A DNA stretch of 64,000 bases from the NCBI GenBank assembly GCA_017420755.1, contig JAFQOG010000005.1:1-64000 (forward strand). Reading direction: 5' to 3'. The DNA is from Clostridia bacterium (GTDB lineage: Bacteria; Bacillota; Clostridia; Oscillospirales; CAG-272). Made by a program: the position numbers and the translations under genes. This document shows positions 1-64,000 of the stretch, piece after piece. The notes below the pieces were generated by a model. That model saw only the letters and a list, made by a program, of their open reading frames with translations, had not been told where the DNA came from and did no database searches. How positions within the stretch are numbered: position 1 is the first letter of the stretch; each line of letters opens with the position of its first letter.

Positions 1-147
1 AAGCTCGGAATGACACAACATTTTTTATTTTGTTAATTTACCTTCTCCTGACGGGGAAGGTGGCTTGTTTTCTTTTTCTTTATCAATTATTAGCCAAGCT
101 CTCTGCTTATTATGATTCTTACAATTAATTATTTTCTATTGCTTTTT

Positions 148-222
148 GCCTCCTTTGTAAAGGTGCCCCTTGCGGGTATGCCTTGTGCGGAGGTGGGTTG
201 CGTTAGCAAGTCGGAGGGATTT
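148..222 (+). repeat. Intergenic repeat family A, copy 1
   Basis: This is a 75-bp element that begins GCCTCCTTTGTAAAGG and ends TCGGAGGGATTT. Its core, GTGCCCCTTGCGGGTATG followed by CCTTGTGCGGAGGTG, recurs in inverted orientation at 13841-13912 and 16149-16220. The ends are rich in CCTCC/GGAGG and can pair with each other. This copy carries GGGTTGCGTTAGCAAGTC where the others carry a GTCAAC/GTTGAC hairpin. It has no coding capacity. It looks like a small non-autonomous REP- or MITE-type repeat. Confidence 0.7.
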
Positions 223-230
223 ATTCAATA

Positions 231-394
231 AAAAAGCCCCGAAAAACCGTAATTCCGCCTTCCCCAGTGGGGGAAGGTGTCAACGAAGTTGACGGATGAG
301 GTGTCTAAACTCCCCCTCCTTTTATCCTTTTATTCCTCCTCTGACAAGGGGAGGCTTGTATTAACTAATAAAAAGCACTTTTTCGGGGCTTTTT
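231..394. repeat. Inverted repeat arms (terminator-like) enclosing a palindromic element
   Basis: AAAAAGCCCCGAAAAA at 231-246 is the exact reverse complement of 379-394. Between the arms lies a family B palindrome, CCTTCCCCAGTGGGGGAAGG at 258-277, followed by a GTCAAC/GTTGAC motif and GGATGAGGTG to 302. The right side can also form a small terminator hairpin by itself (AAAAAGC 370-376 with GCTTTTT 388-394). The simplest reading is an intrinsic terminator whose loop received, or was rearranged by, a mobile repeat. Confidence 0.55.
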
Positions 395-461
395 CTCGTT
401 TTATCCATATTTTCCAAAATTGTGCATATACTATTAAAAGTATTGAATTTTGGAGGTTTTT

Positions 462-2273
462 ATGTGCTCTATCTGTGGAGAAATTAATTTTACAAACGAG
501 CCAAACGCATCACTTGCCAAGAAAATGAACGAAACAATGAGGCATCGTGGTCCTGATGCCGACGGCCTGTTTTTTGATAAAAATGTTTCCTTTGGTCACA
601 ATCGTCTTTGCGTTATTGATGTTGAAAACGGAGCTCAGCCAATGAGCGTTATTTATGGGAATAAAAAATATACAATCGTTTATAATGGTGAAATTTATAA
701 CTGCGACGAGATACGCAAGGATATAAAAAAGCAAGGAATTTCCTTAAAGACAAATTGTGACACGGAAATTGTTCTTTATGCATATATTTTATATGGTGTA
801 GATGCACCGAGGATGCTTAACGGAATTTTCGCCTTTTGCGTATATGATGGCGAAAAAGCGTTTTTTGCACGTGACCGTTTTGGTGTAAAACCGTTTTATT
901 ACTCGAAAATTGACAACTCTATTTACTTTGCATCGGAGATAAAGGCGCTTTTAAAATGCGACAAGATAACAAAAAACATTACAAAAGAAGCGCTTTGGGA
1001 AATTTTGTATTTAAGCCCGAATTTTGTAAATGGGCGCAGTCCTTTTAAGGATATTTTGGAATTATCCCCTGCCGAGTGTATGATTTTTGACGAAAACGGA
1101 CTCAAAAAATGGAAATATTGGCAGGTAACTGCAAAGCCATTTTTCAAAGATAGAGATTTTGCAATAGAAAAAACCGAGTATCTTGTTAGCGACGCAATAA
1201 AAAGGCAGCTGGTGAGTGATGTGCCTCTTTCCACACTACTTTCCGGTGGGCTTGATTCAAGTGTCGTAACCGCCATAGCAAACGAGGAATACAAAAAGGA
1301 TGGAAGAACCTTATCAACCTACTCATTTGAATACGAGGGAAACAAGGAAAGCTTTCAGGGTAGCCTGTTTCAACCAGAATCCGACGATGACTTTGCAACC
1401 TTTTTAGCCGATTATTTAGGCACAAACCACACGATTTTGACTTGTAAAACGCGCGATTTGGTTGATAACCTTATTCCCGCGACACATTTTCGTGATTTAC
1501 CCGGGCAGGCAGACATCGATTCTTCTCTTCTTCAGTTTTGTAAGGAGATTAAAAGAAATCACACAGTTTCCTTAAGTGGCGAGTGCTCGGATGAGATTTT
1601 TGGTGGTTACCCTTGGTTTTATCGTCCCGAAATGCTTTATTCAGACTTTTTCCCTTGGATTCACGCCCCTCGCTTGCGTCCTTCTCTTTTTAAGGATTCA
1701 ATATCAAACAGTGATGACGGATACGAATACGTGCGCTCAATTTACAAGGAAAGCTTAAAGTCATGTTCGACGTTAGACACCGATAGCGATGAGATGAGAA
1801 ATTCACGAATTGCTTCCCACCTATCAGTTAACTATTTTATGACCTCGCTCCTACAAAGAAAGGACCGAATGAGCATGGCTTCAGGTCTTGAAATTCGTGT
1901 TCCCTTTGCTGACCATAGAATTTATGAATTTGTTTACAATGTTCCGTGGGAAATAAAGTTTGAGGGTGGGGTCGAAAAGGCGCTTCTTAGAAACGCGATG
2001 AAAAAGCATTTGCCAGATAAAATTCTGTGGCGCAAGAAAAGTCCTTATCCCAAAACCCACAACAAGGAATATATGCGTTTGGTAAAGGGGCTATTTGACG
2101 AGCGATATGAAAAATCCCATTATTTAAAGGAAAACCTTGACATTGAAAAGCTTAACGAGATAATTATGTCAAACAAGACGTGGTTTGGTCAGCTTATGGG
2201 TGCGCCACAGCTCCTTGCTTGGCTTATACAATTTGATTTTTGGCTTGAAAAAAACAATGTGAATATTTTATAG
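462..2273 (+). CDS. asnB: Asparagine synthase (glutamine-hydrolysing)
   Basis: The enzyme makes asparagine from aspartate, glutamine and ATP in the cytoplasm. I chose the ATG at 462 because it gives Met-Cys-Ser-Ile-Cys-Gly, which places the glutamine amidotransferase nucleophile at Cys2, and because GGAGG at 452-456 is 5 bases upstream. An upstream in-frame TTG at 450 would bury that cysteine. The N-terminal amidotransferase domain (about residues 2-205, with RHRGPD and NGEIYN) is followed by the synthetase domain with the pyrophosphate loop SGGLDSS near residue 260 and SGECSDEIFGGY. At 603 residues it is slightly longer than E. coli AsnB (554). It stands alone, ending at a terminator. The family assignment is firm. 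Confidence 0.95.
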   Translation: MCSICGEINFTNEPNASLAKKMNETMRHRGPDADGLFFDKNVSFGHNRLCVIDVENGAQPMSVIYGNKKYTIVYNGEIYNCDEIRKDIKKQGISLKTNCDTEIVLYAYILYGVDAPRMLNGIFAFCVYDGEKAFFARDRFGVKPFYYSKIDNSIYFASEIKALLKCDKITKNITKEALWEILYLSPNFVNGRSPFKDILELSPAECMIFDENGLKKWKYWQVTAKPFFKDRDFAIEKTEYLVSDAIKRQLVSDVPLSTLLSGGLDSSVVTAIANEEYKKDGRTLSTYSFEYEGNKESFQGSLFQPESDDDFATFLADYLGTNHTILTCKTRDLVDNLIPATHFRDLPGQADIDSSLLQFCKEIKRNHTVSLSGECSDEIFGGYPWFYRPEMLYSDFFPWIHAPRLRPSLFKDSISNSDDGYEYVRSIYKESLKSCSTLDTDSDEMRNSRIASHLSVNYFMTSLLQRKDRMSMASGLEIRVPFADHRIYEFVYNVPWEIKFEGGVEKALLRNAMKKHLPDKILWRKKSPYPKTHNKEYMRLVKGLFDERYEKSHYLKENLDIEKLNEIIMSNKTWFGQLMGAPQLLAWLIQFDFWLEKNNVNIL

Positions 2274-2291
2274 TTATAAATATATATTTTG

Positions 2292-2330
2292 AACCGCAAT
2301 TCTTAAAAAGGATTGCGGTTTTAATTATTT
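2292..2330 (+). terminator. Intrinsic terminator of asnB
   Basis: AACCGCAAT and ATTGCGGTT pair around a short A-rich loop and are followed by TTTTAATTATTTT. It begins about 19 bases after the asnB stop codon. Confidence 0.85.
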
Positions 2331-2341
2331 TATGATATAAT
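2313..2341 (+). promoter_or_regulatory. Candidate sigma-A promoter of the GH2-AKR-GH5-GH43 operon
   Basis: TTGCGG (2313-2318), a 17-bp spacer and TATAAT (2336-2341). The -35 box lies inside the 3' arm of the asnB terminator. The octamer TTATGATA occurs twice around the -10 box (2330-2337 and 2342-2349), which could be a regulator half-site. Confidence 0.5.
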
Positions 2342-2371
2342 TTATGATAGCAAGGAAATGGTGGTGATTTT

Positions 2372-4762
2372 ATGATAATCAACGATTGGAAAATGGATTT
2401 TGGAAAATATAAGGGGCTTACCTGTACTCTGCCGGCAGATATGTACAGCGTGCTTTTTGCACATGGGATTATTCCCGACCCGTACTATGGGTTAAACGAG
2501 CTTGATTTGACAGATTTATCACGTAAAGACTGCACTTTTTATAGTGAGTTTAGCTTGACAAATGATGAGCTCTTGCGCGAAAGAATTATGCTTTCTTTTT
2601 ACGGACTTGACACAATTTGTGATATTTATTTTAACGACAAATTGCTCGACAGCGTAAAAAACTGCCACCGCTTATATGAGTATGATATTAAAGCTTTAGC
2701 AAGAGAAAACAACGAAATCCGACTTGAATTTAAATCTCCCGTAAATTATTACGAGGCGATTGAAAAATCGCATCACCTATACACCAACTGTGATTCATTA
2801 AAAGGGGCAGCGCACTTAAGAAAGGCTCTTTATATGTCGGGTTGGGACTGGGCGCCGACCTTACCTAATATGGGCATTTTCCGCAAGGTTGAAATAAGCG
2901 CCTATGATGGCGACAAAATAGCCGATACTTATATTTCTCAGATACATAAAAACGGCGAGGTTATTCTTAATATTTCCGCAAGCACCAAGCACGGCTTGGG
3001 CGGTAAAATTACCGCAACCGTTGACGGACAAACTGTTGACTTGGTTGACGGAAAGTGCGAAATAACAATTAAAAATCCACGCCTTTGGTGGCCAAATGGA
3101 TATGGTGAGCAGAATTTGTATGACGTTACATTCTCTCTTTATTCTAATAACGAGGTTGTCGACACTGTTACTAAAACAATTGGACTGCGCACCCTTGCTT
3201 TAAGTCAAGAAAAGGACGAATTTGGGCAGGAGTTCTGCTTTAAGGTGAACGGAATTAAGATTTTTTCCATGGGCGCAAACTACGTGCCGCTTGACTCTCT
3301 CCCTTCAAGAATAAGCAAAGAGCGCACCGAACAGCTCATAAAGGACTGCATTTTCGCCAACTTTAATTCGATTAGAGTTTGGGGTGGTGGCTTTTATCCT
3401 GACGACTATTTTTACGAGCTTTGCGATAAATACGGACTTATTGTTTGGCAGGACTTTATGATTGCCTGTGCAAACGTATGGATGACCCCCGAAAATGAGA
3501 AGGAATTTCGCCTTGAAGCTATTTACAACGTAAAAAGGATAAGACACCACGCGTGCCTCGGCATTCTTTGTGGCAACAATGAGATGGAAGAAGCTATTTG
3601 CGGCTGGGAATGTGCAAACGGCAACGACCCACTTGTGCGTCAGGATTATTTAAAGCTATATGAAGAAATTCTGCCTGAAATTTGCAAGGAATATGCACCC
3701 GAAATTTCATATACTCCATCAAGCCCAACCTCGGGCGGTGGATTTGATTCTCCACAGGATTATACACGAGGCGACGTGCATTTTTGGCACGTTTGGAACG
3801 GAGGCTGTGGCTTTGACGAATATAGAAATCATAAGTTCCGTTTCTGCTCAGAATATGGCTTCCAAAGCTTGCCCGATATAAAAACTATTGAATATTTTTG
3901 CCCACCAAGTGAAATGGACGTGCTCTCCAAAACAATGCTGAGCCACCAAAAGAACTTGGGCGGCAACCAAAAGCTTCTCCGCTTTATGCGTGAGCACTAC
4001 CCTGAACCGAAAAATATGGAAATGACGACTTACGCAACGCAACTGAATCAAGCAAACGCTATTGCTTATGGCGTTGAGCATTTCAGACGCTGTCGAGGCT
4101 ATACAATGGGCTCTATTTACTGGCAATTAAACGATTCTTGGCCGGTGGCTTCCTGGTCCAGCGTTGACTACTTCGGTAGATACAAGGCGCTACACTACTT
4201 TGCAAAGAAGTTCTATGCACCGATTGCAATAGGACTATTTAACGATGGAGATACCATGACCGTAAACGTGGCAAACGAAAGCTTAAGTGACTTTAAGGGT
4301 TATTTAAAGGCAGGCGTTTCAAAGAATGATTTTACAGCTATATCAGAGCAGAAAACAGAGGTTGTAGTAGAGTCTCTTTCCTCACTTGACGCTTTATGCT
4401 TATCAAACAAAGATTTCAACGGCAAAGCAGATTGCTACTTCTATGCCGAGCTATACGATGAAAACGATATCTTAATTGCTAAAAACACACTGCTCGGCAC
4501 TGAGCCGAAGGATTTTGAATTCAAAAAGCCCAATATAAATATTGAGGCTACTAACACGGATGGTGGCGTTTATTTGACTCTGTCTTCAGATGTTATAATA
4601 AAGAATCTTGAAATATCATTTAAGCACCACGATATAATTTTAAGCGACAACTATTTTGACTTATCAAGTAACAAGCCATATAAGGTTTTTGCAAGCACGG
4701 ATTTGACTCCATCGGAAATTTTAGACGATATTAAGATAATTTCAGTTTATGATATAGATTAA
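2372..4762 (+). CDS. Glycoside hydrolase family 2, beta-mannosidase-like
   Basis: This is probably an exo-acting beta-mannosidase that removes mannose from the non-reducing end of oligosaccharides. At 796 residues it is near the usual family size. The sugar-binding jelly-roll domain (about 1-180, with GWDWAPTLPNMGIFR) and an immunoglobulin-like domain precede the TIM barrel. The barrel carries the beta-mannosidase signature SIRVWGGGFYPDDYFYELCD, the acid/base Glu near residue 403 in CGNNEMEE, and the nucleophile Glu near 493 in CSEYGFQS. No signal peptide is visible, so it should be cytoplasmic. It is the first gene of an operon with the next three. Activity on glucosamine or galactose linkages cannot be excluded, because GH2 is broad, but the motifs favour mannose. 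Confidence 0.88.
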   Translation: MIINDWKMDFGKYKGLTCTLPADMYSVLFAHGIIPDPYYGLNELDLTDLSRKDCTFYSEFSLTNDELLRERIMLSFYGLDTICDIYFNDKLLDSVKNCHRLYEYDIKALARENNEIRLEFKSPVNYYEAIEKSHHLYTNCDSLKGAAHLRKALYMSGWDWAPTLPNMGIFRKVEISAYDGDKIADTYISQIHKNGEVILNISASTKHGLGGKITATVDGQTVDLVDGKCEITIKNPRLWWPNGYGEQNLYDVTFSLYSNNEVVDTVTKTIGLRTLALSQEKDEFGQEFCFKVNGIKIFSMGANYVPLDSLPSRISKERTEQLIKDCIFANFNSIRVWGGGFYPDDYFYELCDKYGLIVWQDFMIACANVWMTPENEKEFRLEAIYNVKRIRHHACLGILCGNNEMEEAICGWECANGNDPLVRQDYLKLYEEILPEICKEYAPEISYTPSSPTSGGGFDSPQDYTRGDVHFWHVWNGGCGFDEYRNHKFRFCSEYGFQSLPDIKTIEYFCPPSEMDVLSKTMLSHQKNLGGNQKLLRFMREHYPEPKNMEMTTYATQLNQANAIAYGVEHFRRCRGYTMGSIYWQLNDSWPVASWSSVDYFGRYKALHYFAKKFYAPIAIGLFNDGDTMTVNVANESLSDFKGYLKAGVSKNDFTAISEQKTEVVVESLSSLDALCLSNKDFNGKADCYFYAELYDENDILIAKNTLLGTEPKDFEFKKPNINIEATNTDGGVYLTLSSDVIIKNLEISFKHHDIILSDNYFDLSSNKPYKVFASTDLTPSEILDDIKIISVYDID

Positions 4763-4814
4763 AGGCTTTATTTCACGCTACAAAGCCAAATTAGACTGTT
4801 TTTGAGGTGAATTT

Positions 4815-5936
4815 ATGATTTACAAGGAATTTAAGGGCTTGAAAATTTCAGCCCTTGGTCTTGGCACTATGCGTTTTCCAACAATTGACGGGGATGCATC
4901 CAAAATAGATGAAGAAAAAACCGCCGAGATTTTTGATTATGCTTTTGCAAACGGAATAAATTATTTTGATACTGCTTGGGGCTACCATATGGGTCAAAGT
5001 GAGCTTATTGTTGGCAAAAACCTATCGCGTTACCCAAGAGAGAGCTTTTATTTAGCAACTAAATTCCCAGGCTATGATGTTAACAATATGGGCAAGGTTG
5101 AGGAAATTTTTGAAAAGCAGCTTCAAAAGTGCCAGGTTGACTATTTTGACTTTTATCTTGTACATAATGTTTGCGAGGCTAACATAGAGTATTATTTAGA
5201 CCCAAAATACAAAACGGTTGAATATCTACTCGAGCAAAAGAAAAACGGCAGAATTAAGCATTTAGGCTTCTCTACTCACGCAAATTTTGAAAATTTCAAA
5301 AGATTTTTAGATATGTATGGCGAGCATATGGAGTTTTGCCAAATTCAATTAAATTATCTTGATTACGAATTTCAAGATGCAAAGGCAAAGATTGAATATT
5401 TAAGTAAGCTTAGTATTCCTGTTTGGGTTATGGAGCCTGTTCGTGGTGGAAAATTAGCAAGTCTTAGCCCTGAATATATGGCTGAGCTACAAAACATAAG
5501 AAAAGGCACAGCACCCGAGCTTGCGTTTAGATTTATCCAATCAATCCCCGAGGTTATAGTTACCCTTTCCGGTATGTCAAGCCTTGAGCAGGTGAAGGAA
5601 AATGTAAAAACCTTTAGCAAGGAAAAGCCGTTTACCAAGGAAGAATTTGAAAAGGTTCTTGACCTCGGCAGAAAAATGACAGCCTGTGTTCCATGTACAT
5701 CTTGTAGATATTGCACAGAATATTGTCCACAGGGGCTTGATATTCCAAAGTTGATTTCTCTATATAACGAGCAGGTTTTCTCCGGTGGCGGATTTATAGT
5801 TTCAATGAATCTTAATTCCATGCCCGAGGACAAAAGACCAAGTGCTTGTATTAGCTGTGGCTCTTGCCAAGCTGTTTGCCCACAAAATATAAAAATCCCT
5901 GAAATCTTAAAGGATTTTGTTGAAAGACGTAAATAA
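4815..5936 (+). CDS. Aldo/keto reductase with C-terminal 4Fe-4S ferredoxin domain
   Basis: The N-terminal TIM barrel (about residues 1-280) matches aldo/keto reductases: GLGTMRFP at the start, the catalytic region FDTAWGYHMGQSE and the FYLVHNV-type strand. The C-terminal 90 residues hold two cysteine clusters, CVPCTSCRYCTEYCP near 292-306 and CISCGSCQAVCP near 344-355, typical of bacterial ferredoxin-type binding of two 4Fe-4S centres. The physiological substrate of this subfamily is generally unknown. Its position between GH2 and GH5 genes (52 bases after the former, 14 before the latter) suggests it acts on a sugar-derived carbonyl. The cysteine clusters imply an anaerobic lifestyle. Confidence 0.88.
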   Translation: MIYKEFKGLKISALGLGTMRFPTIDGDASKIDEEKTAEIFDYAFANGINYFDTAWGYHMGQSELIVGKNLSRYPRESFYLATKFPGYDVNNMGKVEEIFEKQLQKCQVDYFDFYLVHNVCEANIEYYLDPKYKTVEYLLEQKKNGRIKHLGFSTHANFENFKRFLDMYGEHMEFCQIQLNYLDYEFQDAKAKIEYLSKLSIPVWVMEPVRGGKLASLSPEYMAELQNIRKGTAPELAFRFIQSIPEVIVTLSGMSSLEQVKENVKTFSKEKPFTKEEFEKVLDLGRKMTACVPCTSCRYCTEYCPQGLDIPKLISLYNEQVFSGGGFIVSMNLNSMPEDKRPSACISCGSCQAVCPQNIKIPEILKDFVERRK

Positions 5937-5950
5937 AGGAGCATATTATT

Positions 5951-7063
5951 ATGGAAAGATGGAGTAAGGAAAGAGCGTGGGAATGGTATAGCTCACGCCC
6001 TTGGATTCGTGGCTGTAACTATATGAGTGCAGACTGTGCCAATCGCATAGACCAATGGCAGGAGCTCGGCTTTGAGGAGCGCTTCAAGACAACCGAAAAG
6101 GAGCTTGAATTGATGAAGGAGCTTGGCTTTAACTCGGTTAGACTTATTCTTGAATATGTTGTTTGGGAGAAGGAGCACGACTCGTTCCTTGCGCGATTTG
6201 AACGCTATATTGCACTTTGCGCAAAATACGGAATCAGCTGTATGGTGGTTTTGGCAAATGACTGTATGCCACCAAAAACTGAGCTTTGGAAAATGCCTGA
6301 TATAGGAGAACAGCACTACGATTGGGGCTACCACGGTGGTCGTCGCCACTCACAGCATGGCGGACACAGTTGCCCTGCGCCTCACTACTATTTTGACGAC
6401 GAAAAATATAGAGATGACTATTTCTCTATGGTTAAAGAAATTGTCACGTTGTATAAGGATGATTCACGCATTTTGATGTGGGATTTGTTTAACGAGCCCG
6501 GAAACAGCAATCGTGAGGAGATAACTATGCCCTATCTTGTTCGCATGTTTGAAACTGTAAGGGCAATTAATCCAAGCCAGCCACTCACTGTTGGTGCTTG
6601 GTGGTTTGATATAGACAATGATTTCAAAACAAGCGCACTAAATCAATACGCACTTGAAAACTCCGACATTATAACCTATCATTGTTATAATACATACGTT
6701 GAGCACGTCAAGCTCATCAAATATTTAAAGGGATTTGACCGTCCGCTTATAAACACAGAATGGCTTGCAAGATGTACCGGCAATACTGTTTTTGATAACT
6801 TCCCTCTTTTCTATCTTGAAGAGATTGGATGCTACAACTGGGGCTTTGTTGCGGGTAAATATCAAACATATGAGCCATACGAGGCGCATTGGCAATGGTA
6901 CAAAGACGACCCGAACGCGCCAATTGATTTTACAAAATGGTTTCACGACTTATATAGACCAAGCCATAGACCCTATGACCCGAACGAAGCAGAGTTGATT
7001 GCCAAATTCTGCCGCTTGGCTGATAAAAATTTTGAGAAAAGGACAAAAAATGAAGCTGAATGA
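5951..7063 (+). CDS. Glycoside hydrolase family 5-like (cellulase-superfamily TIM barrel)
   Basis: This is a 370-residue intracellular clan-A glycosidase. The acid/base Glu is at about residue 182 in WDLFNEPGN and the nucleophile Glu at about 270 in LINTEWLAR, both at the ends of beta strands 4 and 7 as the fold requires. RGCNYMSADCAN near the N terminus is typical of GH5-type mannanases and related enzymes. There is no signal peptide or binding module. It starts 14 bases after the reductase gene and its last 14 bases overlap the GH43-like gene, so the two are translationally coupled. The natural substrate (manno- or gluco-oligosaccharide) cannot be settled by eye. Confidence 0.82.
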   Translation: MERWSKERAWEWYSSRPWIRGCNYMSADCANRIDQWQELGFEERFKTTEKELELMKELGFNSVRLILEYVVWEKEHDSFLARFERYIALCAKYGISCMVVLANDCMPPKTELWKMPDIGEQHYDWGYHGGRRHSQHGGHSCPAPHYYFDDEKYRDDYFSMVKEIVTLYKDDSRILMWDLFNEPGNSNREEITMPYLVRMFETVRAINPSQPLTVGAWWFDIDNDFKTSALNQYALENSDIITYHCYNTYVEHVKLIKYLKGFDRPLINTEWLARCTGNTVFDNFPLFYLEEIGCYNWGFVAGKYQTYEPYEAHWQWYKDDPNAPIDFTKWFHDLYRPSHRPYDPNEAELIAKFCRLADKNFEKRTKNEAE

Positions 7064-7913
7064 TATAAATATTAGAGACCCATTTGTTTTGACACACGAG
7101 GGTAAGTATTATATGTATGGAACAAGAGCAAAATACACATGGGGCAGCGGTGAGAAAAAAGACTTTGGCTTTGACGTTTACATAAGCAACGATTTAGAAA
7201 ATTGGAGCGACCCTATTTCCGTTTTTGAATATTATGACGGTTTTTTTGGGACAAGAGATTTTTGGGCGCCCGAGGTACATAAATATAACGGCAAATTCTA
7301 TATGTTTGCAAGCTTCTACCAAGAAGATTTGACACGCGGTACGGCTATTTTAGTCTCAAGCACGCCTGACGGAAAATTTGAGCTTCATTCCGACGGATTT
7401 ATTACCCCAAGCGATTGGTCCTGCCTTGACGGAACGTTTTACCTTGAAAACGGCACCCCGTATATGGTTTTCTGTCACGAGTGGACTCAAATAAAAAATG
7501 GCACTGTCTGTGCCGTTGAATTATCAAAGGATTTAAAGCGCGCAGTTGGTGAGCCAATCGAGTTGTGGGCGGCAGGTGATGCATCTTGGAAATATGATAT
7601 ACGCGGATACGGCGCCTATGTTACCGACGGACCGTTTCTTATAAATAAAGACGGAAGGCTGATTTCTATTTGGTCAAGCTTTTATAAGGGTGAATATTGT
7701 GAGGCGATTGCAAGAAGCGATAATGGCTCAATTCTTGGCAACTGGACAATTGACGAAAGGTTGATTTTTGAAAAGGACGGTGGACATGGTATGGTATTTA
7801 CCGACTTAAACGGAAACGACAATTTCATTTACCACCAGCCAAACGACACACCAAATGAGCGCCCTGCATTTTTCAAGATTGATCTTGACAGCTGGTTTAA
7901 TAATGATAAATAA
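7050..7913 (+). CDS. Glycoside hydrolase family 43-like five-bladed propeller
   Basis: This 287-residue protein starts with MKLNDINIRDPFVL, where Asp10 matches the general-base Asp of GH43 propellers. KYYMYGT, DFWAPEVHKYNGKFYMFAS and DGTFYLENGTPYMVF follow as successive blades. I chose the ATG at 7050 because the conserved propeller begins there; upstream in-frame codons only translate the end of the GH5 gene. GH43 enzymes remove arabinose, xylose or galactose residues. The lack of a signal peptide indicates a cytoplasmic enzyme that trims side groups from imported oligosaccharides. It is the last gene of the operon. GH117 or GH130-type propellers are less likely alternatives. Confidence 0.82.
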   Translation: MKLNDINIRDPFVLTHEGKYYMYGTRAKYTWGSGEKKDFGFDVYISNDLENWSDPISVFEYYDGFFGTRDFWAPEVHKYNGKFYMFASFYQEDLTRGTAILVSSTPDGKFELHSDGFITPSDWSCLDGTFYLENGTPYMVFCHEWTQIKNGTVCAVELSKDLKRAVGEPIELWAAGDASWKYDIRGYGAYVTDGPFLINKDGRLISIWSSFYKGEYCEAIARSDNGSILGNWTIDERLIFEKDGGHGMVFTDLNGNDNFIYHQPNDTPNERPAFFKIDLDSWFNNDK

Positions 7914-7942
7914 AAAGAACCGCGATTGCGGTTTCTTTTTAC
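7914..7942. terminator. Bidirectional terminator between convergent genes
   Basis: AAAGAACCGC and GCGGTTTCTTT pair around GATT, with T-runs on both strands. It closes the glycosidase operon from the left and the BspA-like gene from the right. Confidence 0.85.
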
Positions 7943-7948
7943 TTTATT

Positions 7949-10747
7949 TTATTTGCTTGCTTCTATAAGATCTATTATTTTTGTATGGGTTACATTAGTA
8001 GCTTCTGCATCAACTGTATTATGGTTGAGGTATGAAATTGTTCCATCTACAACCACGTATCCATTACAGTGAAGCTCTTGGTTTTGTGGCAAGTTATATA
8101 CCATAACTGATAATTTGTTGTATTTTGTGCCTTGCATTTCTGCCTTAACTGTTGCTTCATCAGCCACAATGGTACCATTTTCATATGCTAATGGTGCTCC
8201 GTCTGGAAGCGCGCTTATAACCAAACCATACTTAATTGTAACATCCTTATATGAAGAAAATTCAGTAATTAGCTTTTCGTTTGCATATACGGTGTATGAT
8301 ATTTGCTTATAATCTTCCTCATTTGCCGAGTAGCCATAGTTTGTAAATAGGCTTGTGTTTTCGAATGTTTCCTCAACATTTTCGTTACATTGTGGGCAGA
8401 GATAGATGTGAATTGCATCTGCAAAGTAGTTTGCAACACCATTTACTAATGGATAATATTTATCAATTAACTTTTCAGCGTCATACATATGACCAAGCGC
8501 TGGCTCTTCATTTTCAAGCTTAACAAGTGTGCCACATACACAGAAGGTTTTAACACCACCGATATCCTCACATGTTGGAGCATAATATTTAGGATCCATA
8601 ATGATTGGGTGCTTATCAATAGTTACACCCGCTGCTGTTAATTGTGCATATGTCACAGGCATTGAAACAAAGTTACCCCAGCTTGATGCACCACCCTCTT
8701 CACGTGGAATATTTACTCTTGTTACAAAAACAATCTCGTCTGAGCCACAGAAATAGAACTTAACATACTCAGCTGGTTTAATGTTGTTTTGTAAATTGTC
8801 ATCAATTACTATTTCAAGTGTACCAGTTGTTGAGCCTGCATATGAACCATGTGACATTGAGCCATCTTCTGCAATATTAACATTGATTCTTTCACCCTTA
8901 AGGTCGCTTGCTTTGTTTTGGGTTAGATAAATAGTTATATCTTTGCTATTATTATGCTTGTATAGTATATGATGGTTGATAATTGTCATCTTGCCAAGAT
9001 ATACGATATTAAAGCCCTCTGGATATACTGCATTTTCAAAGTCATAAGCTGAGTTTGCTGCACTTGTATAGCCACTTGGATAAACAAAACGTGTGTTTGC
9101 AAAGGTGAAGCCCTTTAAGAAGTGGCCACCTGTTGATGTAAGTGATGTTGGCAAGGTGTTATCCATATTACCATTTTCATCAACAAGCATAAAGATTTCA
9201 CTTGTTTGCTTGCCAGCGGCATCCATATCAAATGCGCTATCTGCAATTGTTTGAATTGTATCTGCAAGATAAGCAGTTTCAAGTGCGTAGCATTTAAAGA
9301 ATGCCATTCTACCGACTGATTGTACACCAGTTCCAAGATAAATATGCTTAAGAGCTGTATTGTTTTGGAACGTTGGTGAGCCTATTTCAAATTTACCCTC
9401 AAGGCGTAATTCTTCAAGAACTGGGTTGCTTTCACCATTACCTGCTGAAACCAATGTGTCACCGGTGTTAATAACTGTAAGCTTTGTAAGCTTTGGACAT
9501 TCACGATATGTGGAGTTACCTACTGATGTAAATGGACCTGAAATATAAAGCTCTGTGATATTTTCTGCTTTATAGAATGCTTGTGTTCCAATTAAACCAA
9601 CGTTAGTGAATTTAAGAGCCATATCTGTACCAGCTATTTGTCTAAACGCATAGTCGCCTATTGATATACCATGTAGAGAAACTGATTTTAGATTTTTAAG
9701 TCCATCGCACATGTTTTTGCCACCTGTTGCCGAAGTAGCAAGGGTGTTAGTTATGCTTACAGTTTCAAGAGATGAACAACCAAGAAATAGGCTATTACCA
9801 ACTGATTCAATAGGACCAGAAATGATAGCGGATTTTAAATTTGTAGCATTTTTAAATGGCATAGTTCCAGTTGTGGCAACGTTTGTTGCAACAAATTCTA
9901 ATGTACCTGCTGCACCATTTGCATTTTCGAACAAATAGTCTGAAAGTGAAAGACCATTCAAGGTTACACTTTTTATGTTGGTGCATCCAGCAAACACCTT
10001 GCTACCCATTGTAATTATATCGCCTGTATTGTTGATGTAAACAGTTTCAAGTGACTGACAGCCACAGAACACAGTTCCACCAATGCTTGTAATAGGAGCT
10101 TCTATTCTAAATGATTTAATAGCCGAGTTCATAAATGCATTGCCGCCGATAGAAGTCAAATAATCAAGCTCGAAGTTAAATTCCTCAAGAGCTGATACTG
10201 AACCGTTTGTTATATCAGCAAACCAACCTGGAAGAGTTGTAACACCTTGAACATTGCCTTCAGCGTCGCGTGTTTGCTTAACAAAAACCTTTCTTAAAAC
10301 GTTGTTGTTTCTAAACATGCTTTGTCCTAACGATGTAATGCTTGTAGGAATAACAAGCTCCTCAAGGGCTGGAAGGTTTGTTCCATTAAATGCGCCACTT
10401 ATGCTTGTAAAGTCGCTAGGAATATCAAGTGCAACTAGATTAGCGGTTGTGATTTCCTCACCGAGCTTGGTGGTAATCCAACCAAAGTCCATATTAGTTC
10501 CGTTTGTGTAGAACGTTGTACCAGTCTTTACAATATAGTAGGCTGGGATACGGACAGCTGTGCCGTCTGCTTTCTTAATTACTGCAGTTGCGTTAGTATC
10601 TGTTAAATCAGCCCAGCCAGGACCTGTGCCAATTTCTGTAATGTCGGTTGTGTAGTCGCTTGCAAAGTCAGCAGCGCTAACGCCGATTGCAAACAAGCAC
10701 ACAAACAGAATACTTACTACAAGTGCAAGAAAAAGTTTCTTTTTCAT
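7949..10747 (-). CDS. Secreted BspA-like leucine-rich repeat protein
   Basis: A 932-residue secreted protein. MKKKLFLALVVSILFVCLFA up to SAADFA is a typical signal peptide. Residues about 80-560 are LRR_5/BspA-type repeats with recurring patterns such as ITSIGGTVF, ESVGNSLFLGCSSLETV and KSVSLHGISIGDYAF. The C-terminal third is different: it has a cysteine/histidine module (APTCEDIGG, FCVCGTLVK, ALGHMYDAE, IYLCPQCNE) that is also present in the partial protein at 62694. There is no LPXTG motif, membrane anchor or lipobox, so it is either released or held by the C-terminal module. BspA-like proteins commonly bind host or neighbour surfaces; the ligand is unknown. It has its own promoter. Confidence 0.85.
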   Translation of the reverse strand: MKKKLFLALVVSILFVCLFAIGVSAADFASDYTTDITEIGTGPGWADLTDTNATAVIKKADGTAVRIPAYYIVKTGTTFYTNGTNMDFGWITTKLGEEITTANLVALDIPSDFTSISGAFNGTNLPALEELVIPTSITSLGQSMFRNNNVLRKVFVKQTRDAEGNVQGVTTLPGWFADITNGSVSALEEFNFELDYLTSIGGNAFMNSAIKSFRIEAPITSIGGTVFCGCQSLETVYINNTGDIITMGSKVFAGCTNIKSVTLNGLSLSDYLFENANGAAGTLEFVATNVATTGTMPFKNATNLKSAIISGPIESVGNSLFLGCSSLETVSITNTLATSATGGKNMCDGLKNLKSVSLHGISIGDYAFRQIAGTDMALKFTNVGLIGTQAFYKAENITELYISGPFTSVGNSTYRECPKLTKLTVINTGDTLVSAGNGESNPVLEELRLEGKFEIGSPTFQNNTALKHIYLGTGVQSVGRMAFFKCYALETAYLADTIQTIADSAFDMDAAGKQTSEIFMLVDENGNMDNTLPTSLTSTGGHFLKGFTFANTRFVYPSGYTSAANSAYDFENAVYPEGFNIVYLGKMTIINHHILYKHNNSKDITIYLTQNKASDLKGERINVNIAEDGSMSHGSYAGSTTGTLEIVIDDNLQNNIKPAEYVKFYFCGSDEIVFVTRVNIPREEGGASSWGNFVSMPVTYAQLTAAGVTIDKHPIIMDPKYYAPTCEDIGGVKTFCVCGTLVKLENEEPALGHMYDAEKLIDKYYPLVNGVANYFADAIHIYLCPQCNENVEETFENTSLFTNYGYSANEEDYKQISYTVYANEKLITEFSSYKDVTIKYGLVISALPDGAPLAYENGTIVADEATVKAEMQGTKYNKLSVMVYNLPQNQELHCNGYVVVDGTISYLNHNTVDAEATNVTHTKIIDLIEASK

Positions 10748-10788
10748 AATTTTCTCCTTTTTACGTTTATAACGAATATTGATAATTT

Positions 10789-10817
10789 ATATTAACACAC
10801 ATGTGGAAAACTGTCAA
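10789..10817 (-). promoter_or_regulatory. Sigma-A promoter of the BspA-like gene
   Basis: Read on the minus strand: TTGACA (10812-10817), a 17-bp spacer ending in TGTGT, then TAATAT (10789-10794). It lies about 42 bases upstream of the start codon. Confidence 0.75.
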
Positions 10818-11190
10818 GATGAACAAAAAAAAAAAAAAAATGAACTGTTTTTGTGAATTATGCACAAAAGGTTGGCGTTTTTTATTTTTTATATTGCTTA
10901 TATTTTCAAGCGATTTTCTCAAAATCATACACTTGTAAAGGGCTTTTCCAAAATGCGTTATTTTGAAGCTCGATGATAAATAGTATTTTTTTGGTTAAAT
11001 TATACAGTTTGGTTATAAATGTTAATTTTTTGTGAATTTACATAAAGAGATTCTATCCCTACGCTCCAGAATGACAAGTATGTGTTGTTTTATGGTTCTT
11101 GCAAGCTAATCGTAATGACAGTGAGTAGAAATTGAACACAACACCTCATCACCTGCTCCATAGGAGCTTCCACTTGAGGGGAAGCCAATG
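10818..11190. other. Non-coding AT-rich gap with degraded repeats
   Basis: I see no gene. 11142-11186 (CACCTCATC, then AGGAGCTTCCACTTGAGGGGAAGCC) looks like a decayed family B repeat. 11070-11120 (CCAGAATGACAAG, CGTAATGACAGTGAG) recalls the CGGAATGACAC sequence at the left edge of the window. Confidence 0.5.
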
Positions 11191-11218
11191 AAAAAGAACC
11201 GCCGAAGCGGTTCTTTTT
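11191..11218 (-). terminator. Terminator of the isomerase-GH30 operon
   Basis: AAGAACCGC and GCGGTTCTT pair around CGAA and are flanked by A5 and T5, immediately after the GH30 stop codon. Confidence 0.88.
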
Positions 11219-11221
11219 GGT

Positions 11222-12493
11222 TTATAGCGTAATTGTATTGACCGAGAGTGGTGGTAAAACGTAATTTTCGCCCTCAAGTGTAATTATTTGCTCATCCTTA
11301 TATGGGTTATATGCAACAACCACCTTTGTGCCGTCGGGATTTTCAAATGCAGAGCATCCCGATGCAAACTCTCCTTTTAGCTTAATATAGTGCGCTCCTC
11401 TTTTAATAAAGTGTGAAAAGTGCTTCATCATATAAAATTCAGGGGTGTAATTAGGCTCGCCATCCACAACGTGCATAAGTGAGTTTTGTTGCCAGCCCCA
11501 TGTGCTTGATGAATCTCCCTCAAGTGCTATATTCCAATATACATAAGCTGATGCACCGTGTCTAAAATACTGACGCATAAGCTCACAAATATACATCATA
11601 TGCTCCCATGAGTTATCTCCGCCACCACATTCGCTTTCGGTTTGGATAATTTCAAGCTCCGGAAAGTCATCACGTGTTTGGTCAAGAGCGAATTTCCCTG
11701 CCCATTGATATCCCACGCCCTTTATGTACTTTCTTGCCTTTTCATCCTTCATAGCAAGACCGAGGTAGTCGTTATATCTTGTCCAATTCCAACGCCAATC
11801 ACCCTCGGGACCATTTATTGTACCAAAGAAAATATCAACGCCTGTTCCTTCAAGTATTGGACCTAAATACCCACCAATAAAGTCGGCAAGCTTCTTGCCT
11901 GTCCATACGCACGATGGGAAAACTTGATTTGAGCAAGGCTCATTTTGTGGGTGAATATGAACAAGGGGTACACCATTTTTACGATACTCCTCAACGTATT
12001 TTTTAAAATAAAGCGCATATGCACGATAGTTTTCTTGGGTTGGATTAAATACTCCATTTGAGTATGTTTTCTTGGTTTTAAACCAAAGCGGTGGACACCA
12101 AGGGGATGCAAACATTTGCATATCAGGTTGACGTTTAACTCCCTCTTTTATAAGTGGCAAAAGAAGCTTTTCATCTCGCTCTATTGAGAAATTTTCCATC
12201 TCATAGTCGCCCTCTGTTTCATTATATGAATAGAAATCAAGAGAAAAGTCACTCGCTCCTATTGGGGTACGGCAATAGTTAAAGTTGCATTTGTCAGAAT
12301 CAAAAAGCTCATCAAGAAATGCTTTTTTATCCTCGGGCTTTAGTGTATTCAGCGCCTTTGCGCCAAGCTCACTAAAGCAAGTGCCAAAGCCTCTGATTTT
12401 TTGCTTTTTCTCGCCAAAGGTAAGCGTAATTCCCTTCTTTTCGGTTGTGCTTCCCTTTTGCCATCTTTGTTCCTTGGTTGTTGTAATAATCAT
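11222..12493 (-). CDS. Glycoside hydrolase family 30
   Basis: A 423-residue clan-A glycosidase of the glucosylceramidase/beta-xylosidase type. The N terminus has the GH30 signature KIRGFGTCFSELGAKALN. The acid/base Glu is near residue 185 in HPQNEPCSNQ, and the nucleophile Glu near 286 in IIQTESECGGG. SPWCPPLWFKT is also characteristic. GH30 enzymes cleave beta-glucosyl, beta-xylosyl or beta-fucosyl linkages. The short C-terminal beta domain is present (ENPDGTKVVVAYNP). There is no signal peptide, so the enzyme is intracellular. Its start lies 2 bases after the stop codon of the isomerase gene, showing co-transcription. Confidence 0.88.
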   Translation of the reverse strand: MIITTTKEQRWQKGSTTEKKGITLTFGEKKQKIRGFGTCFSELGAKALNTLKPEDKKAFLDELFDSDKCNFNYCRTPIGASDFSLDFYSYNETEGDYEMENFSIERDEKLLLPLIKEGVKRQPDMQMFASPWCPPLWFKTKKTYSNGVFNPTQENYRAYALYFKKYVEEYRKNGVPLVHIHPQNEPCSNQVFPSCVWTGKKLADFIGGYLGPILEGTGVDIFFGTINGPEGDWRWNWTRYNDYLGLAMKDEKARKYIKGVGYQWAGKFALDQTRDDFPELEIIQTESECGGGDNSWEHMMYICELMRQYFRHGASAYVYWNIALEGDSSSTWGWQQNSLMHVVDGEPNYTPEFYMMKHFSHFIKRGAHYIKLKGEFASGCSAFENPDGTKVVVAYNPYKDEQIITLEGENYVLPPLSVNTITL

Positions 12494-12495
12494 AA

Positions 12496-13356
12496 TTATA
12501 CTTCCTTTATAAGTTGTTCAAGCTTTCTTGCACTTTTTGCAAGGTCGCAAACGCCCTCGTAAACGTTGTCCTTATTATAAGCGTTTAAATATCTGTCTGC
12601 CTCGAGGGTTAATTCACCTTGATAGTTTATATCCTTTAGAGCTTTTGCAATAGCTACAAAATCTATATTCATTGAGAATGGAATTTGGTGGCTATCACCT
12701 AGGCAATCGTTATCGTGAATGTGCAGAGCCTGCAAGCGACTGCCAAGAGCACGAATCATATTTGGTGCGCCATCTCCTGAGCCACGCATTTCGGCGTGTC
12801 CTAAGTCAAGGCAAGCTACTAAATATGGGTCGTTTACAACGTCTATATGCTTACAAAAGCTTTCACTTGTTGAGCAGGCGGCAAAGCAACTTGTTGGGGC
12901 ATCCTTTTCCCAGTTCCACATATTTTCTGTTGCAATTTTAACGCCGTGCTCCTTTGCAAAAGGCAAAAGTGCGTTATACATTTCGGCATTTTGCTCGGCT
13001 GAGGCATTATTGTCAGGGTGAATGATGCAAATTTTTCCACCTGCAATGGCTGTACACTCTATCGCGCGTTTAAGATAGTCCATTCCTACAATCTTTGATG
13101 GGAATGGTGCATGGGATTGGTTGCACTCAATTCCGCAGTTATCAGCCACGTTTTTAAGCTTCTTTGCAAAAGCTGCGTAGTCATTACCGTTGAGCGGATG
13201 GTCGTTCTCAATTATTTTCATTATGCTCCAGTCTAGACGAACCATATCAAACATTGAAAAGTCCCAGCAGTCAAATCCTGCTTTAGCTAAAAGCTCAATT
13301 GCTTTTTCCTCGCCCACATGTCTTGCGGTTGAACAAATTTCGGTTGATATTCTCAT
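12496..13356 (-). CDS. Sugar phosphate isomerase/epimerase (xylose isomerase-like TIM barrel)
   Basis: A 286-residue AP_endonuc_2-type barrel. It opens with MRISTEICSTARHVGE; later strands carry QSHAPFPSK, CIIHPDN, KIATENMW, ACLDLGHAEM, LHIHDND and LTLEADRYL. The acidic and histidine residues in these motifs are the usual metal ligands. I chose the ATG at 13356 because GAGGAAATT precedes it and the barrel starts there; an upstream in-frame codon would add 25 residues translated from the operator region. It probably interconverts sugars or sugar phosphates released by the co-transcribed GH30. The exact substrate of this diverse family cannot be inferred. Confidence 0.82.
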   Translation of the reverse strand: MRISTEICSTARHVGEEKAIELLAKAGFDCWDFSMFDMVRLDWSIMKIIENDHPLNGNDYAAFAKKLKNVADNCGIECNQSHAPFPSKIVGMDYLKRAIECTAIAGGKICIIHPDNNASAEQNAEMYNALLPFAKEHGVKIATENMWNWEKDAPTSCFAACSTSESFCKHIDVVNDPYLVACLDLGHAEMRGSGDGAPNMIRALGSRLQALHIHDNDCLGDSHQIPFSMNIDFVAIAKALKDINYQGELTLEADRYLNAYNKDNVYEGVCDLAKSARKLEQLIKEV

Positions 13357-13375
13357 AATTTCCTCGTTTCCTTGA

Positions 13376-13393
13376 TGCCAAAAGTATTTGGCA
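13376..13393. promoter_or_regulatory. Palindromic operator candidate O1
   Basis: TGCCAAA-AGTA-TTTGGCA is a perfect inverted repeat with a 4-base centre in the leader of the isomerase-GH30 operon, between the transcription start and the ribosome binding site. Confidence 0.55.
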
Positions 13394-13399
13394 CGCAAA

Positions 13400-13419
13400 A
13401 TATGTAACTTGTTACATAT
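13400..13419. promoter_or_regulatory. Palindromic operator candidate O2
   Basis: ATATGTAAC-TT-GTTACATAT is a perfect 9+9 inverted repeat. It lies just downstream of the -10 box and would cover the transcription start, a classic position for a repressor such as GntR or LacI types. No regulator gene lies adjacent. Confidence 0.6.
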
Positions 13420-13421
13420 AA

Positions 13422-13450
13422 ATTGTAGCATAGATGCTTGCTTTTATCAA
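13422..13450 (-). promoter_or_regulatory. Promoter of the isomerase-GH30 operon
   Basis: Minus strand: TTGATA (13445-13450), 17-bp spacer, extended -10 TGCTACAAT with TACAAT at 13422-13427. Confidence 0.72.
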
Positions 13451-13494
13451 TGGGAAGAAAGGAAATTTTTAAAACAAGTTTTTTGAAAAATGTA

Positions 13495-13523
13495 TTGACA
13501 ATTAGGAATTTATGTGTTAATAT
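13495..13523 (+). promoter_or_regulatory. Promoter of tRNA-Arg
   Basis: TTGACA (13495-13500), 17-bp spacer, TAATAT (13518-13523), about 25 bases before the mature tRNA 5' end. Confidence 0.75.
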
Positions 13524-13547
13524 ATTACTCGCATTAAGCAAATAGAC

Positions 13548-13623
13548 GCGCCCGTAGCTCAGCGGATAGAGTGCCCGGCTACGAACCGGTAGGTCGCAGG
13601 TTCGAATCCTGCCGGGCGCGCCA
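13548..13623 (+). tRNA. tRNA-Arg(ACG), CCA encoded
   Basis: The acceptor stem is GCGCCCG (13548-13554) with CGGGCGC (13613-13619). The D arm starts at TAGCTCAGCGG, the anticodon loop CTACGAA has anticodon ACG at 13581-13583, and the T arm is GCAGG-TTCGAAT-CCTGC. Discriminator G is at 13620 and CCA is encoded at 13621-13623. The anticodon stem has one weak outer pair (C opposite T). The ACG anticodon is expected to be deaminated to ICG by TadA to read CGU/CGC/CGA. Confidence 0.97.
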
Positions 13624-13625
13624 AC

Positions 13626-13660
13626 AAAAAGACAGTACCATTTCGGTACTGTCTTTTTTG
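13626..13660 (+). terminator. Terminator of tRNA-Arg
   Basis: GACAGTACC and GGTACTGTC pair around ATTTC, followed by T6, directly after the CCA end. Confidence 0.9.
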
Positions 13661-13840
13661 TTCGTTGGCTCGCTCGGCGTATTCGACCTGTCTTCAAGGC
13701 TTTGCCTTGAATTGGGTTCGGATGCAAGGCTAAGGCGTTGTCTGCTCGCAAGCATAAGCCGTGCCGTAGCACATTTTCGCAAGAAAATGCATCCTGCCTT
13801 TTTTATGTGAGGAGCAAGCCCCTCCCCTACACAAGAAGAA
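13661..13840. repeat. Hairpin-rich intergenic stretch (includes family C repeat)
   Basis: No gene is visible. Several small palindromes occur: TTCAAGGC/GCCTTGAA near 13692, CATTTTCGCAAGAAAATG near 13772, and TGAGGAGCAAGCCCCTCCCC at 13808-13827. The last recurs at 16547-16572. A reverse-strand reading frame across this region and the tRNA is a known type of artefact. Confidence 0.5.
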
Positions 13841-13912
13841 AAATCCCTCCGTCAACTGCGTTGACACCTCCGCACAAGGCATACCCGCAAGGGGCACCTT
13901 TACAAAGGAGGC
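13841..13912 (-). repeat. Intergenic repeat family A, copy 2
   Basis: Inverted copy of the 148-222 element. It starts AAATCCCTCCGTCAACTGCG and ends TTTACAAAGGAGGC. It carries the GTCAAC-TGC-GTTGAC hairpin and a core identical to copy 1 apart from that region. Confidence 0.75.
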
Positions 13913-13930
13913 ATTTTTCTTTTAAAAGAT

Positions 13931-13967
13931 AAAAAAGACACCCATCAGTTAGGTGTCTTTTCTTTTT
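13931..13967 (-). terminator. Terminator overlapping the end of the EamA gene
   Basis: On the minus strand AAAAGACACC pairs with GGGTGTCTTTTTT. The TGA stop codon of the EamA gene (13945-13947) sits in the hairpin loop, so the last codons of the gene form the 5' arm. Confidence 0.82.
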
Positions 13968-14856
13968 TGGGTATTTGGGAAAGCACAACGGCGATGAGCA
14001 TCAAGAGGCAGCCGATTACTGCCCTTCCGGTTGGGAGCTTAGTTTCGAAAATACATTCAAAGATGGTTGCAAAGAGTCCTTCCGTTGCGAAAAGGAGCGC
14101 TGCAATAGCTGGTGGGGTGAATCTTTGACCGATATTTTGGAGTGTATAGGCTGCTCCTGCTGACATAACTCCGCAATATAAAATTGAGCCCATATTATCG
14201 GTTACTCCCTGCCAGGTTAGATTGCCAAATGCAACACCGAGCAATAGGCAAATCACACCACACGAGAAAAACTGTATGCACGAAAATTTAAGAATACTAA
14301 CTCTTGCACCGACTCTATCCACAAATATAATTTGTGAGGCAAAGCCAAATGCGCAAAGAAGCACAAGCAAATCGCCCACCTCAACTGAAAAATCGTTTGT
14401 TACAGACAAGAAATAAAGTCCTAAAAGCGATATAGGTATTGCCACCCAAACAAATGCTGACGGCTTTTGCTTAAATATAATAAATGTAGCTATTGGCACG
14501 ATAATCAGATAAAGTCCTGTTATAAAGCCTGCTCGTCCACTCTCGCCTGTTAGCTGTATGCCAAACTGCTGAAGGCTTGAGGATAGTGCCAAAATCGCAC
14601 CCGAAATTATACCAAAAATAGCTGTATGCTTGATTTTGGGCTTTCTAATTTCCTTTGGCAAATAGCCCTCGCGCTCAAAAATCAAGCAAACAGGAATCAA
14701 CGCTATTCCTGCCAAGAAAAAACGCAATCCGTTAAACGAAAAGCTATCAATTAAGTCAGCACTTGCGCCAACCTTATCTTGAAACGGAAAGCCTGAGCCC
14801 CAAATTATCGCGGTTAAAAGGCAAATAAACGGGCCTAATAATTTGAATTTTTTCAT
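13945..14856 (-). CDS. EamA/DMT-family membrane transporter
   Basis: A 303-residue protein with about ten hydrophobic segments arranged as two EamA repeats, as in drug/metabolite transporters. GPFICLLTAIIWGSGFPFQD is the typical first helix, and AGFITGLYLIIVPIATFI and AALLFATEGLFATIFECIF are conserved helices of repeats 1 and 2. Substrates in this family range from amino acids to nucleotide precursors and cannot be predicted here. Its ATG overlaps the dusB stop by one base (TAATG), so it is translationally coupled to dusB. The functional link between the two is not obvious. Confidence 0.85.
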   Translation of the reverse strand: MKKFKLLGPFICLLTAIIWGSGFPFQDKVGASADLIDSFSFNGLRFFLAGIALIPVCLIFEREGYLPKEIRKPKIKHTAIFGIISGAILALSSSLQQFGIQLTGESGRAGFITGLYLIIVPIATFIIFKQKPSAFVWVAIPISLLGLYFLSVTNDFSVEVGDLLVLLCAFGFASQIIFVDRVGARVSILKFSCIQFFSCGVICLLLGVAFGNLTWQGVTDNMGSILYCGVMSAGAAYTLQNIGQRFTPPAIAALLFATEGLFATIFECIFETKLPTGRAVIGCLLMLIAVVLSQIPKKEKTPN

Positions 14857-15830
14857 TACAGTGTGTTTATATATTCCTTTAGTATTTTTTCAATCTCATC
14901 ATAGGTTGTGGCGTGATTGATTGCAACCCTTACTGGTGCGTTGCCACGAAGTCCCTTTAAATACCAGCTCACGTGCTTTCTTGATTCAGGAATGGCAATT
15001 TTTTCGCCCTTATCAAAAATCATTAAGCGTGTGTGATAAAGTGCTGCTTCGACCCTTTCCCTCGGTGTTGGCTCGGTATACTCCTTGCTCTCTTTTTTTG
15101 ATTTAATTTCTTCGAAAATAAATGGATTGCCAAGCGCTCCTCTGCCTATCATAACAGAATCAACGCCTGTTTCTTCTATCATTCTAAATGCGTCATTGGC
15201 TGAATAGATATCACCATTTCCAACAACGGGAATTTTAACTGATTCCTTTACATTCTTTATATATTCCCAATTTGCGCTTGGTTCATACATTTGCGAACGA
15301 GTGCGAGCGTGAATTGTAATGGCGCTTGCGCCTGCGCCCTCTGCCATTTTGGCAAAATCAACACAGTTAATGCTTTCCTTGTCCCAGCCAGCACGAAATT
15401 TGACTGTAACCGGCACAGAAGATGCGTCAACACACGCCTTTATAATTTTTTCAGCTAAAGATATGTTTTGCATAAGAGCTGAGCCGTCACCACTTGTTAC
15501 GATTTTTTTGACAGGACAACCCATATTTATATCAATAGTTGCAGGGAGCAGCTTGCTCTTTGTGTGCTCGTATAAGCCTCGTGACAAAAGATATGCGGCA
15601 TTTGCCATACACTCAGGCTCGTGCCCAAAAATTTGGATGCCTATTGGCTCATCATCCTCGTTTATTTCTGCAAGGGCACCTGTCTTTTTGTCCTTGAATT
15701 CCATAGCCTTAGCGCTAATCATTTCAGAAACACAAAAATCAGCACCGTATTCTCTTGCTATTTTTCTGAATGCGTAGTCGGTTACTCCTGCCATCGGGGC
15801 AAGAATTATTTTGTTTTTGAAATCTATCAT
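14856..15830 (-). CDS. dusB: tRNA-dihydrouridine synthase
   Basis: A 324-residue flavoenzyme that reduces uridines in the tRNA D loop. The sequence begins KNKIILAPMAGVTDYAFRK, followed by INMGCPVKKI with the catalytic Cys, VKFRAGWD, ITIHARTRSQMYE, VVGNGDIYS and MIGRGALGNPFIFEE, all typical of DusB. The ATG at 15830 is preceded by GGAGCGAG. The first 14 codons and the upstream DNA are repeated twice more upstream (15942-16129), each time with a start codon. EamA is coupled downstream. The DUF6472 gene upstream has the same orientation and may once have been directly joined in one operon. Confidence 0.93.
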   Translation of the reverse strand: MIDFKNKIILAPMAGVTDYAFRKIAREYGADFCVSEMISAKAMEFKDKKTGALAEINEDDEPIGIQIFGHEPECMANAAYLLSRGLYEHTKSKLLPATIDINMGCPVKKIVTSGDGSALMQNISLAEKIIKACVDASSVPVTVKFRAGWDKESINCVDFAKMAEGAGASAITIHARTRSQMYEPSANWEYIKNVKESVKIPVVGNGDIYSANDAFRMIEETGVDSVMIGRGALGNPFIFEEIKSKKESKEYTEPTPRERVEAALYHTRLMIFDKGEKIAIPESRKHVSWYLKGLRGNAPVRVAINHATTYDEIEKILKEYINTL

Positions 15831-16129
15831 TTCTCGCTCCTTTCAGCTTGAGTTTACACCTCATCCACCGCTACTAATGTTTATTTTATATTTTTCGTTC
15901 TACCTTGCGGTCCCCCTTCCCCCACCGGGGAAGGCTGGGCGCCATCGGGGCAAGAATTATTTTGTTTTTGAAATCTATCATTTCTCGCTCCTTTCAGCTT
16001 GGGTTTACACCTCATCCACCGCTACTAATGCTTATTTTATATTTTTCGTTCTACCTTGCGGTCCCCCTTCCCCCACTGGGGAAGGCTGGGCGCCATCGGG
16101 GCAAGAATTATTTTGTTTTTGAAATCCAT
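15791..16129 (-). repeat. Tandem 151-bp repeat containing the dusB start, 2 full copies and 1 partial
   Basis: Unit 1 (15791-15941) holds the first dusB codons, its ribosome binding site, an AT-rich spacer and a CCTTCCCCCACCGGGGAAGG palindrome. Unit 2 (15942-16092) is nearly identical, with a few substitutions such as ACCGGGG to ACTGGGG. Unit 3 (16093-16129) contains only the coding start, in a variant lacking one codon (ATGGATTTC instead of ATGATAGATTTC), and is followed on the minus-strand upstream side by a different, stronger AAGGAGG site. The upstream copies encode only about 14 dusB codons before leaving the dusB sequence. Confidence 0.88.
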
Positions 16130-16148
16130 AATCTTACCTCCTTGGCAA

Positions 16149-16220
16149 AAATCCCTCCGTCAACTACGTTGACACCTCCGCACAAGGCATACTCGCAAGG
16201 GGCACCTTTACAAAGGAGGC
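16149..16220 (-). repeat. Intergenic repeat family A, copy 3
   Basis: Nearly identical to copy 2 (TCAACTACGTTGAC instead of TCAACTGCGTTGAC; ATACTCGC instead of ATACCCGC). Its last base supplies the final base of the DUF6472 stop codon, so the element abuts that gene exactly. Confidence 0.75.
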
Positions 16221-16396
16221 TAATTTTGTTTTTGGACAGACTTATACTCGTCGTAATACTTGTAGTATGGACATTCCCTATTCTTTGCTACAAGATAATC
16301 AAGATATTCATCCTCGTCGAGGTCTATTTTGCAGACGTAGTCGTCTATTTCCTCGTCGTAGTCAAAATATTCACAGCTTTCACAGTTTTTTAGCAT
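16220..16396 (-). CDS. DUF6472 family small cysteine protein
   Basis: A 58-residue protein starting MLKNCESCEYFDYDEE. Four cysteines (5, 8, 22, 42) in the pattern CxxC-x13-C-x19-C, the run DLDEDEYLDYL and the ending CPYY-x4-DEYKSVQKQ match the DUF6472 family known in Clostridia. The cysteines could hold a zinc ion. The function is not known. It lies on the same strand upstream of dusB, separated only by repeat DNA, and its stop codon is completed by a family A element. It has no strong ribosome binding site (AAATTATGC context), so translation may be weak. Confidence 0.8.
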   Translation of the reverse strand: MLKNCESCEYFDYDEEIDDYVCKIDLDEDEYLDYLVAKNRECPYYKYYDEYKSVQKQN

Positions 16397-16403
16397 AATT
16401 TAT

Positions 16404-16451
16404 CAATCCCTCCGTCAACACAGTTGACACCTCCCTTTGCACAAGGGAGGC
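16404..16451 (-). repeat. Shortened family A element (copy 4)
   Basis: CAATCCCTCCGTCAACACAG, TTGACACCTCCC and TTTGCACAAGGGAGGC. It has the same ends and GTCAAC/GTTGAC hairpin as the long copies but lacks the GGCATACCCGC core. It sits between the DUF6472 gene and a duplicate of that gene's start. Confidence 0.65.
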
Positions 16452-16454
16452 AAA

Positions 16455-16479
16455 TCATAGCTTTCACAGTTTTTGGCAT
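16455..16479 (-). pseudogene. Duplicate fragment of the DUF6472 gene start
   Basis: The 25 bases read ATGCCAAAAACTGTGAAAGC on the minus strand. They match the first 26 bases of the DUF6472 gene with two substitutions and one missing base, which shifts the frame. The two copies are separated by the shortened family A element. Confidence 0.7.
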
Positions 16480-16481
16480 AG

Positions 16482-16572
16482 GAATCCCTCAGTCGGCTTT
16501 GCCGACAGCTCCCTTTACAAAGGAGCCTCCCTTCTTATTATAAGTATGGGAGGAGCAAGCCCCTCCCCTACA
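16482..16572 (-). repeat. Family A variant (copy 5) followed by family C repeat
   Basis: 16482-16526 reads GAATCCCTCAGTCGGC, TTTGCCGACAGCTCCC and TTTACAAAGGAGCC, a variant with a GTCGGC/GCCGAC hairpin. 16547-16572 (TGGGAGGAGCAAGCCCCTCC) repeats the sequence found near 13808-13830. Confidence 0.6.
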
Positions 16573-16652
16573 TTTTTAATTTTAACTAAATTTTTAGACT
16601 GCTCTAGGCGCATCTATTATCCCTTTTGGATTAAAGAAGCAAGTTAGGCAAG

Positions 16653-16715
16653 GCGCACCGCAAAGCGAGCTTTGAAGGCTATGTTTTCCATAGTCGAAAA
16701 GCGAGGTGCGGAGCA
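16653..16715. repeat. Long imperfect hairpin downstream of cysS
   Basis: GCGCACCGCAAAGCGAGC and GGCTATG on one side pair imperfectly with CATAGTC and AAAGCGAGGTGCGG on the other. It could act as a transcript 3' end for cysS, although it lacks a T-run. It may be another repeat class. Confidence 0.5.
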
Positions 16716-16736
16716 ACGCAGTATAACGAAGCTTAT

Positions 16737-18179
16737 TTAATTCAAAGTGTATGTTGTGCCCTCGCGAGTGTCTTTAATAACAACGCCCATTTCAAGTAGC
16801 TCCCCACGGATTGCATCAGCCTTTTCAAAGTCCTTTGCTTTTTTAGCCTCTGCTCTTTTTGCAATTAATTCTTCTATTTTCGCTTTGAGCTCTGGGTCAA
16901 TGTTATCGTTTGCACTTGCTTCTGCTTTTTGGCTTGTAGCTTGTGCGTTTAGCTTCTCGGCTCTGTCGATAAGTCCAACGGAAAGAACATAGTCAATGCT
17001 CTTTAATGCCTCAAGCTTTGATATATCGTTTGTGTTCGCCTTTAGTATATCGTAGATACAAGTAATACCGAGGGCTGTGTTCATATCGTTGCCAACCTTT
17101 TCAATAAAGGTTTTCTTTGCGCCCTCGACGAAATTAGCATCAACCTCGCCGTCCTTTTTAAGAGCTGCAATTCTTCTAATCAGCTTATTATAGGTTGCAG
17201 TTGCTTGGTCAAGTGCCTCATATGAGAACACAAGTGGCTTACGATAGTGAGATTGTAAGCAGAAGAATCTATATGTGAGTGGGTCGTAGCCCTTTGATTC
17301 AAGGAGTGAAACTGTCAAGAAATCACCCTTTGACTTTGACATTTTTCCTGTTTCGTCATTAAGGTGATGAACGTGGAACCAGTAGTTGCACCATTTATCG
17401 CCTGTATATGCTTCACTTTGTGCAATCTCGTTTGTATGGTGTGGGAAGATGTTATCAACGCCACCACAGTGGATGTCAAGCTTTGCACCTAAGTGCTTCA
17501 TACAAATAGCCGAGCACTCAATATGCCAGCCTGGATAACCAATGCCCCAAGGGCTTTCCCACTTTAATTCTTGGTCGTCGAACTTTGATTTTGTAAACCA
17601 AAGAACAAAATCGCTCTTGTTTTTCTTTGCAGTATCCTCAGTAACGTCATCACGAACGCCAACCATAAGCTCATCGGTTGAATGTCCACTTAACTCGTTA
17701 TAGTTTGGAACCTTCGAGGTGTCAAAATAAACGTTGCCCTCGGAAAGATATGCATATCCCTTTTCGATAAGGGATTCTATCATTTGAATAAATTCAGAGA
17801 TGCAGTTTGTTGCTGGCTCAACGATATCAGGATATTTAATATTTAATTTTTCACAATCGCTAAAAAATGCTTTTCTATAAAAATCCGCAATTTCAAGAAC
17901 TGTTTTGTGCTCTCTCTTTGCGCCCTTGAGCATTTTGTCTTCACCTGTGTCACCATCGCTTGAAAGATGTCCAACGTCGGTAATATTCATAACTCTTGTT
18001 ACATCGTAGCCCTCATAGCGAAGGAATTTTTCTAAAACATCCTCCATAATGTATGAGCGTAAATTTCCTATATGCGCGAAATGATAAACGGTAGGTCCAC
18101 AGGTGTACATTTTAACCTTTCCGTCCTCATTTGTGATAAAATCATCTACCTTTTTCGTTAAAGTGTTGTATATTTTCAT
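16737..18179 (-). CDS. cysS: Cysteine-tRNA ligase
   Basis: A 480-residue class I aminoacyl-tRNA synthetase that charges tRNA-Cys. MYTCGPTVYHFAHIGNLRSY contains the zinc-binding Cys and the HIGH-type motif, here HIGN as usual in CysRS. GWHIECSAICMKHLGAKLDIH is the zinc-site region, and KMSKSKGDF is the KMSKS loop. The length is normal for the family. The start overlaps the stop of the CPBP gene by 4 bases (ATGA), so the two are co-translated. No T-box leader is visible upstream of the operon. Confidence 0.95.
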   Translation of the reverse strand: MKIYNTLTKKVDDFITNEDGKVKMYTCGPTVYHFAHIGNLRSYIMEDVLEKFLRYEGYDVTRVMNITDVGHLSSDGDTGEDKMLKGAKREHKTVLEIADFYRKAFFSDCEKLNIKYPDIVEPATNCISEFIQMIESLIEKGYAYLSEGNVYFDTSKVPNYNELSGHSTDELMVGVRDDVTEDTAKKNKSDFVLWFTKSKFDDQELKWESPWGIGYPGWHIECSAICMKHLGAKLDIHCGGVDNIFPHHTNEIAQSEAYTGDKWCNYWFHVHHLNDETGKMSKSKGDFLTVSLLESKGYDPLTYRFFCLQSHYRKPLVFSYEALDQATATYNKLIRRIAALKKDGEVDANFVEGAKKTFIEKVGNDMNTALGITCIYDILKANTNDISKLEALKSIDYVLSVGLIDRAEKLNAQATSQKAEASANDNIDPELKAKIEELIAKRAEAKKAKDFEKADAIRGELLEMGVVIKDTREGTTYTLN

Positions 18180-18979
18180 ATCTGCCTCCGAGATGTTTTT
18201 ACAATATCAAAAATTGAATAAGCTATAAGTGGAACACTAATAGCCATAGCTATATAAATGCCGATTCCCTTTGGAATAAACGACAAATAGTTTGTTGCGT
18301 TAAAGCAAGCGTGAACGATAATACACGGCAAAAGCGAATTTGTAAAATAATAGAGCCAGCCGAGTAAAATGCCGAGTGAAAACGCATAAATAAATCCTAT
18401 TGGGAACGAGTGAATCAAGCCGAAAACAAATGCAACTGCAACAATGCCTGCCCACTTAGGTGCTTTTCCCTTCAAGGCTGAAAGAATGAGCCCGCGGAAC
18501 ATAAGCTCCTCGCATATGGGTGCAACGAAAACGGTATATATAATCGCCACCACAATGCTACCATTTAAAATGGACTGCGAATGTGCGTTTTGAGTTTCTA
18601 ACCACTTTGGTGCAATTTTTCCAATTACCAAAACAAGCGCTTGGAAAGCACCAAGCATACCGACACCTAAAAGCGCGGAATTAAGTGCCACTCTCGGCTT
18701 GATTTTATTTATACCTGCTTCTTTTAAAATGCTTGATTTTCTTATGAGATAATATACAGTGAAAATTGCAATTGTCAAAAGATAACCAAGCATAATAACA
18801 AGCGTGCCGTTATCGCTCTTTATTTTCACAATTTCCTCAGGTGTGCCATTTACAAAAGTGTCAATCAAAACGTTAAAAATAAAATTTACAATTGAAGGGG
18901 ACAAAAGAAAAACCAAGAAGCAAAGAAAGCACCGAATTGATGCTAAAAGAGTATCCCCAAGCGTTCCTTCCCTTTTCAT
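18176..18979 (-). CDS. CPBP-family intramembrane metalloprotease
   Basis: A 267-residue membrane protein with roughly seven to eight hydrophobic segments. It carries the CPBP (Abi/CAAX protease) motifs: EELMFRGLILSAL with the EExxxR motif, then FGLIHSF with a conserved His, and HACFNATNY with the second His. In bacteria such proteins process or protect against small peptides, or anchor and cleave membrane substrates; the target here is unknown. It is the first gene of the operon with cysS. A link between cysteine tRNA charging and this protease is not established. Confidence 0.88.
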   Translation of the reverse strand: MKREGTLGDTLLASIRCFLCFLVFLLSPSIVNFIFNVLIDTFVNGTPEEIVKIKSDNGTLVIMLGYLLTIAIFTVYYLIRKSSILKEAGINKIKPRVALNSALLGVGMLGAFQALVLVIGKIAPKWLETQNAHSQSILNGSIVVAIIYTVFVAPICEELMFRGLILSALKGKAPKWAGIVAVAFVFGLIHSFPIGFIYAFSLGILLGWLYYFTNSLLPCIIVHACFNATNYLSFIPKGIGIYIAMAISVPLIAYSIFDIVKTSRRQI

Positions 18980-19008
18980 ATCTTTTCTCCCTTTATCAAA
19001 TTAAGGTT

Positions 19009-19037
19009 ATTTTAGCACAAAAACAACTCTTTGTAAA
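19009..19037 (-). promoter_or_regulatory. Promoter of the CPBP-cysS operon
   Basis: Minus strand: TTTACA (19032-19037), 17-bp spacer, extended -10 TGCTAAAAT (TAAAAT 19009-19014). It is back to back with the rimP promoter. Confidence 0.7.
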
Positions 19038-19066
19038 TATATAATAATAATTTTTTAAAAAAACTA

Positions 19067-19095
19067 TTGCAATTTTAAAAAATGCGTGTTATAAT
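19067..19095 (+). promoter_or_regulatory. Promoter of the rimP-nusA-infB operon
   Basis: TTGCAA (19067-19072), 17-bp spacer, TATAAT (19090-19095). Confidence 0.8.
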
Positions 19096-19113
19096 GTGTA
19101 CATCATACACGGC

Positions 19114-19148
19114 GAGAGAGGGCACGAAGTCCTCTCTCATTTTTATGA
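19114..19148 (+). promoter_or_regulatory. Leader hairpin / possible attenuator before rimP
   Basis: GAGAGAGG (19114-19121) pairs perfectly with CCTCTCTC (19131-19138) and is followed by ATTTTTATG. It lies right at the start of the transcript and looks like an intrinsic terminator with a short U-tract. It could attenuate the operon or be overcome by NusA, which the operon encodes. Confidence 0.65.
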
Positions 19149-19173
19149 GTTGACAAAAACGGAGGAAGAAAAA

Positions 19174-19626
19174 TTGGCAAACATTGTAACAAAGGTTACC
19201 CCTTTATGTGAGCGTGTGGCAAGCGAGCTTGGATATTTTATTTGGGACGTTGACTACGTTAAAGAGGGTACGGAATGGTTCTTACGCATTGAAATCGACA
19301 AAGAGGACGGTATTGACATTGAAGATTGCGAAAAATATTCTCGCGCCATCGACCCACTTCTTGATGAGGAGCCATACCTTGAAGGCACTTATCGCTTGGA
19401 GGTTTCTTCCCCTGGAATTGAAAGGGTGATAAAAACCGATTTTCACCTTGAAAAATGCACAGGTGAGGTTGTCGAAATCAAGCTATATTCCCCTATCGAG
19501 GGCTGCAAGCTTGTTCGTGGTACGCTTTTCTCATTTGACAGCGAAAGCGTTACCCTAAAAGATGAGATTGAAATAACAATCCCAAGAAAAAATATTGCAA
19601 AAATGAATATTTATTTTGAATTCTAA
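19174..19626 (+). CDS. rimP: Ribosome maturation factor RimP
   Basis: A 150-residue protein needed for 30S subunit maturation. The N-terminal domain contains DVDYVKEGTEWFLRIEID and IDIEDCEKYSRAIDPLLDEE, followed by YRLEVSSPGIERVI, the family signature. The C-terminal SH3-like domain ends in IPRKNIAKMNIYFEF. I chose TTG at 19174 because GGAGGA at 19161-19166 is well placed and the encoded protein starts ANIVTKV at the usual point. The only nearby ATG (19145) hits a stop after two codons. The non-ATG start may limit expression. It is the first gene of the nusA-infB operon. Confidence 0.9.
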   Translation: MANIVTKVTPLCERVASELGYFIWDVDYVKEGTEWFLRIEIDKEDGIDIEDCEKYSRAIDPLLDEEPYLEGTYRLEVSSPGIERVIKTDFHLEKCTGEVVEIKLYSPIEGCKLVRGTLFSFDSESVTLKDEIEITIPRKNIAKMNIYFEF

Positions 19627-19655
19627 TTTGAAAAATAATAAAAAGGAGATATAAA

Positions 19656-20720
19656 ATGAACAAGGAGTTTTTTGAAGCACTTGACACTCTTGAAAGAGAG
19701 CGTCACATCCCAAAGGCTTATATGATTGAAAAGGTTGAGGCAGCACTTGCTACCGCTTGTAAAAGGGAGCTTGGCTCTGCCAACATCACAGTTGTTATCG
19801 ACCCTGAAAAGCAAGATATGAAGGTGTATAGAAAGTACACTATTGTTGCTGAGGTTGAGGACCCAACTATTGAAATTACCAAGGAGCAAATTGAGGAGCT
19901 TGAGGCAAGACAAAAGGCTGCTGGTATTAAGCACAAGGTTCGCTCACGCCGTCGTTCAATCGGTAGCGATTATGAATACGAGCTTCATACCAAGGAGTTT
20001 AGACGCTTAAGTGCACAAAATGCAAAGCAGGTTATCATCCAAGGCATCCGTGAGGCTGAAAGAAGCTATCAAGCAAGAGAATATGAGGATAAGAAGGGCG
20101 AAATGATTTCTGCCATTGTTACTAAGGTTGAGGATTCAACTGGTAATGTTGTTGTTGACACTGGCATTTCTCAAGCAGTTCTTTTAAAGAGTGAGCAAAT
20201 CCCTGGTGAGGTTTTACGTGTTGATGATAGAATCAAGGTTTTTGCTTCCCAAGTAAACACAGAGGCAAAGGGTCCACTTGTTTCCCTATCTCGTGTACAT
20301 CCTACACTTGTAAAAAGACTCTTTGAAGCTGAGGTTCCTGAAATTTTAGAGGGCACTGTTACAATTAAGAACATTAGCCGTGAGGCAGGCTCAAGAACAA
20401 AAATCGCTGTATATTCACGCGACCCAGAGGTTGACGCTGTCGGCTCATGCATTGGTAACAAGGGTTCAAGAATCGGCGTTGTCGTTGATGAATTGAATGG
20501 TGAAAAGATTGACATTATTCCTTATAGTGACGACATATGCGAGTATGTTAAGCAAGCACTCTCCCCTGCTTCCGTTAAGAGCGTAGAGCTTATTGGTGAG
20601 CGCCAAGCGAGAGCTATCGTTTCCCCTGATCAGCTTTCTTTAGCTATCGGTAAGATGGGACAAAACGCACGCTTAGCTGCAAGACTTACAGGCTGTAAAA
20701 TAGATATCAAAAGCGAGTAA
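19656..20720 (+). CDS. nusA: Transcription termination/antitermination factor NusA
   Basis: A 354-residue RNA polymerase-binding factor. The N-terminal domain (about 1-130) contains FFEALDTLERERHIPK. An S1 domain (about 135-200) follows, with KKGEMISAIVTKVEDSTGNVVVDTG quoted here only in part as GEMISAIVTKVEDS, and then two KH domains (GSRTKIAVYS, GNKGSRIGVVVDEL and LSLAIGKMGQNARLAARL). The length is typical of Firmicutes NusA, which lacks the acidic C-terminal repeats of proteobacteria. It has a strong ribosome binding site (AAAGGAGATATAAAATG) and is followed 3 bases later by ylxR. Confidence 0.96.
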   Translation: MNKEFFEALDTLERERHIPKAYMIEKVEAALATACKRELGSANITVVIDPEKQDMKVYRKYTIVAEVEDPTIEITKEQIEELEARQKAAGIKHKVRSRRRSIGSDYEYELHTKEFRRLSAQNAKQVIIQGIREAERSYQAREYEDKKGEMISAIVTKVEDSTGNVVVDTGISQAVLLKSEQIPGEVLRVDDRIKVFASQVNTEAKGPLVSLSRVHPTLVKRLFEAEVPEILEGTVTIKNISREAGSRTKIAVYSRDPEVDAVGSCIGNKGSRIGVVVDELNGEKIDIIPYSDDICEYVKQALSPASVKSVELIGERQARAIVSPDQLSLAIGKMGQNARLAARLTGCKIDIKSE

Positions 20721-20723
20721 GCT

Positions 20724-20996
20724 ATGGAAAAAAGAGTTCCTTTAAGAAAATGTCTTGGCTGTATGAGCTCATTCCCTAAAAAAGATTTAGTTAGGGTATT
20801 AAAAACACCCGAGGGCGAGGTAATAATAGATTTAAGTGGCAAAAAGTCAGGTCGTGGTGCATATATTTGCAAGGACAAGGCTTGCCTCAAAAAGGCTATC
20901 AAATCAAAAAGAATTCAATCTAACTTAGAGGTTGAAATACCCGAGACAATTTACCTCGAGCTTGAAAAGGAGCTTAGCTTAGCCAATGAACAATAA
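20724..20996 (+). CDS. rnpM: YlxR/RnpM family RNA-binding protein
   Basis: A 90-residue protein of the DUF448 family. It contains VPLRKCLGCMSSFPKKDLVR and DLSGKKSGRGAYICKD, the conserved core with an RGAY loop. In Bacillus this protein (YlxR, now called RnpM) binds RNase P RNA and affects transcription. It sits in the conserved position between nusA and the L7Ae-like gene, starting 3 bases after nusA and overlapping the next gene by 11 bases. Confidence 0.93.
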   Translation: MEKRVPLRKCLGCMSSFPKKDLVRVLKTPEGEVIIDLSGKKSGRGAYICKDKACLKKAIKSKRIQSNLEVEIPETIYLELEKELSLANEQ

Positions 20997-21300
20997 ATTT
21001 CTATTTATGCTCGGATTATGCCGAAAAGCGGGCAAGCTTATAATCGGAACGGACTTGGTGACAAAATCTCTCCCAAGCAAAAAAACATATCTGGTTATCT
21101 ACACATGCGATGCATCTGGCAACACCGAAAAGAAAATTACTGACAAATGTAAATTCTACGATGTTGAATGTATCAAAGCCCCCTTCTCTTCCTTAGAGGT
21201 TTCGGGTGCAATCGGCAAAAGCGGAGCTGTGTGCTCTCTTGGTGTAACCGACTTAAATTTCGCAAGTGAATTAAAATCGCTTTGTCAAGAAAATTCTTGA
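20986..21300 (+). CDS. L7Ae/L30e-family ribosomal protein (YlxQ)
   Basis: A 104-residue kink-turn RNA-binding protein. It starts FLFMLGLCRKAGKLIIGTDL, which is the YlxQ/L7Ae-like signature, and continues with YLVIYTCDASGNTEKKI and a C-terminal VTDLNFASEL. It most likely binds K-turns in structured RNA such as rRNA. It overlaps ylxR by 11 bases, which suggests translational coupling, and lies 29 bases before infB. Confidence 0.9.
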   Translation: MNNKFLFMLGLCRKAGKLIIGTDLVTKSLPSKKTYLVIYTCDASGNTEKKITDKCKFYDVECIKAPFSSLEVSGAIGKSGAVCSLGVTDLNFASELKSLCQENS

Positions 21301-21329
21301 TAGACTCTCAATGAAATGAGGTATATTAT

Positions 21330-24083
21330 ATGGCACGAATTAAGGATTTTGCAAAGGACTTAGGTCTTGACATAAAAGAGACTGTAGAGCTTATCGCAAG
21401 CTATGGTCTTGGTACAAAGCAATCAAGCGGAAATATCGATGACGGCGAGATAGCGATATTCTTAAATAAATACACTCTTGAAAAGCAATTTTCGGGCATT
21501 GATTCATACTTTAATGGTGAAGCAATAATAAAGAGCGCAAAGAAAAAGGCCGCTCCAAAGAAGGAGGAGCCAAAGACTGAAGCTCCTGCTCCTGAAAAGA
21601 AGGCTGAGGTCAAGGAAGAAAAGCCTGCTAAGGCAGAACAAAAACCTGAGGCTAAGGCTGAGGTTAAAGCTGAGGTTAAGGCTGAAGTTAAGGCTGAAGT
21701 TAAGACTGAAAAGCCTGCCGAAAAAAAGCCCGAAATCAAGGCTGAAAAGCCAGCTGAGAAAAAAGCCGAAATTAAAGCGGATAAGCCGGTTGAAGCAAAG
21801 AACGACAAGTTCAATCGCGATGCAAGAAAGCCATTTGAAAAGCCACAAGGACAAAACAAGTTTGAAAAGAACGATCGTCCATTCGGCAAGGATGGGTTTG
21901 AAAAGCCAGAGCGCTCGTTTGGTAAGGACGGCTTTACAAAGAGCTACGATAATAAGGGTGGCTATGATAAGGGCGGATTTAATAAAGGCGACAAGGGTGG
22001 CTTTAACAAGGGATTTGATAAGGGCTTTGACAAGGATGGTGGTGAAAGACGCTACAACGTAACACCTAAGCAGAAAAAGCCAGAATCAAATGTTGTTGAA
22101 ATCAAGACTAAGACAGGCGCTACCCGTATAGTTGATACAAGAACATCAAATGTTGACCTTTCTAAATATGATGAAAAGAATGATTCATACGAGTCAAGCT
22201 ACGGACACTACAGCCAAGGCTCATCTAAGCAAAAATTAAAGAAGCAAAATAACAAGGACGTTAACTCTAAAAAGGAAAAGGAACGCTTGGCTATGGAAAA
22301 AATAAAGCGCGAGGTTTTCGAAAAGGCGAAGAACACCCAGCTCTCTATCACTGTTCCTGATGAAATTTCAGTTGGCGAGCTTGCAACAAGACTTAAGGTT
22401 AACGCAAATGAGGTCGTTAAAAAGCTATTTATGATGGGCGTTATGGCAACTGTTAACGAGGTTATTGACTACGATACCGCTTATCTTATCGCCGATGAGC
22501 TTGGCGTTAAGGTTTCAAAAGAGGTCGTTGTTACAATTGAGGAAAAGCTATTCGACGAGGAAGAGGACGCTCCCGAATCACTCATTGAGCGCGCTCCTGT
22601 TGTTTGCGTAATGGGTCATGTTGACCATGGTAAAACATCACTTCTTGACGCAATCAGACACTCAAATGTTACCACAGGCGAGGCTGGTGGTATTACACAG
22701 CACATCGGTGCATATAGCGTAAATATTAACGGCAAGGATATTACATTCCTTGACACCCCAGGTCACGAGGCGTTTACTGCTATGCGTTTGCGTGGTGCTA
22801 TGGCTACTGATATTGCTATTATCGTTGTTGCAGCTGACGACGGAATCATGCCTCAAACCGTTGAGGCAATCAACCACGCTAAGGCTGCAGGCGTTGATAT
22901 TGTCGTTGCTATTAACAAAATGGATAAGCCAACTGCTAACCCAGATAATATCAGACAAGAGCTTACACAATACGACTTAGTTCCTGAGGAATGGGGCGGT
23001 GACGTTATGTGTATTCCTGTTTCTGCTCACACAAAGATGGGTATTGACACTCTTCTTGAAAGTGTTCTTCTTATCGCAGAGGTTAAGGAACTAAAGGCTA
23101 ACCCAGACCGACTTGCTAAGGGTCTTGTTATTGAAGCTAAGCTCGATAAGGGTCGCGGTCCTGTTGCTACTCTTCTCGTTCAAAATGGTACACTTAAGGC
23201 TGGCGATGTTGTTATTGCCGGTAATGCTGTTGGTCACGTAAGAGCTATGACCGACCACAATGGTAAGGTATTAAAGACAGCTGGTCCTTCTGTTCCTGTT
23301 GAAATCACAGGTCTTTCCGAGGTTCCTTTGGCTGGCGATGAATTTAACGCAGTTAAAGACGAAAGAATGGCAAGAGAGCTCGCTGAGCAAAGACGTGCAA
23401 AGGCCAAGGAGGCTGAATTTAAGGCTAACGCAAAGGTTAACCTTGATGACCTATTCGCTCAAATTAGCGACGGTGCTAAGGAAATCAACATCATTATCAA
23501 GGCAGACGTTGGAGGCTCCTGCGAGGCTGTTAAGGCTTCACTTATTAAGCTTTCAAATGCCGAGGTTAAGATTAATGTTATTCACACTGCTGTTGGTGGT
23601 ATTACTGAAAACGACGTTATGTTAGCGGCTGCATCTAATGCTATTATCGTTGGCTTTAACGTTCGCCCTGACAAGAAGGCTATTGACTCAGCTGAAAGAC
23701 AAAAGGTTGACATCAGAACTCATAGAATTATTTACGAAATCATCGAGGAAATTGAAGCTGCTATGAAGGGTATGCTCGCGCCTACCTACAAGGAAGTTAT
23801 CAATGGTCACGCAGAGGTTCGTCAAACCATTAGAGTTCCTAACGTTGGTACAATTGCCGGCTCTTACGTTCAAGATGGTAAGATTACTCGTAATTCACAA
23901 ATTAGAATTATCCGTGATGGCGTTGTTATCTTTGAAGATAAGATTGCTTCACTCAAGCGCTTCAAGGACGATGCTAAAGAGGTTGCTGCCGGTTACGAAT
24001 GTGGTATTGGCCTTGAAAAGTTCAACGATATCAAGGAAAACGATATCCTTGAGGCTTTTGTGATGGAAGAGGTTGAAAGATAA
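21330..24083 (+). CDS. infB: Translation initiation factor IF-2
   Basis: A 917-residue GTPase that delivers initiator tRNA to the 30S subunit. An N-terminal IF2_N-like segment (residues 1-30) is followed by a long Lys/Glu/Ala/Pro-rich linker (about 70-155) with four KAEV units in a row, then a Gly/Lys/Asp/Phe-rich region (about 170-240). A second IF2_N domain ([15 protein letters not shown]) precedes the G domain: [12 protein letters not shown] near 428, DTPGHEAF and NKMDKP. The C-terminal domains II-IV end in VMEEVER. Unlike most Firmicutes, rbfA and truB do not follow. Confidence 0.96.
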
Positions 24084-24102
24084 TTTAGCGATAGCTTAAA
24101 AT

Positions 24103-24142
24103 TAAAAGCACACGCCAAATGGCGTGTGCTTTGCTCTCTTTA
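24103..24142 (+). terminator. Terminator of the rimP-infB operon
   Basis: AAAGCACACGCC pairs with GGCGTGTGCTTT around AAAT, followed by GCTCTCTTT. Confidence 0.85.
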
Positions 24143-24182
24143 TTGAAGCATTAATAACTTTTTAACTTACAAGAGGTTTATT

Positions 24183-24782
24183 ATGGGAAAAACAAGAAAA
24201 TATATGTATACTAAAAATGAAATGGCGCACGACATCATTAATCTAATGAAGGGTGACTTTAGTGACTTTATTAAAGAAGAAGTTTTAGATAATATATTGT
24301 GGGCGGTGACTGAAATACGAGATTACGAGTTTTCTAAAATCGTGCCAAAGGCAAAATACAGAGGCTGTAAATATTGGAGTGGTGAAGCTCTAAAAAAAGC
24401 CTACGGAATTAACTCGCCAACTGAACTTACATCATCTTCAAAATACAAAAATAACAATGATTTGCGCCACGAGCATGTAATACCCAAAGCTGTAATAAAA
24501 AGCTACATACTAGAATATATAAACAACACTATCCTCGATAGTAATGAGTTGTATAATGAAATATTAGATGTTTTGAACCATTCATATGGTTGTGTTTTAA
24601 CCAAAGAGCAAGCCAATAATGTTGACAAAATATACAAAGACAAAATGCCAAGTGGCAAAGAGAACATATTCAATCCCAAAAACACTTGGGCAAGATACAA
24701 AATTTTAGACGACGATATTTATAACGTAAGCTGGGATTTAAAAAGCAGTTCTTGGATTATTTTAAAGGCAGAAAGAATTTAA
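24183..24782 (+). CDS. Protein of unknown function with HEH motif
   Basis: I do not recognise this 199-residue protein. It is predicted to be soluble, basic and rich in Lys, Asn and Tyr, with no signal peptide or membrane segment. The most conserved-looking stretch is DLRHEHVIPK (Arg95-His96-Glu97-His98), preceded by a basic KYRGCKYWSGEALKKAY region. The HEH-plus-basic arrangement would suit a metal-dependent nuclease, but this is only a guess. It has a ribosome binding site (AAGAGG) and lies between two terminators as a single gene, in the place where rbfA would be expected. Confidence 0.65.
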   Translation: MGKTRKYMYTKNEMAHDIINLMKGDFSDFIKEEVLDNILWAVTEIRDYEFSKIVPKAKYRGCKYWSGEALKKAYGINSPTELTSSSKYKNNNDLRHEHVIPKAVIKSYILEYINNTILDSNELYNEILDVLNHSYGCVLTKEQANNVDKIYKDKMPSGKENIFNPKNTWARYKILDDDIYNVSWDLKSSSWIILKAERI

Positions 24783-24788
24783 AGATAT

Positions 24789-24822
24789 AAAAAACGGACA
24801 CTCGGTGTCCGTTTTTCTTTTT
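24789..24822. terminator. Bidirectional terminator between convergent genes
   Basis: AAAAACGGACA and TGTCCGTTTTT form a perfect stem around CTCGG, with T-runs on both strands. Confidence 0.9.
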
Positions 24823-25429
24823 ATAGTGCTTTAACTATTGCGTTATATAGCTCGTCATACTCCTCATATGCTTCAAGGGTTGGGTTATCCTTCTTTATTT
24901 GCTCGGTGCTCTTAAAGAGGAAGCCTTTTTTACTTGCCAAAATCATGCCGAGGTCGTTATAGCTATCTCCTGCGGCGATTGTTTCAAAGCCGACGGATTG
25001 GAGTGCCTTTACTGTTGATAATTTGGACTTCTCCACTCTCATTTTAAAGCCTGTAATTTCTCCATTTTCTGCGACCTCTAATGTATTACAGAAGATTGTC
25101 GGCCAGCCGAGCTTTTCCATAAGTGGCTTTGCAAATTGGGTAAATGTATCACTAATAATAATTACTTGTGTCTTTGCGCGTAGCTTGTCAAGAAACTCCT
25201 TAGCTCCAGGCATTGGATTTATTTTAGCAATAGTTTCTTGGATTTCCTTAAGGCCAAGACCATGCTCCTTTAAAATTGCGATACGGTAAGCCATCAATTT
25301 ATCGTAGTTTGGCTCGTCACGTGTCGTTCTTTTAAGCTCAGGAATGCCACTTGCTTCAGCAAATGCAATCCAAATTTCAGGCACTAAAACGCCCTCTAAA
25401 TCAAGACAAACTATATTCATTTCGCTCAT
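24821..25429 (-). CDS. thrH: Phosphoserine phosphatase / homoserine phosphotransferase
   Basis: A 202-residue HAD-family enzyme. CLDLEGVLVPEIWIAFAEAS at the N terminus carries the nucleophile Asp and is diagnostic of ThrH rather than SerB. VIIISDT is motif II, and AAGDSYNDLGM is motif III/IV. ThrH dephosphorylates phosphoserine and can transfer the phosphate to homoserine, linking serine and threonine synthesis. The start at 25429 has AGGAG upstream. It is monocistronic with its own strong promoter. Confidence 0.9.
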   Translation of the reverse strand: MSEMNIVCLDLEGVLVPEIWIAFAEASGIPELKRTTRDEPNYDKLMAYRIAILKEHGLGLKEIQETIAKINPMPGAKEFLDKLRAKTQVIIISDTFTQFAKPLMEKLGWPTIFCNTLEVAENGEITGFKMRVEKSKLSTVKALQSVGFETIAAGDSYNDLGMILASKKGFLFKSTEQIKKDNPTLEAYEEYDELYNAIVKAL

Positions 25430-25460
25430 TTTTGTGTTCTCCTAAAATAAAATATAAATC

Positions 25461-25489
25461 ATTATATCACACCTTTTTTTCTCTGTCAA
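25461..25489 (-). promoter_or_regulatory. Promoter of thrH
   Basis: Minus strand: TTGACA (25484-25489), 17-bp spacer, TATAAT (25461-25466). Both hexamers match consensus. Confidence 0.85.
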
Positions 25490-25562
25490 CTTTATTGCTT
25501 TAAATGACAAAAATTTTTATGTAAAATTAATATAAAAATTTTTTCCTATTTCAAATTTAGTA

Positions 25563-25591
25563 TTGCTTTTTTATTTTTTGTTTGTTATAAT
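25563..25591 (+). promoter_or_regulatory. Promoter of the DUF1538-PII operon
   Basis: TTGCTT (25563-25568), 17-bp spacer, extended -10 TGTTATAAT with TATAAT at 25586-25591. Confidence 0.78.
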
Positions 25592-25648
25592 GTTTGTAAT
25601 GTGTTTTTTCGACATGTTTAATATTACATATTAAAAGGAGGGAAATTT

Positions 25649-27253
25649 ATGAGATTGTTTTTCGGCTCAATCAAGGAGTCGCTTCAATCGGTATTGCCGA
25701 TTTGTGCAATAGTTTTGGCTTTGACCATTTCTCTCTCTCCGATTTTGCCAGGCGTTATGGTAATGTTCCTTTTTGGTTCACTATTTATAATTGGCGGCAT
25801 GAGCATATTTACCATAGGCTCAAACATTTGTATGCAACCAATCGGCGATGGTATCGGTGTTATTATAGGTAAATCAAAAAAGAAGCTTTTGCCTATTCTT
25901 GTTTGCTTTGTCGTTGGTTTTCTTATCACAATTGCAGAGCCTGACTTGACAGTTTTGGCAGACAAAATTGATATGGGTGTTAAGATTGGCAATTTCAATG
26001 CAGGTAAATGGATTTTAATCCTTTGCGTTGCTCTTGGTGTTGGTCTTTTCTTAGCAGTTGCACTTATAAGAACGAGAAGACGCATTCCTCTATCCTACAT
26101 ATTAGTTCCGCTTTACGGTGTTGCTCTTGTGCTTGCAACCTTGCCATACATAACCGGCAACAAGCTTGGCACAACTGAATTTATTCCAACTGCATTTGAC
26201 TCAGGTGGTGTTACAACCGGTCCTATTACTGTTCCATTTATTATGGCACTCGGTGCCGGTATTGCATCAATGCGTAAGGACAAAAACTCAGGTCAAGACT
26301 CATTCGGTCTTGTTTCCCTCTGCTCTATCGGTCCTATTCTTTCAGTTCTCGCCCTTGGTCTAATTAGAAAGCCAACGGTTGTTAACGAGCCATTTAATCC
26401 TGAGCTATACAGAAACTTCACAACAAAGGATGCATTCCTTGAATTCTTTAGCCCAACCGTTGCTCACGGTGGAATTGCTCAATATATGAGTGAGGTTGCA
26501 CTTGCATTCCTTCCAATTGTTGCAATGTTCATTATATTCCAACTCATTTTCAAGCGTTTTAACAAGCTTCAAATCACAAAAATTTGTGTAGGCTTCCTTT
26601 ATACATATGTCGGACTTGTTCTATTCCTTACCGGTGCAAATATCGGCTTTATGCCAACAGGTCAATTGATTGGCTCTGTTCTTGGCTCTTCCGGTTGGCT
26701 CAAGTGGTTGCTCATTCCTATTGGTATGCTTCTTGGCTACTTTGTTGTTGCAGCCGAGCCTGCAGTTCATACATTAAAGAAGCAGGTTGCCGAGGTTACA
26801 AACGGCGCTATTTCCGAAAAATCAATCGGTTTAGCTCTTTCTATTGGTGTTGCCGTTTCTGTTGGTATTTCAATGGTTCGTATTTTGACAGGACTTTCTA
26901 TTTTACCTGTTTTAATAATCGGCTACATTATTCCACTGGCAATTACATTCTTTGTTCCACGTATTTATACTGCTATCGCGTTCGACTCGGGTGGTGTTGC
27001 ATCAGGTCCTATGGCGACAACATTTATTTTACCATTTGCCATCGGTGCATGCACTGCTATGGGCGGAAACGTTTTGGAAAGTGCATTTGGTATCGTTGCA
27101 ATGATTGCTATGACTCCACTTATCACAATTCAAGTGCTCGGTCTTATCGGTAAAATCAAGCAGGATAAGATGCTTAAGAGAATTCATAGCGAAATTGAAC
27201 AAATCGACGATGGTATCTGCTACTTCGATGAGGAGGTGCTTGTAAATGGCTAA
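25649..27253 (+). CDS. DUF1538 integral membrane protein, two-repeat
   Basis: A 534-residue membrane protein with about 12-14 hydrophobic segments. It consists of two homologous halves. The first has IGSNICMQPIGDGIG, ITIAEPDLTVLADKI and TAFDSGGVTTGPITVPF. The second has LTGANIGFMPTGQLIG, VVAAEPAVHTLKKQV and IAFDSGGVASGPMATTF. The AEP and FDSGGV-x-GP motifs in broken helices look like substrate- or ion-binding re-entrant loops. This matches the DUF1538 family. The transported substrate is unknown. It overlaps the double PII gene by 8 bases, so a nitrogen- or nucleotide-sensing gate on this transporter is likely. Confidence 0.82.
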   Translation: MRLFFGSIKESLQSVLPICAIVLALTISLSPILPGVMVMFLFGSLFIIGGMSIFTIGSNICMQPIGDGIGVIIGKSKKKLLPILVCFVVGFLITIAEPDLTVLADKIDMGVKIGNFNAGKWILILCVALGVGLFLAVALIRTRRRIPLSYILVPLYGVALVLATLPYITGNKLGTTEFIPTAFDSGGVTTGPITVPFIMALGAGIASMRKDKNSGQDSFGLVSLCSIGPILSVLALGLIRKPTVVNEPFNPELYRNFTTKDAFLEFFSPTVAHGGIAQYMSEVALAFLPIVAMFIIFQLIFKRFNKLQITKICVGFLYTYVGLVLFLTGANIGFMPTGQLIGSVLGSSGWLKWLLIPIGMLLGYFVVAAEPAVHTLKKQVAEVTNGAISEKSIGLALSIGVAVSVGISMVRILTGLSILPVLIIGYIIPLAITFFVPRIYTAIAFDSGGVASGPMATTFILPFAIGACTAMGGNVLESAFGIVAMIAMTPLITIQVLGLIGKIKQDKMLKRIHSEIEQIDDGICYFDEEVLVNG

Positions 27254-27920
27254 TGACTCACGTATAGTAATGCTCCTTTCCATCATCAAGCGTGGTAAGG
27301 GTGCACAGTACATCAAAAAATTACAGGAAAACGACATAGTTTTACACTATCAATGTGTTGGTGAGGGTACTGCCCCATCAGAAATTATGGACATTCTCGG
27401 TCTTGGTAGTAGCGAAAAGGATATTATGATCAGCTTCGCTACCCAAGCGACCGCGCAACGCTTGGCTTCAAGCTTGAATAAGAACTTGGGCACAAGCCTT
27501 GGCTACCAAGGATTGTTTATGGTTATTTCCACCTCGGCATTTAGTAGAATCTCTGCCGAGATAATAAAGAAAAATAGTAATGATTATACCAAAGGAGAGG
27601 GCGAAAAAATGCATAGCGAATACAACTACAGCTTAATATTAATTTCTGTAAACCGTGGTTATACCGACGCAGTTATGCAAACTGCTAAATTAGCAGGTGC
27701 TACCGGTGGTACAATAATCAAGGCAAGACTTGCTGAACCTCAAATTGTTGAGGCTTATGCAAATGAAATCTTGAACGAGGAAAAGGAAATTGTTACAATT
27801 TTGGCGCCAGATAGCGTTAGAAATCAAATCCTTGAGAGTGTAAACAGCGAGTTTGGTCTTAAGAGCGAGGCACAAGGAACTGTACTTTCTATTCCTGTTG
27901 ACAAGGTATTTAAGATTTAA
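27246..27920 (+). CDS. Double PII-like regulatory protein
   Basis: A 224-residue protein made of two GlnB/PII-type ferredoxin-fold domains. The C-terminal one (about 118-224) is clear: YSLILISVNRGYTDAVMQTA, GATGGTIIKARL, EKEIVTILAP and a final SIPVDKVFKI. The N-terminal one (about 3-110) is more divergent, with VMLLSIIKRGKGAQYIKKL. Canonical T-loop residues for uridylylation are not recognisable. PII-like proteins sense ATP/ADP or metabolites and gate transporters. Its 8-base overlap with the DUF1538 gene indicates that it regulates that protein. Confidence 0.82.
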   Translation: MANDSRIVMLLSIIKRGKGAQYIKKLQENDIVLHYQCVGEGTAPSEIMDILGLGSSEKDIMISFATQATAQRLASSLNKNLGTSLGYQGLFMVISTSAFSRISAEIIKKNSNDYTKGEGEKMHSEYNYSLILISVNRGYTDAVMQTAKLAGATGGTIIKARLAEPQIVEAYANEILNEEKEIVTILAPDSVRNQILESVNSEFGLKSEAQGTVLSIPVDKVFKI

Positions 27921-27921
27921 G

Positions 27922-27950
27922 AAAAAGAGGTCGCAATGACCTCTTTTCTA
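27922..27950 (+). terminator. Terminator of the DUF1538-PII operon
   Basis: AAAAAGAGGTC pairs with GACCTCTTTT around GCAAT, starting two bases after the PII stop. Confidence 0.85.
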
Positions 27951-27995
27951 TTTGTGATTTTTTTGCGACATATGTAATTTTTTTAGAATAACCTA

Positions 27996-28024
27996 TTGAC
28001 AAACGTGGGACAAGGTGCTATACT
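27996..28024 (+). promoter_or_regulatory. Promoter of the lexA-dinB-trmO operon
   Basis: TTGACA (27996-28001), 17-bp spacer, TATACT (28019-28024). The spacer contains one copy of GGGACAAGGTG, so a bound repressor would block RNA polymerase. Confidence 0.85.
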
Positions 28025-28111
28025 AAATGGGACAAGGTGTACCGAATTGATGTGTTTTGTGTTTCACTTAGTTCTTTAAAGGTGTCCCGCAAAGGCTTAA
28101 ATCGGTGTCCC
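28007..28111. promoter_or_regulatory. Putative LexA operator array (GGGACA/TGTCCC half-sites)
   Basis: GGGACAAGGTG occurs at 28007-28017 and again at 28029-28039, 22 bp apart (two helical turns). The second copy continues as GGGACAAGGTGTACC, nearly palindromic around AGG. In the leader, the inverted half-site TGTCCC occurs at 28083-28088 and 28106-28111, 23 bp apart, each within GGTGTCCC. The positions in the promoter spacer, at the start of transcription and in the leader suggest autorepression. The half-sites differ from the usual Firmicute LexA box (GAAC-N4-GTTC). Confidence 0.6.
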
Positions 28112-28146
28112 AAATTTATTGTTGCCTTTTGGCAAAAGGAGTTATT

Positions 28147-28746
28147 ATGAGAAATGTTAGTGCTGACACAATTATCAACATCAGAAGCTGTATTGAGACC
28201 TTTTTTGATGACTATTCACGCTCCCCTTCTCTTCGCGAAATTTCCACAATGACGGGCATTAGCAAAAGCACCGTTCAAAGATATATTGAAATTATGGAGC
28301 GCGTTGGCATTATTACTCGCACCGAAGAGGGTATTGAAACACCTTACATCTCAAAAACCGAAAGACAAATGGTTCCTGTTGCAAAGCTTGGAAGAATTCC
28401 ATGTGGTCCACTTGACGAAAAGGAAGAATATATTGAGGGCTATGTAAAATTGCCACAATCCTTTGTTGGCAAGGGCAAGTTCTTTATTCTTGTGGCATCG
28501 GGCGACTCTATGATTGATGCCGGAATTGATGACGGAGATATGATTATAATTAAGCAACAAGAGAGCGCGCGCAAGGGCGACATTGTTGTTGCGCTTGCAA
28601 ATGGTCAAAGCACATTGAAGCGCTATATGCCTGACCCAACAATAAAGAAGATAAGACTTCATCCTGAAAACCCAACAATGGAGGATATCATCGTTGATAA
28701 CTGTCAGGTTCAGGGTGTTGCAATCAAGGTGATTAAATCTCTATAA
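28147..28746 (+). CDS. lexA: SOS-type repressor LexA
   Basis: A 199-residue repressor. The N-terminal winged helix (about 8-60) has SPSLREISTMTGISKSTVQR as recognition region. The S24 peptidase domain has the cleavage region LGRIPCG, so the scissile bond would be Cys86-Gly87 rather than Ala-Gly. The catalytic Ser121 is in ASGDSM and Lys158 in STLKRY. I chose ATG 28147 because AAAAGGAG precedes it; upstream in-frame codons would translate the operator-containing leader. It is the first gene of an operon with dinB, as expected for DNA-damage control, and its stop overlaps the next start (TAATG). Confidence 0.92.
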   Translation: MRNVSADTIINIRSCIETFFDDYSRSPSLREISTMTGISKSTVQRYIEIMERVGIITRTEEGIETPYISKTERQMVPVAKLGRIPCGPLDEKEEYIEGYVKLPQSFVGKGKFFILVASGDSMIDAGIDDGDMIIIKQQESARKGDIVVALANGQSTLKRYMPDPTIKKIRLHPENPTMEDIIVDNCQVQGVAIKVIKSL

Positions 28747-29027
28747 TGTATATTCGCATCCCCCTCGCCGTCGGTGTCATTTACAGCGCTGACGGCGTTT
28801 TTAAGCCAAAAACCATATCGGTAAACGGTGAAAAATTCTTAATTGACAAAGTGCTTTACAAAAAGAATTACTGTCCTAAAAGCGTTGGCGCCATTGCACC
28901 TATTGAATTTACTATTATGGTTGGCGGTGAAATAAAGAAAATTTATTTTGAGAAGGATACGGGAAAGTGGTTTTCTGTCAAGAAAATCCTAAAAAGCAAT
29001 GAAGGAAAGAGTTATTTTACACAGTGA
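28746..29027 (+). CDS. Small conserved-looking protein between lexA and dinB
   Basis: A 93-residue soluble protein that I cannot name with certainty. It is mostly predicted beta strand, with VYSADGVF-like turns: TISVNGEKFLIDKVLYKK, EFTIMVGGEIKKIYFEKD and GKWFSVKKI. The layout (short beta protein, hydrophobic strands, ending in a W-F-x-V-K motif, next to a Y-family polymerase) recalls the DUF6504-type proteins that accompany ImuB/DinB genes in actinobacteria. The resemblance is by eye only. Its start overlaps lexA by one base and its end overlaps dinB by 29 bases, so the three are tightly coupled. Confidence 0.75.
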   Translation: MYIRIPLAVGVIYSADGVFKPKTISVNGEKFLIDKVLYKKNYCPKSVGAIAPIEFTIMVGGEIKKIYFEKDTGKWFSVKKILKSNEGKSYFTQ

Positions 29028-30234
29028 TGCAAACTGCTTTTATGCCTCGTGTGAGATGGTTTTAAACCCTTCTCTTCGTGACAAGGCTGTGGCTGTCGGT
29101 GGCAATGAGGCTGAACGACACGGCATTATTCTTGCAAAAAGTGAAAAGGCAAAAAAAGCTGGTGTAACCACTGGTATGCCTCTTTGGGAAGCAAGAGAAA
29201 AATGCAAGGATTTAATAATAGTTCCCCCACACTTTGAAATCTACTCGAAATTTTCGAAGCTTCTACGTAAGATTTACGAAAGATACACGGACTACATTGA
29301 GCCTTTTGGTCTTGATGAGTGCTGGCTTGATGTGACAAGCTGTCAAACGGACGGCTTTATAATTGCCGAAGAAATAAGACAAGCGGTTAAGGACGAATTG
29401 GGGCTTACTGTTAGCATTGGTGTTTCCTTTAACAAGGTTTTTGCCAAGCTCGGCTCAGACCTTAAAAAGCCAGATGCAACAACTGTAATTTCAAAAGATA
29501 ATTTTAAGGAAAAGATTTGGCCATTGCCTGTTTCCGAGCTTCTCTTTTGTGGTCGCCAAACAACAAAGACTTTAAGAGAATGTGGCGTTACAACCATTGG
29601 TGCGCTTGCAAAAATGCCAAAGGATTTTATTGAAAGACGGCTTGGTAAAAATGGTGCTTCTCTTTGGGATTATGCAAATGGGCTTGATAGCTCACCTGTT
29701 ATACACAAGGACCACTACACCCCACCAAAATCGGTTGGTCATGGTGTCACATGTGTTGAAAATCTTATAAATAATGACGAAGCATCAAAGGTAATTGTAT
29801 CGCTTTCTTTAGATATCGGCTATAAGCTACGCAAGGAAAACCTTTACGCAAATGGCGTTTCATTGGTAGTTAAGGATGAAAATTTTGTGAGCTACTCATA
29901 CCAAAAAAGATTTGAAGGCTCTACACAAGACGAAAGTCTTTTAGCGCGCGAGGCGATAAGCCTACTTAAATCAAACTACCCTTGGCGCTTTAAGATTCGT
30001 GCCTTGACAATAACAGCGATTTCTATTGAAACAAGCGACACACCAGTACAAACAGATATGTTTTTTGACACTGAGAAGGAAGAAAAGAAAAAAAGACTAT
30101 CATCGGCTGTTGATAGTATAAAAGATACGTACGGAAAATCATCAATTTTGCCAGCAACCGTGCTTGATGAAAAGAAAATGCCAGCACATGAGGCGGACAG
30201 AGCCACCCTGCCTGGCAATATGAAAAAGGGTTAA
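28999..30234 (+). CDS. dinB: DNA polymerase IV (Y family)
   Basis: A 411-residue translesion polymerase. VILHSDANCFYASCEMVLNP is the N-terminal metal-binding motif. FGLDECWLDVT holds the catalytic acidic pair, and SIGVSFNKVFAKLGSDLKKP is the fingers/palm segment. The HhH region (TIGALAKMPKDFIERRLG) and little-finger domain are complete. Residues near the C terminus lack an evident beta-clamp motif that I can be sure of. It overlaps the upstream small gene by 29 bases and is followed 2 bases later by trmO. It is likely induced by DNA damage through LexA. Confidence 0.94.
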   Translation: MKERVILHSDANCFYASCEMVLNPSLRDKAVAVGGNEAERHGIILAKSEKAKKAGVTTGMPLWEAREKCKDLIIVPPHFEIYSKFSKLLRKIYERYTDYIEPFGLDECWLDVTSCQTDGFIIAEEIRQAVKDELGLTVSIGVSFNKVFAKLGSDLKKPDATTVISKDNFKEKIWPLPVSELLFCGRQTTKTLRECGVTTIGALAKMPKDFIERRLGKNGASLWDYANGLDSSPVIHKDHYTPPKSVGHGVTCVENLINNDEASKVIVSLSLDIGYKLRKENLYANGVSLVVKDENFVSYSYQKRFEGSTQDESLLAREAISLLKSNYPWRFKIRALTITAISIETSDTPVQTDMFFDTEKEEKKKRLSSAVDSIKDTYGKSSILPATVLDEKKMPAHEADRATLPGNMKKG

Positions 30235-30236
30235 TT

Positions 30237-30917
30237 ATGGAAATTAAAGAAATCGGACATTTAAAGACACTCTTCCCTACAAAATTTGGTGTTCCAAGGC
30301 AAAGCGGAGTTTCAAAAAGCTCCCCTGCCACACTGATTTTTGAAGAAGAGTATCGCTCACCGGAAGCGCTTGTAGGACTTTCGGATTATTCTCATGTTTG
30401 GGTAATTTGGGGATTTTCCGAAGCAAAATATGGTCAGTTTTCACCAACTGTTCGCCCACCAAGATTAGGTGGGAACACGCGTGTTGGCGTTTTTGCATCT
30501 CGTTCCCCATATAGACCAAATTCTCTTGCCTTATCGGTTTTAAAAATCGAGTCTATTGAAAAAACAGAAAAATATGGACACGTTTTACACCTTTCCGGTG
30601 CTGATATGATGGACGGCTCTCCTGTTTATGATATCAAGCCATATATTCCATTTGCCGATTCTATCCACAATGCCAGTGGTGGCTTTACTGAAAATCTTGA
30701 TGATTATATTTTAGATGTTAAGATTCCAAGCGAGGTCGAAAAATCACTCCCGGCTGAGCTTCTTCCCTGTCTTATAGAAGCACTAAAAAACGACCCTCGC
30801 CCATCTTATATCGACGACCCTTGCCGTGTTTTTGGCTTCTTTTATGATAAGTATGAAATCAAATTTACGGTTGAGGGAAAGGTCTTAAATGTTATTTCTA
30901 TTGAAAAGGTAAAATAA
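30237..30917 (+). CDS. trmO: tRNA (t6A37) N6-methyltransferase TrmO
   Basis: A 226-residue protein of the TsaA/TrmO family, which methylates t6A37 in tRNA using S-adenosylmethionine. The beta-barrel core contains EALVGLSDYSHVWVIWGFSE and FASRSPYRPNSLALSVLKIE, the family signature, and DVKIPSEVEKS is in the C-terminal part. PTVRPPRLGGNTRVG is the loop of the binding site. It begins 2 bases after dinB, so a tRNA-modifying enzyme is the last gene of a DNA-damage operon. Whether this has a functional meaning is unknown. Confidence 0.9.
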   Translation: MEIKEIGHLKTLFPTKFGVPRQSGVSKSSPATLIFEEEYRSPEALVGLSDYSHVWVIWGFSEAKYGQFSPTVRPPRLGGNTRVGVFASRSPYRPNSLALSVLKIESIEKTEKYGHVLHLSGADMMDGSPVYDIKPYIPFADSIHNASGGFTENLDDYILDVKIPSEVEKSLPAELLPCLIEALKNDPRPSYIDDPCRVFGFFYDKYEIKFTVEGKVLNVISIEKVK

Positions 30918-30946
30918 AAAGAGCGTCAAATGACGCTCTTTTTTAT
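30916..30946. terminator. Bidirectional terminator (lexA operon / opp operon)
   Basis: AAAAAGAGCGTCA pairs with TGACGCTCTTTTTT around AA, with T-runs in both directions between convergent operons. Confidence 0.9.
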
Positions 30947-31212
30947 TAACCAAAATATTCTTGAAAACCACCAAGCACTATAAACGCAATGAAGAAAATA
31001 GCTGTTATAACTCCAAGGGTAATAAACATTGGAACAAGCATGCTTCTAACAGCTGCCCAATAGGTGTTCCACTTGTCCTTAGCGGTTGACGGTGGGCGAA
31101 CAAAGCCCTTGTCGTCCGTTTTTTGTCCATTACGGAACGCGCTCATGTCGGCAAGAGATCTGCCGTCATCAACGTATTTTACCTTTTCCTTTTTCTTCTT
31201 TTTATCGCTCAT
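30946..31212 (-). CDS. Small single-pass membrane protein at the end of the opp operon
   Basis: An 88-residue protein with a charged N terminus (MSDKKKKKEKVKYVDDGRSL) and one C-terminal transmembrane segment (PMFITLGVITAIFFIAFIVL). No known domain is visible. It starts 12 bases after oppF with a GAGGT ribosome binding site, so it is part of the operon. It may be an accessory subunit of the transporter, but this is inference from position only. Confidence 0.72.
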   Translation of the reverse strand: MSDKKKKKEKVKYVDDGRSLADMSAFRNGQKTDDKGFVRPPSTAKDKWNTYWAAVRSMLVPMFITLGVITAIFFIAFIVLGGFQEYFG

Positions 31213-31224
31213 AGTTTACCTCAT

Positions 31225-32334
31225 TTAAATTAAGTGGCACGCTGCAAAGTGACCGTTTTCATATTCCTTATATTCAGGAACAACGTGCTTACATATTTCC
31301 TTTGCATAAGGGCAACGTGTATGGAAACGACAGCCCTTTGGTGGATTCGCAGGTGATGGAATATCACCCTTTAATACCATACGGTTCATTTTCTTGTCTG
31401 GGTTCGGATTAGGAATAGCCGAGAAAAGAGCCTTAGTGTATGGATGAAGTGGATTTGCAAATATATCCTCTTTTCTACCGAACTCCATCATTGAGCCAAG
31501 ATACATAACTCCAATTTTATCAGAGATGAACTTAACAACTGAAAGGTCGTGCGAAATAAAGAGGTACGTAAGACCCATTGAGTCCTGCAAGCTCTTTAGA
31601 AGGTTGATAATTTGCGCCTGAATTGATACGTCAAGAGCAGAAACAGGCTCGTCACAAATAACAAGCTTAGGGTTAACTGAAAGCGCTCTTGCTATACAAA
31701 TTCTTTGGCGTTGTCCACCTGAGAACTCGTGTGGATATCTTTCATAATAGTAATCACGAAGACCACACTTGTCCATAAGCTCCAAAACATATTCCTTAAT
31801 CTCTTTCTTTGGTACAATTTTATGTACGCCAACAGGCTCAGAAAGGATTCCACCAACTGTTGAACGAGGAGGCAATGATGAATATGGGTCTTGGAAAATT
31901 ATTTGCATTTGACGTCTGATCTCGCGCATTTGTGATGACTTATAATTGGTTATATCCTTGCCGTCAAATATAATTTGACCACCATTTGATGGATGAAGCT
32001 TCAAAATGGTTCTACCCATTGTGGTTTTACCACAGCCAGATTCACCAACGATACCAAGTGTTTCACCCTTTTTTAGAACAAATGAAACATCGTCAACAGC
32101 GACTAATTCCTGCAAAACCTTACCTGTCATTGATTTTTTGATTGGGAAGCTCTTTCTTAGGTGTCTTACCTCCAAAAGCGCGTCCGGGTCAAAGGGCTTA
32201 TTTTTGTCAGCCTCTATTTGAGCCTTGCGATTAGCCAAGAATTTCTCTTGCTCTAATGCATCGTCGTAAACGATTTCTTCGGGAGAATCTACAACTGATT
32301 CTTCAATTTCTTGAATTTGTTTTTCGTCAGCCAT
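31225..32334 (-). CDS. oppF: Oligopeptide ABC transporter ATP-binding protein OppF
   Basis: A 369-residue ATPase subunit. A 40-residue acidic N-terminal extension precedes the ABC domain: Walker A GESGCGKTTMGR, signature FSGGQRQRI and Walker B LVICDEP. The C-terminal OppD/F domain has the cysteine motif CRFHTRCPYAKEICKH typical of 4Fe-4S-binding-like tails in this family. I chose ATG 32334, which has AGGAG upstream and overlaps the oppD end by 8 bases; a longer in-frame start would add 14 residues read from the oppD end. Confidence 0.93.
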   Translation of the reverse strand: MADEKQIQEIEESVVDSPEEIVYDDALEQEKFLANRKAQIEADKNKPFDPDALLEVRHLRKSFPIKKSMTGKVLQELVAVDDVSFVLKKGETLGIVGESGCGKTTMGRTILKLHPSNGGQIIFDGKDITNYKSSQMREIRRQMQIIFQDPYSSLPPRSTVGGILSEPVGVHKIVPKKEIKEYVLELMDKCGLRDYYYERYPHEFSGGQRQRICIARALSVNPKLVICDEPVSALDVSIQAQIINLLKSLQDSMGLTYLFISHDLSVVKFISDKIGVMYLGSMMEFGRKEDIFANPLHPYTKALFSAIPNPNPDKKMNRMVLKGDIPSPANPPKGCRFHTRCPYAKEICKHVVPEYKEYENGHFAACHLI

Positions 32335-33568
32335 TTTTATTCTCCTTTCCCATATCGTTATACAAGTGGCAAGCAACGAAGTGTGTTTCGCTAACCTGCT
32401 TCATTTTTGGATAACGTCCACCGCATTTGTTTATGCACTCGCCACATCTTTCCTTGAAGAAGCAGTGGTTAGGCATATTGATTGGGTTTGGCACGTTACC
32501 TGGAATATTAAAGAGCGTATCGCTATTCGATTCAAGCGTAGGCTTTGATTTTTGAAGTCCCTTTGTGTATGGGTGTAGTGGATTATGGAAAATTTCCTGC
32601 ACCGTACCCTTTTCAATTACTCTTCCTGCATACATAACAACGACATAGTCTGCCATTTCAGCAATAATACCAAGGTCGTGGGTGATGAGAAGGATTGAGC
32701 CGTCAATCTTAGTTTTAAGATCGCGAAGAAGGTCAAGAATCTGCGCTTGAATTGTAACGTCAAGAGCTGTTGTTGGCTCGTCTGCAATAATAAGACGTGG
32801 GTTGCATGCAAGCGCCATTGAAATCATAACACGTTGACGCATACCACCAGAAAGCTCATGCGGATATGCTTTATAAACACGCTCTGGCATTGCAATACCA
32901 ACCAAATTGAGCATTTCAAGGGATTTTGCCTTAGCATCCTCCTTTGTTGCGCCTGGAACGTGAATAAATGTAACCTCGTCAAGCTGTTGACCGATTGTGA
33001 AAATTGGGTTTAATGAGGTCATTGGCTCTTGGAAAATCATTGAAATTTGCTTTCCACGGATACGGTGTATCTCGCGAATTGGCATCTTTGCAATATCGTA
33101 AACCTTTTCCTCGGTTTTTGGCTCTTGTCCAACTAAAACTCCATTTTCATTTCGCACAGGATACATAACAGGCTTACCGTTTTTACCTCTAATGTAATCC
33201 TTAGCTGTAAAACGAATACTACCCGAATAAATTTGTCCTGTTGGGCCTTGTAAAAGACGCATAATAGACATACTTGTTACGCTCTTTCCACAGCCCGATT
33301 CACCAACGATACCAACGGTTGTATTCTTTGGAATATTGAAGGAAACGCCGTTAACAGCCTTTACAACACCTTGGTCAGTGAAGAAGTAGGTATTTAAGTC
33401 CTCAATCTCCAAGATATTATTTGGATCCTTCATTTCGCTCAAGAATTCACTCTCGCTTGCACGACGGTTTTTGTAGTTTTCCAAAACACGCATGGTTTTG
33501 GCATTTTCTTTTGCAATTTTTCTAATTTCCTTGCCAGAAAGGTAAGCTTTTGTTTTCTTTTCAGCCAT
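32327..33568 (-). CDS. oppD: Oligopeptide ABC transporter ATP-binding protein OppD
   Basis: A 413-residue ATPase. Walker A is GESGCGKSVTSM, signature LSGGMRQRVMI and Walker B LIIADEPTTALD. A 50-residue insertion (RGKNGKPVMYPVRNENG onward) lies between Walker A and the Q loop, a feature seen in clostridial OppD proteins. The C-terminal cysteines (CFFKERCGECINKCGG) form the usual OppD tail. The gene starts 5 bases after oppC and overlaps oppF by 8 bases. Confidence 0.93.
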   Translation of the reverse strand: MAEKKTKAYLSGKEIRKIAKENAKTMRVLENYKNRRASESEFLSEMKDPNNILEIEDLNTYFFTDQGVVKAVNGVSFNIPKNTTVGIVGESGCGKSVTSMSIMRLLQGPTGQIYSGSIRFTAKDYIRGKNGKPVMYPVRNENGVLVGQEPKTEEKVYDIAKMPIREIHRIRGKQISMIFQEPMTSLNPIFTIGQQLDEVTFIHVPGATKEDAKAKSLEMLNLVGIAMPERVYKAYPHELSGGMRQRVMISMALACNPRLIIADEPTTALDVTIQAQILDLLRDLKTKIDGSILLITHDLGIIAEMADYVVVMYAGRVIEKGTVQEIFHNPLHPYTKGLQKSKPTLESNSDTLFNIPGNVPNPINMPNHCFFKERCGECINKCGGRYPKMKQVSETHFVACHLYNDMGKENKNG

Positions 33569-33573
33569 TTTTC

Positions 33574-34764
33574 TTACCTCCTAGATTTCGGGTCGAGTGC
33601 GTCACGCAAGCCGTCACCGACAAAGTTAAAGCCGAGAACCGCAATAACGATACAAAGACCAGCAGGAACCCAAATTAGAGGATTAGCCATAGCAATTTCA
33701 AAGCCGTTTGCTTCCTCAAAAAGGTTAAGTATCGTACCCCAAGCTGTGTTTGGTGCTTTAACACCAAAGCCGAGGTATGAAAGTGTTGACTCGTAAATAA
33801 TCATAGAGCCAAGACCGAGTGTCATTTGTACAATTAACTGTGGCATTACGTTTGGAATTAAGTGCTTGAATATCTTACGGAATGTAGAATATCCCATAGC
33901 CTCAGCAGCTACCATATATTCTTGCTCACGCAAGGATAGAATTTGTCCACGTACCAAGCGAGCTGTTCCTGGCCATGAAATGCATGAGATAAATATCATA
34001 AGGAAGTAAATTCTTGTTTCTCCGCTGATAAAGAATAATCCCTTGCTGATCCAGCCGTTCAGGAGCACACCGACGATAAGTAGAATCGGAATACCTGGCA
34101 AGCACATAAGAATATCACATATTCTCATTATAACGTTATCAATAAATCCACCGAAATATCCCGCAATACCTCCGGCAATAATACCGAGTGCGGTTATGAT
34201 AAATACGGCAAGGAAGCTAACGATAAGTGAAACACGTCCACCATACATAAGTCTTGATAGTACGTCGTATCCAGACTTATCTGTTCCCAATGGGTGAAGC
34301 TTAGATGGCTTTGCTAAAACGTTATCCTTTTCGTATTTTTCGAGTGTTTGATAAACTGTATACTCTTTTCCGTTTAGGGTGTATGTATATTCGCTAGTTG
34401 TTTGCTCCCATTTACCACTTTCATCCTTTTCGTCCTGTTGCCAGCCGTCGCCGTCAAGACCTGGAACTATTGCATGGTAAATGTATGGGCCAACGAATGA
34501 AAATAGGAATAGTCCTATTACCATTACAAGACCTATAACGCTGAGCTTTGAACGGAAGAAACGACGAACAACCATTCTTGTAGGTGACATAAGCTTTAGC
34601 GTTTTATCTAAGGGCGCCTCGTCCTCTACTGGTATTATTTCTTCTTCCTCTTCTATTTCCTCATTTACTAAAAGAGTTTCTTCTTCTTTTTCTTTTGGAT
34701 AAAGCTTTGTAGTTTTTACCTCTTGTGCAGTTAAAAATACAACTTTTCTTGATTCGTTTTCCAT
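33574..34764 (-). CDS. oppC: Oligopeptide ABC transporter permease OppC
   Basis: A 396-residue permease of the BPD_transp_1 type with an acidic N-terminal extension (about 55 residues, rich in Glu). The first helix (VIGLVMVIGLFLFSFVGPYI) is followed by an extracellular loop of about 80 residues containing YTYTLNGKEYTVYQT, longer than in E. coli OppC. LGTDKSGYDVLSRLMYGGRV and the EAA loop AAEAMGYSTFRKIFKHLIPN are conserved. It lies 14 bases after oppB. Confidence 0.92.
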   Translation of the reverse strand: MENESRKVVFLTAQEVKTTKLYPKEKEEETLLVNEEIEEEEEIIPVEDEAPLDKTLKLMSPTRMVVRRFFRSKLSVIGLVMVIGLFLFSFVGPYIYHAIVPGLDGDGWQQDEKDESGKWEQTTSEYTYTLNGKEYTVYQTLEKYEKDNVLAKPSKLHPLGTDKSGYDVLSRLMYGGRVSLIVSFLAVFIITALGIIAGGIAGYFGGFIDNVIMRICDILMCLPGIPILLIVGVLLNGWISKGLFFISGETRIYFLMIFISCISWPGTARLVRGQILSLREQEYMVAAEAMGYSTFRKIFKHLIPNVMPQLIVQMTLGLGSMIIYESTLSYLGFGVKAPNTAWGTILNLFEEANGFEIAMANPLIWVPAGLCIVIAVLGFNFVGDGLRDALDPKSRR

Positions 34765-34778
34765 TTAATCTGCACCTC

Positions 34779-35840
34779 CTACTTAAGCTTTACTCGTGGG
34801 TCAACAATTGCATACATAATGTCCGACATCAAAATGCCTATAACACTAAGCGTTGCTAAGAACATATTGTAGCCCATGATAAACGGAATGTCTCCGTTGT
34901 TTGTTAGATTCAATGCAGTCGTACCGATACCATCAAGACCGAAAATTTTCTCGGTAATAATCGCACCTGAGAATAGTGCTGGTATAAGTCCTGCAAGTGT
35001 TGTTACAAGTGGGATAAGGGTGTTTCTAAAGGCGTGCTTGTATATTACCTTGCTTTCCTTTAGACCCTTTGCTCTGGCTGTACGAATGTAGTCAGAGTTT
35101 AGAACCTCAAGCATGTTGGTTCTTGTCATTCTCATTCTTCCACCAAGGCTCAAAATAGTAATGGTGAAGATTGGTAGTATGTAGTACCTTAGGTTACTAA
35201 ATACGTCCATAATACCCGTCGTACTCTGCGAAGCGTCGGTTGTACCGGAAACTGGGAAAACGAGGAAGCTTGAGAAAAATTCATAAGCCCCCGAGCCCTC
35301 TTGGAAAATCTTTTCCAAGATGCTTTCCATAATTCCGCCCGTACCGAATGCCGCTTTGAATATATTAGCAAAGAAGAACGATGGTAGCGAAATACCTATC
35401 ATTACAAGAACTGTAATGAAATAATCTCTGAACGAATATTGGTGCGTTGCCGCGGTAATTCCTAAAGGAATTGCTATCAAGAACTCAAATACCGTTGCAA
35501 TCAAAGCAACCACGAATGAAACTGGCAAGCCTTGGAGAATTACACGGGATACTGGTTGGTTGTTTAGCTTGAATGAACGTCCAAGGGTGATAAATCCATC
35601 CTCAAATTCAAACAAGTTTCCAAGCCAATCAAAATAGCCCTTTATAATTCCCTTAAAGCTATTATCGCCAATTCCGAGCTGCTCACGGATTTTATCAAGA
35701 GTCTCTGGCTCTGAGTTCATACCCGCGTTAGCAGCAACGAAGTCAACTGGCATTAAACGTACCAAAAAGTAAATAATAAGGGATACCGCTACTAATATGA
35801 GAATAGAAAGTCCTATTCTTTTTAGTATATATTTAAACAT
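34779..35840 (-). CDS. oppB: Oligopeptide ABC transporter permease OppB
   Basis: A 353-residue permease with six transmembrane segments. The family signature at the start (ILKRIGLSILILVAVSLIIY), the EAA loop (RTARAKGLKESKVIYKHAFR) and the final DIMYAIVDPRVKLK are typical of OppB. It has an unusually long extracellular region of about 60 residues (FQEGSGAYEFFSSFLVFP to TGIMDVFSN). It starts 14 bases after oppA. Confidence 0.92.
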   Translation of the reverse strand: MFKYILKRIGLSILILVAVSLIIYFLVRLMPVDFVAANAGMNSEPETLDKIREQLGIGDNSFKGIIKGYFDWLGNLFEFEDGFITLGRSFKLNNQPVSRVILQGLPVSFVVALIATVFEFLIAIPLGITAATHQYSFRDYFITVLVMIGISLPSFFFANIFKAAFGTGGIMESILEKIFQEGSGAYEFFSSFLVFPVSGTTDASQSTTGIMDVFSNLRYYILPIFTITILSLGGRMRMTRTNMLEVLNSDYIRTARAKGLKESKVIYKHAFRNTLIPLVTTLAGLIPALFSGAIITEKIFGLDGIGTTALNLTNNGDIPFIMGYNMFLATLSVIGILMSDIMYAIVDPRVKLK

Positions 35841-35854
35841 TGTATCACTCCAAA

Positions 35855-38476
35855 TTAGTCTTTTAATTCAAGTTCCCAAATTCTATCAAGTGGTGACGAA
35901 TAAGGATTCGAAACATCAGGGAATGAATCTGGGTCAATTACGTCTGAATTGTATGCATAAACTACGCTTCTTTGATATACAGGAAGCTCGACAGCGAGGT
36001 CAAGCAGCAAGCCCATTGCCTCTTGGTATATCGCAGATCGCTCATTTTGGTCAAGAGTTTCTCTTGCCTCATCAATCTTTTCACTGAGCTGGTCAAGAAG
36101 TCTCTCTTGCTTACCGCCCTCAGTTCTCAAGAATTGGTAGCCCCATGCTCTTGTACTGGATGCGGTTGAATTTTTGTGGTAAACCTGATACATATCAGGG
36201 TCAAGTGTTGAGCCCCACGCAGCTGCCCAAACGGTAAGACCACCGCTTGAAAGCTTTGTAAGAGCTGTTGCATCTGGAACAACTGAGATATCCCAGCCCA
36301 AGCTATTTAGAAGCGCTGCTGCGTCAATAAATGTTTGGAATGTTGGGTGGTCTGTTGAAGCACCTGCGATTGTGAATTCGATGCTAAGCTTCTTATCACC
36401 AGCCTTTACGCCTGCCTTCTTCATAAGAGCTTGAATATTCTTTCTCGCTGCTGCTTCTCCATCTGCCATGCCATCGCCATTGATGTCGGCTGACCAGTTA
36501 CCCATATATGGATAATTCTTATTGTTCTTATTGTTGAGTGAGCCATCCTCGTTTCTTGGGTATGCCCAGCTTACTGTTGACATAGTCCAGAAAATTTGCT
36601 CAGCTGTACCTGGACGGTAGTAGTTAAGCGAGGTAGCTGTGTTCATTGCACACATAATTGCTTGACGAAGCTCAAGGGATTGAATTTTGTCAGCGTTAAT
36701 GCCGATATAACCATAACCAAGCTGTTTCTCTTGGATAAAGTCAAATCCGCCTTCCTTTTGTAACGCAACGAGCTTGTCGTAGTTTTCATTCGTCAACTGA
36801 GGTGAAATATAGTGAACGCTTCCGCTTTCAAGAAGATTAATAGCATCCGCTGCTGGGAGCGCTTGATAACGTACCTTCTCTATTTTTGCATTCTCTATTC
36901 TTTCTCCAACTGTTTCAAAATAGTGATTTGCTTTGAAATAAACAACGTTGTTTGCAAGGAAGCCTGTTCCTGATGGGTTATCCTCATTTTCACGGTTGGT
37001 TGCCTTGTATGCACCAGCACCAACAGGAACTGCTGTCTTGTTTGGTGATTGAATTACATTCTTCATAAAGTCGTATTGACCATATGCAACGCCATATTTG
37101 TGATTTACGATATCTACTGGGTACTTTGTGCTATCACCGTAGTAGTGCTGAGGTGCAACCGAGAAGGCAAAGTTCCATTGTGCCTTAGGGTCTTGTCCCT
37201 CAATTGTTATTTGTAATACATCATACTCATCAGCGTTTTTAGGTGTTCCATCTGAGTTGTGCTCTTTGGCGATTTTGTATTCAGTACCATTTACAGTAAT
37301 CTTTGTTTCGTCAGTTTCATGACCGAGAGAAACGATACCGGAAATATGGTCGTACTTCATTCCGCCCTTATTATTTTCGTTAAGAATAACGCCCTTTGCC
37401 TCAGCTGTGTATTCGGTCAAGAGCTGGTTGGCTGTTGCCCATGCTGAGAGGATGATGTGAAGCTCGGATTCAACCTTTGCATTATATACGTATTCGATTG
37501 CCTTTTCCTTGGTTGTTACATCCTTTTGGTTATAGTTCGCTGTAACCTCGTCAATAACGCTCTTGTCGTCGGTTTGCTTACCGTTTACTATCTTTTTGCC
37601 CCATTTGATTGTAACAAAGCCCTCGTGGTACATAAAGCGGGCGATTTCGTCCTTGAAGAATGGGTGCGACTTATATGGCTCTGCCTCTGTGTATGCACTT
37701 TGTGCCGCCACGTAGTCGTCATTTAATTCTTCTCTAAATAGCTTTAATGCGTAATCATAGTCCTTACGGAGCTGTGCGTTTGTTCCTCCTCCGCTAACCG
37801 CCTTCTTATAACCATCGGATAGCTTCTTCTTGGCAATTTCCTTAACCATATCGTCATACGACAATTCGTATCCACTCTGGCCCTTGCCCTTTGAGAGGAA
37901 GATATTAATGAGCTCGTTTATACGTGCTCTTGCTCTTTGCATTGCCTGTGTGTTGATTTTTTCATCTTGGCTTTCGCTGTCTGCGTTTGACTGAGTTCTA
38001 TACTCAGAAAGGCCCTTTATTTTTGTTGAATAAATTGTTGCTGAGCCTGTATATGATGGGTCAAGATATACATAGAGGTTGAAAAGCACATCCTCCATTG
38101 TAAGTGGCTGTCCATCTGAGAATTTGATTCCATTCTTCAAAACGAAGGTATAAACCGTTTCGTCCTTGGATTTATTGTAGTCAGAAATCTCAAAATCCTT
38201 AGTTACTGTTGCTTGGTCCTCACCATATGCAACCTCAACTGAGCCATTTACGTATTTGGAAGAAAGCATACCGATTTGTGTCATCGATACTATTGTGCTG
38301 TCCGCACCAGTGGTCGAGAAATATGGATTAAATACACCATCAAAATCCTCGGACATGATAACGAAAGCATCAGGCTTTTCATCCTTATCCCTTCTACATC
38401 CGCAGCCTGAGAAAAGCGCAAGCGTGCCAAGAAGCATCAAAATGCATAGCACAAGCGCTAATATTCTCTTTTTCAT
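35855..38476 (-). CDS. oppA: Oligopeptide-binding lipoprotein OppA (enlarged)
   Basis: An 873-residue extracellular solute-binding protein of family 5. The signal peptide ends in LALFSGCGCRR, so Cys27 would be lipidated. The first lobe contains FNPYFSTTGADS and FKLKNGIKFSDGQPL-like sequence (VLKNGIKFSDGQPLTMEDVL). Later, GTGFLANNVVYF, LRQAIMCAMNTA and the C-terminal LDPDMYQVYHKNS match the family. Ordinary OppA has 520-600 residues. The extra 250-300 residues lie at about 115-400, include long helices (NTQAMQRARARINELINIFL) and could close over long peptides or bind a partner. It is the binding subunit of the adjacent permease. Confidence 0.9.
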   Translation of the reverse strand: MKKRILALVLCILMLLGTLALFSGCGCRRDKDEKPDAFVIMSEDFDGVFNPYFSTTGADSTIVSMTQIGMLSSKYVNGSVEVAYGEDQATVTKDFEISDYNKSKDETVYTFVLKNGIKFSDGQPLTMEDVLFNLYVYLDPSYTGSATIYSTKIKGLSEYRTQSNADSESQDEKINTQAMQRARARINELINIFLSKGKGQSGYELSYDDMVKEIAKKKLSDGYKKAVSGGGTNAQLRKDYDYALKLFREELNDDYVAAQSAYTEAEPYKSHPFFKDEIARFMYHEGFVTIKWGKKIVNGKQTDDKSVIDEVTANYNQKDVTTKEKAIEYVYNAKVESELHIILSAWATANQLLTEYTAEAKGVILNENNKGGMKYDHISGIVSLGHETDETKITVNGTEYKIAKEHNSDGTPKNADEYDVLQITIEGQDPKAQWNFAFSVAPQHYYGDSTKYPVDIVNHKYGVAYGQYDFMKNVIQSPNKTAVPVGAGAYKATNRENEDNPSGTGFLANNVVYFKANHYFETVGERIENAKIEKVRYQALPAADAINLLESGSVHYISPQLTNENYDKLVALQKEGGFDFIQEKQLGYGYIGINADKIQSLELRQAIMCAMNTATSLNYYRPGTAEQIFWTMSTVSWAYPRNEDGSLNNKNNKNYPYMGNWSADINGDGMADGEAAARKNIQALMKKAGVKAGDKKLSIEFTIAGASTDHPTFQTFIDAAALLNSLGWDISVVPDATALTKLSSGGLTVWAAAWGSTLDPDMYQVYHKNSTASSTRAWGYQFLRTEGGKQERLLDQLSEKIDEARETLDQNERSAIYQEAMGLLLDLAVELPVYQRSVVYAYNSDVIDPDSFPDVSNPYSSPLDRIWELELKD

Positions 38477-38517
38477 TGAATGTTCTCCTTTATTGATATG
38501 TAAATTTTATTAAGCAA

Positions 38518-39981
38518 TTATTCGTCATATTTTAAAACAAACTCGAGCTCGAGCTTATTGCCGTCTGCGCCCTCAGTAATCTTTAAAATATGTAAATCGT
38601 ATTCCTCTGAATAAATTTCGTAGGAAATTCCGCTTATATCAATTCCTAAGCCTATGCTATATCCATCAGCACAAAGTAAGCCAACCTCATAATCGTTAGT
38701 TTCCATTGCGTATGCAGATGCATAAATAATCAGCTTGGAGTTTGTAATATTTACGTTTTCAAAGGACTTAATTTGTCCGTTTTTATCAGGTTCAATGACT
38801 GCTGCAAATAATGCATATCTTCCGCCTGGATAAATGTATACGTCAGAAATTTCAGCCTCCACTCTATCGAATGTTACGTTTTCAACAACCGCCTCGGCGC
38901 TAAGTCCTGCAAATAAGCCGAAGTGTTGATTTCCGGAGGAGTAAATCATAAGATTCTTTATTGTGTGTCCATTACCCTTGAAGGTACCTGTATATGTTTC
39001 ATCAGTAAATGTAACCGGCCACATATTATCCTCGAAATTAAGGTCTGCCATAATTTCGTAGCTTCCGGTTGATGAAGCATATTCCTCAAGCTGAGATGGA
39101 GTGTAAATCTTATACCATTCTCCAACCATTTCCTCGTAACCTGTATAAAGCTTTAAGGTTCTGTTTTCAATTGTTGCTGTTTCTTCATTCAGTACAAATG
39201 GCAATTTATAAGTGCCACTTATACCATTTTGACGCTCGCTATCGAGATAGAAGCCGTCAAAATATCTTGTAATTGTTTGTCCGTTAACAGTCTCTGCTGT
39301 TCTCTCTATAAAGTCGCCAACTGGAGCCAAGGTGTTAAACATAAGTGCACCTGTTTCCATATTGCGTGATGGCAAAATAATCTTGTCGCCGTCCTTATAA
39401 AGAGGGTTTGAAACCTCGTATTTACCAAGGAGAACATCAACGCCGTTCACCTTTTCGTAAACCTCAATTTCAGGGCATCTTACCCAAGCGGCATAAACGG
39501 TAATTGCCGGTTCGCCTGCTGAGTATTGTTTCTTTGGGTCAATCTCGATGGTTTGAGGGAATCTGATTTTTCCCGAATAGGTATATACTACGTTACCTAA
39601 ATCGTCCTTAACCACATTGCCATCTTCATCCTTTAATTCTGCCTTTTCTGTGTACCAGCCAGCGTGGAAATATCCAGCTCTTGAAGCGGTTTCAAGTGGG
39701 TACATATTTGCCTTACCTCTTGAAGGGTCATTTAGGTCAATCAAACGGATTTCCTTCATTCCGTTTTCATTAACTCTGTACTTGCCGAGGTTGTAGGTAT
39801 CGTTTACATAGAGCTGTCCAGCGTTACCGAAGTAACCGCCGTTTGCATCGTAACGAACCGTTACCTTATATCCTTCCTCGTCGTACTTTCCAAATACGTC
39901 TTCTTGTGAGCATGAGGCAACGAATAAGCACATAAGGACTACTGCAGCGGCAATAATCAATAATTTAATTTTCTTATTCAT
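38518..39981 (-). CDS. Lipoprotein with InlB-type repeat and GLUG-like region
   Basis: A 487-residue surface lipoprotein. The signal peptide ends in LFVASCSQE, with the lipidated Cys at about residue 24. VTVRYDANGGYFG and GYFHAGWYTEK form a Listeria-Bacteroides (InlB B-like/Flg_new) repeat, continued by ITVYAAWV. The second half has short repeating strands (YTGTFKGNGHTIKNLMIYSS, FGLFAGLSAEAVVENVTF) as in GLUG motifs. It lies 91 bases after the subtilase gene and 41 before oppA, so it is probably an accessory of that locus. The function is unknown. Confidence 0.82.
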   Translation of the reverse strand: MNKKIKLLIIAAAVVLMCLFVASCSQEDVFGKYDEEGYKVTVRYDANGGYFGNAGQLYVNDTYNLGKYRVNENGMKEIRLIDLNDPSRGKANMYPLETASRAGYFHAGWYTEKAELKDEDGNVVKDDLGNVVYTYSGKIRFPQTIEIDPKKQYSAGEPAITVYAAWVRCPEIEVYEKVNGVDVLLGKYEVSNPLYKDGDKIILPSRNMETGALMFNTLAPVGDFIERTAETVNGQTITRYFDGFYLDSERQNGISGTYKLPFVLNEETATIENRTLKLYTGYEEMVGEWYKIYTPSQLEEYASSTGSYEIMADLNFEDNMWPVTFTDETYTGTFKGNGHTIKNLMIYSSGNQHFGLFAGLSAEAVVENVTFDRVEAEISDVYIYPGGRYALFAAVIEPDKNGQIKSFENVNITNSKLIIYASAYAMETNDYEVGLLCADGYSIGLGIDISGISYEIYSEEYDLHILKITEGADGNKLELEFVLKYDE

Positions 39982-39997
39982 TCTTCGTTCCTTTATC

Positions 39998-40048
39998 TTA
40001 TCCGCCGTCCACTCAGCGTTCGTTTTGCTGAGTGGCGGTCGGCTTTTA
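39998..40048 (-). promoter_or_regulatory. Intercistronic hairpin between the subtilase and lipoprotein genes
   Basis: On the minus strand CCGCCACTCAGC pairs with GCTGAGTGG-CGG around a 9-base loop. No T-run follows; the lipoprotein ribosome binding site comes about 20 bases later. It may stabilise or process the mRNA so that the long upstream gene and opp are expressed at different levels. Confidence 0.55.
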
Positions 40049-40072
40049 TTTATTCTTTTAGCACTTAAATGC

Positions 40073-43000
40073 TTATTCGATTATAATATCATCCTTAGAT
40101 GCTTTCTTTTTCGCTTTTCTCGTTTGCTTTTGCGATTTTTTAATAGCCTTTAATTGTGCCTTTTCCATTCTCTTTTGCTCTTTAGCTACCTGCTTAAGAA
40201 GCTTTTTCTGCATCACCTTCACAAACCATGTAACTACTACTGTTGAAACAGGTGTTTGTGTTTTTATTGAAGCAATTACTAAAACTATTGAAATAATAGC
40301 TGTCGCAAGGAATGAAGCGCCTACCAAGGATAGAACAACGATAAGAATAATCTTTCCTACCTTTGAATCCTTTTCTTCCACCACACCGTCGGATGGTGTC
40401 TCCTCTGGAGCTGGCTCCTGTGGTACTTGCAAGCTCTTAAGAGCTAAAATTGCGTTTTCTGCTGAAACGAGCTTAGTGTAATTGTCTATAAGCGCTCTTT
40501 GGTCGTCAATTGCTGCTGCCTTTTCATAAAGCTCTCTTGCCAAAATAACAAGTTGCTCATCTGCCAAGGTAATCTCGTCAGGGAGTCTGTTTATAGCTTC
40601 GATAGCCTCAAGGGTTGCATCCTGCTTCGCAACTGAGCCGTCAAGAACTGTGCTGAAATATTGTGAATAAATAAATGTTTCGTAGTATAAGCCGTTTGTA
40701 GGTCTTACCATTACGAGATTTGGACTACCGTGTCCGATTTGATTTACAAAGTTTGCACCATAATATACGTTTGAGTACTTGCCGTCAGCAACATTCCACA
40801 TGTAGTAAGGAACAATGCCGATTCCCTCATATACAAGGATATCTCCGTTATAATCACTGAACTCATACTTACCTACTGATGGGAAGTTTTCAAAGCACTC
40901 ATAATAAGCACTGTCAAATTCTTCCTCTAAGATAGGAGCCTCGTAGCTTGTGAAGATTACGGTTGCAAGCTTATCGCATCCATAGAATGCCTTGTGACCG
41001 ATTGAATTTAATGACTCTGGCAATGTAACTCTTATAACATCACTGCCTGCAAATGCCATTGCTGAAATTCTAACAGTTGAATCTGCAACCTTAACGTTTT
41101 CAGTTTCAGTGCCCGCAAATACAACCATTTGAAGTCCATTTGGAACCCTTACATAAAGTGAACCATCAATTACAGTTGCCTTGTCACTTATATCAAAGGT
41201 ATAAATGGTTTCTTCATACTTTTGTCCATTAAATTCTTTTGTCTCAATCTTGCTAAATGGCTTTAGCTTACACAAAGCGAATGGGTTTTCTCCGATTTTT
41301 TCAAGGTTTTCTCCGAGAATAACCTCAACAGGTGTAAGTGTTTCCTTCATAAACGCACCGTCGCCAATTGTTTCACAGTACGCAAGGTTAATTCTATCTA
41401 TTGCTGTATATGCAAATGCGTAATTGCCAATATCTCTTGCTCTAAAGAGGTTTATAACATTTTCAAGCTTATTATCATAAGCGAATGCACCCTCATTAAC
41501 CTTTGTTCCGTTTGAATTCAAGGTAACCTTTGTTAAGCTGTTACATTTAACGAATGCATAGTTATCAACGAGCTCACAGGATGAAAGGTCAATTTCTGTA
41601 AGTGGAGCCTCTGCAAATGCTTGCATTCCTATCACCTTTACGTTTTCAAGGTTGATGCTTGAAAGCTTCTTACAGTTCATAAATGCGTTTGCTGATATTG
41701 TGTCAAGCTTAGTGCCAAGCTTAACATTAGTTAAGTATTCGCAGTTTGCAAATGCATCCTCACCAATGAATTCAAGTGATGAGAGATCGATATTTTCAAG
41801 ACCTGCTGAATAGTAGTGATAAATATAATATCCGTTTTCGTCAATAGCAACGATTGTTCCTGCCATATCGGAATATGTATAAAGAATATCACCGCTAAAT
41901 GCTCTTGCACCAATGGACTTAACCTTAGATAGGTCAATATTCTTTAGGCAAGGAGCGTTGAAGAATGCTTGCTCTCCAAGTATCGCGCCACTGCCAAGAG
42001 TAACAGAAACGAGCTTGGATGCACCCATAAATGCGCTATCGCCAATTACAACATTCTTGCCGATTGTCAAGCTTGTTAGCTTAGATGTATATTCAAAATA
42101 ATATACCTTTTGCTTGCTATTTGGATCTCTTACAAGCTCATTTGCAAAGTTTCCGTCTCTTGCAAGCATAAATGCGCCTGTGCCAAGGACTGCTCCGTCG
42201 CCGATTGTAACGCTTTGAAGCTCCTTACATTCGCAGAATGCACCCTCGCCAACAACCATATTCGCTGGGATATTTACGCTTGTAATTTTTGTGTATGCAA
42301 ATGCGTAATCACCAAGCTCCTCTATATTATTAAATGAAGGAAGCGTGTCGATCTTTGTCATAAAGTATGCGTAATCACCAATTTCACTCAAGCTACCAAG
42401 AGTTACGGAGGTGAGGTTTCTACAGTATGCAAATGCATTGTTTTCAACTGCAGTTACGCTTGGAATAGAAATGCTTGTAATTTTGTCATTGTACGCAAAT
42501 GCGCCTCTTGCAATTCTCACAACATTAGGATCATTCAAAACAAATTCGCCCGAGATTGTTGGAGAAACAAACATAAGAGTTGTTCCGTCATTTGAGAGAA
42601 CATAATCGCCATTTTCTGAGAGCTTAAATGCTCCGTTTGCTTCATCAAATGTGAATTTAGAAATATTTGTTCTTGCAAAGGCAAATTCCGCAATTGTTGA
42701 CACGTCCTTGCCGATTTTGATGGTTTCAAGTGCGCTACATCCAAAGAACGCGCCCTCTGGTATTACATTTGCGTTCATCGAAATTTCTTTAAGTGAGGTA
42801 CAGTTTGCAAATACATAAGGTCCATATTTAACCTTCTCTGCCATAACTGTAACATCAGTCAAGCTTTCGTTATGATAGAATGCATAAGCCCCAATTGATT
42901 GTAGCTTTTCTGGCAAGATAGCTCCTGTTAGATTGTAGCTAACAACTCTATCGTACATATCAATGATGCCGTCTTCATTTGAGTCTATACGTGTGCCGTT

Positions 43001-46000
43001 TTCTGCAAATGCATAGTCACCGATAGCACACATATTATCAAGTGAAATTGTGCCCTCAAGGTTACAGTAAGCAAATGCTTCCTTGTTTATGAGCTGTACA
43101 TATTCAAGACCCTCAACCTTTTTGAGGTTTACACAGCCTAAGAATGCGCCATACTCAATAGCCTCCATTGTTGATGGAAGAACGACCTCCTCAAGTGCAG
43201 TTAGGTTTGCAAATGCATATGGATTAATCTTTTTAACACCCTCAGGAATGATTACCTTAGTAATTGTATCTTCACCGATAAACCAAAGCTTTGATGTGCT
43301 TGGATCCTCAGGATCAAGCTCCCATTCCTCTTTAGGAATGTATTCAAAGTTGGAGAATGCAAATTGACCGATTTCGGTAAGCATAAGTGAAGAAGGAATT
43401 TCAACTACTCCACCGTTACCATAATAGTTCTTAAGAGTTGGTGCTGTTGTAATATATGGGTCCTTGACCTCAATGCTTACAGTTTCCGAGTAATATGTGC
43501 TCTCGCCGTCCAACAGTACATTAACGTTTACTGCTGAGAAGCCCTCCTCAAGTGCGAGTATTGTTCCATCCGCTGAAACTTTAACAATAGAGTCATCATC
43601 TGAGGTAAACTCAATCGTTGTATCCTCTGGGAAGAAAGCGTTTAGCTTGTATTGAAGCTTAACCGATTCTGATGGGTAAAGAATCAAGCTATATGCGTCG
43701 TTCGGGAATATTCTGACATCTCCTGTAACGCCTATTTCACGTTCGTTACTATCAACTATGTAGAACGCCTTCAAGGTCTCATAGCCAACCAGCTTAAATT
43801 CGTCTGCGACAGGCTTGTCGTAATACTCAAAGCCCTCATCACCCTCACTAAGTACAGTTACCCTAAATGACCTGGTTTCGTACGTATTCGGGTCAGTGGC
43901 TGTGATTCTTGTAACACCTGGTTCCTTTGCCACAATCTTGTTGTTGACAACAACAGCAACATTTTCATTTGAAGAATAGTAGCTGAGAAGCTCAGGCCAC
44001 TCTGTTTCCGGATAAACAAGAGGTAATAGGCTATATGTTTGGTTAGGGCTTAATGTGATTTCCTCACTCTCAAAGAAGAAATCCTTAAACTCGTCAGGCA
44101 AACCAATTTCGTATGTTGCATCATTTAACGCATAGTCGTAGCATGCAATAACGATAGAGTTGGAATTTACTGCAAAATCTCTTATATCGAAGATGTAGTC
44201 AGTAAGCTCAACCTCCAAGTATGTTGTGCCGTTATATTCAGAATAAATCGGGGTCATAAAGGAGTCAAATGGCTTGAAGTTGTAATCCTTATCAACGTAG
44301 CCAACCTGAGCTGCCATTGAGTAATGGTTATCATAGATAGCCATTCTTGCATAAAGTCTGTTTCTTTCAAGGTCCTTGTCATATTCAAGGTAGAATTCAC
44401 AGTCAGTAACTGCAGGAGCCTCAAAGTCCACAGTTAATGGGAATTCAAATGTGTTTTTAGCATTAGTTGTTAGTCCGTTGTCGTCGTAATCGAGATAACC
44501 AACAAGCTTTACAGTATATTTTGCATTGTTCTTTAGGTTATGCTCTTTTGCATCAAACTCAACATCGACATTTGCAGGATATAGATAAGAGCCACCGTCA
44601 CCATAGGATTTACGTACATCCTTTTCAACTGCTTCAAAGATAACCTCTCCTGTTTGGTCATCAGTAATGGTAATCTCTATCTTACTTGCGTTACGGAGCA
44701 TACCTGCCCAAACAAATCTGATTGAGTGGATTGTTCCCTCAGTATTTGAAATTGCAATATAGTCACGACTTGCAGAAATTATTTTGTTGCTTGGGTCCTG
44801 CAAGAAGTAGTATGAACCAAGATAGCTAACGTAGTCCTCTTCAATTCCACCAATTGGACGTGTTGCGTACGCATCTGGCAATGTTTTGTCAAGGGTTGGA
44901 ATTGTGTCATCAAGCTCATCTGCGTTGGTTTCGAAATAGTCCTTATCAAAGAGAGGAGCCTGTGCCCATGTGCCATAGAATGCAAGGTATGGAACGTTCA
45001 AAACAATATCTGTTCCCCATGTAGGCTTCAAGGAAACAAAGCCCTCAACATACATACCATTTGCAAAGTTAGTATCGATATATTTCTTATTTTCTTCGCT
45101 AAGCTCAATAGTAACCTTAACATCAACCTTTTCGCCTGCACCAACTGTAATATTGTTGCCAATCAAGGTGCCGTTTTTAGATTCAACGGTTACAGCAGCA
45201 CCCTCCAAGAGGTAGCCCTCCTCGGTTACTGTTGTTTGTCCTTGGTGTGTTTTAACATCGCTAACTCCCTCTGTTAAGATGGAAGCAACAACATCATATG
45301 AATAGTACGTTGTGCCAAAGTTAACAAGAGTGAATTCGAGCACATATTTGCCGGTTTTTTGTGGGTCGTCGCCAAGCTCAATCTTGGTCTTGTCCATTGC
45401 CTTTCCGGTGTGTCTATCGTGCGTGATGATATATGTCTTTGTTGTAGTTGCGCTTGTTAAGTTTGCAAGACCTGCGCCTTGTTTTCTTACAGCGTAAGGA
45501 AGACCGTTTTTGTTATAAGCAACATCGGCTGTTGACATCATCAAGCGGTTAACCGTTGCGTTTATATTAACGTCACGCTTATATTCGTTTGTTTCGCCAT
45601 CACCGATAATTTTATCATAATTCTCTGAAACGTACTGACGAAGAAGAATTGTTACGCCGGCAAGGTTTGGACATGCCATTGACGTACCTGAAAGACGGTC
45701 GTATCCACCACCTGTTACAGCAGAAAGAATATTACCACCGTGCGCTGTTATTTCAGGCTTTATGCCGAGGGATGGAGATGGTCCCCAAGATGAGAAGTCA
45801 GACATAAATGGACCTGATGCTTGTGTACGGCTAACTGTAATTTTTCCCGAGCCAGCCGCTGCTAAAACCTTACCGTCCTCTTGTGAAATTGAGCAAACTG
45901 CAAGGCTTGATGTACCAACGTTCATTCTGATATCACCAGAAACGTTGTTAAATACGATAATACCGATAGCGCCCTTTCTTGCGGCAACATTCGCCTTCTC

Positions 46001-47509
46001 CTCAAAGGTGTTTGAGCCACGCTCTACAAGAGCAATTTTGCCCGTTACGTCAATTCCCGCATAGTCTGCGTTACGTCCGGCACCTGGTACTAAAACGTAC
46101 TCAAATTCTTGCTCGTTTTTGCCACTGCCAAGCAAATCATCAAAGAAGCTTCTTTCCTTTGCAGCGCTGTTTGTAGATTCTACGAAATAAACGATTCTAT
46201 CATTATAAAGAATGTAAGGAGTCTTAACACCATTGATTGATGCAACAGACATTGCCCCCTCATAGGTTGAAGGTGAGCCAACGGTTGCAGTATCAGGGTT
46301 TGTTGTAAGACCTAAGTTACCATTTTTCTCAGAGCCATATGCTGAGCTAAAGCTATTTGAAGCGGCAACTATTAAGCTAATGCCCTGCGCACGAATTTTG
46401 TCGTAAACGCCAGTCATAGCCTCCTTGTCAGACTCACGGCTAAAGCCGCAAGCGGTACCAAGAGACATATTGATAACGTCAACGTCCAAAACGACGCAGT
46501 CTTCAAGCGCGTCTAAAATCCAAGACGCCTTTGCGGAGTCTTGAATATCTGAGAATATTTTCATTGAAACGAGCTGTGCGTTTGGTGCAACACCGGTTAT
46601 TGTGTTGTCCTTACCAACGATAACACCGGATACGTGAGTACCATGGTTATTATGTAATGAATAAACGTCGGCATCTCTGTCCGCATAGTCGAATGAGAAT
46701 GGAACCTTATCATTAATATAAACGTCATCAACTGTCAAGCCGTTTACAAGCGAGTATGCTTTTGTCTTTGCAAGACAAGCAGCAATCATATCTCTTGTAA
46801 AGCCAAGCTTTGTTCTATCAGCTGTGAAGTTGTTTAAGGAGAAAGCAGTATGCGTATAGTCAAGACCTGTGTCGAGAACCGCAACTGTCATTCCTGTTCC
46901 ATCATATTTATAGCTGGAGCTATTGAAAATACCTGTGTCATATACGTTAACGCTGTTTTCAACAAGCTTTGTCTCGCTAACGTTATAAACCTCACTAACA
47001 ATGGCGGTTGCCATAGCTTGAGTGCTTTGACAGGTAGCTTCAAAATCCTTTGCTTTAATTACGATTTCAAATCCGCTCAAGAGTACAGAATAATCTGCTC
47101 CTAAAGCGAAATTGATTCCGCTATTTTCAAGCTCACTGATGATTTCCTCCTTTTGAAGAAGAATTTCAGCCTCGAGCTCCCTCGCCTCATCCGTTAAAAC
47201 GTACTCCTGGAATGAAATTTCTCTTTCCACCTTGTTGTACGCATCAAGGAGCGGCGCTGTGTCAAGTGACATAATTATGGATATCTCATCATTATCCTTT
47301 ACACTTGACGGAAGTTTTTGAACGACATTGCCGTCGAAATATTGACTCTTGTCGAGCTGTATCGCATTAGAAACATCTTTTATGTAAGGAGCTTTATAAA
47401 CTGAATCTCCTTGACCAAAAGAAGGAATCACGAGTGCGAAAACAGTAGCCAAAAGCAGTATCACCGAAAGCATAACCGTTGTCGTTCTTGTCAGTACTTT
47501 TCTGTTCAT
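40073..47509 (-). CDS. Giant cell-surface subtilase (S8) with leucine-rich repeats and membrane anchor
   Basis: A 2478-residue secreted serine protease. Signal peptide 1-32, then an I9-like propeptide region to about 195. Catalytic residues: Asp214 (VAVLDTGLDYTH), His290 (NNHGTHVSGV) and Ser near 610 (SGTSMACPNLAGV). A PA-type insert lies between about 440 and 580. A lactocepin/C5a-peptidase-type Fn3 domain (about 690-870), an Ig-like Big_2 domain (SLLPLVYPETEW to ATDPN) and about 900 residues of BspA/LRR_5 repeats (about 1380-2250, e.g. LTNVKLGTKLDTISANAFMN) follow. A single transmembrane segment near 2395 and a Lys-rich tail anchor it. It resembles Lactococcus PrtP in plan, with LRRs added, and lies directly upstream of opp genes. 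Confidence 0.9.
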   Translation of the reverse strand: MNRKVLTRTTTVMLSVILLLATVFALVIPSFGQGDSVYKAPYIKDVSNAIQLDKSQYFDGNVVQKLPSSVKDNDEISIIMSLDTAPLLDAYNKVEREISFQEYVLTDEARELEAEILLQKEEIISELENSGINFALGADYSVLLSGFEIVIKAKDFEATCQSTQAMATAIVSEVYNVSETKLVENSVNVYDTGIFNSSSYKYDGTGMTVAVLDTGLDYTHTAFSLNNFTADRTKLGFTRDMIAACLAKTKAYSLVNGLTVDDVYINDKVPFSFDYADRDADVYSLHNNHGTHVSGVIVGKDNTITGVAPNAQLVSMKIFSDIQDSAKASWILDALEDCVVLDVDVINMSLGTACGFSRESDKEAMTGVYDKIRAQGISLIVAASNSFSSAYGSEKNGNLGLTTNPDTATVGSPSTYEGAMSVASINGVKTPYILYNDRIVYFVESTNSAAKERSFFDDLLGSGKNEQEFEYVLVPGAGRNADYAGIDVTGKIALVERGSNTFEEKANVAARKGAIGIIVFNNVSGDIRMNVGTSSLAVCSISQEDGKVLAAAGSGKITVSRTQASGPFMSDFSSWGPSPSLGIKPEITAHGGNILSAVTGGGYDRLSGTSMACPNLAGVTILLRQYVSENYDKIIGDGETNEYKRDVNINATVNRLMMSTADVAYNKNGLPYAVRKQGAGLANLTSATTTKTYIITHDRHTGKAMDKTKIELGDDPQKTGKYVLEFTLVNFGTTYYSYDVVASILTEGVSDVKTHQGQTTVTEEGYLLEGAAVTVESKNGTLIGNNITVGAGEKVDVKVTIELSEENKKYIDTNFANGMYVEGFVSLKPTWGTDIVLNVPYLAFYGTWAQAPLFDKDYFETNADELDDTIPTLDKTLPDAYATRPIGGIEEDYVSYLGSYYFLQDPSNKIISASRDYIAISNTEGTIHSIRFVWAGMLRNASKIEITITDDQTGEVIFEAVEKDVRKSYGDGGSYLYPANVDVEFDAKEHNLKNNAKYTVKLVGYLDYDDNGLTTNAKNTFEFPLTVDFEAPAVTDCEFYLEYDKDLERNRLYARMAIYDNHYSMAAQVGYVDKDYNFKPFDSFMTPIYSEYNGTTYLEVELTDYIFDIRDFAVNSNSIVIACYDYALNDATYEIGLPDEFKDFFFESEEITLSPNQTYSLLPLVYPETEWPELLSYYSSNENVAVVVNNKIVAKEPGVTRITATDPNTYETRSFRVTVLSEGDEGFEYYDKPVADEFKLVGYETLKAFYIVDSNEREIGVTGDVRIFPNDAYSLILYPSESVKLQYKLNAFFPEDTTIEFTSDDDSIVKVSADGTILALEEGFSAVNVNVLLDGESTYYSETVSIEVKDPYITTAPTLKNYYGNGGVVEIPSSLMLTEIGQFAFSNFEYIPKEEWELDPEDPSTSKLWFIGEDTITKVIIPEGVKKINPYAFANLTALEEVVLPSTMEAIEYGAFLGCVNLKKVEGLEYVQLINKEAFAYCNLEGTISLDNMCAIGDYAFAENGTRIDSNEDGIIDMYDRVVSYNLTGAILPEKLQSIGAYAFYHNESLTDVTVMAEKVKYGPYVFANCTSLKEISMNANVIPEGAFFGCSALETIKIGKDVSTIAEFAFARTNISKFTFDEANGAFKLSENGDYVLSNDGTTLMFVSPTISGEFVLNDPNVVRIARGAFAYNDKITSISIPSVTAVENNAFAYCRNLTSVTLGSLSEIGDYAYFMTKIDTLPSFNNIEELGDYAFAYTKITSVNIPANMVVGEGAFCECKELQSVTIGDGAVLGTGAFMLARDGNFANELVRDPNSKQKVYYFEYTSKLTSLTIGKNVVIGDSAFMGASKLVSVTLGSGAILGEQAFFNAPCLKNIDLSKVKSIGARAFSGDILYTYSDMAGTIVAIDENGYYIYHYYSAGLENIDLSSLEFIGEDAFANCEYLTNVKLGTKLDTISANAFMNCKKLSSINLENVKVIGMQAFAEAPLTEIDLSSCELVDNYAFVKCNSLTKVTLNSNGTKVNEGAFAYDNKLENVINLFRARDIGNYAFAYTAIDRINLAYCETIGDGAFMKETLTPVEVILGENLEKIGENPFALCKLKPFSKIETKEFNGQKYEETIYTFDISDKATVIDGSLYVRVPNGLQMVVFAGTETENVKVADSTVRISAMAFAGSDVIRVTLPESLNSIGHKAFYGCDKLATVIFTSYEAPILEEEFDSAYYECFENFPSVGKYEFSDYNGDILVYEGIGIVPYYMWNVADGKYSNVYYGANFVNQIGHGSPNLVMVRPTNGLYYETFIYSQYFSTVLDGSVAKQDATLEAIEAINRLPDEITLADEQLVILARELYEKAAAIDDQRALIDNYTKLVSAENAILALKSLQVPQEPAPEETPSDGVVEEKDSKVGKIILIVVLSLVGASFLATAIISIVLVIASIKTQTPVSTVVVTWFVKVMQKKLLKQVAKEQKRMEKAQLKAIKKSQKQTRKAKKKASKDDIIIE

Positions 47510-47571
47510 GTTTTTTTGCCTTTCTTTTTATTTGCGAGTTATAATATAATATAATCATAACGTACGGAAGT

Positions 47572-47600
47572 ATTTTACCATAACTAAGATGAAAATTCAA
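47572..47600 (-). promoter_or_regulatory. Promoter of the subtilase-opp operon
   Basis: Minus strand: TTGAAT (47595-47600), 17-bp spacer ending in TGG, extended -10 TAAAAT (47572-47577). It is the only good promoter I find for the 16-kb gene series down to 30946. Confidence 0.68.
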
Positions 47601-47997
47601 GATAAAAAATAATAAGCTATATACTATATGAATTAAATCAATAGTTAACTAAAAAATCAAATGCTTTATCTTTGTAAAGCAAAAAAGTGGTAAAAGGCTA
47701 AACAGCATCGGTATTCTCGCAACTGTGGCGAAGCTAAAATTAAAAGCTTTTTTGACTATAACTTTGCCATAACCCTTCAAAAAAAGTTTACAATTTATTA
47801 AACTTTTGCCAATTTCGTAGACTCCCTAACGTTTTTTCAAAAAAGTGCCACCACGTGTATAACTTTACATCTTTCGCTTAGAGGAGTGTCTGATTTTATC
47901 CTTATGGCCAATCGACATACATTTTCCGTAGATTTACAAGCTGGTTGGGATTAAAAGCGACAAAATGCAGTCTTATTTATCAAATCCCAACTTTTTC
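47601..47997. other. Non-coding gap with a large hairpin
   Basis: No gene or recognised RNA is visible in about 400 bases. There is a small hairpin TGCTTTA/TAAAGCA at 47662-47682. A longer structure at 47944-47995 has GTTGGGATT pairing with AATCCCAAC over a 34-base loop, followed by TTTTTC. The second looks like the terminator of an unidentified short transcript. Confidence 0.4.
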
Positions 47998-48026
47998 TTG
48001 ACAAGCAATATCATTTATGATAAAAT
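47998..48026 (+). promoter_or_regulatory. Promoter of the membrane protein / ferredoxin-thioredoxin operon
   Basis: TTGACA (47998-48003), 17-bp spacer, extended -10 TGATAAAAT with TAAAAT at 48021-48026. Confidence 0.82.
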
Positions 48027-48064
48027 AAAATTTGTATATAATATTATAAAAGAAAGGTAACGAA

Positions 48065-48883
48065 ATGACAGAAAAACGAATCAAGCTCGGGCATCTTTTA
48101 TATAGCATAATGCTTTCCTTTTTGTTAGTTGCAATAGGTGTTTGCTTCATTTTATCTTGCTTAGACATTTACAAAAGCGCCGAGAATGCTCCATTCACTC
48201 CTGATGCAATTAAATCCCACTTTTTCGTGTTGCTCATTCCTTCAATTGTTTGTATTCTTACAATCATCGGCGGAGTGTGCCTCAATATTTTCATTCCAAT
48301 GGAAGAGCAAAAGCTACGTGTTAATATCACAGATAAGGATATGATTAAGAACCTTTCCAAGCGTATCAACTACAAGGAAGCTCCAAAAGAGCTTGTTGCT
48401 GTTGTCAAGAGCCAAAGAGGCTTTAGATGTGCGTTTTTAATTATTACAATTCTTAACGCAATTATAAATGGCGCATATATGATTCTTTATGTTCTTTCTA
48501 CTTGTCTAAATCACAAGCCAAATCCAGACCATTTTGCAGAATTTTTCCCGATTTTTGCTACTGCTCTTTCATACGCAATAATCCCAATTTTCGTTATCGT
48601 AATATATCACCTTTTCTCAAGATTTACATACGCAAGAGAGCTTGAGGCTGTTAGAGCAATTTCCGAATATAACGCAAAAAATAGCAACCCTGTGTCTATA
48701 ATCGAGAAAAAGCCTTGCTTTTTTAAAAAGCACAAAAAGGCTTTTGTAAACATTCTTCGTTGCTTTATTTTAGTACTCGCTATCACCTTGATTGTTGTTT
48801 CAATCGTCTTTTTCGACGACTTTAAAGAAATCGCATCCTTAGCAGGCGATAATGTTTGCTCCGGCTGTATTGGACTATTTTAA
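48065..48883 (+). CDS. Five-helix membrane protein of unknown function
   Basis: A 272-residue protein with five probable transmembrane segments, for example SIMLSFLLVAIGVCFILSCL, LLIPSIVCILTIIGGVC and FILVLAITLIVVSIVFF. The loops are positively charged. A run of cysteines (FILSCL, VSTCL-like LSTCLNH, GDNVCSGCIGLF at the C terminus) includes a CxxC pair at the extreme end. I do not recognise a family. It is 12 bases before the 4Fe-4S/thioredoxin gene and under the same promoter, so it may be a partner subunit. The C-terminal CSGC could be a redox site if located outside the membrane. Confidence 0.78.
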   Translation: MTEKRIKLGHLLYSIMLSFLLVAIGVCFILSCLDIYKSAENAPFTPDAIKSHFFVLLIPSIVCILTIIGGVCLNIFIPMEEQKLRVNITDKDMIKNLSKRINYKEAPKELVAVVKSQRGFRCAFLIITILNAIINGAYMILYVLSTCLNHKPNPDHFAEFFPIFATALSYAIIPIFVIVIYHLFSRFTYARELEAVRAISEYNAKNSNPVSIIEKKPCFFKKHKKAFVNILRCFILVLAITLIVVSIVFFDDFKEIASLAGDNVCSGCIGLF

Positions 48884-48895
48884 GGAGGGGGCATT

Positions 48896-50806
48896 ATGGC
48901 AAACGAACAAAAAAGAACCAAATTAAATTTAGTCCCTACCAACGAAAAGGGCGTTTACGAGCACAAGCCGAAGCCAAAATACTCCGATGAGGACTTGGTA
49001 ACCATCAACATCAAGGAATATCTTGATGATGATTCTTTAAGATTTAGAGATTACAGTGATAGCTTTACAACTGAATTTAAAATTCCTTCTCCGCCTCCTC
49101 GCATTGAGGATGAGGACGCGCAGGAATATGTTAAAGATGTTTCTATCGCACACGATACTGTGGTTATTGATATCAGCGAGGTTCCAAAGCCAAAATCTTG
49201 GAAATCACGCGTTTTGGGAGCTTTGAAGAAGCTTATCCCAACAAAAAGACGCCTAATTCAGCTTTACACTGCTCTGCTTTTTAATGCGAATATAAAGGGC
49301 TACATACAAGGCGATATGTTTAGCGGTGTTGAAAAGGGCATTTGTTCCCCTGGTATTAACTGCTATTCATGCCCAGGTGCAATCGGTGCATGTCCTCTTG
49401 GAACACTTCAAAACAGCTTAAAATCACGTAACTATTTCTTACTGATTTTTGGCATACTCTTCCTATATGGTGTTATTTTCGGACGTTTCATTTGTGGATG
49501 GCTTTGTCCATTCGGTCTTGTTCAAGACCTATTATTCAAAATCAAAACACCAAAGCTTAAAAAGAGTCCAGTCACACGAGCACTCTCTTATTTTAAATAT
49601 GTACTCTTGATTTTAGCTGTTGCCTTTGCCGCACTTGGAATCGGCACCATCTTCTGTCAATATATCTGTCCAGCCGGTATTTTAGAGGCAGCATTTGGTA
49701 TGCTACCAGCAAAACCAGTCCTTTTACAGACACTGGGTGCAGGATTTGTTTGGAAATTCTCGCTATTTGTTTCATTCGTTGTTGTTTCAATATTCGTTTA
49801 TCGTGCATTCTGCCGTTTCATTTGTCCTTTGGGCGCAATTTACAGCTTGTTCAATAGATTTTCAATTCTTGGAATCAAGCTTGAAAAGCCAAAGTGCACA
49901 AACTGTGGACGTTGTATTGCAAAATGTAAAATGGATATTCGTCAGGTCGGCGACCGTGAATGTATCAGTTGTGGCGAATGTATAGATGTCTGCCCTACTA
50001 AGGCAATTTCCTTCAAGGGACCAAAAATCTTGCTTGCTCCAAACGAAATTGATATCCCAGAAAACGCAAGTGAGAAGGAAATTTCAGATATCAAGACTAA
50101 GCAAGCTGAAATCAATGCAAAAGCCAAGAAACGCAACAATATTGTCAAAGGCGTTATTGGTGGACTTATGGCGCTTTTGATGGTTGGCGCACTTGTTTAC
50201 TACAATATCATTAAAAACAATGAATTATGGGGTCGCGACGACGATGCTCCACCATCTATATTTGAAACAGATACAGAATCCGATACAAGCAACGGCACTG
50301 ATAATACCGAGCCAGTAGCTCCAAAGCCACCTGTTGGTAACCAAATTGGAAATTCCTGCCCGAGTGCAGCTTTGCAGATTTTTGATGAAAACGGCTTCAC
50401 TGGTGAATCCATCAATCCAACAAAGACTGGCAAGGTTACAGTTATCAACTTCTGGTACACCACATGTACATCTTGTGTAAATGAAATGCCGTATTTTGAC
50501 ACTATCGCTTCAAAACATCGCGACTCTGTTGTTGTTATTGAAATTCACTCAGACAACACCTCATTCAAGGATGCTTTCACATTCGTTCAAGACAACTATT
50601 TAGAAACAAATATGATATTTGCCAAGGACGTTAAGGGTGCAAATTACGACCAGTACTACACCGCGCTTGGTGGTGCGTATGGCGCATATCCAATGACTGT
50701 AATTCTCGATGAAAACGGCGTTATCACATACACAACCCCAGGCTCGATAACCGAAGCCAAGTTAACCGAAGAGGTTGAAAAGGCACTTGGAATTATCAAA
50801 GAATAA
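48896..50806 (+). CDS. Membrane-bound 4Fe-4S protein fused to an external thioredoxin-like domain
   Basis: A 636-residue fusion. Residues 1-110 are soluble and acidic. About 120-330 is a NapH/NosR/CcoG-like membrane part with CYSCPGAIGACPLG, CGWLCPFGLVQD, CQYICPAGIL and CRFICPLGAI, the CxxxCP motifs of that family. Two 4Fe-4S clusters follow (CTNCGRCIAKC near 333 and CISCGECIDVCP near 356). A transmembrane helix (about 417-440), a Thr/Asp-rich linker and a TlpA/thioredoxin domain with FWYTTCTSCVNEMP (CxxC near 523) complete it. If the ferredoxin part is cytoplasmic, the thioredoxin part is outside. I infer electron transfer from ferredoxins across the membrane to external disulphides. Confidence 0.88.
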   Translation: MANEQKRTKLNLVPTNEKGVYEHKPKPKYSDEDLVTINIKEYLDDDSLRFRDYSDSFTTEFKIPSPPPRIEDEDAQEYVKDVSIAHDTVVIDISEVPKPKSWKSRVLGALKKLIPTKRRLIQLYTALLFNANIKGYIQGDMFSGVEKGICSPGINCYSCPGAIGACPLGTLQNSLKSRNYFLLIFGILFLYGVIFGRFICGWLCPFGLVQDLLFKIKTPKLKKSPVTRALSYFKYVLLILAVAFAALGIGTIFCQYICPAGILEAAFGMLPAKPVLLQTLGAGFVWKFSLFVSFVVVSIFVYRAFCRFICPLGAIYSLFNRFSILGIKLEKPKCTNCGRCIAKCKMDIRQVGDRECISCGECIDVCPTKAISFKGPKILLAPNEIDIPENASEKEISDIKTKQAEINAKAKKRNNIVKGVIGGLMALLMVGALVYYNIIKNNELWGRDDDAPPSIFETDTESDTSNGTDNTEPVAPKPPVGNQIGNSCPSAALQIFDENGFTGESINPTKTGKVTVINFWYTTCTSCVNEMPYFDTIASKHRDSVVVIEIHSDNTSFKDAFTFVQDNYLETNMIFAKDVKGANYDQYYTALGGAYGAYPMTVILDENGVITYTTPGSITEAKLTEEVEKALGIIKE

Positions 50807-50815
50807 AATCCACAT

Positions 50816-50885
50816 CAAAAAGGCATTGATTTTAGTCAATGCCTTTTTCTATAAGAAAAAAGGATGCCGAAGCATCCTTTTCTTT
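50816..50885. terminator. Two consecutive terminators between convergent genes
   Basis: AAAAAGGCATTGA/TCAATGCCTTTTT (50816-50848) and AAAAAGGATGC/GCATCCTTTTCTTTT (50855-50885). Both are symmetrical and can end transcription from either side. Confidence 0.88.
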
Positions 50886-53035
50886 TATTCGCCTTGCTTT
50901 GGTGCTGTTATAATCAATTTAACCTCAGCATCACTTTCGGATGAAAGGTGTAAAAGAACTCTTGAATTAGTTCCCAAATCACCACTATTAACTATATATG
51001 ATAGGACCTCACCGGTCAAAATCTCAACTGTTTTACCACCAATAATAACCTCAAGCTTTACATCCTTGTTGTCAATAGCAATTGTTGTACCTTGGATATA
51101 GAAGATTGTATAATATACATCCTCGCCAGCATTTAAGGCAATAGTTGTTGTGCTACTTTCAGGCTCATCACCATTAACCAAGAAAGGATATTCAAGGCTA
51201 CCATCACGCTTGTGATTTATATGAACATCTATGCTTGTTTCGTCGCCAAACGGGAGATATTCCGCTTGTGTTTCGTACTCCTCGCTAAAAATAGCTTTTA
51301 TAAAGTAATTTGCAGCTTCTGTAAGTCCAGCAAATGTATATTTGCCGTTTTCATCACATGTCGCCTCTTTGATTAGTGTGTATTCATCATTTTCATACTT
51401 ATAAAGCTCTATTTTTGCGTTTGGTGAAATTTCATTTTCAAGTAAAACATTAACATTATAGTCTGCCTTTGTTTGTGCAAAGGTCATTGTTGCAGAAATA
51501 ACAATTTCCGGATATTCAACATCCACACTGCTATCGTTCTTTGAGGCAAAGCAAATAAGAACTGTTTCTCCAACCTTTACTGATTTTTTGTTTGGATTAC
51601 CGTTTATTAAGATATATGCATATTCTGTTGTGCTTTCAATTCTAACTGTGCCATCCTTGTCAGCAACAAATGAATAATAAACCTCTTTGTTTTCAGGAAC
51701 CTTTATATCGAACACATAGCTCTCAGTTGCATCAATCTTAAAAGGTGTTTCTTTTGAGCCCGGACGATAAATAATACCGGTAATTTTTTCGCCTGCTTCA
51801 TCGGAGGTTGAAAGTTTAAACTTGCCGCCGTTTTTGGAATTCAATACAACTCTTATAACACCGTTTTCGTCGGCTGAGTAATCCTCTATTCCATAGCGAA
51901 TAATTGCTGTTTTAGATTCAATTTCAATCACCTTGCCATCATAATCGGGGACGCTATACCATAGTGAAGCATCCTTTTCAAGTGATACATCAATATCACC
52001 AGGTAAAAAGATTGCCGTATTTCTTGATGAGCCTGCAGCTTCCTCTGATAAAATCATATCGGCTGTCATTGCGTGATTTTTCTTAAATTCGACAACATCT
52101 GCATAAAGACCATTCTTCGAGTTAACAACAACGAAATAATCGCCGTTTACTAAGTTAAAGGAGTGCGCGCCATTTTCTTTGGTTGTACCAGAGCCAATAA
52201 GCTTTAAGCTCTTATCATATAATAGCAGCTCAACGCCCTCTTGCGATACACCATTTTCATCCTTTACAAAAACAGTGTAGAAAAAGGCAGCATTGCTAAT
52301 AGTGAATTGTACATTAACCTTTTTTCCATTTTCAAAGCTGATTTGATGACCGCCAACAGGTGAAAAGGCGTAGTTGCCTTCGCTGTGAGATACTGCTGCC
52401 GTGTAGCTATCGCCCGGTTCAACAGTAAACGAAGCCTTGCCATCCTCTCCTGTAACAACGCTGTCAACAACCTCAAGCGCACCGTCAAGAAGCTCAACCA
52501 AAATGTTTTCAAGAGCCTTTCCGTGCATATCGGTTGCTGTAATCACATATGTTTCAAGGCGTTTAATAACAACCTTAACAACGGTTTTTCCTTCTGGGAA
52601 AGGGGTCTTCTCGGTTGTCATTACATATCCGTCAGGCACTTCGTTAATTTGCACCTTGAAGCTTTCAAGCTTGTTGTATTCATATTTTGCAACGCCCTCT
52701 GCGTCTGTTATCTTTTGTGGCAAGCAGAGCTTATCATTACAAATTTGAAGGTCAACACCCTCAACAGGCTGTCCTAATTGGTCTTCGACATAAACTGTAT
52801 AATATACAGGGCCGCTTGTTTCTCCACCGTTTGTCTCAGTGTTTGTTTCGCTTTCTGTTACTTTATCAGTTTCTGTCTGGCTTCCCGTGTCTGTGCTTGA
52901 ATCAGATGTGGTTGGCTTATCAGCCTCTGTATCGGTATCTGTATCGGAATCAGATGTACCACCACACGAAGCGAATATTAGAGTCATACTAAAAATGAAA
53001 GCTACTATTAGTAAAATTGCAAATATTTTTTTCAT
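50885..53035 (-). CDS. Multidomain lipoprotein with SpaA/prealbumin-like repeats
   Basis: A 716-residue surface lipoprotein. The lipobox is LIFASCGGT (Cys near 24), followed by a 50-residue Ser/Thr/Asp/Glu linker with DSDTDTDTE. Then come several beta domains of the SpaA/Cna-B or carboxypeptidase-regulatory type: YTVYVEDQLGQPVEGVDLQI (about 78), YVITATDMHGKALENILVEL (about 158) and YTVFVKDENGVSQEGVELLL (about 240), and YNVNVLLENEISPNAKIEL (about 515). Between and after them are jelly-roll-like segments with YYSF or YYTIFY strands. No catalytic motif is visible. It has its own promoter and faces the ferredoxin-thioredoxin gene. Confidence 0.85.
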   Translation of the reverse strand: MKKIFAILLIVAFIFSMTLIFASCGGTSDSDTDTDTEADKPTTSDSSTDTGSQTETDKVTESETNTETNGGETSGPVYYTVYVEDQLGQPVEGVDLQICNDKLCLPQKITDAEGVAKYEYNKLESFKVQINEVPDGYVMTTEKTPFPEGKTVVKVVIKRLETYVITATDMHGKALENILVELLDGALEVVDSVVTGEDGKASFTVEPGDSYTAAVSHSEGNYAFSPVGGHQISFENGKKVNVQFTISNAAFFYTVFVKDENGVSQEGVELLLYDKSLKLIGSGTTKENGAHSFNLVNGDYFVVVNSKNGLYADVVEFKKNHAMTADMILSEEAAGSSRNTAIFLPGDIDVSLEKDASLWYSVPDYDGKVIEIESKTAIIRYGIEDYSADENGVIRVVLNSKNGGKFKLSTSDEAGEKITGIIYRPGSKETPFKIDATESYVFDIKVPENKEVYYSFVADKDGTVRIESTTEYAYILINGNPNKKSVKVGETVLICFASKNDSSVDVEYPEIVISATMTFAQTKADYNVNVLLENEISPNAKIELYKYENDEYTLIKEATCDENGKYTFAGLTEAANYFIKAIFSEEYETQAEYLPFGDETSIDVHINHKRDGSLEYPFLVNGDEPESSTTTIALNAGEDVYYTIFYIQGTTIAIDNKDVKLEVIIGGKTVEILTGEVLSYIVNSGDLGTNSRVLLHLSSESDAEVKLIITAPKQGE

Positions 53036-53079
53036 TTTATCCTCCTAATTTATTTAAAATCTTACTTTTAGACACAAGT

Positions 53080-53108
53080 ATTATATCATTAAACTGTTTA
53101 TTTTGCAA
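53080..53108 (-). promoter_or_regulatory. Promoter of the 716-residue lipoprotein gene
   Basis: Minus strand: TTGCAA (53103-53108), 17-bp spacer, TATAAT (53080-53085). Confidence 0.8.
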
Positions 53109-53129
53109 TAATTTATTTATATATAAAGA

Positions 53130-53159
53130 AAAAAGAGCCGAAAATCGGCTCTTTTTATA
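53130..53159 (-). terminator. Terminator of the 562-residue lipoprotein gene
   Basis: AAAAAGAGCCGA pairs with TCGGCTCTTTTT around AAA. The stop codon of the gene lies at its edge (53155-53157). Confidence 0.87.
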
Positions 53160-54843
53160 TTTTTGTAACATATGTGAATGAAATATCAAGCTTTTGCTCG
53201 TTTGTGTTGGTGATTGAGAACTCTATAGGATAAGTGCCCTCTATGATTTCTTTTGTTTCTTCATCCTCATATACATAAGGAATTAAATCAAGAACTATTT
53301 CAATTTTTCCATTTTCATCTGCTATATATTCAGTGTCAACACCATTAACCTTAATCTTTATGCCTTGAGCATTTTTGATTGTGAGGGTAGCTGCCCTTTG
53401 CTTTGATGCAACAAAATAAAGTGTTTGTCCAGCATCGATATTAACATGATAAGCGATTGGGTCTATTGTGTCATCAATTACAATTTTGCTATCCTCTGCA
53501 CCTTTTTCGTTTTCAACCAAATAAGCACAAGCGAAAAGCCATGCATTCTTTTCCGGAACCTCTATTTTTTCGCCCTCTATAACATTGCCATTTTCATCCA
53601 CTATATCAGGATATTTGAAAATGTTTTGTTCTCCGTACCAGCCCTGTTGCTCAAGAATGTTTTTGATTGCATACTCAAGCTCCTTTGTTAGTGGAACAAC
53701 GCCAGCCAAATCGCACTTTTCTGCATATTTTTCTATCATATTGTTATATACTTCTTCTCTTAGTGGTGTGCCATTTTCATCCACAAAGATTTTAAAAAGC
53801 TTTGTTGTTTCGCACATTTTACTAAATGAAGCAATATATCTGCTCGCGCTTGTTATTCTCACAAGCACAATTGCTCCGTCTTCGTTGCCCAAATGATAAA
53901 ATCCATCGTTTTCACTGTAAACAACATTAAGATTTTTGTCTGTCACATCAAGATCAACAATATCGGCATTTAAATAATTATATTCGCAGACCTTGCTTGG
54001 CACTTGTGTTGGTACATAATCAAGCTTTTGAATTTCCTTGGTTGGATCTCCTATGCGCTCAACAGTTAAAAAGCAGCTGTCGGTCGCCAAGGACTTAACG
54101 CCTATTACAAAAATCGGATATTGGTCGCCGTTTTGAACCTCTGCTGTAAAGGCTCTATCCTTTATTTCAACAGTACTTTCCTCAAGCACGTATCCACTTT
54201 GTCCAAAGAATCCAATCGTGATTGCGACATCGCAAATATAGCTAAACTTGTACACTCCCCCCACCGTAGGCTGGAAAAGATAGTACGATTGGTTGTCAAT
54301 TGCGACCTTGTTTGCGCCCTCTTTTACAAATTGCGCTTCGTAGTCAAATCTTTCGCCTTCCTTTGCGTTGTATGGGACAATTGTCATTTTTCTGTCAGTT
54401 GCTTCATTGTAAAGCATGACCTCTTTAGTTGGTGCATTCTTTGACAAAACACATTCCGACTCGTCATATATAACGCCTTCGTCAGTATAAATAAGCTCAA
54501 AGGTGTAGTTGTCACCATCAAGTGTAGTAGTAACCTCACCGTTTGCATTTGTCTTTTTCATGCCACCAATTTCTTCGCCATCCTTTAAAAGCTGAACAAA
54601 CACACCTGAGGTGATAGGCTCTCCCTTGAAATTAACAACCTTGACGGTGTATTCCGTTTCTGTTGACTCATTTTCTGTGTCGGTATTTGTGTCAGTTTCT
54701 GTTTCTTTGTCATTTTTATCGGAGCTTGTGTTGGCTGTTGTATCAGTTTTTGTATCAGTGTCCTTATCAGAACCACCACATGCTGCAAAAATAAAGAGCG
54801 AAAGAAAAACAAAAGCTATAATTAATAATATTTTCTTATTCAT
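53155..54843 (-). CDS. Multidomain lipoprotein with SpaA-like and shared repeat domain
   Basis: A 562-residue surface lipoprotein. The lipobox is FIFAACGGS (Cys near 22), followed by a TDTKTDTT and ETDTNTDTE-rich linker. The SpaA-like domain (about 66-145) starts EYTVKVVNFKGEPITSGVFV. A PPC-like beta domain (YYLFQPTVGGVYKFSYICD near 195) follows. A segment of about 130 residues (about 304-437; NDGFYHLGNEDGAIVLVRI to WLFACAYL) also occurs twice in the next lipoprotein upstream (54898-58302). No enzyme motif is visible. It lies 54 bases after that gene and may be expressed by read-through. Confidence 0.83.
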   Translation of the reverse strand: MNKKILLIIAFVFLSLFIFAACGGSDKDTDTKTDTTANTSSDKNDKETETDTNTDTENESTETEYTVKVVNFKGEPITSGVFVQLLKDGEEIGGMKKTNANGEVTTTLDGDNYTFELIYTDEGVIYDESECVLSKNAPTKEVMLYNEATDRKMTIVPYNAKEGERFDYEAQFVKEGANKVAIDNQSYYLFQPTVGGVYKFSYICDVAITIGFFGQSGYVLEESTVEIKDRAFTAEVQNGDQYPIFVIGVKSLATDSCFLTVERIGDPTKEIQKLDYVPTQVPSKVCEYNYLNADIVDLDVTDKNLNVVYSENDGFYHLGNEDGAIVLVRITSASRYIASFSKMCETTKLFKIFVDENGTPLREEVYNNMIEKYAEKCDLAGVVPLTKELEYAIKNILEQQGWYGEQNIFKYPDIVDENGNVIEGEKIEVPEKNAWLFACAYLVENEKGAEDSKIVIDDTIDPIAYHVNIDAGQTLYFVASKQRAATLTIKNAQGIKIKVNGVDTEYIADENGKIEIVLDLIPYVYEDEETKEIIEGTYPIEFSITNTNEQKLDISFTYVTKI

Positions 54844-54862
54844 AATTTCTCCGTTTTAAATA

Positions 54863-54892
54863 AATTAGGCGGAGATTAACCACCGCCTAATT
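54863..54892 (-). terminator. Weak terminator or intercistronic hairpin
   Basis: AATTAGGCGG pairs with CCGCCTAATT around a 10-base loop; on the minus strand it is followed only by TATTTAAAAC. It would only partly stop transcription between the two lipoprotein genes. Confidence 0.5.
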
Positions 54893-54897
54893 ATAAA

Positions 54898-57800
54898 TTA
54901 TTCGGCAACTTTAGGACCGAGTTCTTCGTAGTAGTAGCAAAGCTTTGTCCAAGAGTTTTCAACGCCCTCAAATGTGAATTTATCCATGAGCATTTGAAGT
55001 GCCTCTGCAAGCTCCTCTGTTACTGCAACACAGCCCTGTCTTTCTGGGAAGCCAGCCTCATCAAGCATCAAGCCAACATATTTTTCAATAACTGAAGAAT
55101 AGTTAGGTGCCAAAACTGCCCCCTCCGGAGGTGTGATGAGCACTGCTTCTGTTTCGAGTGTTTCCTCGTCAACTATAACATACTCATATCCATATGCCTT
55201 GTATTTTCCATCAACAATATATCCATGGTATTTACCATTGAGAATATCGTCCATTTGATAGAATTCCCAGTTTTCCTCAAAATCAGCGCCCCACAGCTCG
55301 CGAAGCTCGTCCTCGCTGTAATTGCTAAGGTAAGCCATAGCTTGTTGGTCAACCTCGGTTATAGCGAAATTGAATGCCTTTGACTTTAAAAGATCCTTAA
55401 TAGACATTGTTGTAAAGATGCTTGTATATTGATGGAAATCCGCGTAAACAATTGAGCCAAGTGAACCATCCTCTAAAACATGATGGTAATAGCCGTCGTC
55501 ACCGAGCTTAACATCAATTCCACCGGCGATTGTATCACCTTGTGCTCCACCAATACCCTCTTCCCAAGTGAATGGTCCAGGAGATGCAGAAATGAAGTAA
55601 TCAAAAGTTTCACCAATGTACTTCACATCAAATGTGAACTTACCATATTGATATTGATCGTAGTAAGCGAAGTCGATGTAATATTCCTTGCCTTCTTCCA
55701 TATATGCAACCAATGTTGCGTTAGTATAGTCTCTTTGGAAAATTCCGTCACCATCCGGATCAACAAGCAATTCCTCGCAGAATCTTTCACCAACATCGGA
55801 ATATGTGTATTGGATTCTGTCGCCATTTTTAACCCATTCATCGTGATTACCAATGAAAATCCATCCGTCAACCTCATAAATACTATCGGTTGTGAATCTA
55901 TATACACCAGATTTTGTTGGAACAAATTTATAGAGCAAGCCTCTTGGCATGATAACTCTATTATATTCAACAAGGTTTGGCGCGTCTTCCTTTACCTCAT
56001 ACGCGCTAAACGGAGCAAGTCCCTTAATTGGGTCCTCAAGCTGTTTTCCGTCTGTTCCGTAAGCATCATAGTAATAGCAAAGTGTTAACCACTGGTTAGG
56101 GTTGCCTCTGCCGATACCATTGTTTTGTTTAACAAACGCATTAAGATACTTTTGAAGCGTTGGTGTAACTGGGCAGTAAGAATAAATTTGTGAGTTTGAT
56201 GCGTAGTTACAATATTGAATTAAATCATCATAGCAGTTAACACCGTCAATAATAAGCTCCTTAGTTTCTGTGATTTTAAGTGTTAAGGAGATATTATTTG
56301 AATAGTTTGTATAGTTAATCAAGCTTGCCAAAAGAAGTGGACCGTTTTTATCGCCAACATGGTAGTAGCCATCATCGCCGAGAACAACTGAAATGTAATT
56401 TTCATAATCAGCAAGGTCGTCGGTAAGGTCCGATACTGCATCACGAGGAATGAAGGTTTCAACATCAACCTCTTTAGCCTTTACAACGCGGAAATTCTTC
56501 AAATAAACCGCATCGTCTCCCTCATAATCGGAAATATTCTTTAAGTAAACGAATGCAACATCATATGTGCCATCTTCATTTGCAACCCATGGACAGCAAC
56601 CGCTCCATTCCTCACTTTCACCTGAAATGGTGTATATATCCTTATTGTTAACTAAAACATAAAGAATATCATATCCTTGCTCAGTTGAAGCAAAGTAATC
56701 GAACATAAATGCTTCGCCAGCCTTTAAGGTAACTGATGCATGAAGAATAGCGAAGGATGAATCCTTATCGAAGTTTGATGGCTTAATGCAAGCAACGCCA
56801 TCCTTGCTTGTCACAATAAATGGCCAAGCATATTCCGCATCGCTTGAATCCTTTTCAGGGGAATAGATAATTCCACTATTTGTGGTGCCAAGAACCTTAT
56901 CAAGAGCATCTTGAGGTGGCATTTCCTCAGTTGGCTTATCGGTAGGAGTCAATTCTGTGATGTCGTTAAAAATGTTTTGCTTGTAGTTCTCATCAGTTTG
57001 AATATAGTATTCAAAGAGCATATCAAAATATTTTTCGCTTGGAACTGCGCCACTGTGCATAAATGAAATCATGCCATAGCGGTCAATAACGATGGTAACA
57101 GGGTTACCAGTGATGCCAAATGCACTTTCAATATCGTTTGCATCCTTAAGCATTGGGAGGTCAAGTCCAAACGCGCCAACAATACCAGCCTTAGCGTTAG
57201 CGAAAATAGTATCAATATTATCTGTATTCGCTTCGTTTAACTCTGTCACAAAATTAGCAAGAGCTGCTCTTAGCTTGTTATCATCAGCATCTGCAATTGC
57301 TGTTTCGATTGATTGAGCAAGTGTCTTAGCCGCAGTGCTAACATCACCTGTATTCTTAATGCTTGCAAGCAAATTATCAAGCTCGGCTTCTATTTTTGTC
57401 TTATCAAAGCTATTTAAGCTGATATTAGGATTAGTAACAAGTGTTGCAGCAAGCGCCTTTAAGGAATCGTCCTTTTTGAGCTCATCGCAAATTGCGTTGT
57501 AGCTTCCGAATTTAGCATAGAATGCTGATTTAAAGTTGCTCACAGCTGTTTCGTTATCTCCACCAAGCTTGCCGTTCAATGCAAAAAGTGCAACCCTGTC
57601 GCTGTATTTTGCATAAGAAGCCTCCATATCTGGGAACTCCTCAATACAGTATGAGCAGGTTGTGAACCAGAAGTTAAGAACGATAGCCTTCTTTTCCTTC
57701 AAGATATCAGAGAACTTGTATGTGGTTCCGTCAAGCACGATTGAATAATCATAGATAATGTCCCCAAGCTTGTAGTTAGCAGCAGAGGCATCTCCACTTC

Positions 57801-58302
57801 TTGGCTTGGATTCGAGCTCAATGTCAGCAACACCGTTTTCGTCAAACTTGTACAAATCCTCAACTATGTAGCCCTTAGGAACATCCTCGATGGAAACTGT
57901 AAATTCCTCACCTGCTGGCAAAACAAATGAAGCGCTACCATTTTTATCGGTCTTACCCATTCTATCCTTAGAAATATTGCCAAGTGAGTCATAAATATAC
58001 ACTCTTATGTTTTCAAGAGGCATTTTTCCTTTTGTTTTTACAGTAACAGTAACCTTTTTGTCTCCCTCTGGCACTTGTTGGTCAGAGTCAGAGTCAGAAT
58101 CGGAATCTGAATCGGAATCAGAATCGGAATCAGTTTCTGTGTCAGTTTCAGATTGAACTGTATCATCGTTTTTGTCTGAGCTGTTTGCTGACGTATCGGT
58201 ATCTGTATCACCAGAACCGCCACAAGACGCAAAAACAAGGATTACGCCCACAAGCATAAGAACAACTAAAACGATAGACAATAGTTTTTTTGATTTTAGC
58301 AT
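54898..58302 (-). CDS. Large lipoprotein with thioredoxin (TlpA-like) domain and repeated C-terminal domain
   Basis: A 1134-residue surface lipoprotein. The lipobox is LVFASCGGS (Cys near 27), followed by an Asp/Ser linker with nine SD pairs. Next are a SpaA-like domain (about 83-165) and a TlpA/redoxin domain starting near 180 (IVLDGTTYKFSDILKEKKAI, LNFWFTTCSYCIEEFPD with CSYC near 214). A helical insertion of about 120 residues (TAVSNFKSAFYAKFG to GIVGAFGLDL) splits it before GNPVTIVIDRYGMI, the cis-Pro region. Two copies of a domain beginning GDDGYYH (about 638-750 and 930-1130) surround a PPC-like domain (LYKFVPTKSGVYRFTTDS). The active-site CxxC suggests a thiol-disulphide role on the outer surface. 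Confidence 0.86.
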   Translation of the reverse strand: MLKSKKLLSIVLVVLMLVGVILVFASCGGSGDTDTDTSANSSDKNDDTVQSETDTETDSDSDSDSDSDSDSDSDQQVPEGDKKVTVTVKTKGKMPLENIRVYIYDSLGNISKDRMGKTDKNGSASFVLPAGEEFTVSIEDVPKGYIVEDLYKFDENGVADIELESKPRSGDASAANYKLGDIIYDYSIVLDGTTYKFSDILKEKKAIVLNFWFTTCSYCIEEFPDMEASYAKYSDRVALFALNGKLGGDNETAVSNFKSAFYAKFGSYNAICDELKKDDSLKALAATLVTNPNISLNSFDKTKIEAELDNLLASIKNTGDVSTAAKTLAQSIETAIADADDNKLRAALANFVTELNEANTDNIDTIFANAKAGIVGAFGLDLPMLKDANDIESAFGITGNPVTIVIDRYGMISFMHSGAVPSEKYFDMLFEYYIQTDENYKQNIFNDITELTPTDKPTEEMPPQDALDKVLGTTNSGIIYSPEKDSSDAEYAWPFIVTSKDGVACIKPSNFDKDSSFAILHASVTLKAGEAFMFDYFASTEQGYDILYVLVNNKDIYTISGESEEWSGCCPWVANEDGTYDVAFVYLKNISDYEGDDAVYLKNFRVVKAKEVDVETFIPRDAVSDLTDDLADYENYISVVLGDDGYYHVGDKNGPLLLASLINYTNYSNNISLTLKITETKELIIDGVNCYDDLIQYCNYASNSQIYSYCPVTPTLQKYLNAFVKQNNGIGRGNPNQWLTLCYYYDAYGTDGKQLEDPIKGLAPFSAYEVKEDAPNLVEYNRVIMPRGLLYKFVPTKSGVYRFTTDSIYEVDGWIFIGNHDEWVKNGDRIQYTYSDVGERFCEELLVDPDGDGIFQRDYTNATLVAYMEEGKEYYIDFAYYDQYQYGKFTFDVKYIGETFDYFISASPGPFTWEEGIGGAQGDTIAGGIDVKLGDDGYYHHVLEDGSLGSIVYADFHQYTSIFTTMSIKDLLKSKAFNFAITEVDQQAMAYLSNYSEDELRELWGADFEENWEFYQMDDILNGKYHGYIVDGKYKAYGYEYVIVDEETLETEAVLITPPEGAVLAPNYSSVIEKYVGLMLDEAGFPERQGCVAVTEELAEALQMLMDKFTFEGVENSWTKLCYYYEELGPKVAE

Positions 58303-58346
58303 TATTTACTCCTATATATTAAAATTAACTATTTTAAGTCTTGTAT

Positions 58347-58375
58347 ATTATATCACACGGGCGGTTATTTGTCAA
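58347..58375 (-). promoter_or_regulatory. Promoter of the thioredoxin-lipoprotein gene
   Basis: Minus strand: TTGACA (58370-58375), 17-bp spacer, TATAAT (58347-58352), a full consensus match. Confidence 0.88.
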
Positions 58376-58477
58376 TAGAAGGTAAATTTAAGAATACTAT
58401 GTAATAAATTGTTTATAAAAAGTGCCGTGCCGTGTTTGACTTTTCATCTTTTTTTTAAAAATGTTCATTGAAAATTA

Positions 58478-58511
58478 ACAAAGCCTTCCTCGAAAAAGGA
58501 AGGCTTTTGGT
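58478..58511 (-). terminator. Terminator of the glycosyltransferase gene
   Basis: AAAGCCTTCC pairs with GGAAGGCTTT around TCGAAAAA; the minus strand continues with TTTGTTAATTTT. Confidence 0.75.
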
Positions 58512-58512
58512 T

Positions 58513-59556
58513 TTAAAAAACTGATTTGATTTTTTGGATTAGGCTTATTTTGCGTTTTGGAATAACAACAAGCTTTTGTGCACTGTCTGATATTTCCTTG
58601 CCATCATTTTTTACAATTAAAGCTATTATTTCAGAAACATATGCGTCTTTTTTATCATAAATCAAATTTACTTTTGCATCAGACTTATAAAATCTTGCAA
58701 TTTCCCTATCAATTTCAAAGAAATTGTTGCCAAGATATGCTTTCTTGCAAAATCCTATGTTGTTCTTTATATATATTCCACGATTAAACTCAACATTTTT
58801 CTTGAGCTCGGCTGTATGCTCATTTTCTGGCAAGGAGTTAAGAATTATATCAAATGTTGCACTTTTTTCCTCATCGTTTTCAATGGTTTGTTTAGAGTCG
58901 ATATCAAAAAAACAATATCCTGTGTGTGATTTTACCATCTTTTTTGCGTTTTTTGCAGCATAATAGCAAAGCAACATTTCACCGTATACATCAAAGGACT
59001 TATTTGCGAAAGCGTCGGTTTTTTCGAGCTCATTCTTCGCTAAAAGAAGTGTTTCCTTTTTGAAAATCTTGTTATAAAGAGTTGTGATAGACTCCGATTC
59101 TATCATATCTCTTACAAAAAATCTTAATATATGCTCGTTTTCAACTGAAATTTCATTGTTTGTTACAGGGTCGAGCTTATTTACATATTTTGCTTCTCCC
59201 TCACTATATGCAATTTCGCCGATTGAAATATCTGCTCCATTATCGATTATGCCATCGAGCATAGTTTTATAATAGGTAAAGGTTGGCTGAACTAATGGAT
59301 TAGTAAATGCAATATAATCTCCTTTTGCAATTAAAATTCCATACAAAACAGCACTTAAATTGCCTCTATGTGGTGTTTTAACGTACACAGGGCTGTACTT
59401 TTTTATAATTTCATCGTAATTTCCAGTTGAACCATCATCAATAACAATCAATTCATATTCATCATTTTTCAAGTACGAATCTCTTACCGCCTTCAAGGCT
59501 GAGTCAAGCTTTTTTTCGCAAACGTCACAAACAGTCATTATCAAGCTAAGCTTCAT
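58513..59556 (-). CDS. Glycosyltransferase family 2
   Basis: A 347-residue protein. The GT-A domain starts MKLSLIMTVCDVCEKKLDSA and has YELIVIDDGSTGNYDEI, the nucleotide-sugar binding motif, followed by LIAKGDYIAFTNP, where the usual DxD is replaced by TNP. The C-terminal half (about 220-347) is less conserved, ends in basic residues (VVIPKRKISLIQKIKSVF) and has no clear membrane segment. It may glycosylate a surface polymer or protein, but the acceptor is unknown and the lack of a DxD leaves activity open. It is a single gene with its own promoter. Confidence 0.82.
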   Translation of the reverse strand: MKLSLIMTVCDVCEKKLDSALKAVRDSYLKNDEYELIVIDDGSTGNYDEIIKKYSPVYVKTPHRGNLSAVLYGILIAKGDYIAFTNPLVQPTFTYYKTMLDGIIDNGADISIGEIAYSEGEAKYVNKLDPVTNNEISVENEHILRFFVRDMIESESITTLYNKIFKKETLLLAKNELEKTDAFANKSFDVYGEMLLCYYAAKNAKKMVKSHTGYCFFDIDSKQTIENDEEKSATFDIILNSLPENEHTAELKKNVEFNRGIYIKNNIGFCKKAYLGNNFFEIDREIARFYKSDAKVNLIYDKKDAYVSEIIALIVKNDGKEISDSAQKLVVIPKRKISLIQKIKSVF

Positions 59557-59591
59557 TTTTCTACCTTCTTTTCCAAATTATTTACCTTATT

Positions 59592-59620
59592 ATTATACAT
59601 TTACTTTTCTTAATTGTCAA
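59592..59620 (-). promoter_or_regulatory. Promoter of the glycosyltransferase gene
   Basis: Minus strand: TTGACA (59615-59620), 17-bp spacer, TATAAT (59592-59597). Confidence 0.87.
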
Positions 59621-59676
59621 TATATAGATTAAGTTAAATATATTGCTTATTTTTATGAAATATTTTCCATATTCAA

Positions 59677-59705
59677 TTGACTTTTATCTTCGTTTATATT
59701 ATACT
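59677..59705 (+). promoter_or_regulatory. Promoter of the putative glycosidase gene
   Basis: TTGACT (59677-59682), 17-bp spacer, TATACT (59700-59705). Downstream, TTTTGCACAA at 59740-59749 is nearly repeated at 59769-59778 (GTTTGCACAA), a possible direct-repeat site for the AraC-type regulator encoded nearby. Confidence 0.75.
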
Positions 59706-59791
59706 ATACACAGTGCTAATTTGAGATTTTTATTATTGATTTTGCACAAAAAACAATTTTGCGATTTTGTTTGCACAAGGAGACTAAAAAA

Positions 59792-61759
59792 ATGAACAAA
59801 ACACAAAAAATCAGAGTTACCCCTGATATGATCATCAATGATATGGGTATTGAAAAGGTTGAAAACCTTTTCTGCGAATTTGATAACGACGGAGACCCTT
59901 TATATGGCGTAGAGGGAGCAATTCCTCAAGTGCATCCAAGGCACGACCACTGGTGGATTGGCGAAACCGACCTTAAGTTCACAGTAGAGCTTGACGGTAT
60001 TTATCAAATTACTAATATGTATATTTATAACGATTACGATGCATATAAGCCTGAGCAGGATAAGCACGACTATGGCGTTCGTAAGGTTAGAGTTAAAATG
60101 GGAACTCCATTTAGCTGGGAATATGACGAAGAGCTTGCGCCAGAGGTTAGAAAATGGACCGGCTTTGAAACAAGCTACAAGACTCGTTATATTAACTTCT
60201 CTTTTAATAACAACCAATCGCCAAGTGAGATTGTAATTTATGGCTACAAGGTTGAAGATGTTGACCTCACCCCTCCTCCAAGAAAGGAGCACAAGTGGAG
60301 CGACCTTTCAAAGTTTGTTGGTATGAACGGCTTTGTTAACGATGGTGATGATATTGCTCGCGCTTGTACATACATTCGTGAGTATCACCCTTGGCTATGG
60401 AGCTGTACTCCTGATCTTGAAAACACTACTCTTTCTATGAACCCGAGCTTTGCAGGTCCTTGGTACTTTGACGAGTACTACGGAAGAATGCACAGCCACG
60501 GAATAGATGTTGCAACTACTATTTCTACTCATCACAAGCGCACTCCTAAGGATAACACCTGTGACTCTTGTGACCCTAAAAACTATATGTCCTATGCAGC
60601 AATGCTTTTCCAATTCGTTGCTCGTTATGGACACAATAAGGATATTGACCCTGAATTAATCAAGGTCGGTCCTGGTCAAGAAAAGAAAATCGGTCTTGGT
60701 TATATGACTGCGGTTGAGCCACTTAACGAGCCTGATGGAACTTGGCTTGGACGCGAGCCATACTTCACACCATTTGAAATGGCAGCATTTTTAAGTATGT
60801 GCTATGACGGACATGAGGGAATGTACAAAAATGTTGGTGTTAAGCAGGCTGACCCTAACTTCATTATGTCAATGTCTGGTGGTGCTGGACTCCATCTTGG
60901 CAGACTTAAGGCAATGCAATTCTGGTGCGAATACAACCGCAAGGACAAGAGATTGCCTTTCGATGTTATCAATGCTCACAGATACTGCGGTAAGCGCACT
61001 AACCTAAAGACCGGAAAAACAAAGAACGTTGACGTAAATATTGACGACAGAGGCGACAAGAGCCAAATGGTTTACGTTGGTGTCTCCCCTGAAGAGGGCG
61101 ATATCATCGGCGCATTCAGTACTATTATGGACTGGCGTGATAGATACTATCCAGATATGGAAATTTGGCTAACTGAATTTGGCTGGGACACTAACCAATC
61201 ATATAAGACCTCAACATCTGCTCACGCATATGGTGAATATACAGGCAGACAGGTGCAGGGCATGTGGCTTGTTCGTGAGTACTTGCTTCTCTCCTCTATT
61301 GGTGTTGAGCGTGCGGCTATGTATATGTCCCGTGACTGTGGCCCTGAGGAAACAGCAGTTGGTAAATATGGGTCCTCCGGCTTGGTTCGTCATCCTATTG
61401 AGATTGACCCAACCAATGTAATTCAAGGAAACAAGAAGGATTCCTTCTATTATGTTTACACCTTGAAGGAAATCTTGAAGGACACTCGCTTTGTGGCAGA
61501 AATTGATTCAGGCAATCCAAAGGTTAAGGTATTCAAGTACGAAACCAAGGAGGGTAAGGCGAGATATGCTGTATGGTGCCCAACCTCCAACTCAACAAAG
61601 GTTAAAAGATATAAGCTCAACGTTGGTGAGGGTGATTTTGTTCTTGCTGAGCTTGAGTTTGAATACTACAAGGGCAAACGCAGTGATTTGAAGAAAAACA
61701 AAAACGGCGCGGTTACCTTCTGTGCATCCGAAATGCCCGTATTCGTTATTGAGAAATAA
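59792..61759 (+). CDS. Putative clan-A glycosidase with N-terminal sugar-binding-like domain
   Basis: A 655-residue cytoplasmic protein without signal peptide. Residues about 1-165 resemble a discoidin/F5-8C-type beta sandwich (ITNMYIYNDYDAY, KTRYINFSFNNNQSPSEIVI). The rest looks like a TIM barrel related to GH39/GH30 types: candidate acid/base Glu313 in TAVEPLNEPDG and candidate nucleophile Glu462 in EIWLTEFGWDT, at suitable spacing, and a C-terminal beta domain (VKVFKYETKEGKARYAVW). I chose ATG 59792 because AAGGAGA lies just upstream. The family number and substrate are not certain. It has a strong promoter and is next to an AraC-type regulator. Confidence 0.75.
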   Translation: MNKTQKIRVTPDMIINDMGIEKVENLFCEFDNDGDPLYGVEGAIPQVHPRHDHWWIGETDLKFTVELDGIYQITNMYIYNDYDAYKPEQDKHDYGVRKVRVKMGTPFSWEYDEELAPEVRKWTGFETSYKTRYINFSFNNNQSPSEIVIYGYKVEDVDLTPPPRKEHKWSDLSKFVGMNGFVNDGDDIARACTYIREYHPWLWSCTPDLENTTLSMNPSFAGPWYFDEYYGRMHSHGIDVATTISTHHKRTPKDNTCDSCDPKNYMSYAAMLFQFVARYGHNKDIDPELIKVGPGQEKKIGLGYMTAVEPLNEPDGTWLGREPYFTPFEMAAFLSMCYDGHEGMYKNVGVKQADPNFIMSMSGGAGLHLGRLKAMQFWCEYNRKDKRLPFDVINAHRYCGKRTNLKTGKTKNVDVNIDDRGDKSQMVYVGVSPEEGDIIGAFSTIMDWRDRYYPDMEIWLTEFGWDTNQSYKTSTSAHAYGEYTGRQVQGMWLVREYLLLSSIGVERAAMYMSRDCGPEETAVGKYGSSGLVRHPIEIDPTNVIQGNKKDSFYYVYTLKEILKDTRFVAEIDSGNPKVKVFKYETKEGKARYAVWCPTSNSTKVKRYKLNVGEGDFVLAELEFEYYKGKRSDLKKNKNGAVTFCASEMPVFVIEK

Positions 61760-61767
61760 ATAATAGC

Positions 61768-61801
61768 AAAAAAGGTAGGCATTTTGTCTACCTTTTTTAT
61801 T
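61768..61801. terminator. Bidirectional terminator
   Basis: AAAAAAGGTAG pairs with CTACCTTTTTT around GCATTTTGT, between the convergent glycosidase and AraC genes. Confidence 0.88.
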
Positions 61802-62580
61802 TAAAACAACGGTAACATCAATCTTTTTTCTCTATATTCGCTTGGAGTAACCTTACATATGGCTTTGAAATTTCTCATAAATGAATAAACCGACTTATAT
61901 CCACATTCCATCGAGCATTCAAGTATAGACAACTCCGTATTTTTTAACAAATAACAAGCTTTACTTATTCTAAACTGATTTAAAAATGAATTATAAGAAA
62001 TGCCAAAGCTCTTTTGAAAATATTTAGATATATATGTATAAGAATATCCAAGCTTAGCCGAAGCCTTTGAAAGCGAGCAATCCGTTGAATAATTCTCTTC
62101 GATAAATTCAAGAGCTTTATCTAAAAAATGAAGGCTTAACCTGTTTTTATCAATATATTCGGCATTCTTGTCAAATTCGGCTATCAAGCAATATATAGCG
62201 CCTTTTTTCTTAAACACCGAGTCTGTAGGTTTCGTGTTGCAAAGCAACTTGAAAACACTTTGTGATATCGCAAACTTATTACTTTTAGGCATCTTATATA
62301 AAACCTGATTAGAAAAGGTTTCAATTAAGCTTTGCGAAAAAATCCAATATTGGTGCTTCGATTTTTCACTGGAAAAAGAATGCCTTTGATTAGGAAAAAT
62401 CAAGGCTCCCTCCCCTTTTTGCAATAAATATTCAATATCGTTTACAGTCACCTTCACCTCTCCGTCCGTTACAACAAAAAGCTCGAACGAATTATGCATA
62501 TGCTCATAAAATGAAAGGTTTTCTCCTTTTTTTGTATAGTAATCTTGAATTGTGCCGAAATTGGAAAATTCGTAAACCAT
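61801..62580 (-). CDS. AraC-family transcriptional regulator
   Basis: A 259-residue regulator. The N-terminal cupin-like sensor domain (about 1-140) has the pattern LSFYEHMHNSFELFVVTDGE, and KGEGALIFPNQRHSF. The C-terminal domain (about 165-259) has two helix-turn-helix units: SLSKASAKLGYSYTYISKYF and SILECSMECGYKSVYSFMRN, ending in KVTPSEYREK. I chose ATG 62580 because GGAGGAG lies immediately upstream; a longer frame lacks such a site. The sensor probably binds a sugar. It is convergent with the putative glycosidase and divergent from the second BspA-like gene, so either may be its target. Confidence 0.9.
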   Translation of the reverse strand: MVYEFSNFGTIQDYYTKKGENLSFYEHMHNSFELFVVTDGEVKVTVNDIEYLLQKGEGALIFPNQRHSFSSEKSKHQYWIFSQSLIETFSNQVLYKMPKSNKFAISQSVFKLLCNTKPTDSVFKKKGAIYCLIAEFDKNAEYIDKNRLSLHFLDKALEFIEENYSTDCSLSKASAKLGYSYTYISKYFQKSFGISYNSFLNQFRISKACYLLKNTELSILECSMECGYKSVYSFMRNFKAICKVTPSEYREKRLMLPLF

Positions 62581-62613
62581 AATCTCCTCCAACAGAACAA
62601 ATTTTGCAAATAT

Positions 62614-62642
62614 ATTGTACAATAAATGACAAGAAAAGTCAA
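62614..62642 (-). promoter_or_regulatory. Promoter of the AraC-type gene
   Basis: Minus strand: TTGACT (62637-62642), 17-bp spacer, TACAAT (62614-62619). A plus-strand -10 TATAAT at 62659-62664 serves the divergent gene, but its -35 region overlaps this promoter and is poor, as expected for an activator-dependent start. Confidence 0.75.
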
Positions 62643-62693
62643 CTGTGCAATGATAGAATATAATTGGGTAAATAAAATATAAAGGAGAATTTT

Positions 62694-64000
62694 ATGAAAA
62701 AAACATTGTTTTTTACCATTCTTTTGGCAGGTGTTTTGACTTTCGCATTTTCTCTTTGCGCAAGTGCACAAACGATAATTTACGACACGTATGAAGAAAA
62801 ATCCATTCTTACATATGATCCAAGCGAATTAGTCGTATTTGACGACGGTTGTGCATATCCTTCCTATTACATTTTTGAAAATTCCGAAGAATTTAAAACA
62901 AGCTACGCTTGGTTGAACGAAAAGGCAACAAAAAATTATTCGGACGCAAACGTTGTTGAGCTTTGCATTCCGACCGGAATAATAAACGGCGGATACTTTA
63001 AAAAAGACTCATCGTTCACATCTATCTTAAAATTAAACACAGGTAAAACTCTTCAAAAAACCAACGGAGACTTTTGGACAAACTTAACTCTTACTCACGT
63101 CACCTTTGGAGAGGGCTTTACAAACAGCGGTCTTGGACAATGGTTCTTCAACAGCGCCAAGGTTGAATATATCATTTTTTCCGACAATTCGCAAATAACA
63201 ACGTTGCCATCTCAATTTTTTGCTGCTTTAAAAACCTTAAAGGGAATTTACTTCGGCAACTCAATTACTAATCTTGGCAGCGGTACTTTTACCAACATGG
63301 GCTCGTCTGATGTATTTTTGATGAACACTCCAAGCGATACCGAGCCATCGGAGATTTACTATTTCAAATCAAATTTGATTGAAGGCAATTTTTACAATTT
63401 CAAGCAAAATGCCACAACAACTACATGGGTTTTCCCAAGTGCTGTAAACGGCATAGGCAGCGGCTTCAACTTTGATATGCAAAATAACCCTAAAAATTTT
63501 GTATTTTTAACAAGCGATGCCGATTCGGTAGTAATCAACGATGCTATCGGCGGCACTAAGCTAAATAATGTTAATATGTATTTCCCTTATATAAGCTCCG
63601 AAAACGCCTCGAGAATGAATGTTGTTCCAAAAACGGCATATTTCTTTGGCGATAGCAAAAAGGCTTCTTATAACGGTAGCTGGGGTGAGCCCACAGATAT
63701 GCTGGATCAAGAGCATATTTACGACAAAACCAAGGATTTAAACACCGAACCAACCTGCACAACAGCCGGCACGTCAAACACTTATTGCTTCTGCGGCAAG
63801 CTTCTTTCCTCGAACCCTATTGAAGAATTGGGTCATGACTATTCATTAAAATCAAACGGTCAATCCCCCGATGTTGTCTCTTGGGTTTACGAAAACAACA
63901 ATTATTTTTCAAATGCAAAACAGCAGCATAAATGCTTAGATTGTGAAGCTTTTTATACGGGAGAACAAATCATCGACTCTGCCCTTTTCGTATCGTTCGG
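62694..64000 (+). CDS. Second BspA-like secreted protein, 3' end beyond the window
   Basis: An open frame of 435 codons that runs off the right edge. MKKTLFFTILLAGVLTFAFS up to ASAQT is a signal peptide, and AAAGGAG precedes the ATG. The repeats (GYFKKDSSFTSILKLNTG, LTHVTFGEGFTNSGLGQWFF, LKGIYFGNSITNLGSGTF) are LRR_5-like but few and irregular. Near the edge it enters a cysteine/histidine module (EPTCTTAGTSNTYCFCGKLL, ELGHDYS, HKCLDCE, SALFVSFG) clearly homologous to that of the BspA-like protein at 7949-10747. It is divergent from the AraC-type gene. Confidence 0.82.
   Translation, partial: MKKTLFFTILLAGVLTFAFSLCASAQTIIYDTYEEKSILTYDPSELVVFDDGCAYPSYYIFENSEEFKTSYAWLNEKATKNYSDANVVELCIPTGIINGGYFKKDSSFTSILKLNTGKTLQKTNGDFWTNLTLTHVTFGEGFTNSGLGQWFFNSAKVEYIIFSDNSQITTLPSQFFAALKTLKGIYFGNSITNLGSGTFTNMGSSDVFLMNTPSDTEPSEIYYFKSNLIEGNFYNFKQNATTTTWVFPSAVNGIGSGFNFDMQNNPKNFVFLTSDADSVVINDAIGGTKLNNVNMYFPYISSENASRMNVVPKTAYFFGDSKKASYNGSWGEPTDMLDQEHIYDKTKDLNTEPTCTTAGTSNTYCFCGKLLSSNPIEELGHDYSLKSNGQSPDVVSWVYENNNYFSNAKQQHKCLDCEAFYTGEQIIDSALFVSF

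Follow-up and report, generated by a model that had tools for sequence, protein, structure and literature searches.

In Streptococcus pneumoniae, a CcdA-Etrx-MsrAB2 pathway is described by which cytoplasmic electrons reach outer thioredoxins (PMC3914529), and the CcdA-eTrx-MsrAB2-ModRS cluster of Fusobacterium, which includes a two-component system, is described as passing electrons outward to surface or periplasmic thioredoxins (PMC12288474). In NapH-like flavinylated systems, a Fer4_5 membrane protein is presented as a modular transmembrane electron conduit (PMC8238504). More recently, a three-gene operon for a 4Fe-4S protein, a TlpA protein and a CxxC protein was reported in several Clostridia and tied, by way of gut Clostridia, to side effects of immunotherapy; the taxa named for it are Blautia wexlerae, Anaerostipes hadrus and Phascolarctobacterium (PMC12637426, bioRxiv Nov 2025). 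Its function is a guess in that preprint, where reduction of extracellular or cell-surface targets is raised as a possibility, and a term search of the text gave no mention of CcdA, NapH, a fusion or CD1871A. Our literature search found nothing on the fusion described below, on thioredoxin lipoproteins or on CcdA replacement, and no described route that keeps surface thiols reduced in anaerobes lacking CcdA and probably quinones.

The window, i.e. the whole stretch of 64,000 nucleotides analysed here, has all three operon parts (CxxC tail, Fe-S protein and TlpA) in one two-gene unit. The three open reading frames on which the initial annotation was built (48065, 48896-50806 and 54898-58302) are present. 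It has to be corrected in two respects: two more lipoprotein genes separate the fusion from the thioredoxin lipoprotein, and a subtilase of 2478 aa (40073-47509) lies on the other flank of the core. The features are as follows:

47998..48026, + strand, promoter-like site TTGACA-17-TAAAAT with TG before the -10 (consensus match 11/12)
48065..48883, + strand, mem272, five-helix membrane protein, long form of the CD1871A family by its sequence, with a C-terminal CxxC tail predicted to be extracytoplasmic
48857..48868, + strand, CSGC of the mem272 tail (residues 265-268), with IGLF and the stop codon after it
48896..50806, + strand, fusion of a NapH-like 4Fe-4S membrane protein and a TlpA/ResA-like thioredoxin, 636 aa
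49343..49393, + strand, N-terminal motif C-x5-C-x2-C-x6-CP of the fusion (C150, C156, C159, C166), predicted extracytoplasmic
49493..49507, + strand, CX3CP, residues 200-204, predicted inner face, cysteines invariant
49655..49669, + strand, CX3CP, residues 254-258, predicted outer face, cysteines invariant
49811..49825, + strand, CX3CP, residues 306-310, predicted inner face, cysteines invariant
49895..49993, + strand, two 4Fe-4S ferredoxin motifs, residues 334-366, predicted cytoplasmic
50141..50197, + strand, hydrophobic transmembrane segment, residues 416-434, between ferredoxin and thioredoxin
50348..50803, + strand, TlpA/ResA-like thioredoxin domain, matching StoA, ResA and TlpA structures
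50465-50476, + strand, CTSC, residues 524-527 of the fusion
50858..50881, + strand, terminator-like hairpin after the fusion
50885..53035, - strand, lpA, lipoprotein of Ig/SpaA-like repeats, a conserved neighbour
53155..54843, - strand, lpB, lipoprotein that has sequence in common with the C-terminal part of lpTrx
54898..58302, - strand, lpTrx, 1134-aa lipoprotein with a lipobox, a redoxin domain and a long C-terminal surface part
58347..58375, - strand, promoter-like site TTGACA-17-TATAAT before lpTrx (consensus match 12/12)

The first promoter-like site stands 38 bp upstream of the mem272 gene. GC content along the window is 36-42%, with the lowest values over the lipoprotein stretch. An RNA element or riboswitch beside the genes was rejected (five weak Rfam matches, all below the gathering score), as was a phage origin, no viral contig encoding a relative of the core.

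The protein encoded at 48065 had been put forward as a third component because it ends in CSGC, and its tail, CSGC-IGLF, bears this proposal out, a CxxC being present in 85 of 85 homologues. These homologues, selected by homology and position, all have a CxxCxGxx C-terminal end. A CxxC tail was also found in all 14 of the additional family loci, in 29 of the 30 best class loci (out of 65 matches, and including the window's own genome) and in none of four ordinary NapH-like loci; an alignment whose rows were selected by the CxxC motif is excluded from these figures. Among the matches listed, 77 of the 80 best named loci have a mem272 homologue. The positive-inside rule predicts an N-in, C-out topology for mem272. 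Its relatives carry the 38-residue C-terminal domain of CD1871A (NF040920), the four tested all scoring above the cut-off of 32 bits (32.6-39.9), and in Peptoclostridium acidaminophilum a CD1871A protein is annotated as the neighbour of a 4Fe-4S protein, and a TlpA gene lies close to them. It differs from CD1871A in being extended to five helices, and the window copy has diverged below detection, without an NF040920 match and with a tail reading CSGCIGLF instead of the usual CTECIGLG; this is still a CxxCxGxx-type tail directly upstream of a 4Fe-4S gene. Judged by its sequence, mem272 is a diverged long form of the NCBIfam family CD1871A.

The fusion protein was described initially as a NapH-like membrane 4Fe-4S part joined to a TlpA-like CxxC domain, and Fer4_5 (78 bits), Fer4_7, Fer4, Redoxin (44 bits) and AhpC-TSA (35 bits) indeed all score above their Pfam cut-offs. 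CX3CP membrane motifs and two 4Fe-4S motifs are typical of NapH/MauN, and the fusion has both, with 89.4 bits for NapH/MauN TIGR02163 (curated cut-off 213.05) and 33.5 bits for CcoG TIGR02745 (curated cut-off 316.7). Both the fusion and lpTrx combine PF08534 and PF00578 matches above cut-off with a CxxC, an E-x-P and a later proline; neither reaches the NCBIfam cut-offs for ResA, StoA or TlpA. We take P599 of the fusion to be the cis-Pro site of its thioredoxin domain. In an alignment of the window copy and 73 of the 76 complete fusions among the best 80 loci (A2; L113, L116 and L120 omitted), 73 columns are invariant, including the full set of 18 Fe-S cysteines and the two cysteines of the CxxC. 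The N-terminal C-x5-C-x2-C-x6-CP motif, a candidate outer cluster, does not vary among 22 sequences, fused and unfused, or among 74 fused ones, and is missing from four ordinary NapH-like loci; L029-L032 were rejected as members of the module on the ground that they are ordinary NapH-like and lack it. The fused architecture, like the invariant columns, points to something other than a chance arrangement: it occurs in 78 of the 80 best named loci among the matches listed, the queries being fused sequences themselves. Thioredoxins stand in tandem in 9 of 79 fusions. The Fe-S branch of the window copy is long in the tree, a point that, like its diverged mem272 tail, counts against the reading preferred below. 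L154 carries the label 'fused' in that tree on the basis of length alone; its thioredoxin is a separate gene.

No topology placing the thioredoxin domain inside the cell, the result named beforehand as refuting the initial proposal, appeared. The charge bias favours an inner ferredoxin loop (18 K/R versus 13 D/E) and an outer thioredoxin part (13 K/R versus 30 D/E). This topology carries some doubt because hydrophobicity is weak in the first helix (about 118-140), and because there is a further weak segment at 309-327, which, if membrane-spanning, would turn the ferredoxin outward; both count against the reading preferred below. Among 20 loci of unfused relatives, an N-terminal hydrophobic segment or a lipobox was found in 17 of 18 TlpA partners, L195 being the one without.

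As the initial annotation had supposed, no CcdA was found: PF02683 has no match in the window's genome, which is 87% complete, and the only two PF00578 matches there are the fusion and lpTrx. Across the 146 family genomes, 53 have a TlpA-type domain (threshold 1e-12, chosen after seeing a gap from 3e-13 to 7e-11), and 51 of these also have the NapH type or a short CcdA; conversely, the domain is present in 24/24 NapH-type and 27/28 short-CcdA genomes. The search alignment, A5, consists mostly of NapH-linked and lipoprotein TlpA, with 2 of 36 rows CcdA-linked, so that unlike TlpA types may escape it. The two TlpA genomes with neither partner are cases located at contig ends. TlpA is fused to NapH or within 1.5 kb of it in 21 of 24 genomes and adjoins the short CcdA in 27 of 28; in G135, the sole short-CcdA genome without TlpA, CcdA adjoins a different thioredoxin, whose N-terminus has a hydrophobic segment. 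The NapH count of 24 comes from 30 genomes matched, four being dropped as ordinary NapH-like (G050, G078, G116, G011) and two as thioredoxin-only (G039, G083). No family genome has both the NapH type and the short CcdA, an exclusion that depends on removing three long PF02683 matches, decided after viewing them; unadjusted, the overlap is 2/24 (p = 0.07, shared ancestry ignored). These copper-type long proteins were rejected as CcdA, their best Pfam scores being for DsbD_2 (PF13386) together with an HMA domain; two of the three have a weak cupredoxin-like match, and G028 has the long form only and no TlpA. The NapH module and CcdA alternate within three genera, and it is near a rule in the family that TlpA is accompanied by one of the two, CcdA or this NapH type. 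The class sample shows partial exclusion only, 16 of 53 NapH genomes also matching PF02683 where 27.4 were expected (53 of 65 matches counted, after dropping 12 weaker than E 1e-60, whose matches begin no earlier than model position 38). Finally, UbiA is above cut-off in none of 13 genomes of the genus (G489 has a single match below it), and a quinol donor is therefore unlikely.

Taken together, these data make it likely that the module is a transmembrane thiol-reductant exporter, which would do the job of CcdA with iron-sulfur clusters taking the place of a thiol relay; the conserved gene set probably replaces CcdA so that surface proteins can stay reduced. Low-potential electrons would enter one at a time from cytoplasmic ferredoxin, traverse the membrane clusters to the outer cluster, and combine in pairs to form a dithiol at the CxxC tail of mem272, or at spare outer cysteines. 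From there they would reach the fused outer thioredoxin, which would serve lpTrx and other surface clients, e.g. methionine sulfoxide reductase. An MsrAB lipoprotein lies ~1.6 kb from the TlpA gene in one relative; MsrA as a constant client was rejected, its motif occurring in 1 of 20 class loci, which Pfam confirms. The relay from ferredoxin through the 4Fe-4S protein and its external thioredoxin to the lipoprotein, as first proposed, is supported as a reading, in which we infer the electron flow itself, the ferredoxin donor, the order of the thiol steps and the downstream place of lpTrx.

This last step bears on the strongest alternative, namely that the fusion module is a thiol exporter and that the surface lipoproteins lpTrx, lpB and lpA are unrelated to it, with only the neighbourhood in common. 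The CxxC thioredoxin domain claimed for lpTrx is present (lipobox, Redoxin/AhpC-TSA match at 190-241, CSYC at 216-219 within a redoxin domain spanning about residues 177-412), a profile built from the 26 sequences of its alignment matches structures of ResA (E 6e-32), and C216, C219, E222, P224 and P401 are invariant in the 26 sequences; the invariance of the CxxC and P401 speaks against this alternative. Consensus matching gives the fusion side and the lipoproteins separate promoter-like sites, which favours it, as does the finding of lpTrx in only 24 of the 80 best named loci listed, within the stretch examined. The conserved neighbourhood expected initially was recovered in part of the family, the order lipoproteins-fusion-membrane protein being kept in 4 of 10 relatives, while in three more lpTrx shares the contig of the fusion. 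That lpTrx lies ~17 kb away in G003, G118 and G010 and on another contig in G112 and G115, and that G068 has the fusion without it, also favours the alternative. Against this, the two co-occur without adjacency. As the proposed search for co-occurrence bore out, each is found in 11 of 146 family genomes and 10 have both (p 1e-13), counting full-length lpTrx only (11 of 24 genomes matched, the others matching short parts); in the genus (29 genomes), the fusion is present in 16, lpTrx in 17 and both in 16 (p 3e-7), these p values ignoring shared ancestry. Since CcdA was not found in the window's genome either, we regard unrelated lipoproteins as unlikely. We lean, by a little, towards the full reading of a transmembrane ferredoxin:thioredoxin reductase, with a 4Fe-4S chain and a flexible CxxC tail, repeatedly swapped with CcdA and feeding lpTrx from a two-gene unit.

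A less probable alternative, to which we give little weight, is that the Fe-S protein passes its electrons to an external acceptor other than a thiol (ferric or cupric ions, small molecules), the thioredoxin merely assembling or protecting it. CcoG, a distant match of the fusion, is a copper reductase, and NapH-like conduits are described as modular, with several acceptors (PMC8238504). However, Pfam scans of the neighbouring genes gave neither an acceptor enzyme nor an FMN-binding or cytochrome domain, and both the constancy of TlpA as partner and its partition between module and short CcdA argue against this alternative. That the module is an oxidant, its outer thioredoxins taking electrons from exported thiols and its clusters carrying them inward for disulfide formation, is very improbable: the thioredoxin domains resemble TlpA, ResA and StoA most closely, which are reductant types, and electron transfer from thiols to ferredoxin is uphill by potentials. 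Moreover, the alternative partner, CcdA, is described as carrying reducing equivalents outward (PMC12288474).

The preferred reading, thiol-reductant export, makes the module a concrete candidate for surface-thiol reduction in anaerobes without CcdA, suggests what the CD1871A CxxC family probably does and gives a clean comparative prediction, that TlpA accompanies either CcdA or the Fe-S module. Ferredoxin:thioredoxin reductase, a soluble, ferredoxin-fed enzyme, has a 4Fe-4S cluster beside a redox-active disulfide and is, to our knowledge, unrelated in sequence to the fusion module. In both, one-electron Fe-S donors would couple to a two-electron disulfide, whereas the window module would span the membrane. 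In the CcdA pathways as described, a cysteine pair is fed by cytoplasmic thiols (PMC3914529, PMC12288474), whereas the window module would use Fe-S clusters, with ferredoxin as their probable electron source. Of 20 class triads, 8 have response-regulator-like genes close by, which may be compared with the two-component system of the Fusobacterium cluster. The flavinylated conduits are described as feeding FMN-binding domains, some probably from quinol (PMC8238504), whereas the partner here is a thioredoxin, with an extra N-terminal cysteine motif and a CxxC-tail gene. Finally, the operon of PMC12637426, as reported there, has the same three gene kinds as the window but as three proteins, whereas here the Fe-S protein and TlpA are fused, the CxxC tail is on a five-helix protein and giant thioredoxin lipoproteins are added; the module offers a testable explanation for an operon that the 2025 preprint ties to immunotherapy side effects.

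The fusion, which joins a NapH-like 4Fe-4S membrane protein to a TlpA/ResA-like thioredoxin, is encoded on a 74-kb contig of a 1.8-Mb genome that is 87% complete. It starts 12 bases beyond the end of mem272, and three lipoprotein genes on the opposite strand face this pair:

48065-48883, rightward: mem272, membrane protein with a CSGC tail
48896-50806, rightward: fusion
50885-53035, opposite strand: lpA, lipoprotein gene
53155-54843, opposite strand: lpB, lipoprotein gene
54898-58302, opposite strand: lpTrx, redoxin lipoprotein gene

Promoter-like sites precede mem272 (11/12 consensus matches) and lpTrx (12/12); downstream of the fusion there is a terminator-like hairpin. Pfam recognizes Fer4_5, ferredoxin and Redoxin/AhpC-TSA domains in the fusion; its top NCBIfam profile is NapH, yet the score of 89 bits is far under the cut-off of 213. 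The thioredoxin part matches the structures of StoA, ResA and TlpA. A ResA-like domain is also present in lpTrx. Genome-wide, PF00578 matches just the fusion and lpTrx; another contig encodes one more small thioredoxin-like protein (PF13098). lpB has sequence, without a Pfam name, that is homologous to the C-terminal part of lpTrx, and a short tandem repeat (58082-58133) lies within a Ser-Asp-rich stretch past the lpTrx lipobox. The window also encodes a DUF1538 protein (25649-27253) and a secreted subtilase of 2478 aa (40073-47509; S8, PA, Fn3-like, Big_2 and BspA-type LRR). In many fused loci, a large protein related to this subtilase is encoded next to the membrane gene and divergently from it.

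TlpA-type domains were found in 53 of the 146 sampled genomes of the family. The NapH type (a fusion-like core, ordinary NapH-like genes excluded) is present in 24, all with TlpA, and short CcdA in 28, 27 of them with TlpA; none of the 146 genomes has both. TlpA occurs without either in two genomes, G081 and G106, in both cases at contig ends. NapH is fused to TlpA or lies within 1.5 kb of it in 21/24 genomes, and TlpA adjoins short CcdA in 27/28, the CcdA of the 28th (G135) adjoining a different thioredoxin. The two types interchange within genera g4, g31 and g41. Three long PF02683 matches were left out of the CcdA count, a decision made after viewing them: the overlap with NapH is 0/24 when long forms are excluded (p = 0.004) and 2/24 when they are counted (p = 0.07), ancestry being ignored in both tests. 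The long proteins were rejected as CcdA, their Pfam scores being those of HMA plus DsbD_2. L207, L208 and L209 are proteins of this kind, two with a weak cupredoxin-like match, which a PF02683 search alone would tally as CcdA. In a sample of 341 genomes of the class, sharing only the window's own genome with the family sample, the exclusion trend holds, more weakly than in the family: NapH is found in 53, PF02683 (long forms included) in 176 and both in 16 versus 27.4 expected (one-sided p 5e-4, ancestry ignored).

A mem272 homologue is present in 77 of the best 80 named loci (none was found in L086, L096 and L102), and every one ends CxxC-[IV]-G-[LMV]-G. Likewise, all 85 homologues picked solely by homology and position have a CxxCxGxx end. 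NCBIfam names this tail CD1871A, a name not found in the literature searched; four of four tested relatives exceed its cut-off and the window's mem272 does not. The same tail, mostly as a small gene, lies immediately upstream of the Fe-S gene in 14/14 other family loci, and upstream of it in 29 of 30 class loci (best 30 of 65), the exception being a contig start; TlpA falls inside 1.5 kb of retrieved flank in 10/14 and 25/30 of these loci, respectively. None of four ordinary NapH-like genes has a CxxC tail. Peptoclostridium acidaminophilum DSM 3953 provides a cultured, named case, its locus comprising in turn TlpA, an oppositely oriented MFS gene, CD1871A and the 4Fe-4S protein.

Across 22 fused and unfused sequences, 18 cysteines are invariant (4 in the N-terminal motif, 6 in CX3CP motifs, 8 in the ferredoxin part). 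The same 18 are invariant in the window's protein and 73 fused named relatives, as is the thioredoxin CxxC, and Redoxin matches 74/74. Tandem thioredoxin domains occur in 9/79 fusions; all nine keep CxxC in the last domain, only L067 in the first. A tree of 131 cores places 91 of its 92 fused-labelled rows, intermixed with 4 unfused ones, to one side of the deepest branch; the remaining row, L154, carries a wrong label. The fusion starts with a soluble extension of ~105 residues (48896-49210), to which few relatives align (L063, some genus members). Copies L128, L134 and L137, from MAGs that bear the labels Fretibacterium (Synergistota) and Mycoplasmatota, may reflect gene transfer or misbinning.

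The initial annotation had paired the fusion with lpTrx, and their co-occurrence is borne out. In the family, 11 genomes have the fusion, 11 have full-length lpTrx and 10 have both (p 1.4e-13); in the genus, the figures are 16/29, 17/29 and 16 (p 2.5e-7), shared ancestry being ignored in both cases. The sole family genome with lpTrx alone, G081, has a contig that stops ~350 bases past lpB; no contig end accounts for the absence of lpTrx from G068, the sole one with the fusion alone. The order lpTrx-lpB-lpA facing fusion-mem is conserved in G089, G117, G054 and G031; lpTrx lies ~17 kb off on the same contig in G003, G118 and G010, and on a separate contig in G112 and G115. Among the best 80 named loci, lpTrx is visible in the retrieved stretch of 24, and in 16 of the 37 having at least 8 kb either side.

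The fusion has hydrophobic segments at 181-199, 236-254, 283-301 and 416-434, and a weaker one at 309-327. Loop 200-235 has 7 Lys/Arg to 1 Asp/Glu, residues 255-282 have 1 to 1, the ferredoxin loop (328-415) 18 to 13 and the thioredoxin part (435-636) 13 to 30. This bias favours a predicted orientation with ferredoxin inside and thioredoxin outside, which holds only if 309-327 is not membrane-spanning and an extra helix precedes the N-terminal cysteine motif; the candidate, at ~118-140, is weakly hydrophobic. The sequence of mem272 is compatible with a five-helix topology that puts the CSGC tail outside, and the CxxC tails listed come after a basic stretch, then a single helix, then 10-18 residues. 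Unfused TlpA genes have a lipobox or N-terminal hydrophobic segment in 17/18 cases (20 class loci).

These parts and their co-occurrence are observed, and we infer each electron transfer of a relay linking them, which probably stands in for CcdA. Quinol is an unlikely donor, since UbiA above cut-off is absent from 13 genus genomes (one genome has a match below it); the ferredoxin motifs and a presumed anaerobic life point instead to ferredoxin. Electrons would pass from ferredoxin to the inner clusters, the outer cluster, the CxxC tail and the fused thioredoxin, which may then reduce lpTrx and putative surface clients. The tail could act as a swinging dithiol arm. Ferredoxin:thioredoxin reductase works with a cluster-linked disulfide, and the spare outer cysteines might, by analogy, form one. 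Gene neighbourhoods hint at possible clients: one TlpA gene has a lipobox-bearing MsrAB ~1.6 kb away, and another triad adjoins a rhodanese lipoprotein. Response-regulator-like genes near class triads, described below, are a further hint.

The literature searched, which covered few subscription journals, contained nothing on the fusion, on CcdA replacement or on giant thioredoxin lipoproteins. In gut Clostridia, an operon encoding the 4Fe-4S, TlpA and CxxC parts as three separate genes is reported to be predictive of immune side effects, its authors offering reduction of extracellular targets only as a suggestion (PMC12637426). NapH-like conduits paired with FMN partners (PMC8238504) and the CcdA-Etrx-MsrAB2 system (PMC3914529) have also been described. 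Response-regulator-like genes lie within ~6 kb of 8/20 class triads; the unfused triads near such genes are L187, L188, L190, L192, L195, L198, L200 and L202, of which L187, L188 and L200 are also near ABC-transporter genes, FtsX/MacB-like by eye. Because of these neighbours, envelope-stress control of the unfused triads is suggested. The regulator genes near the class triads resemble the arrangement of the Fusobacterium CcdA-eTrx-MsrAB2-ModRS cluster (PMC12288474).
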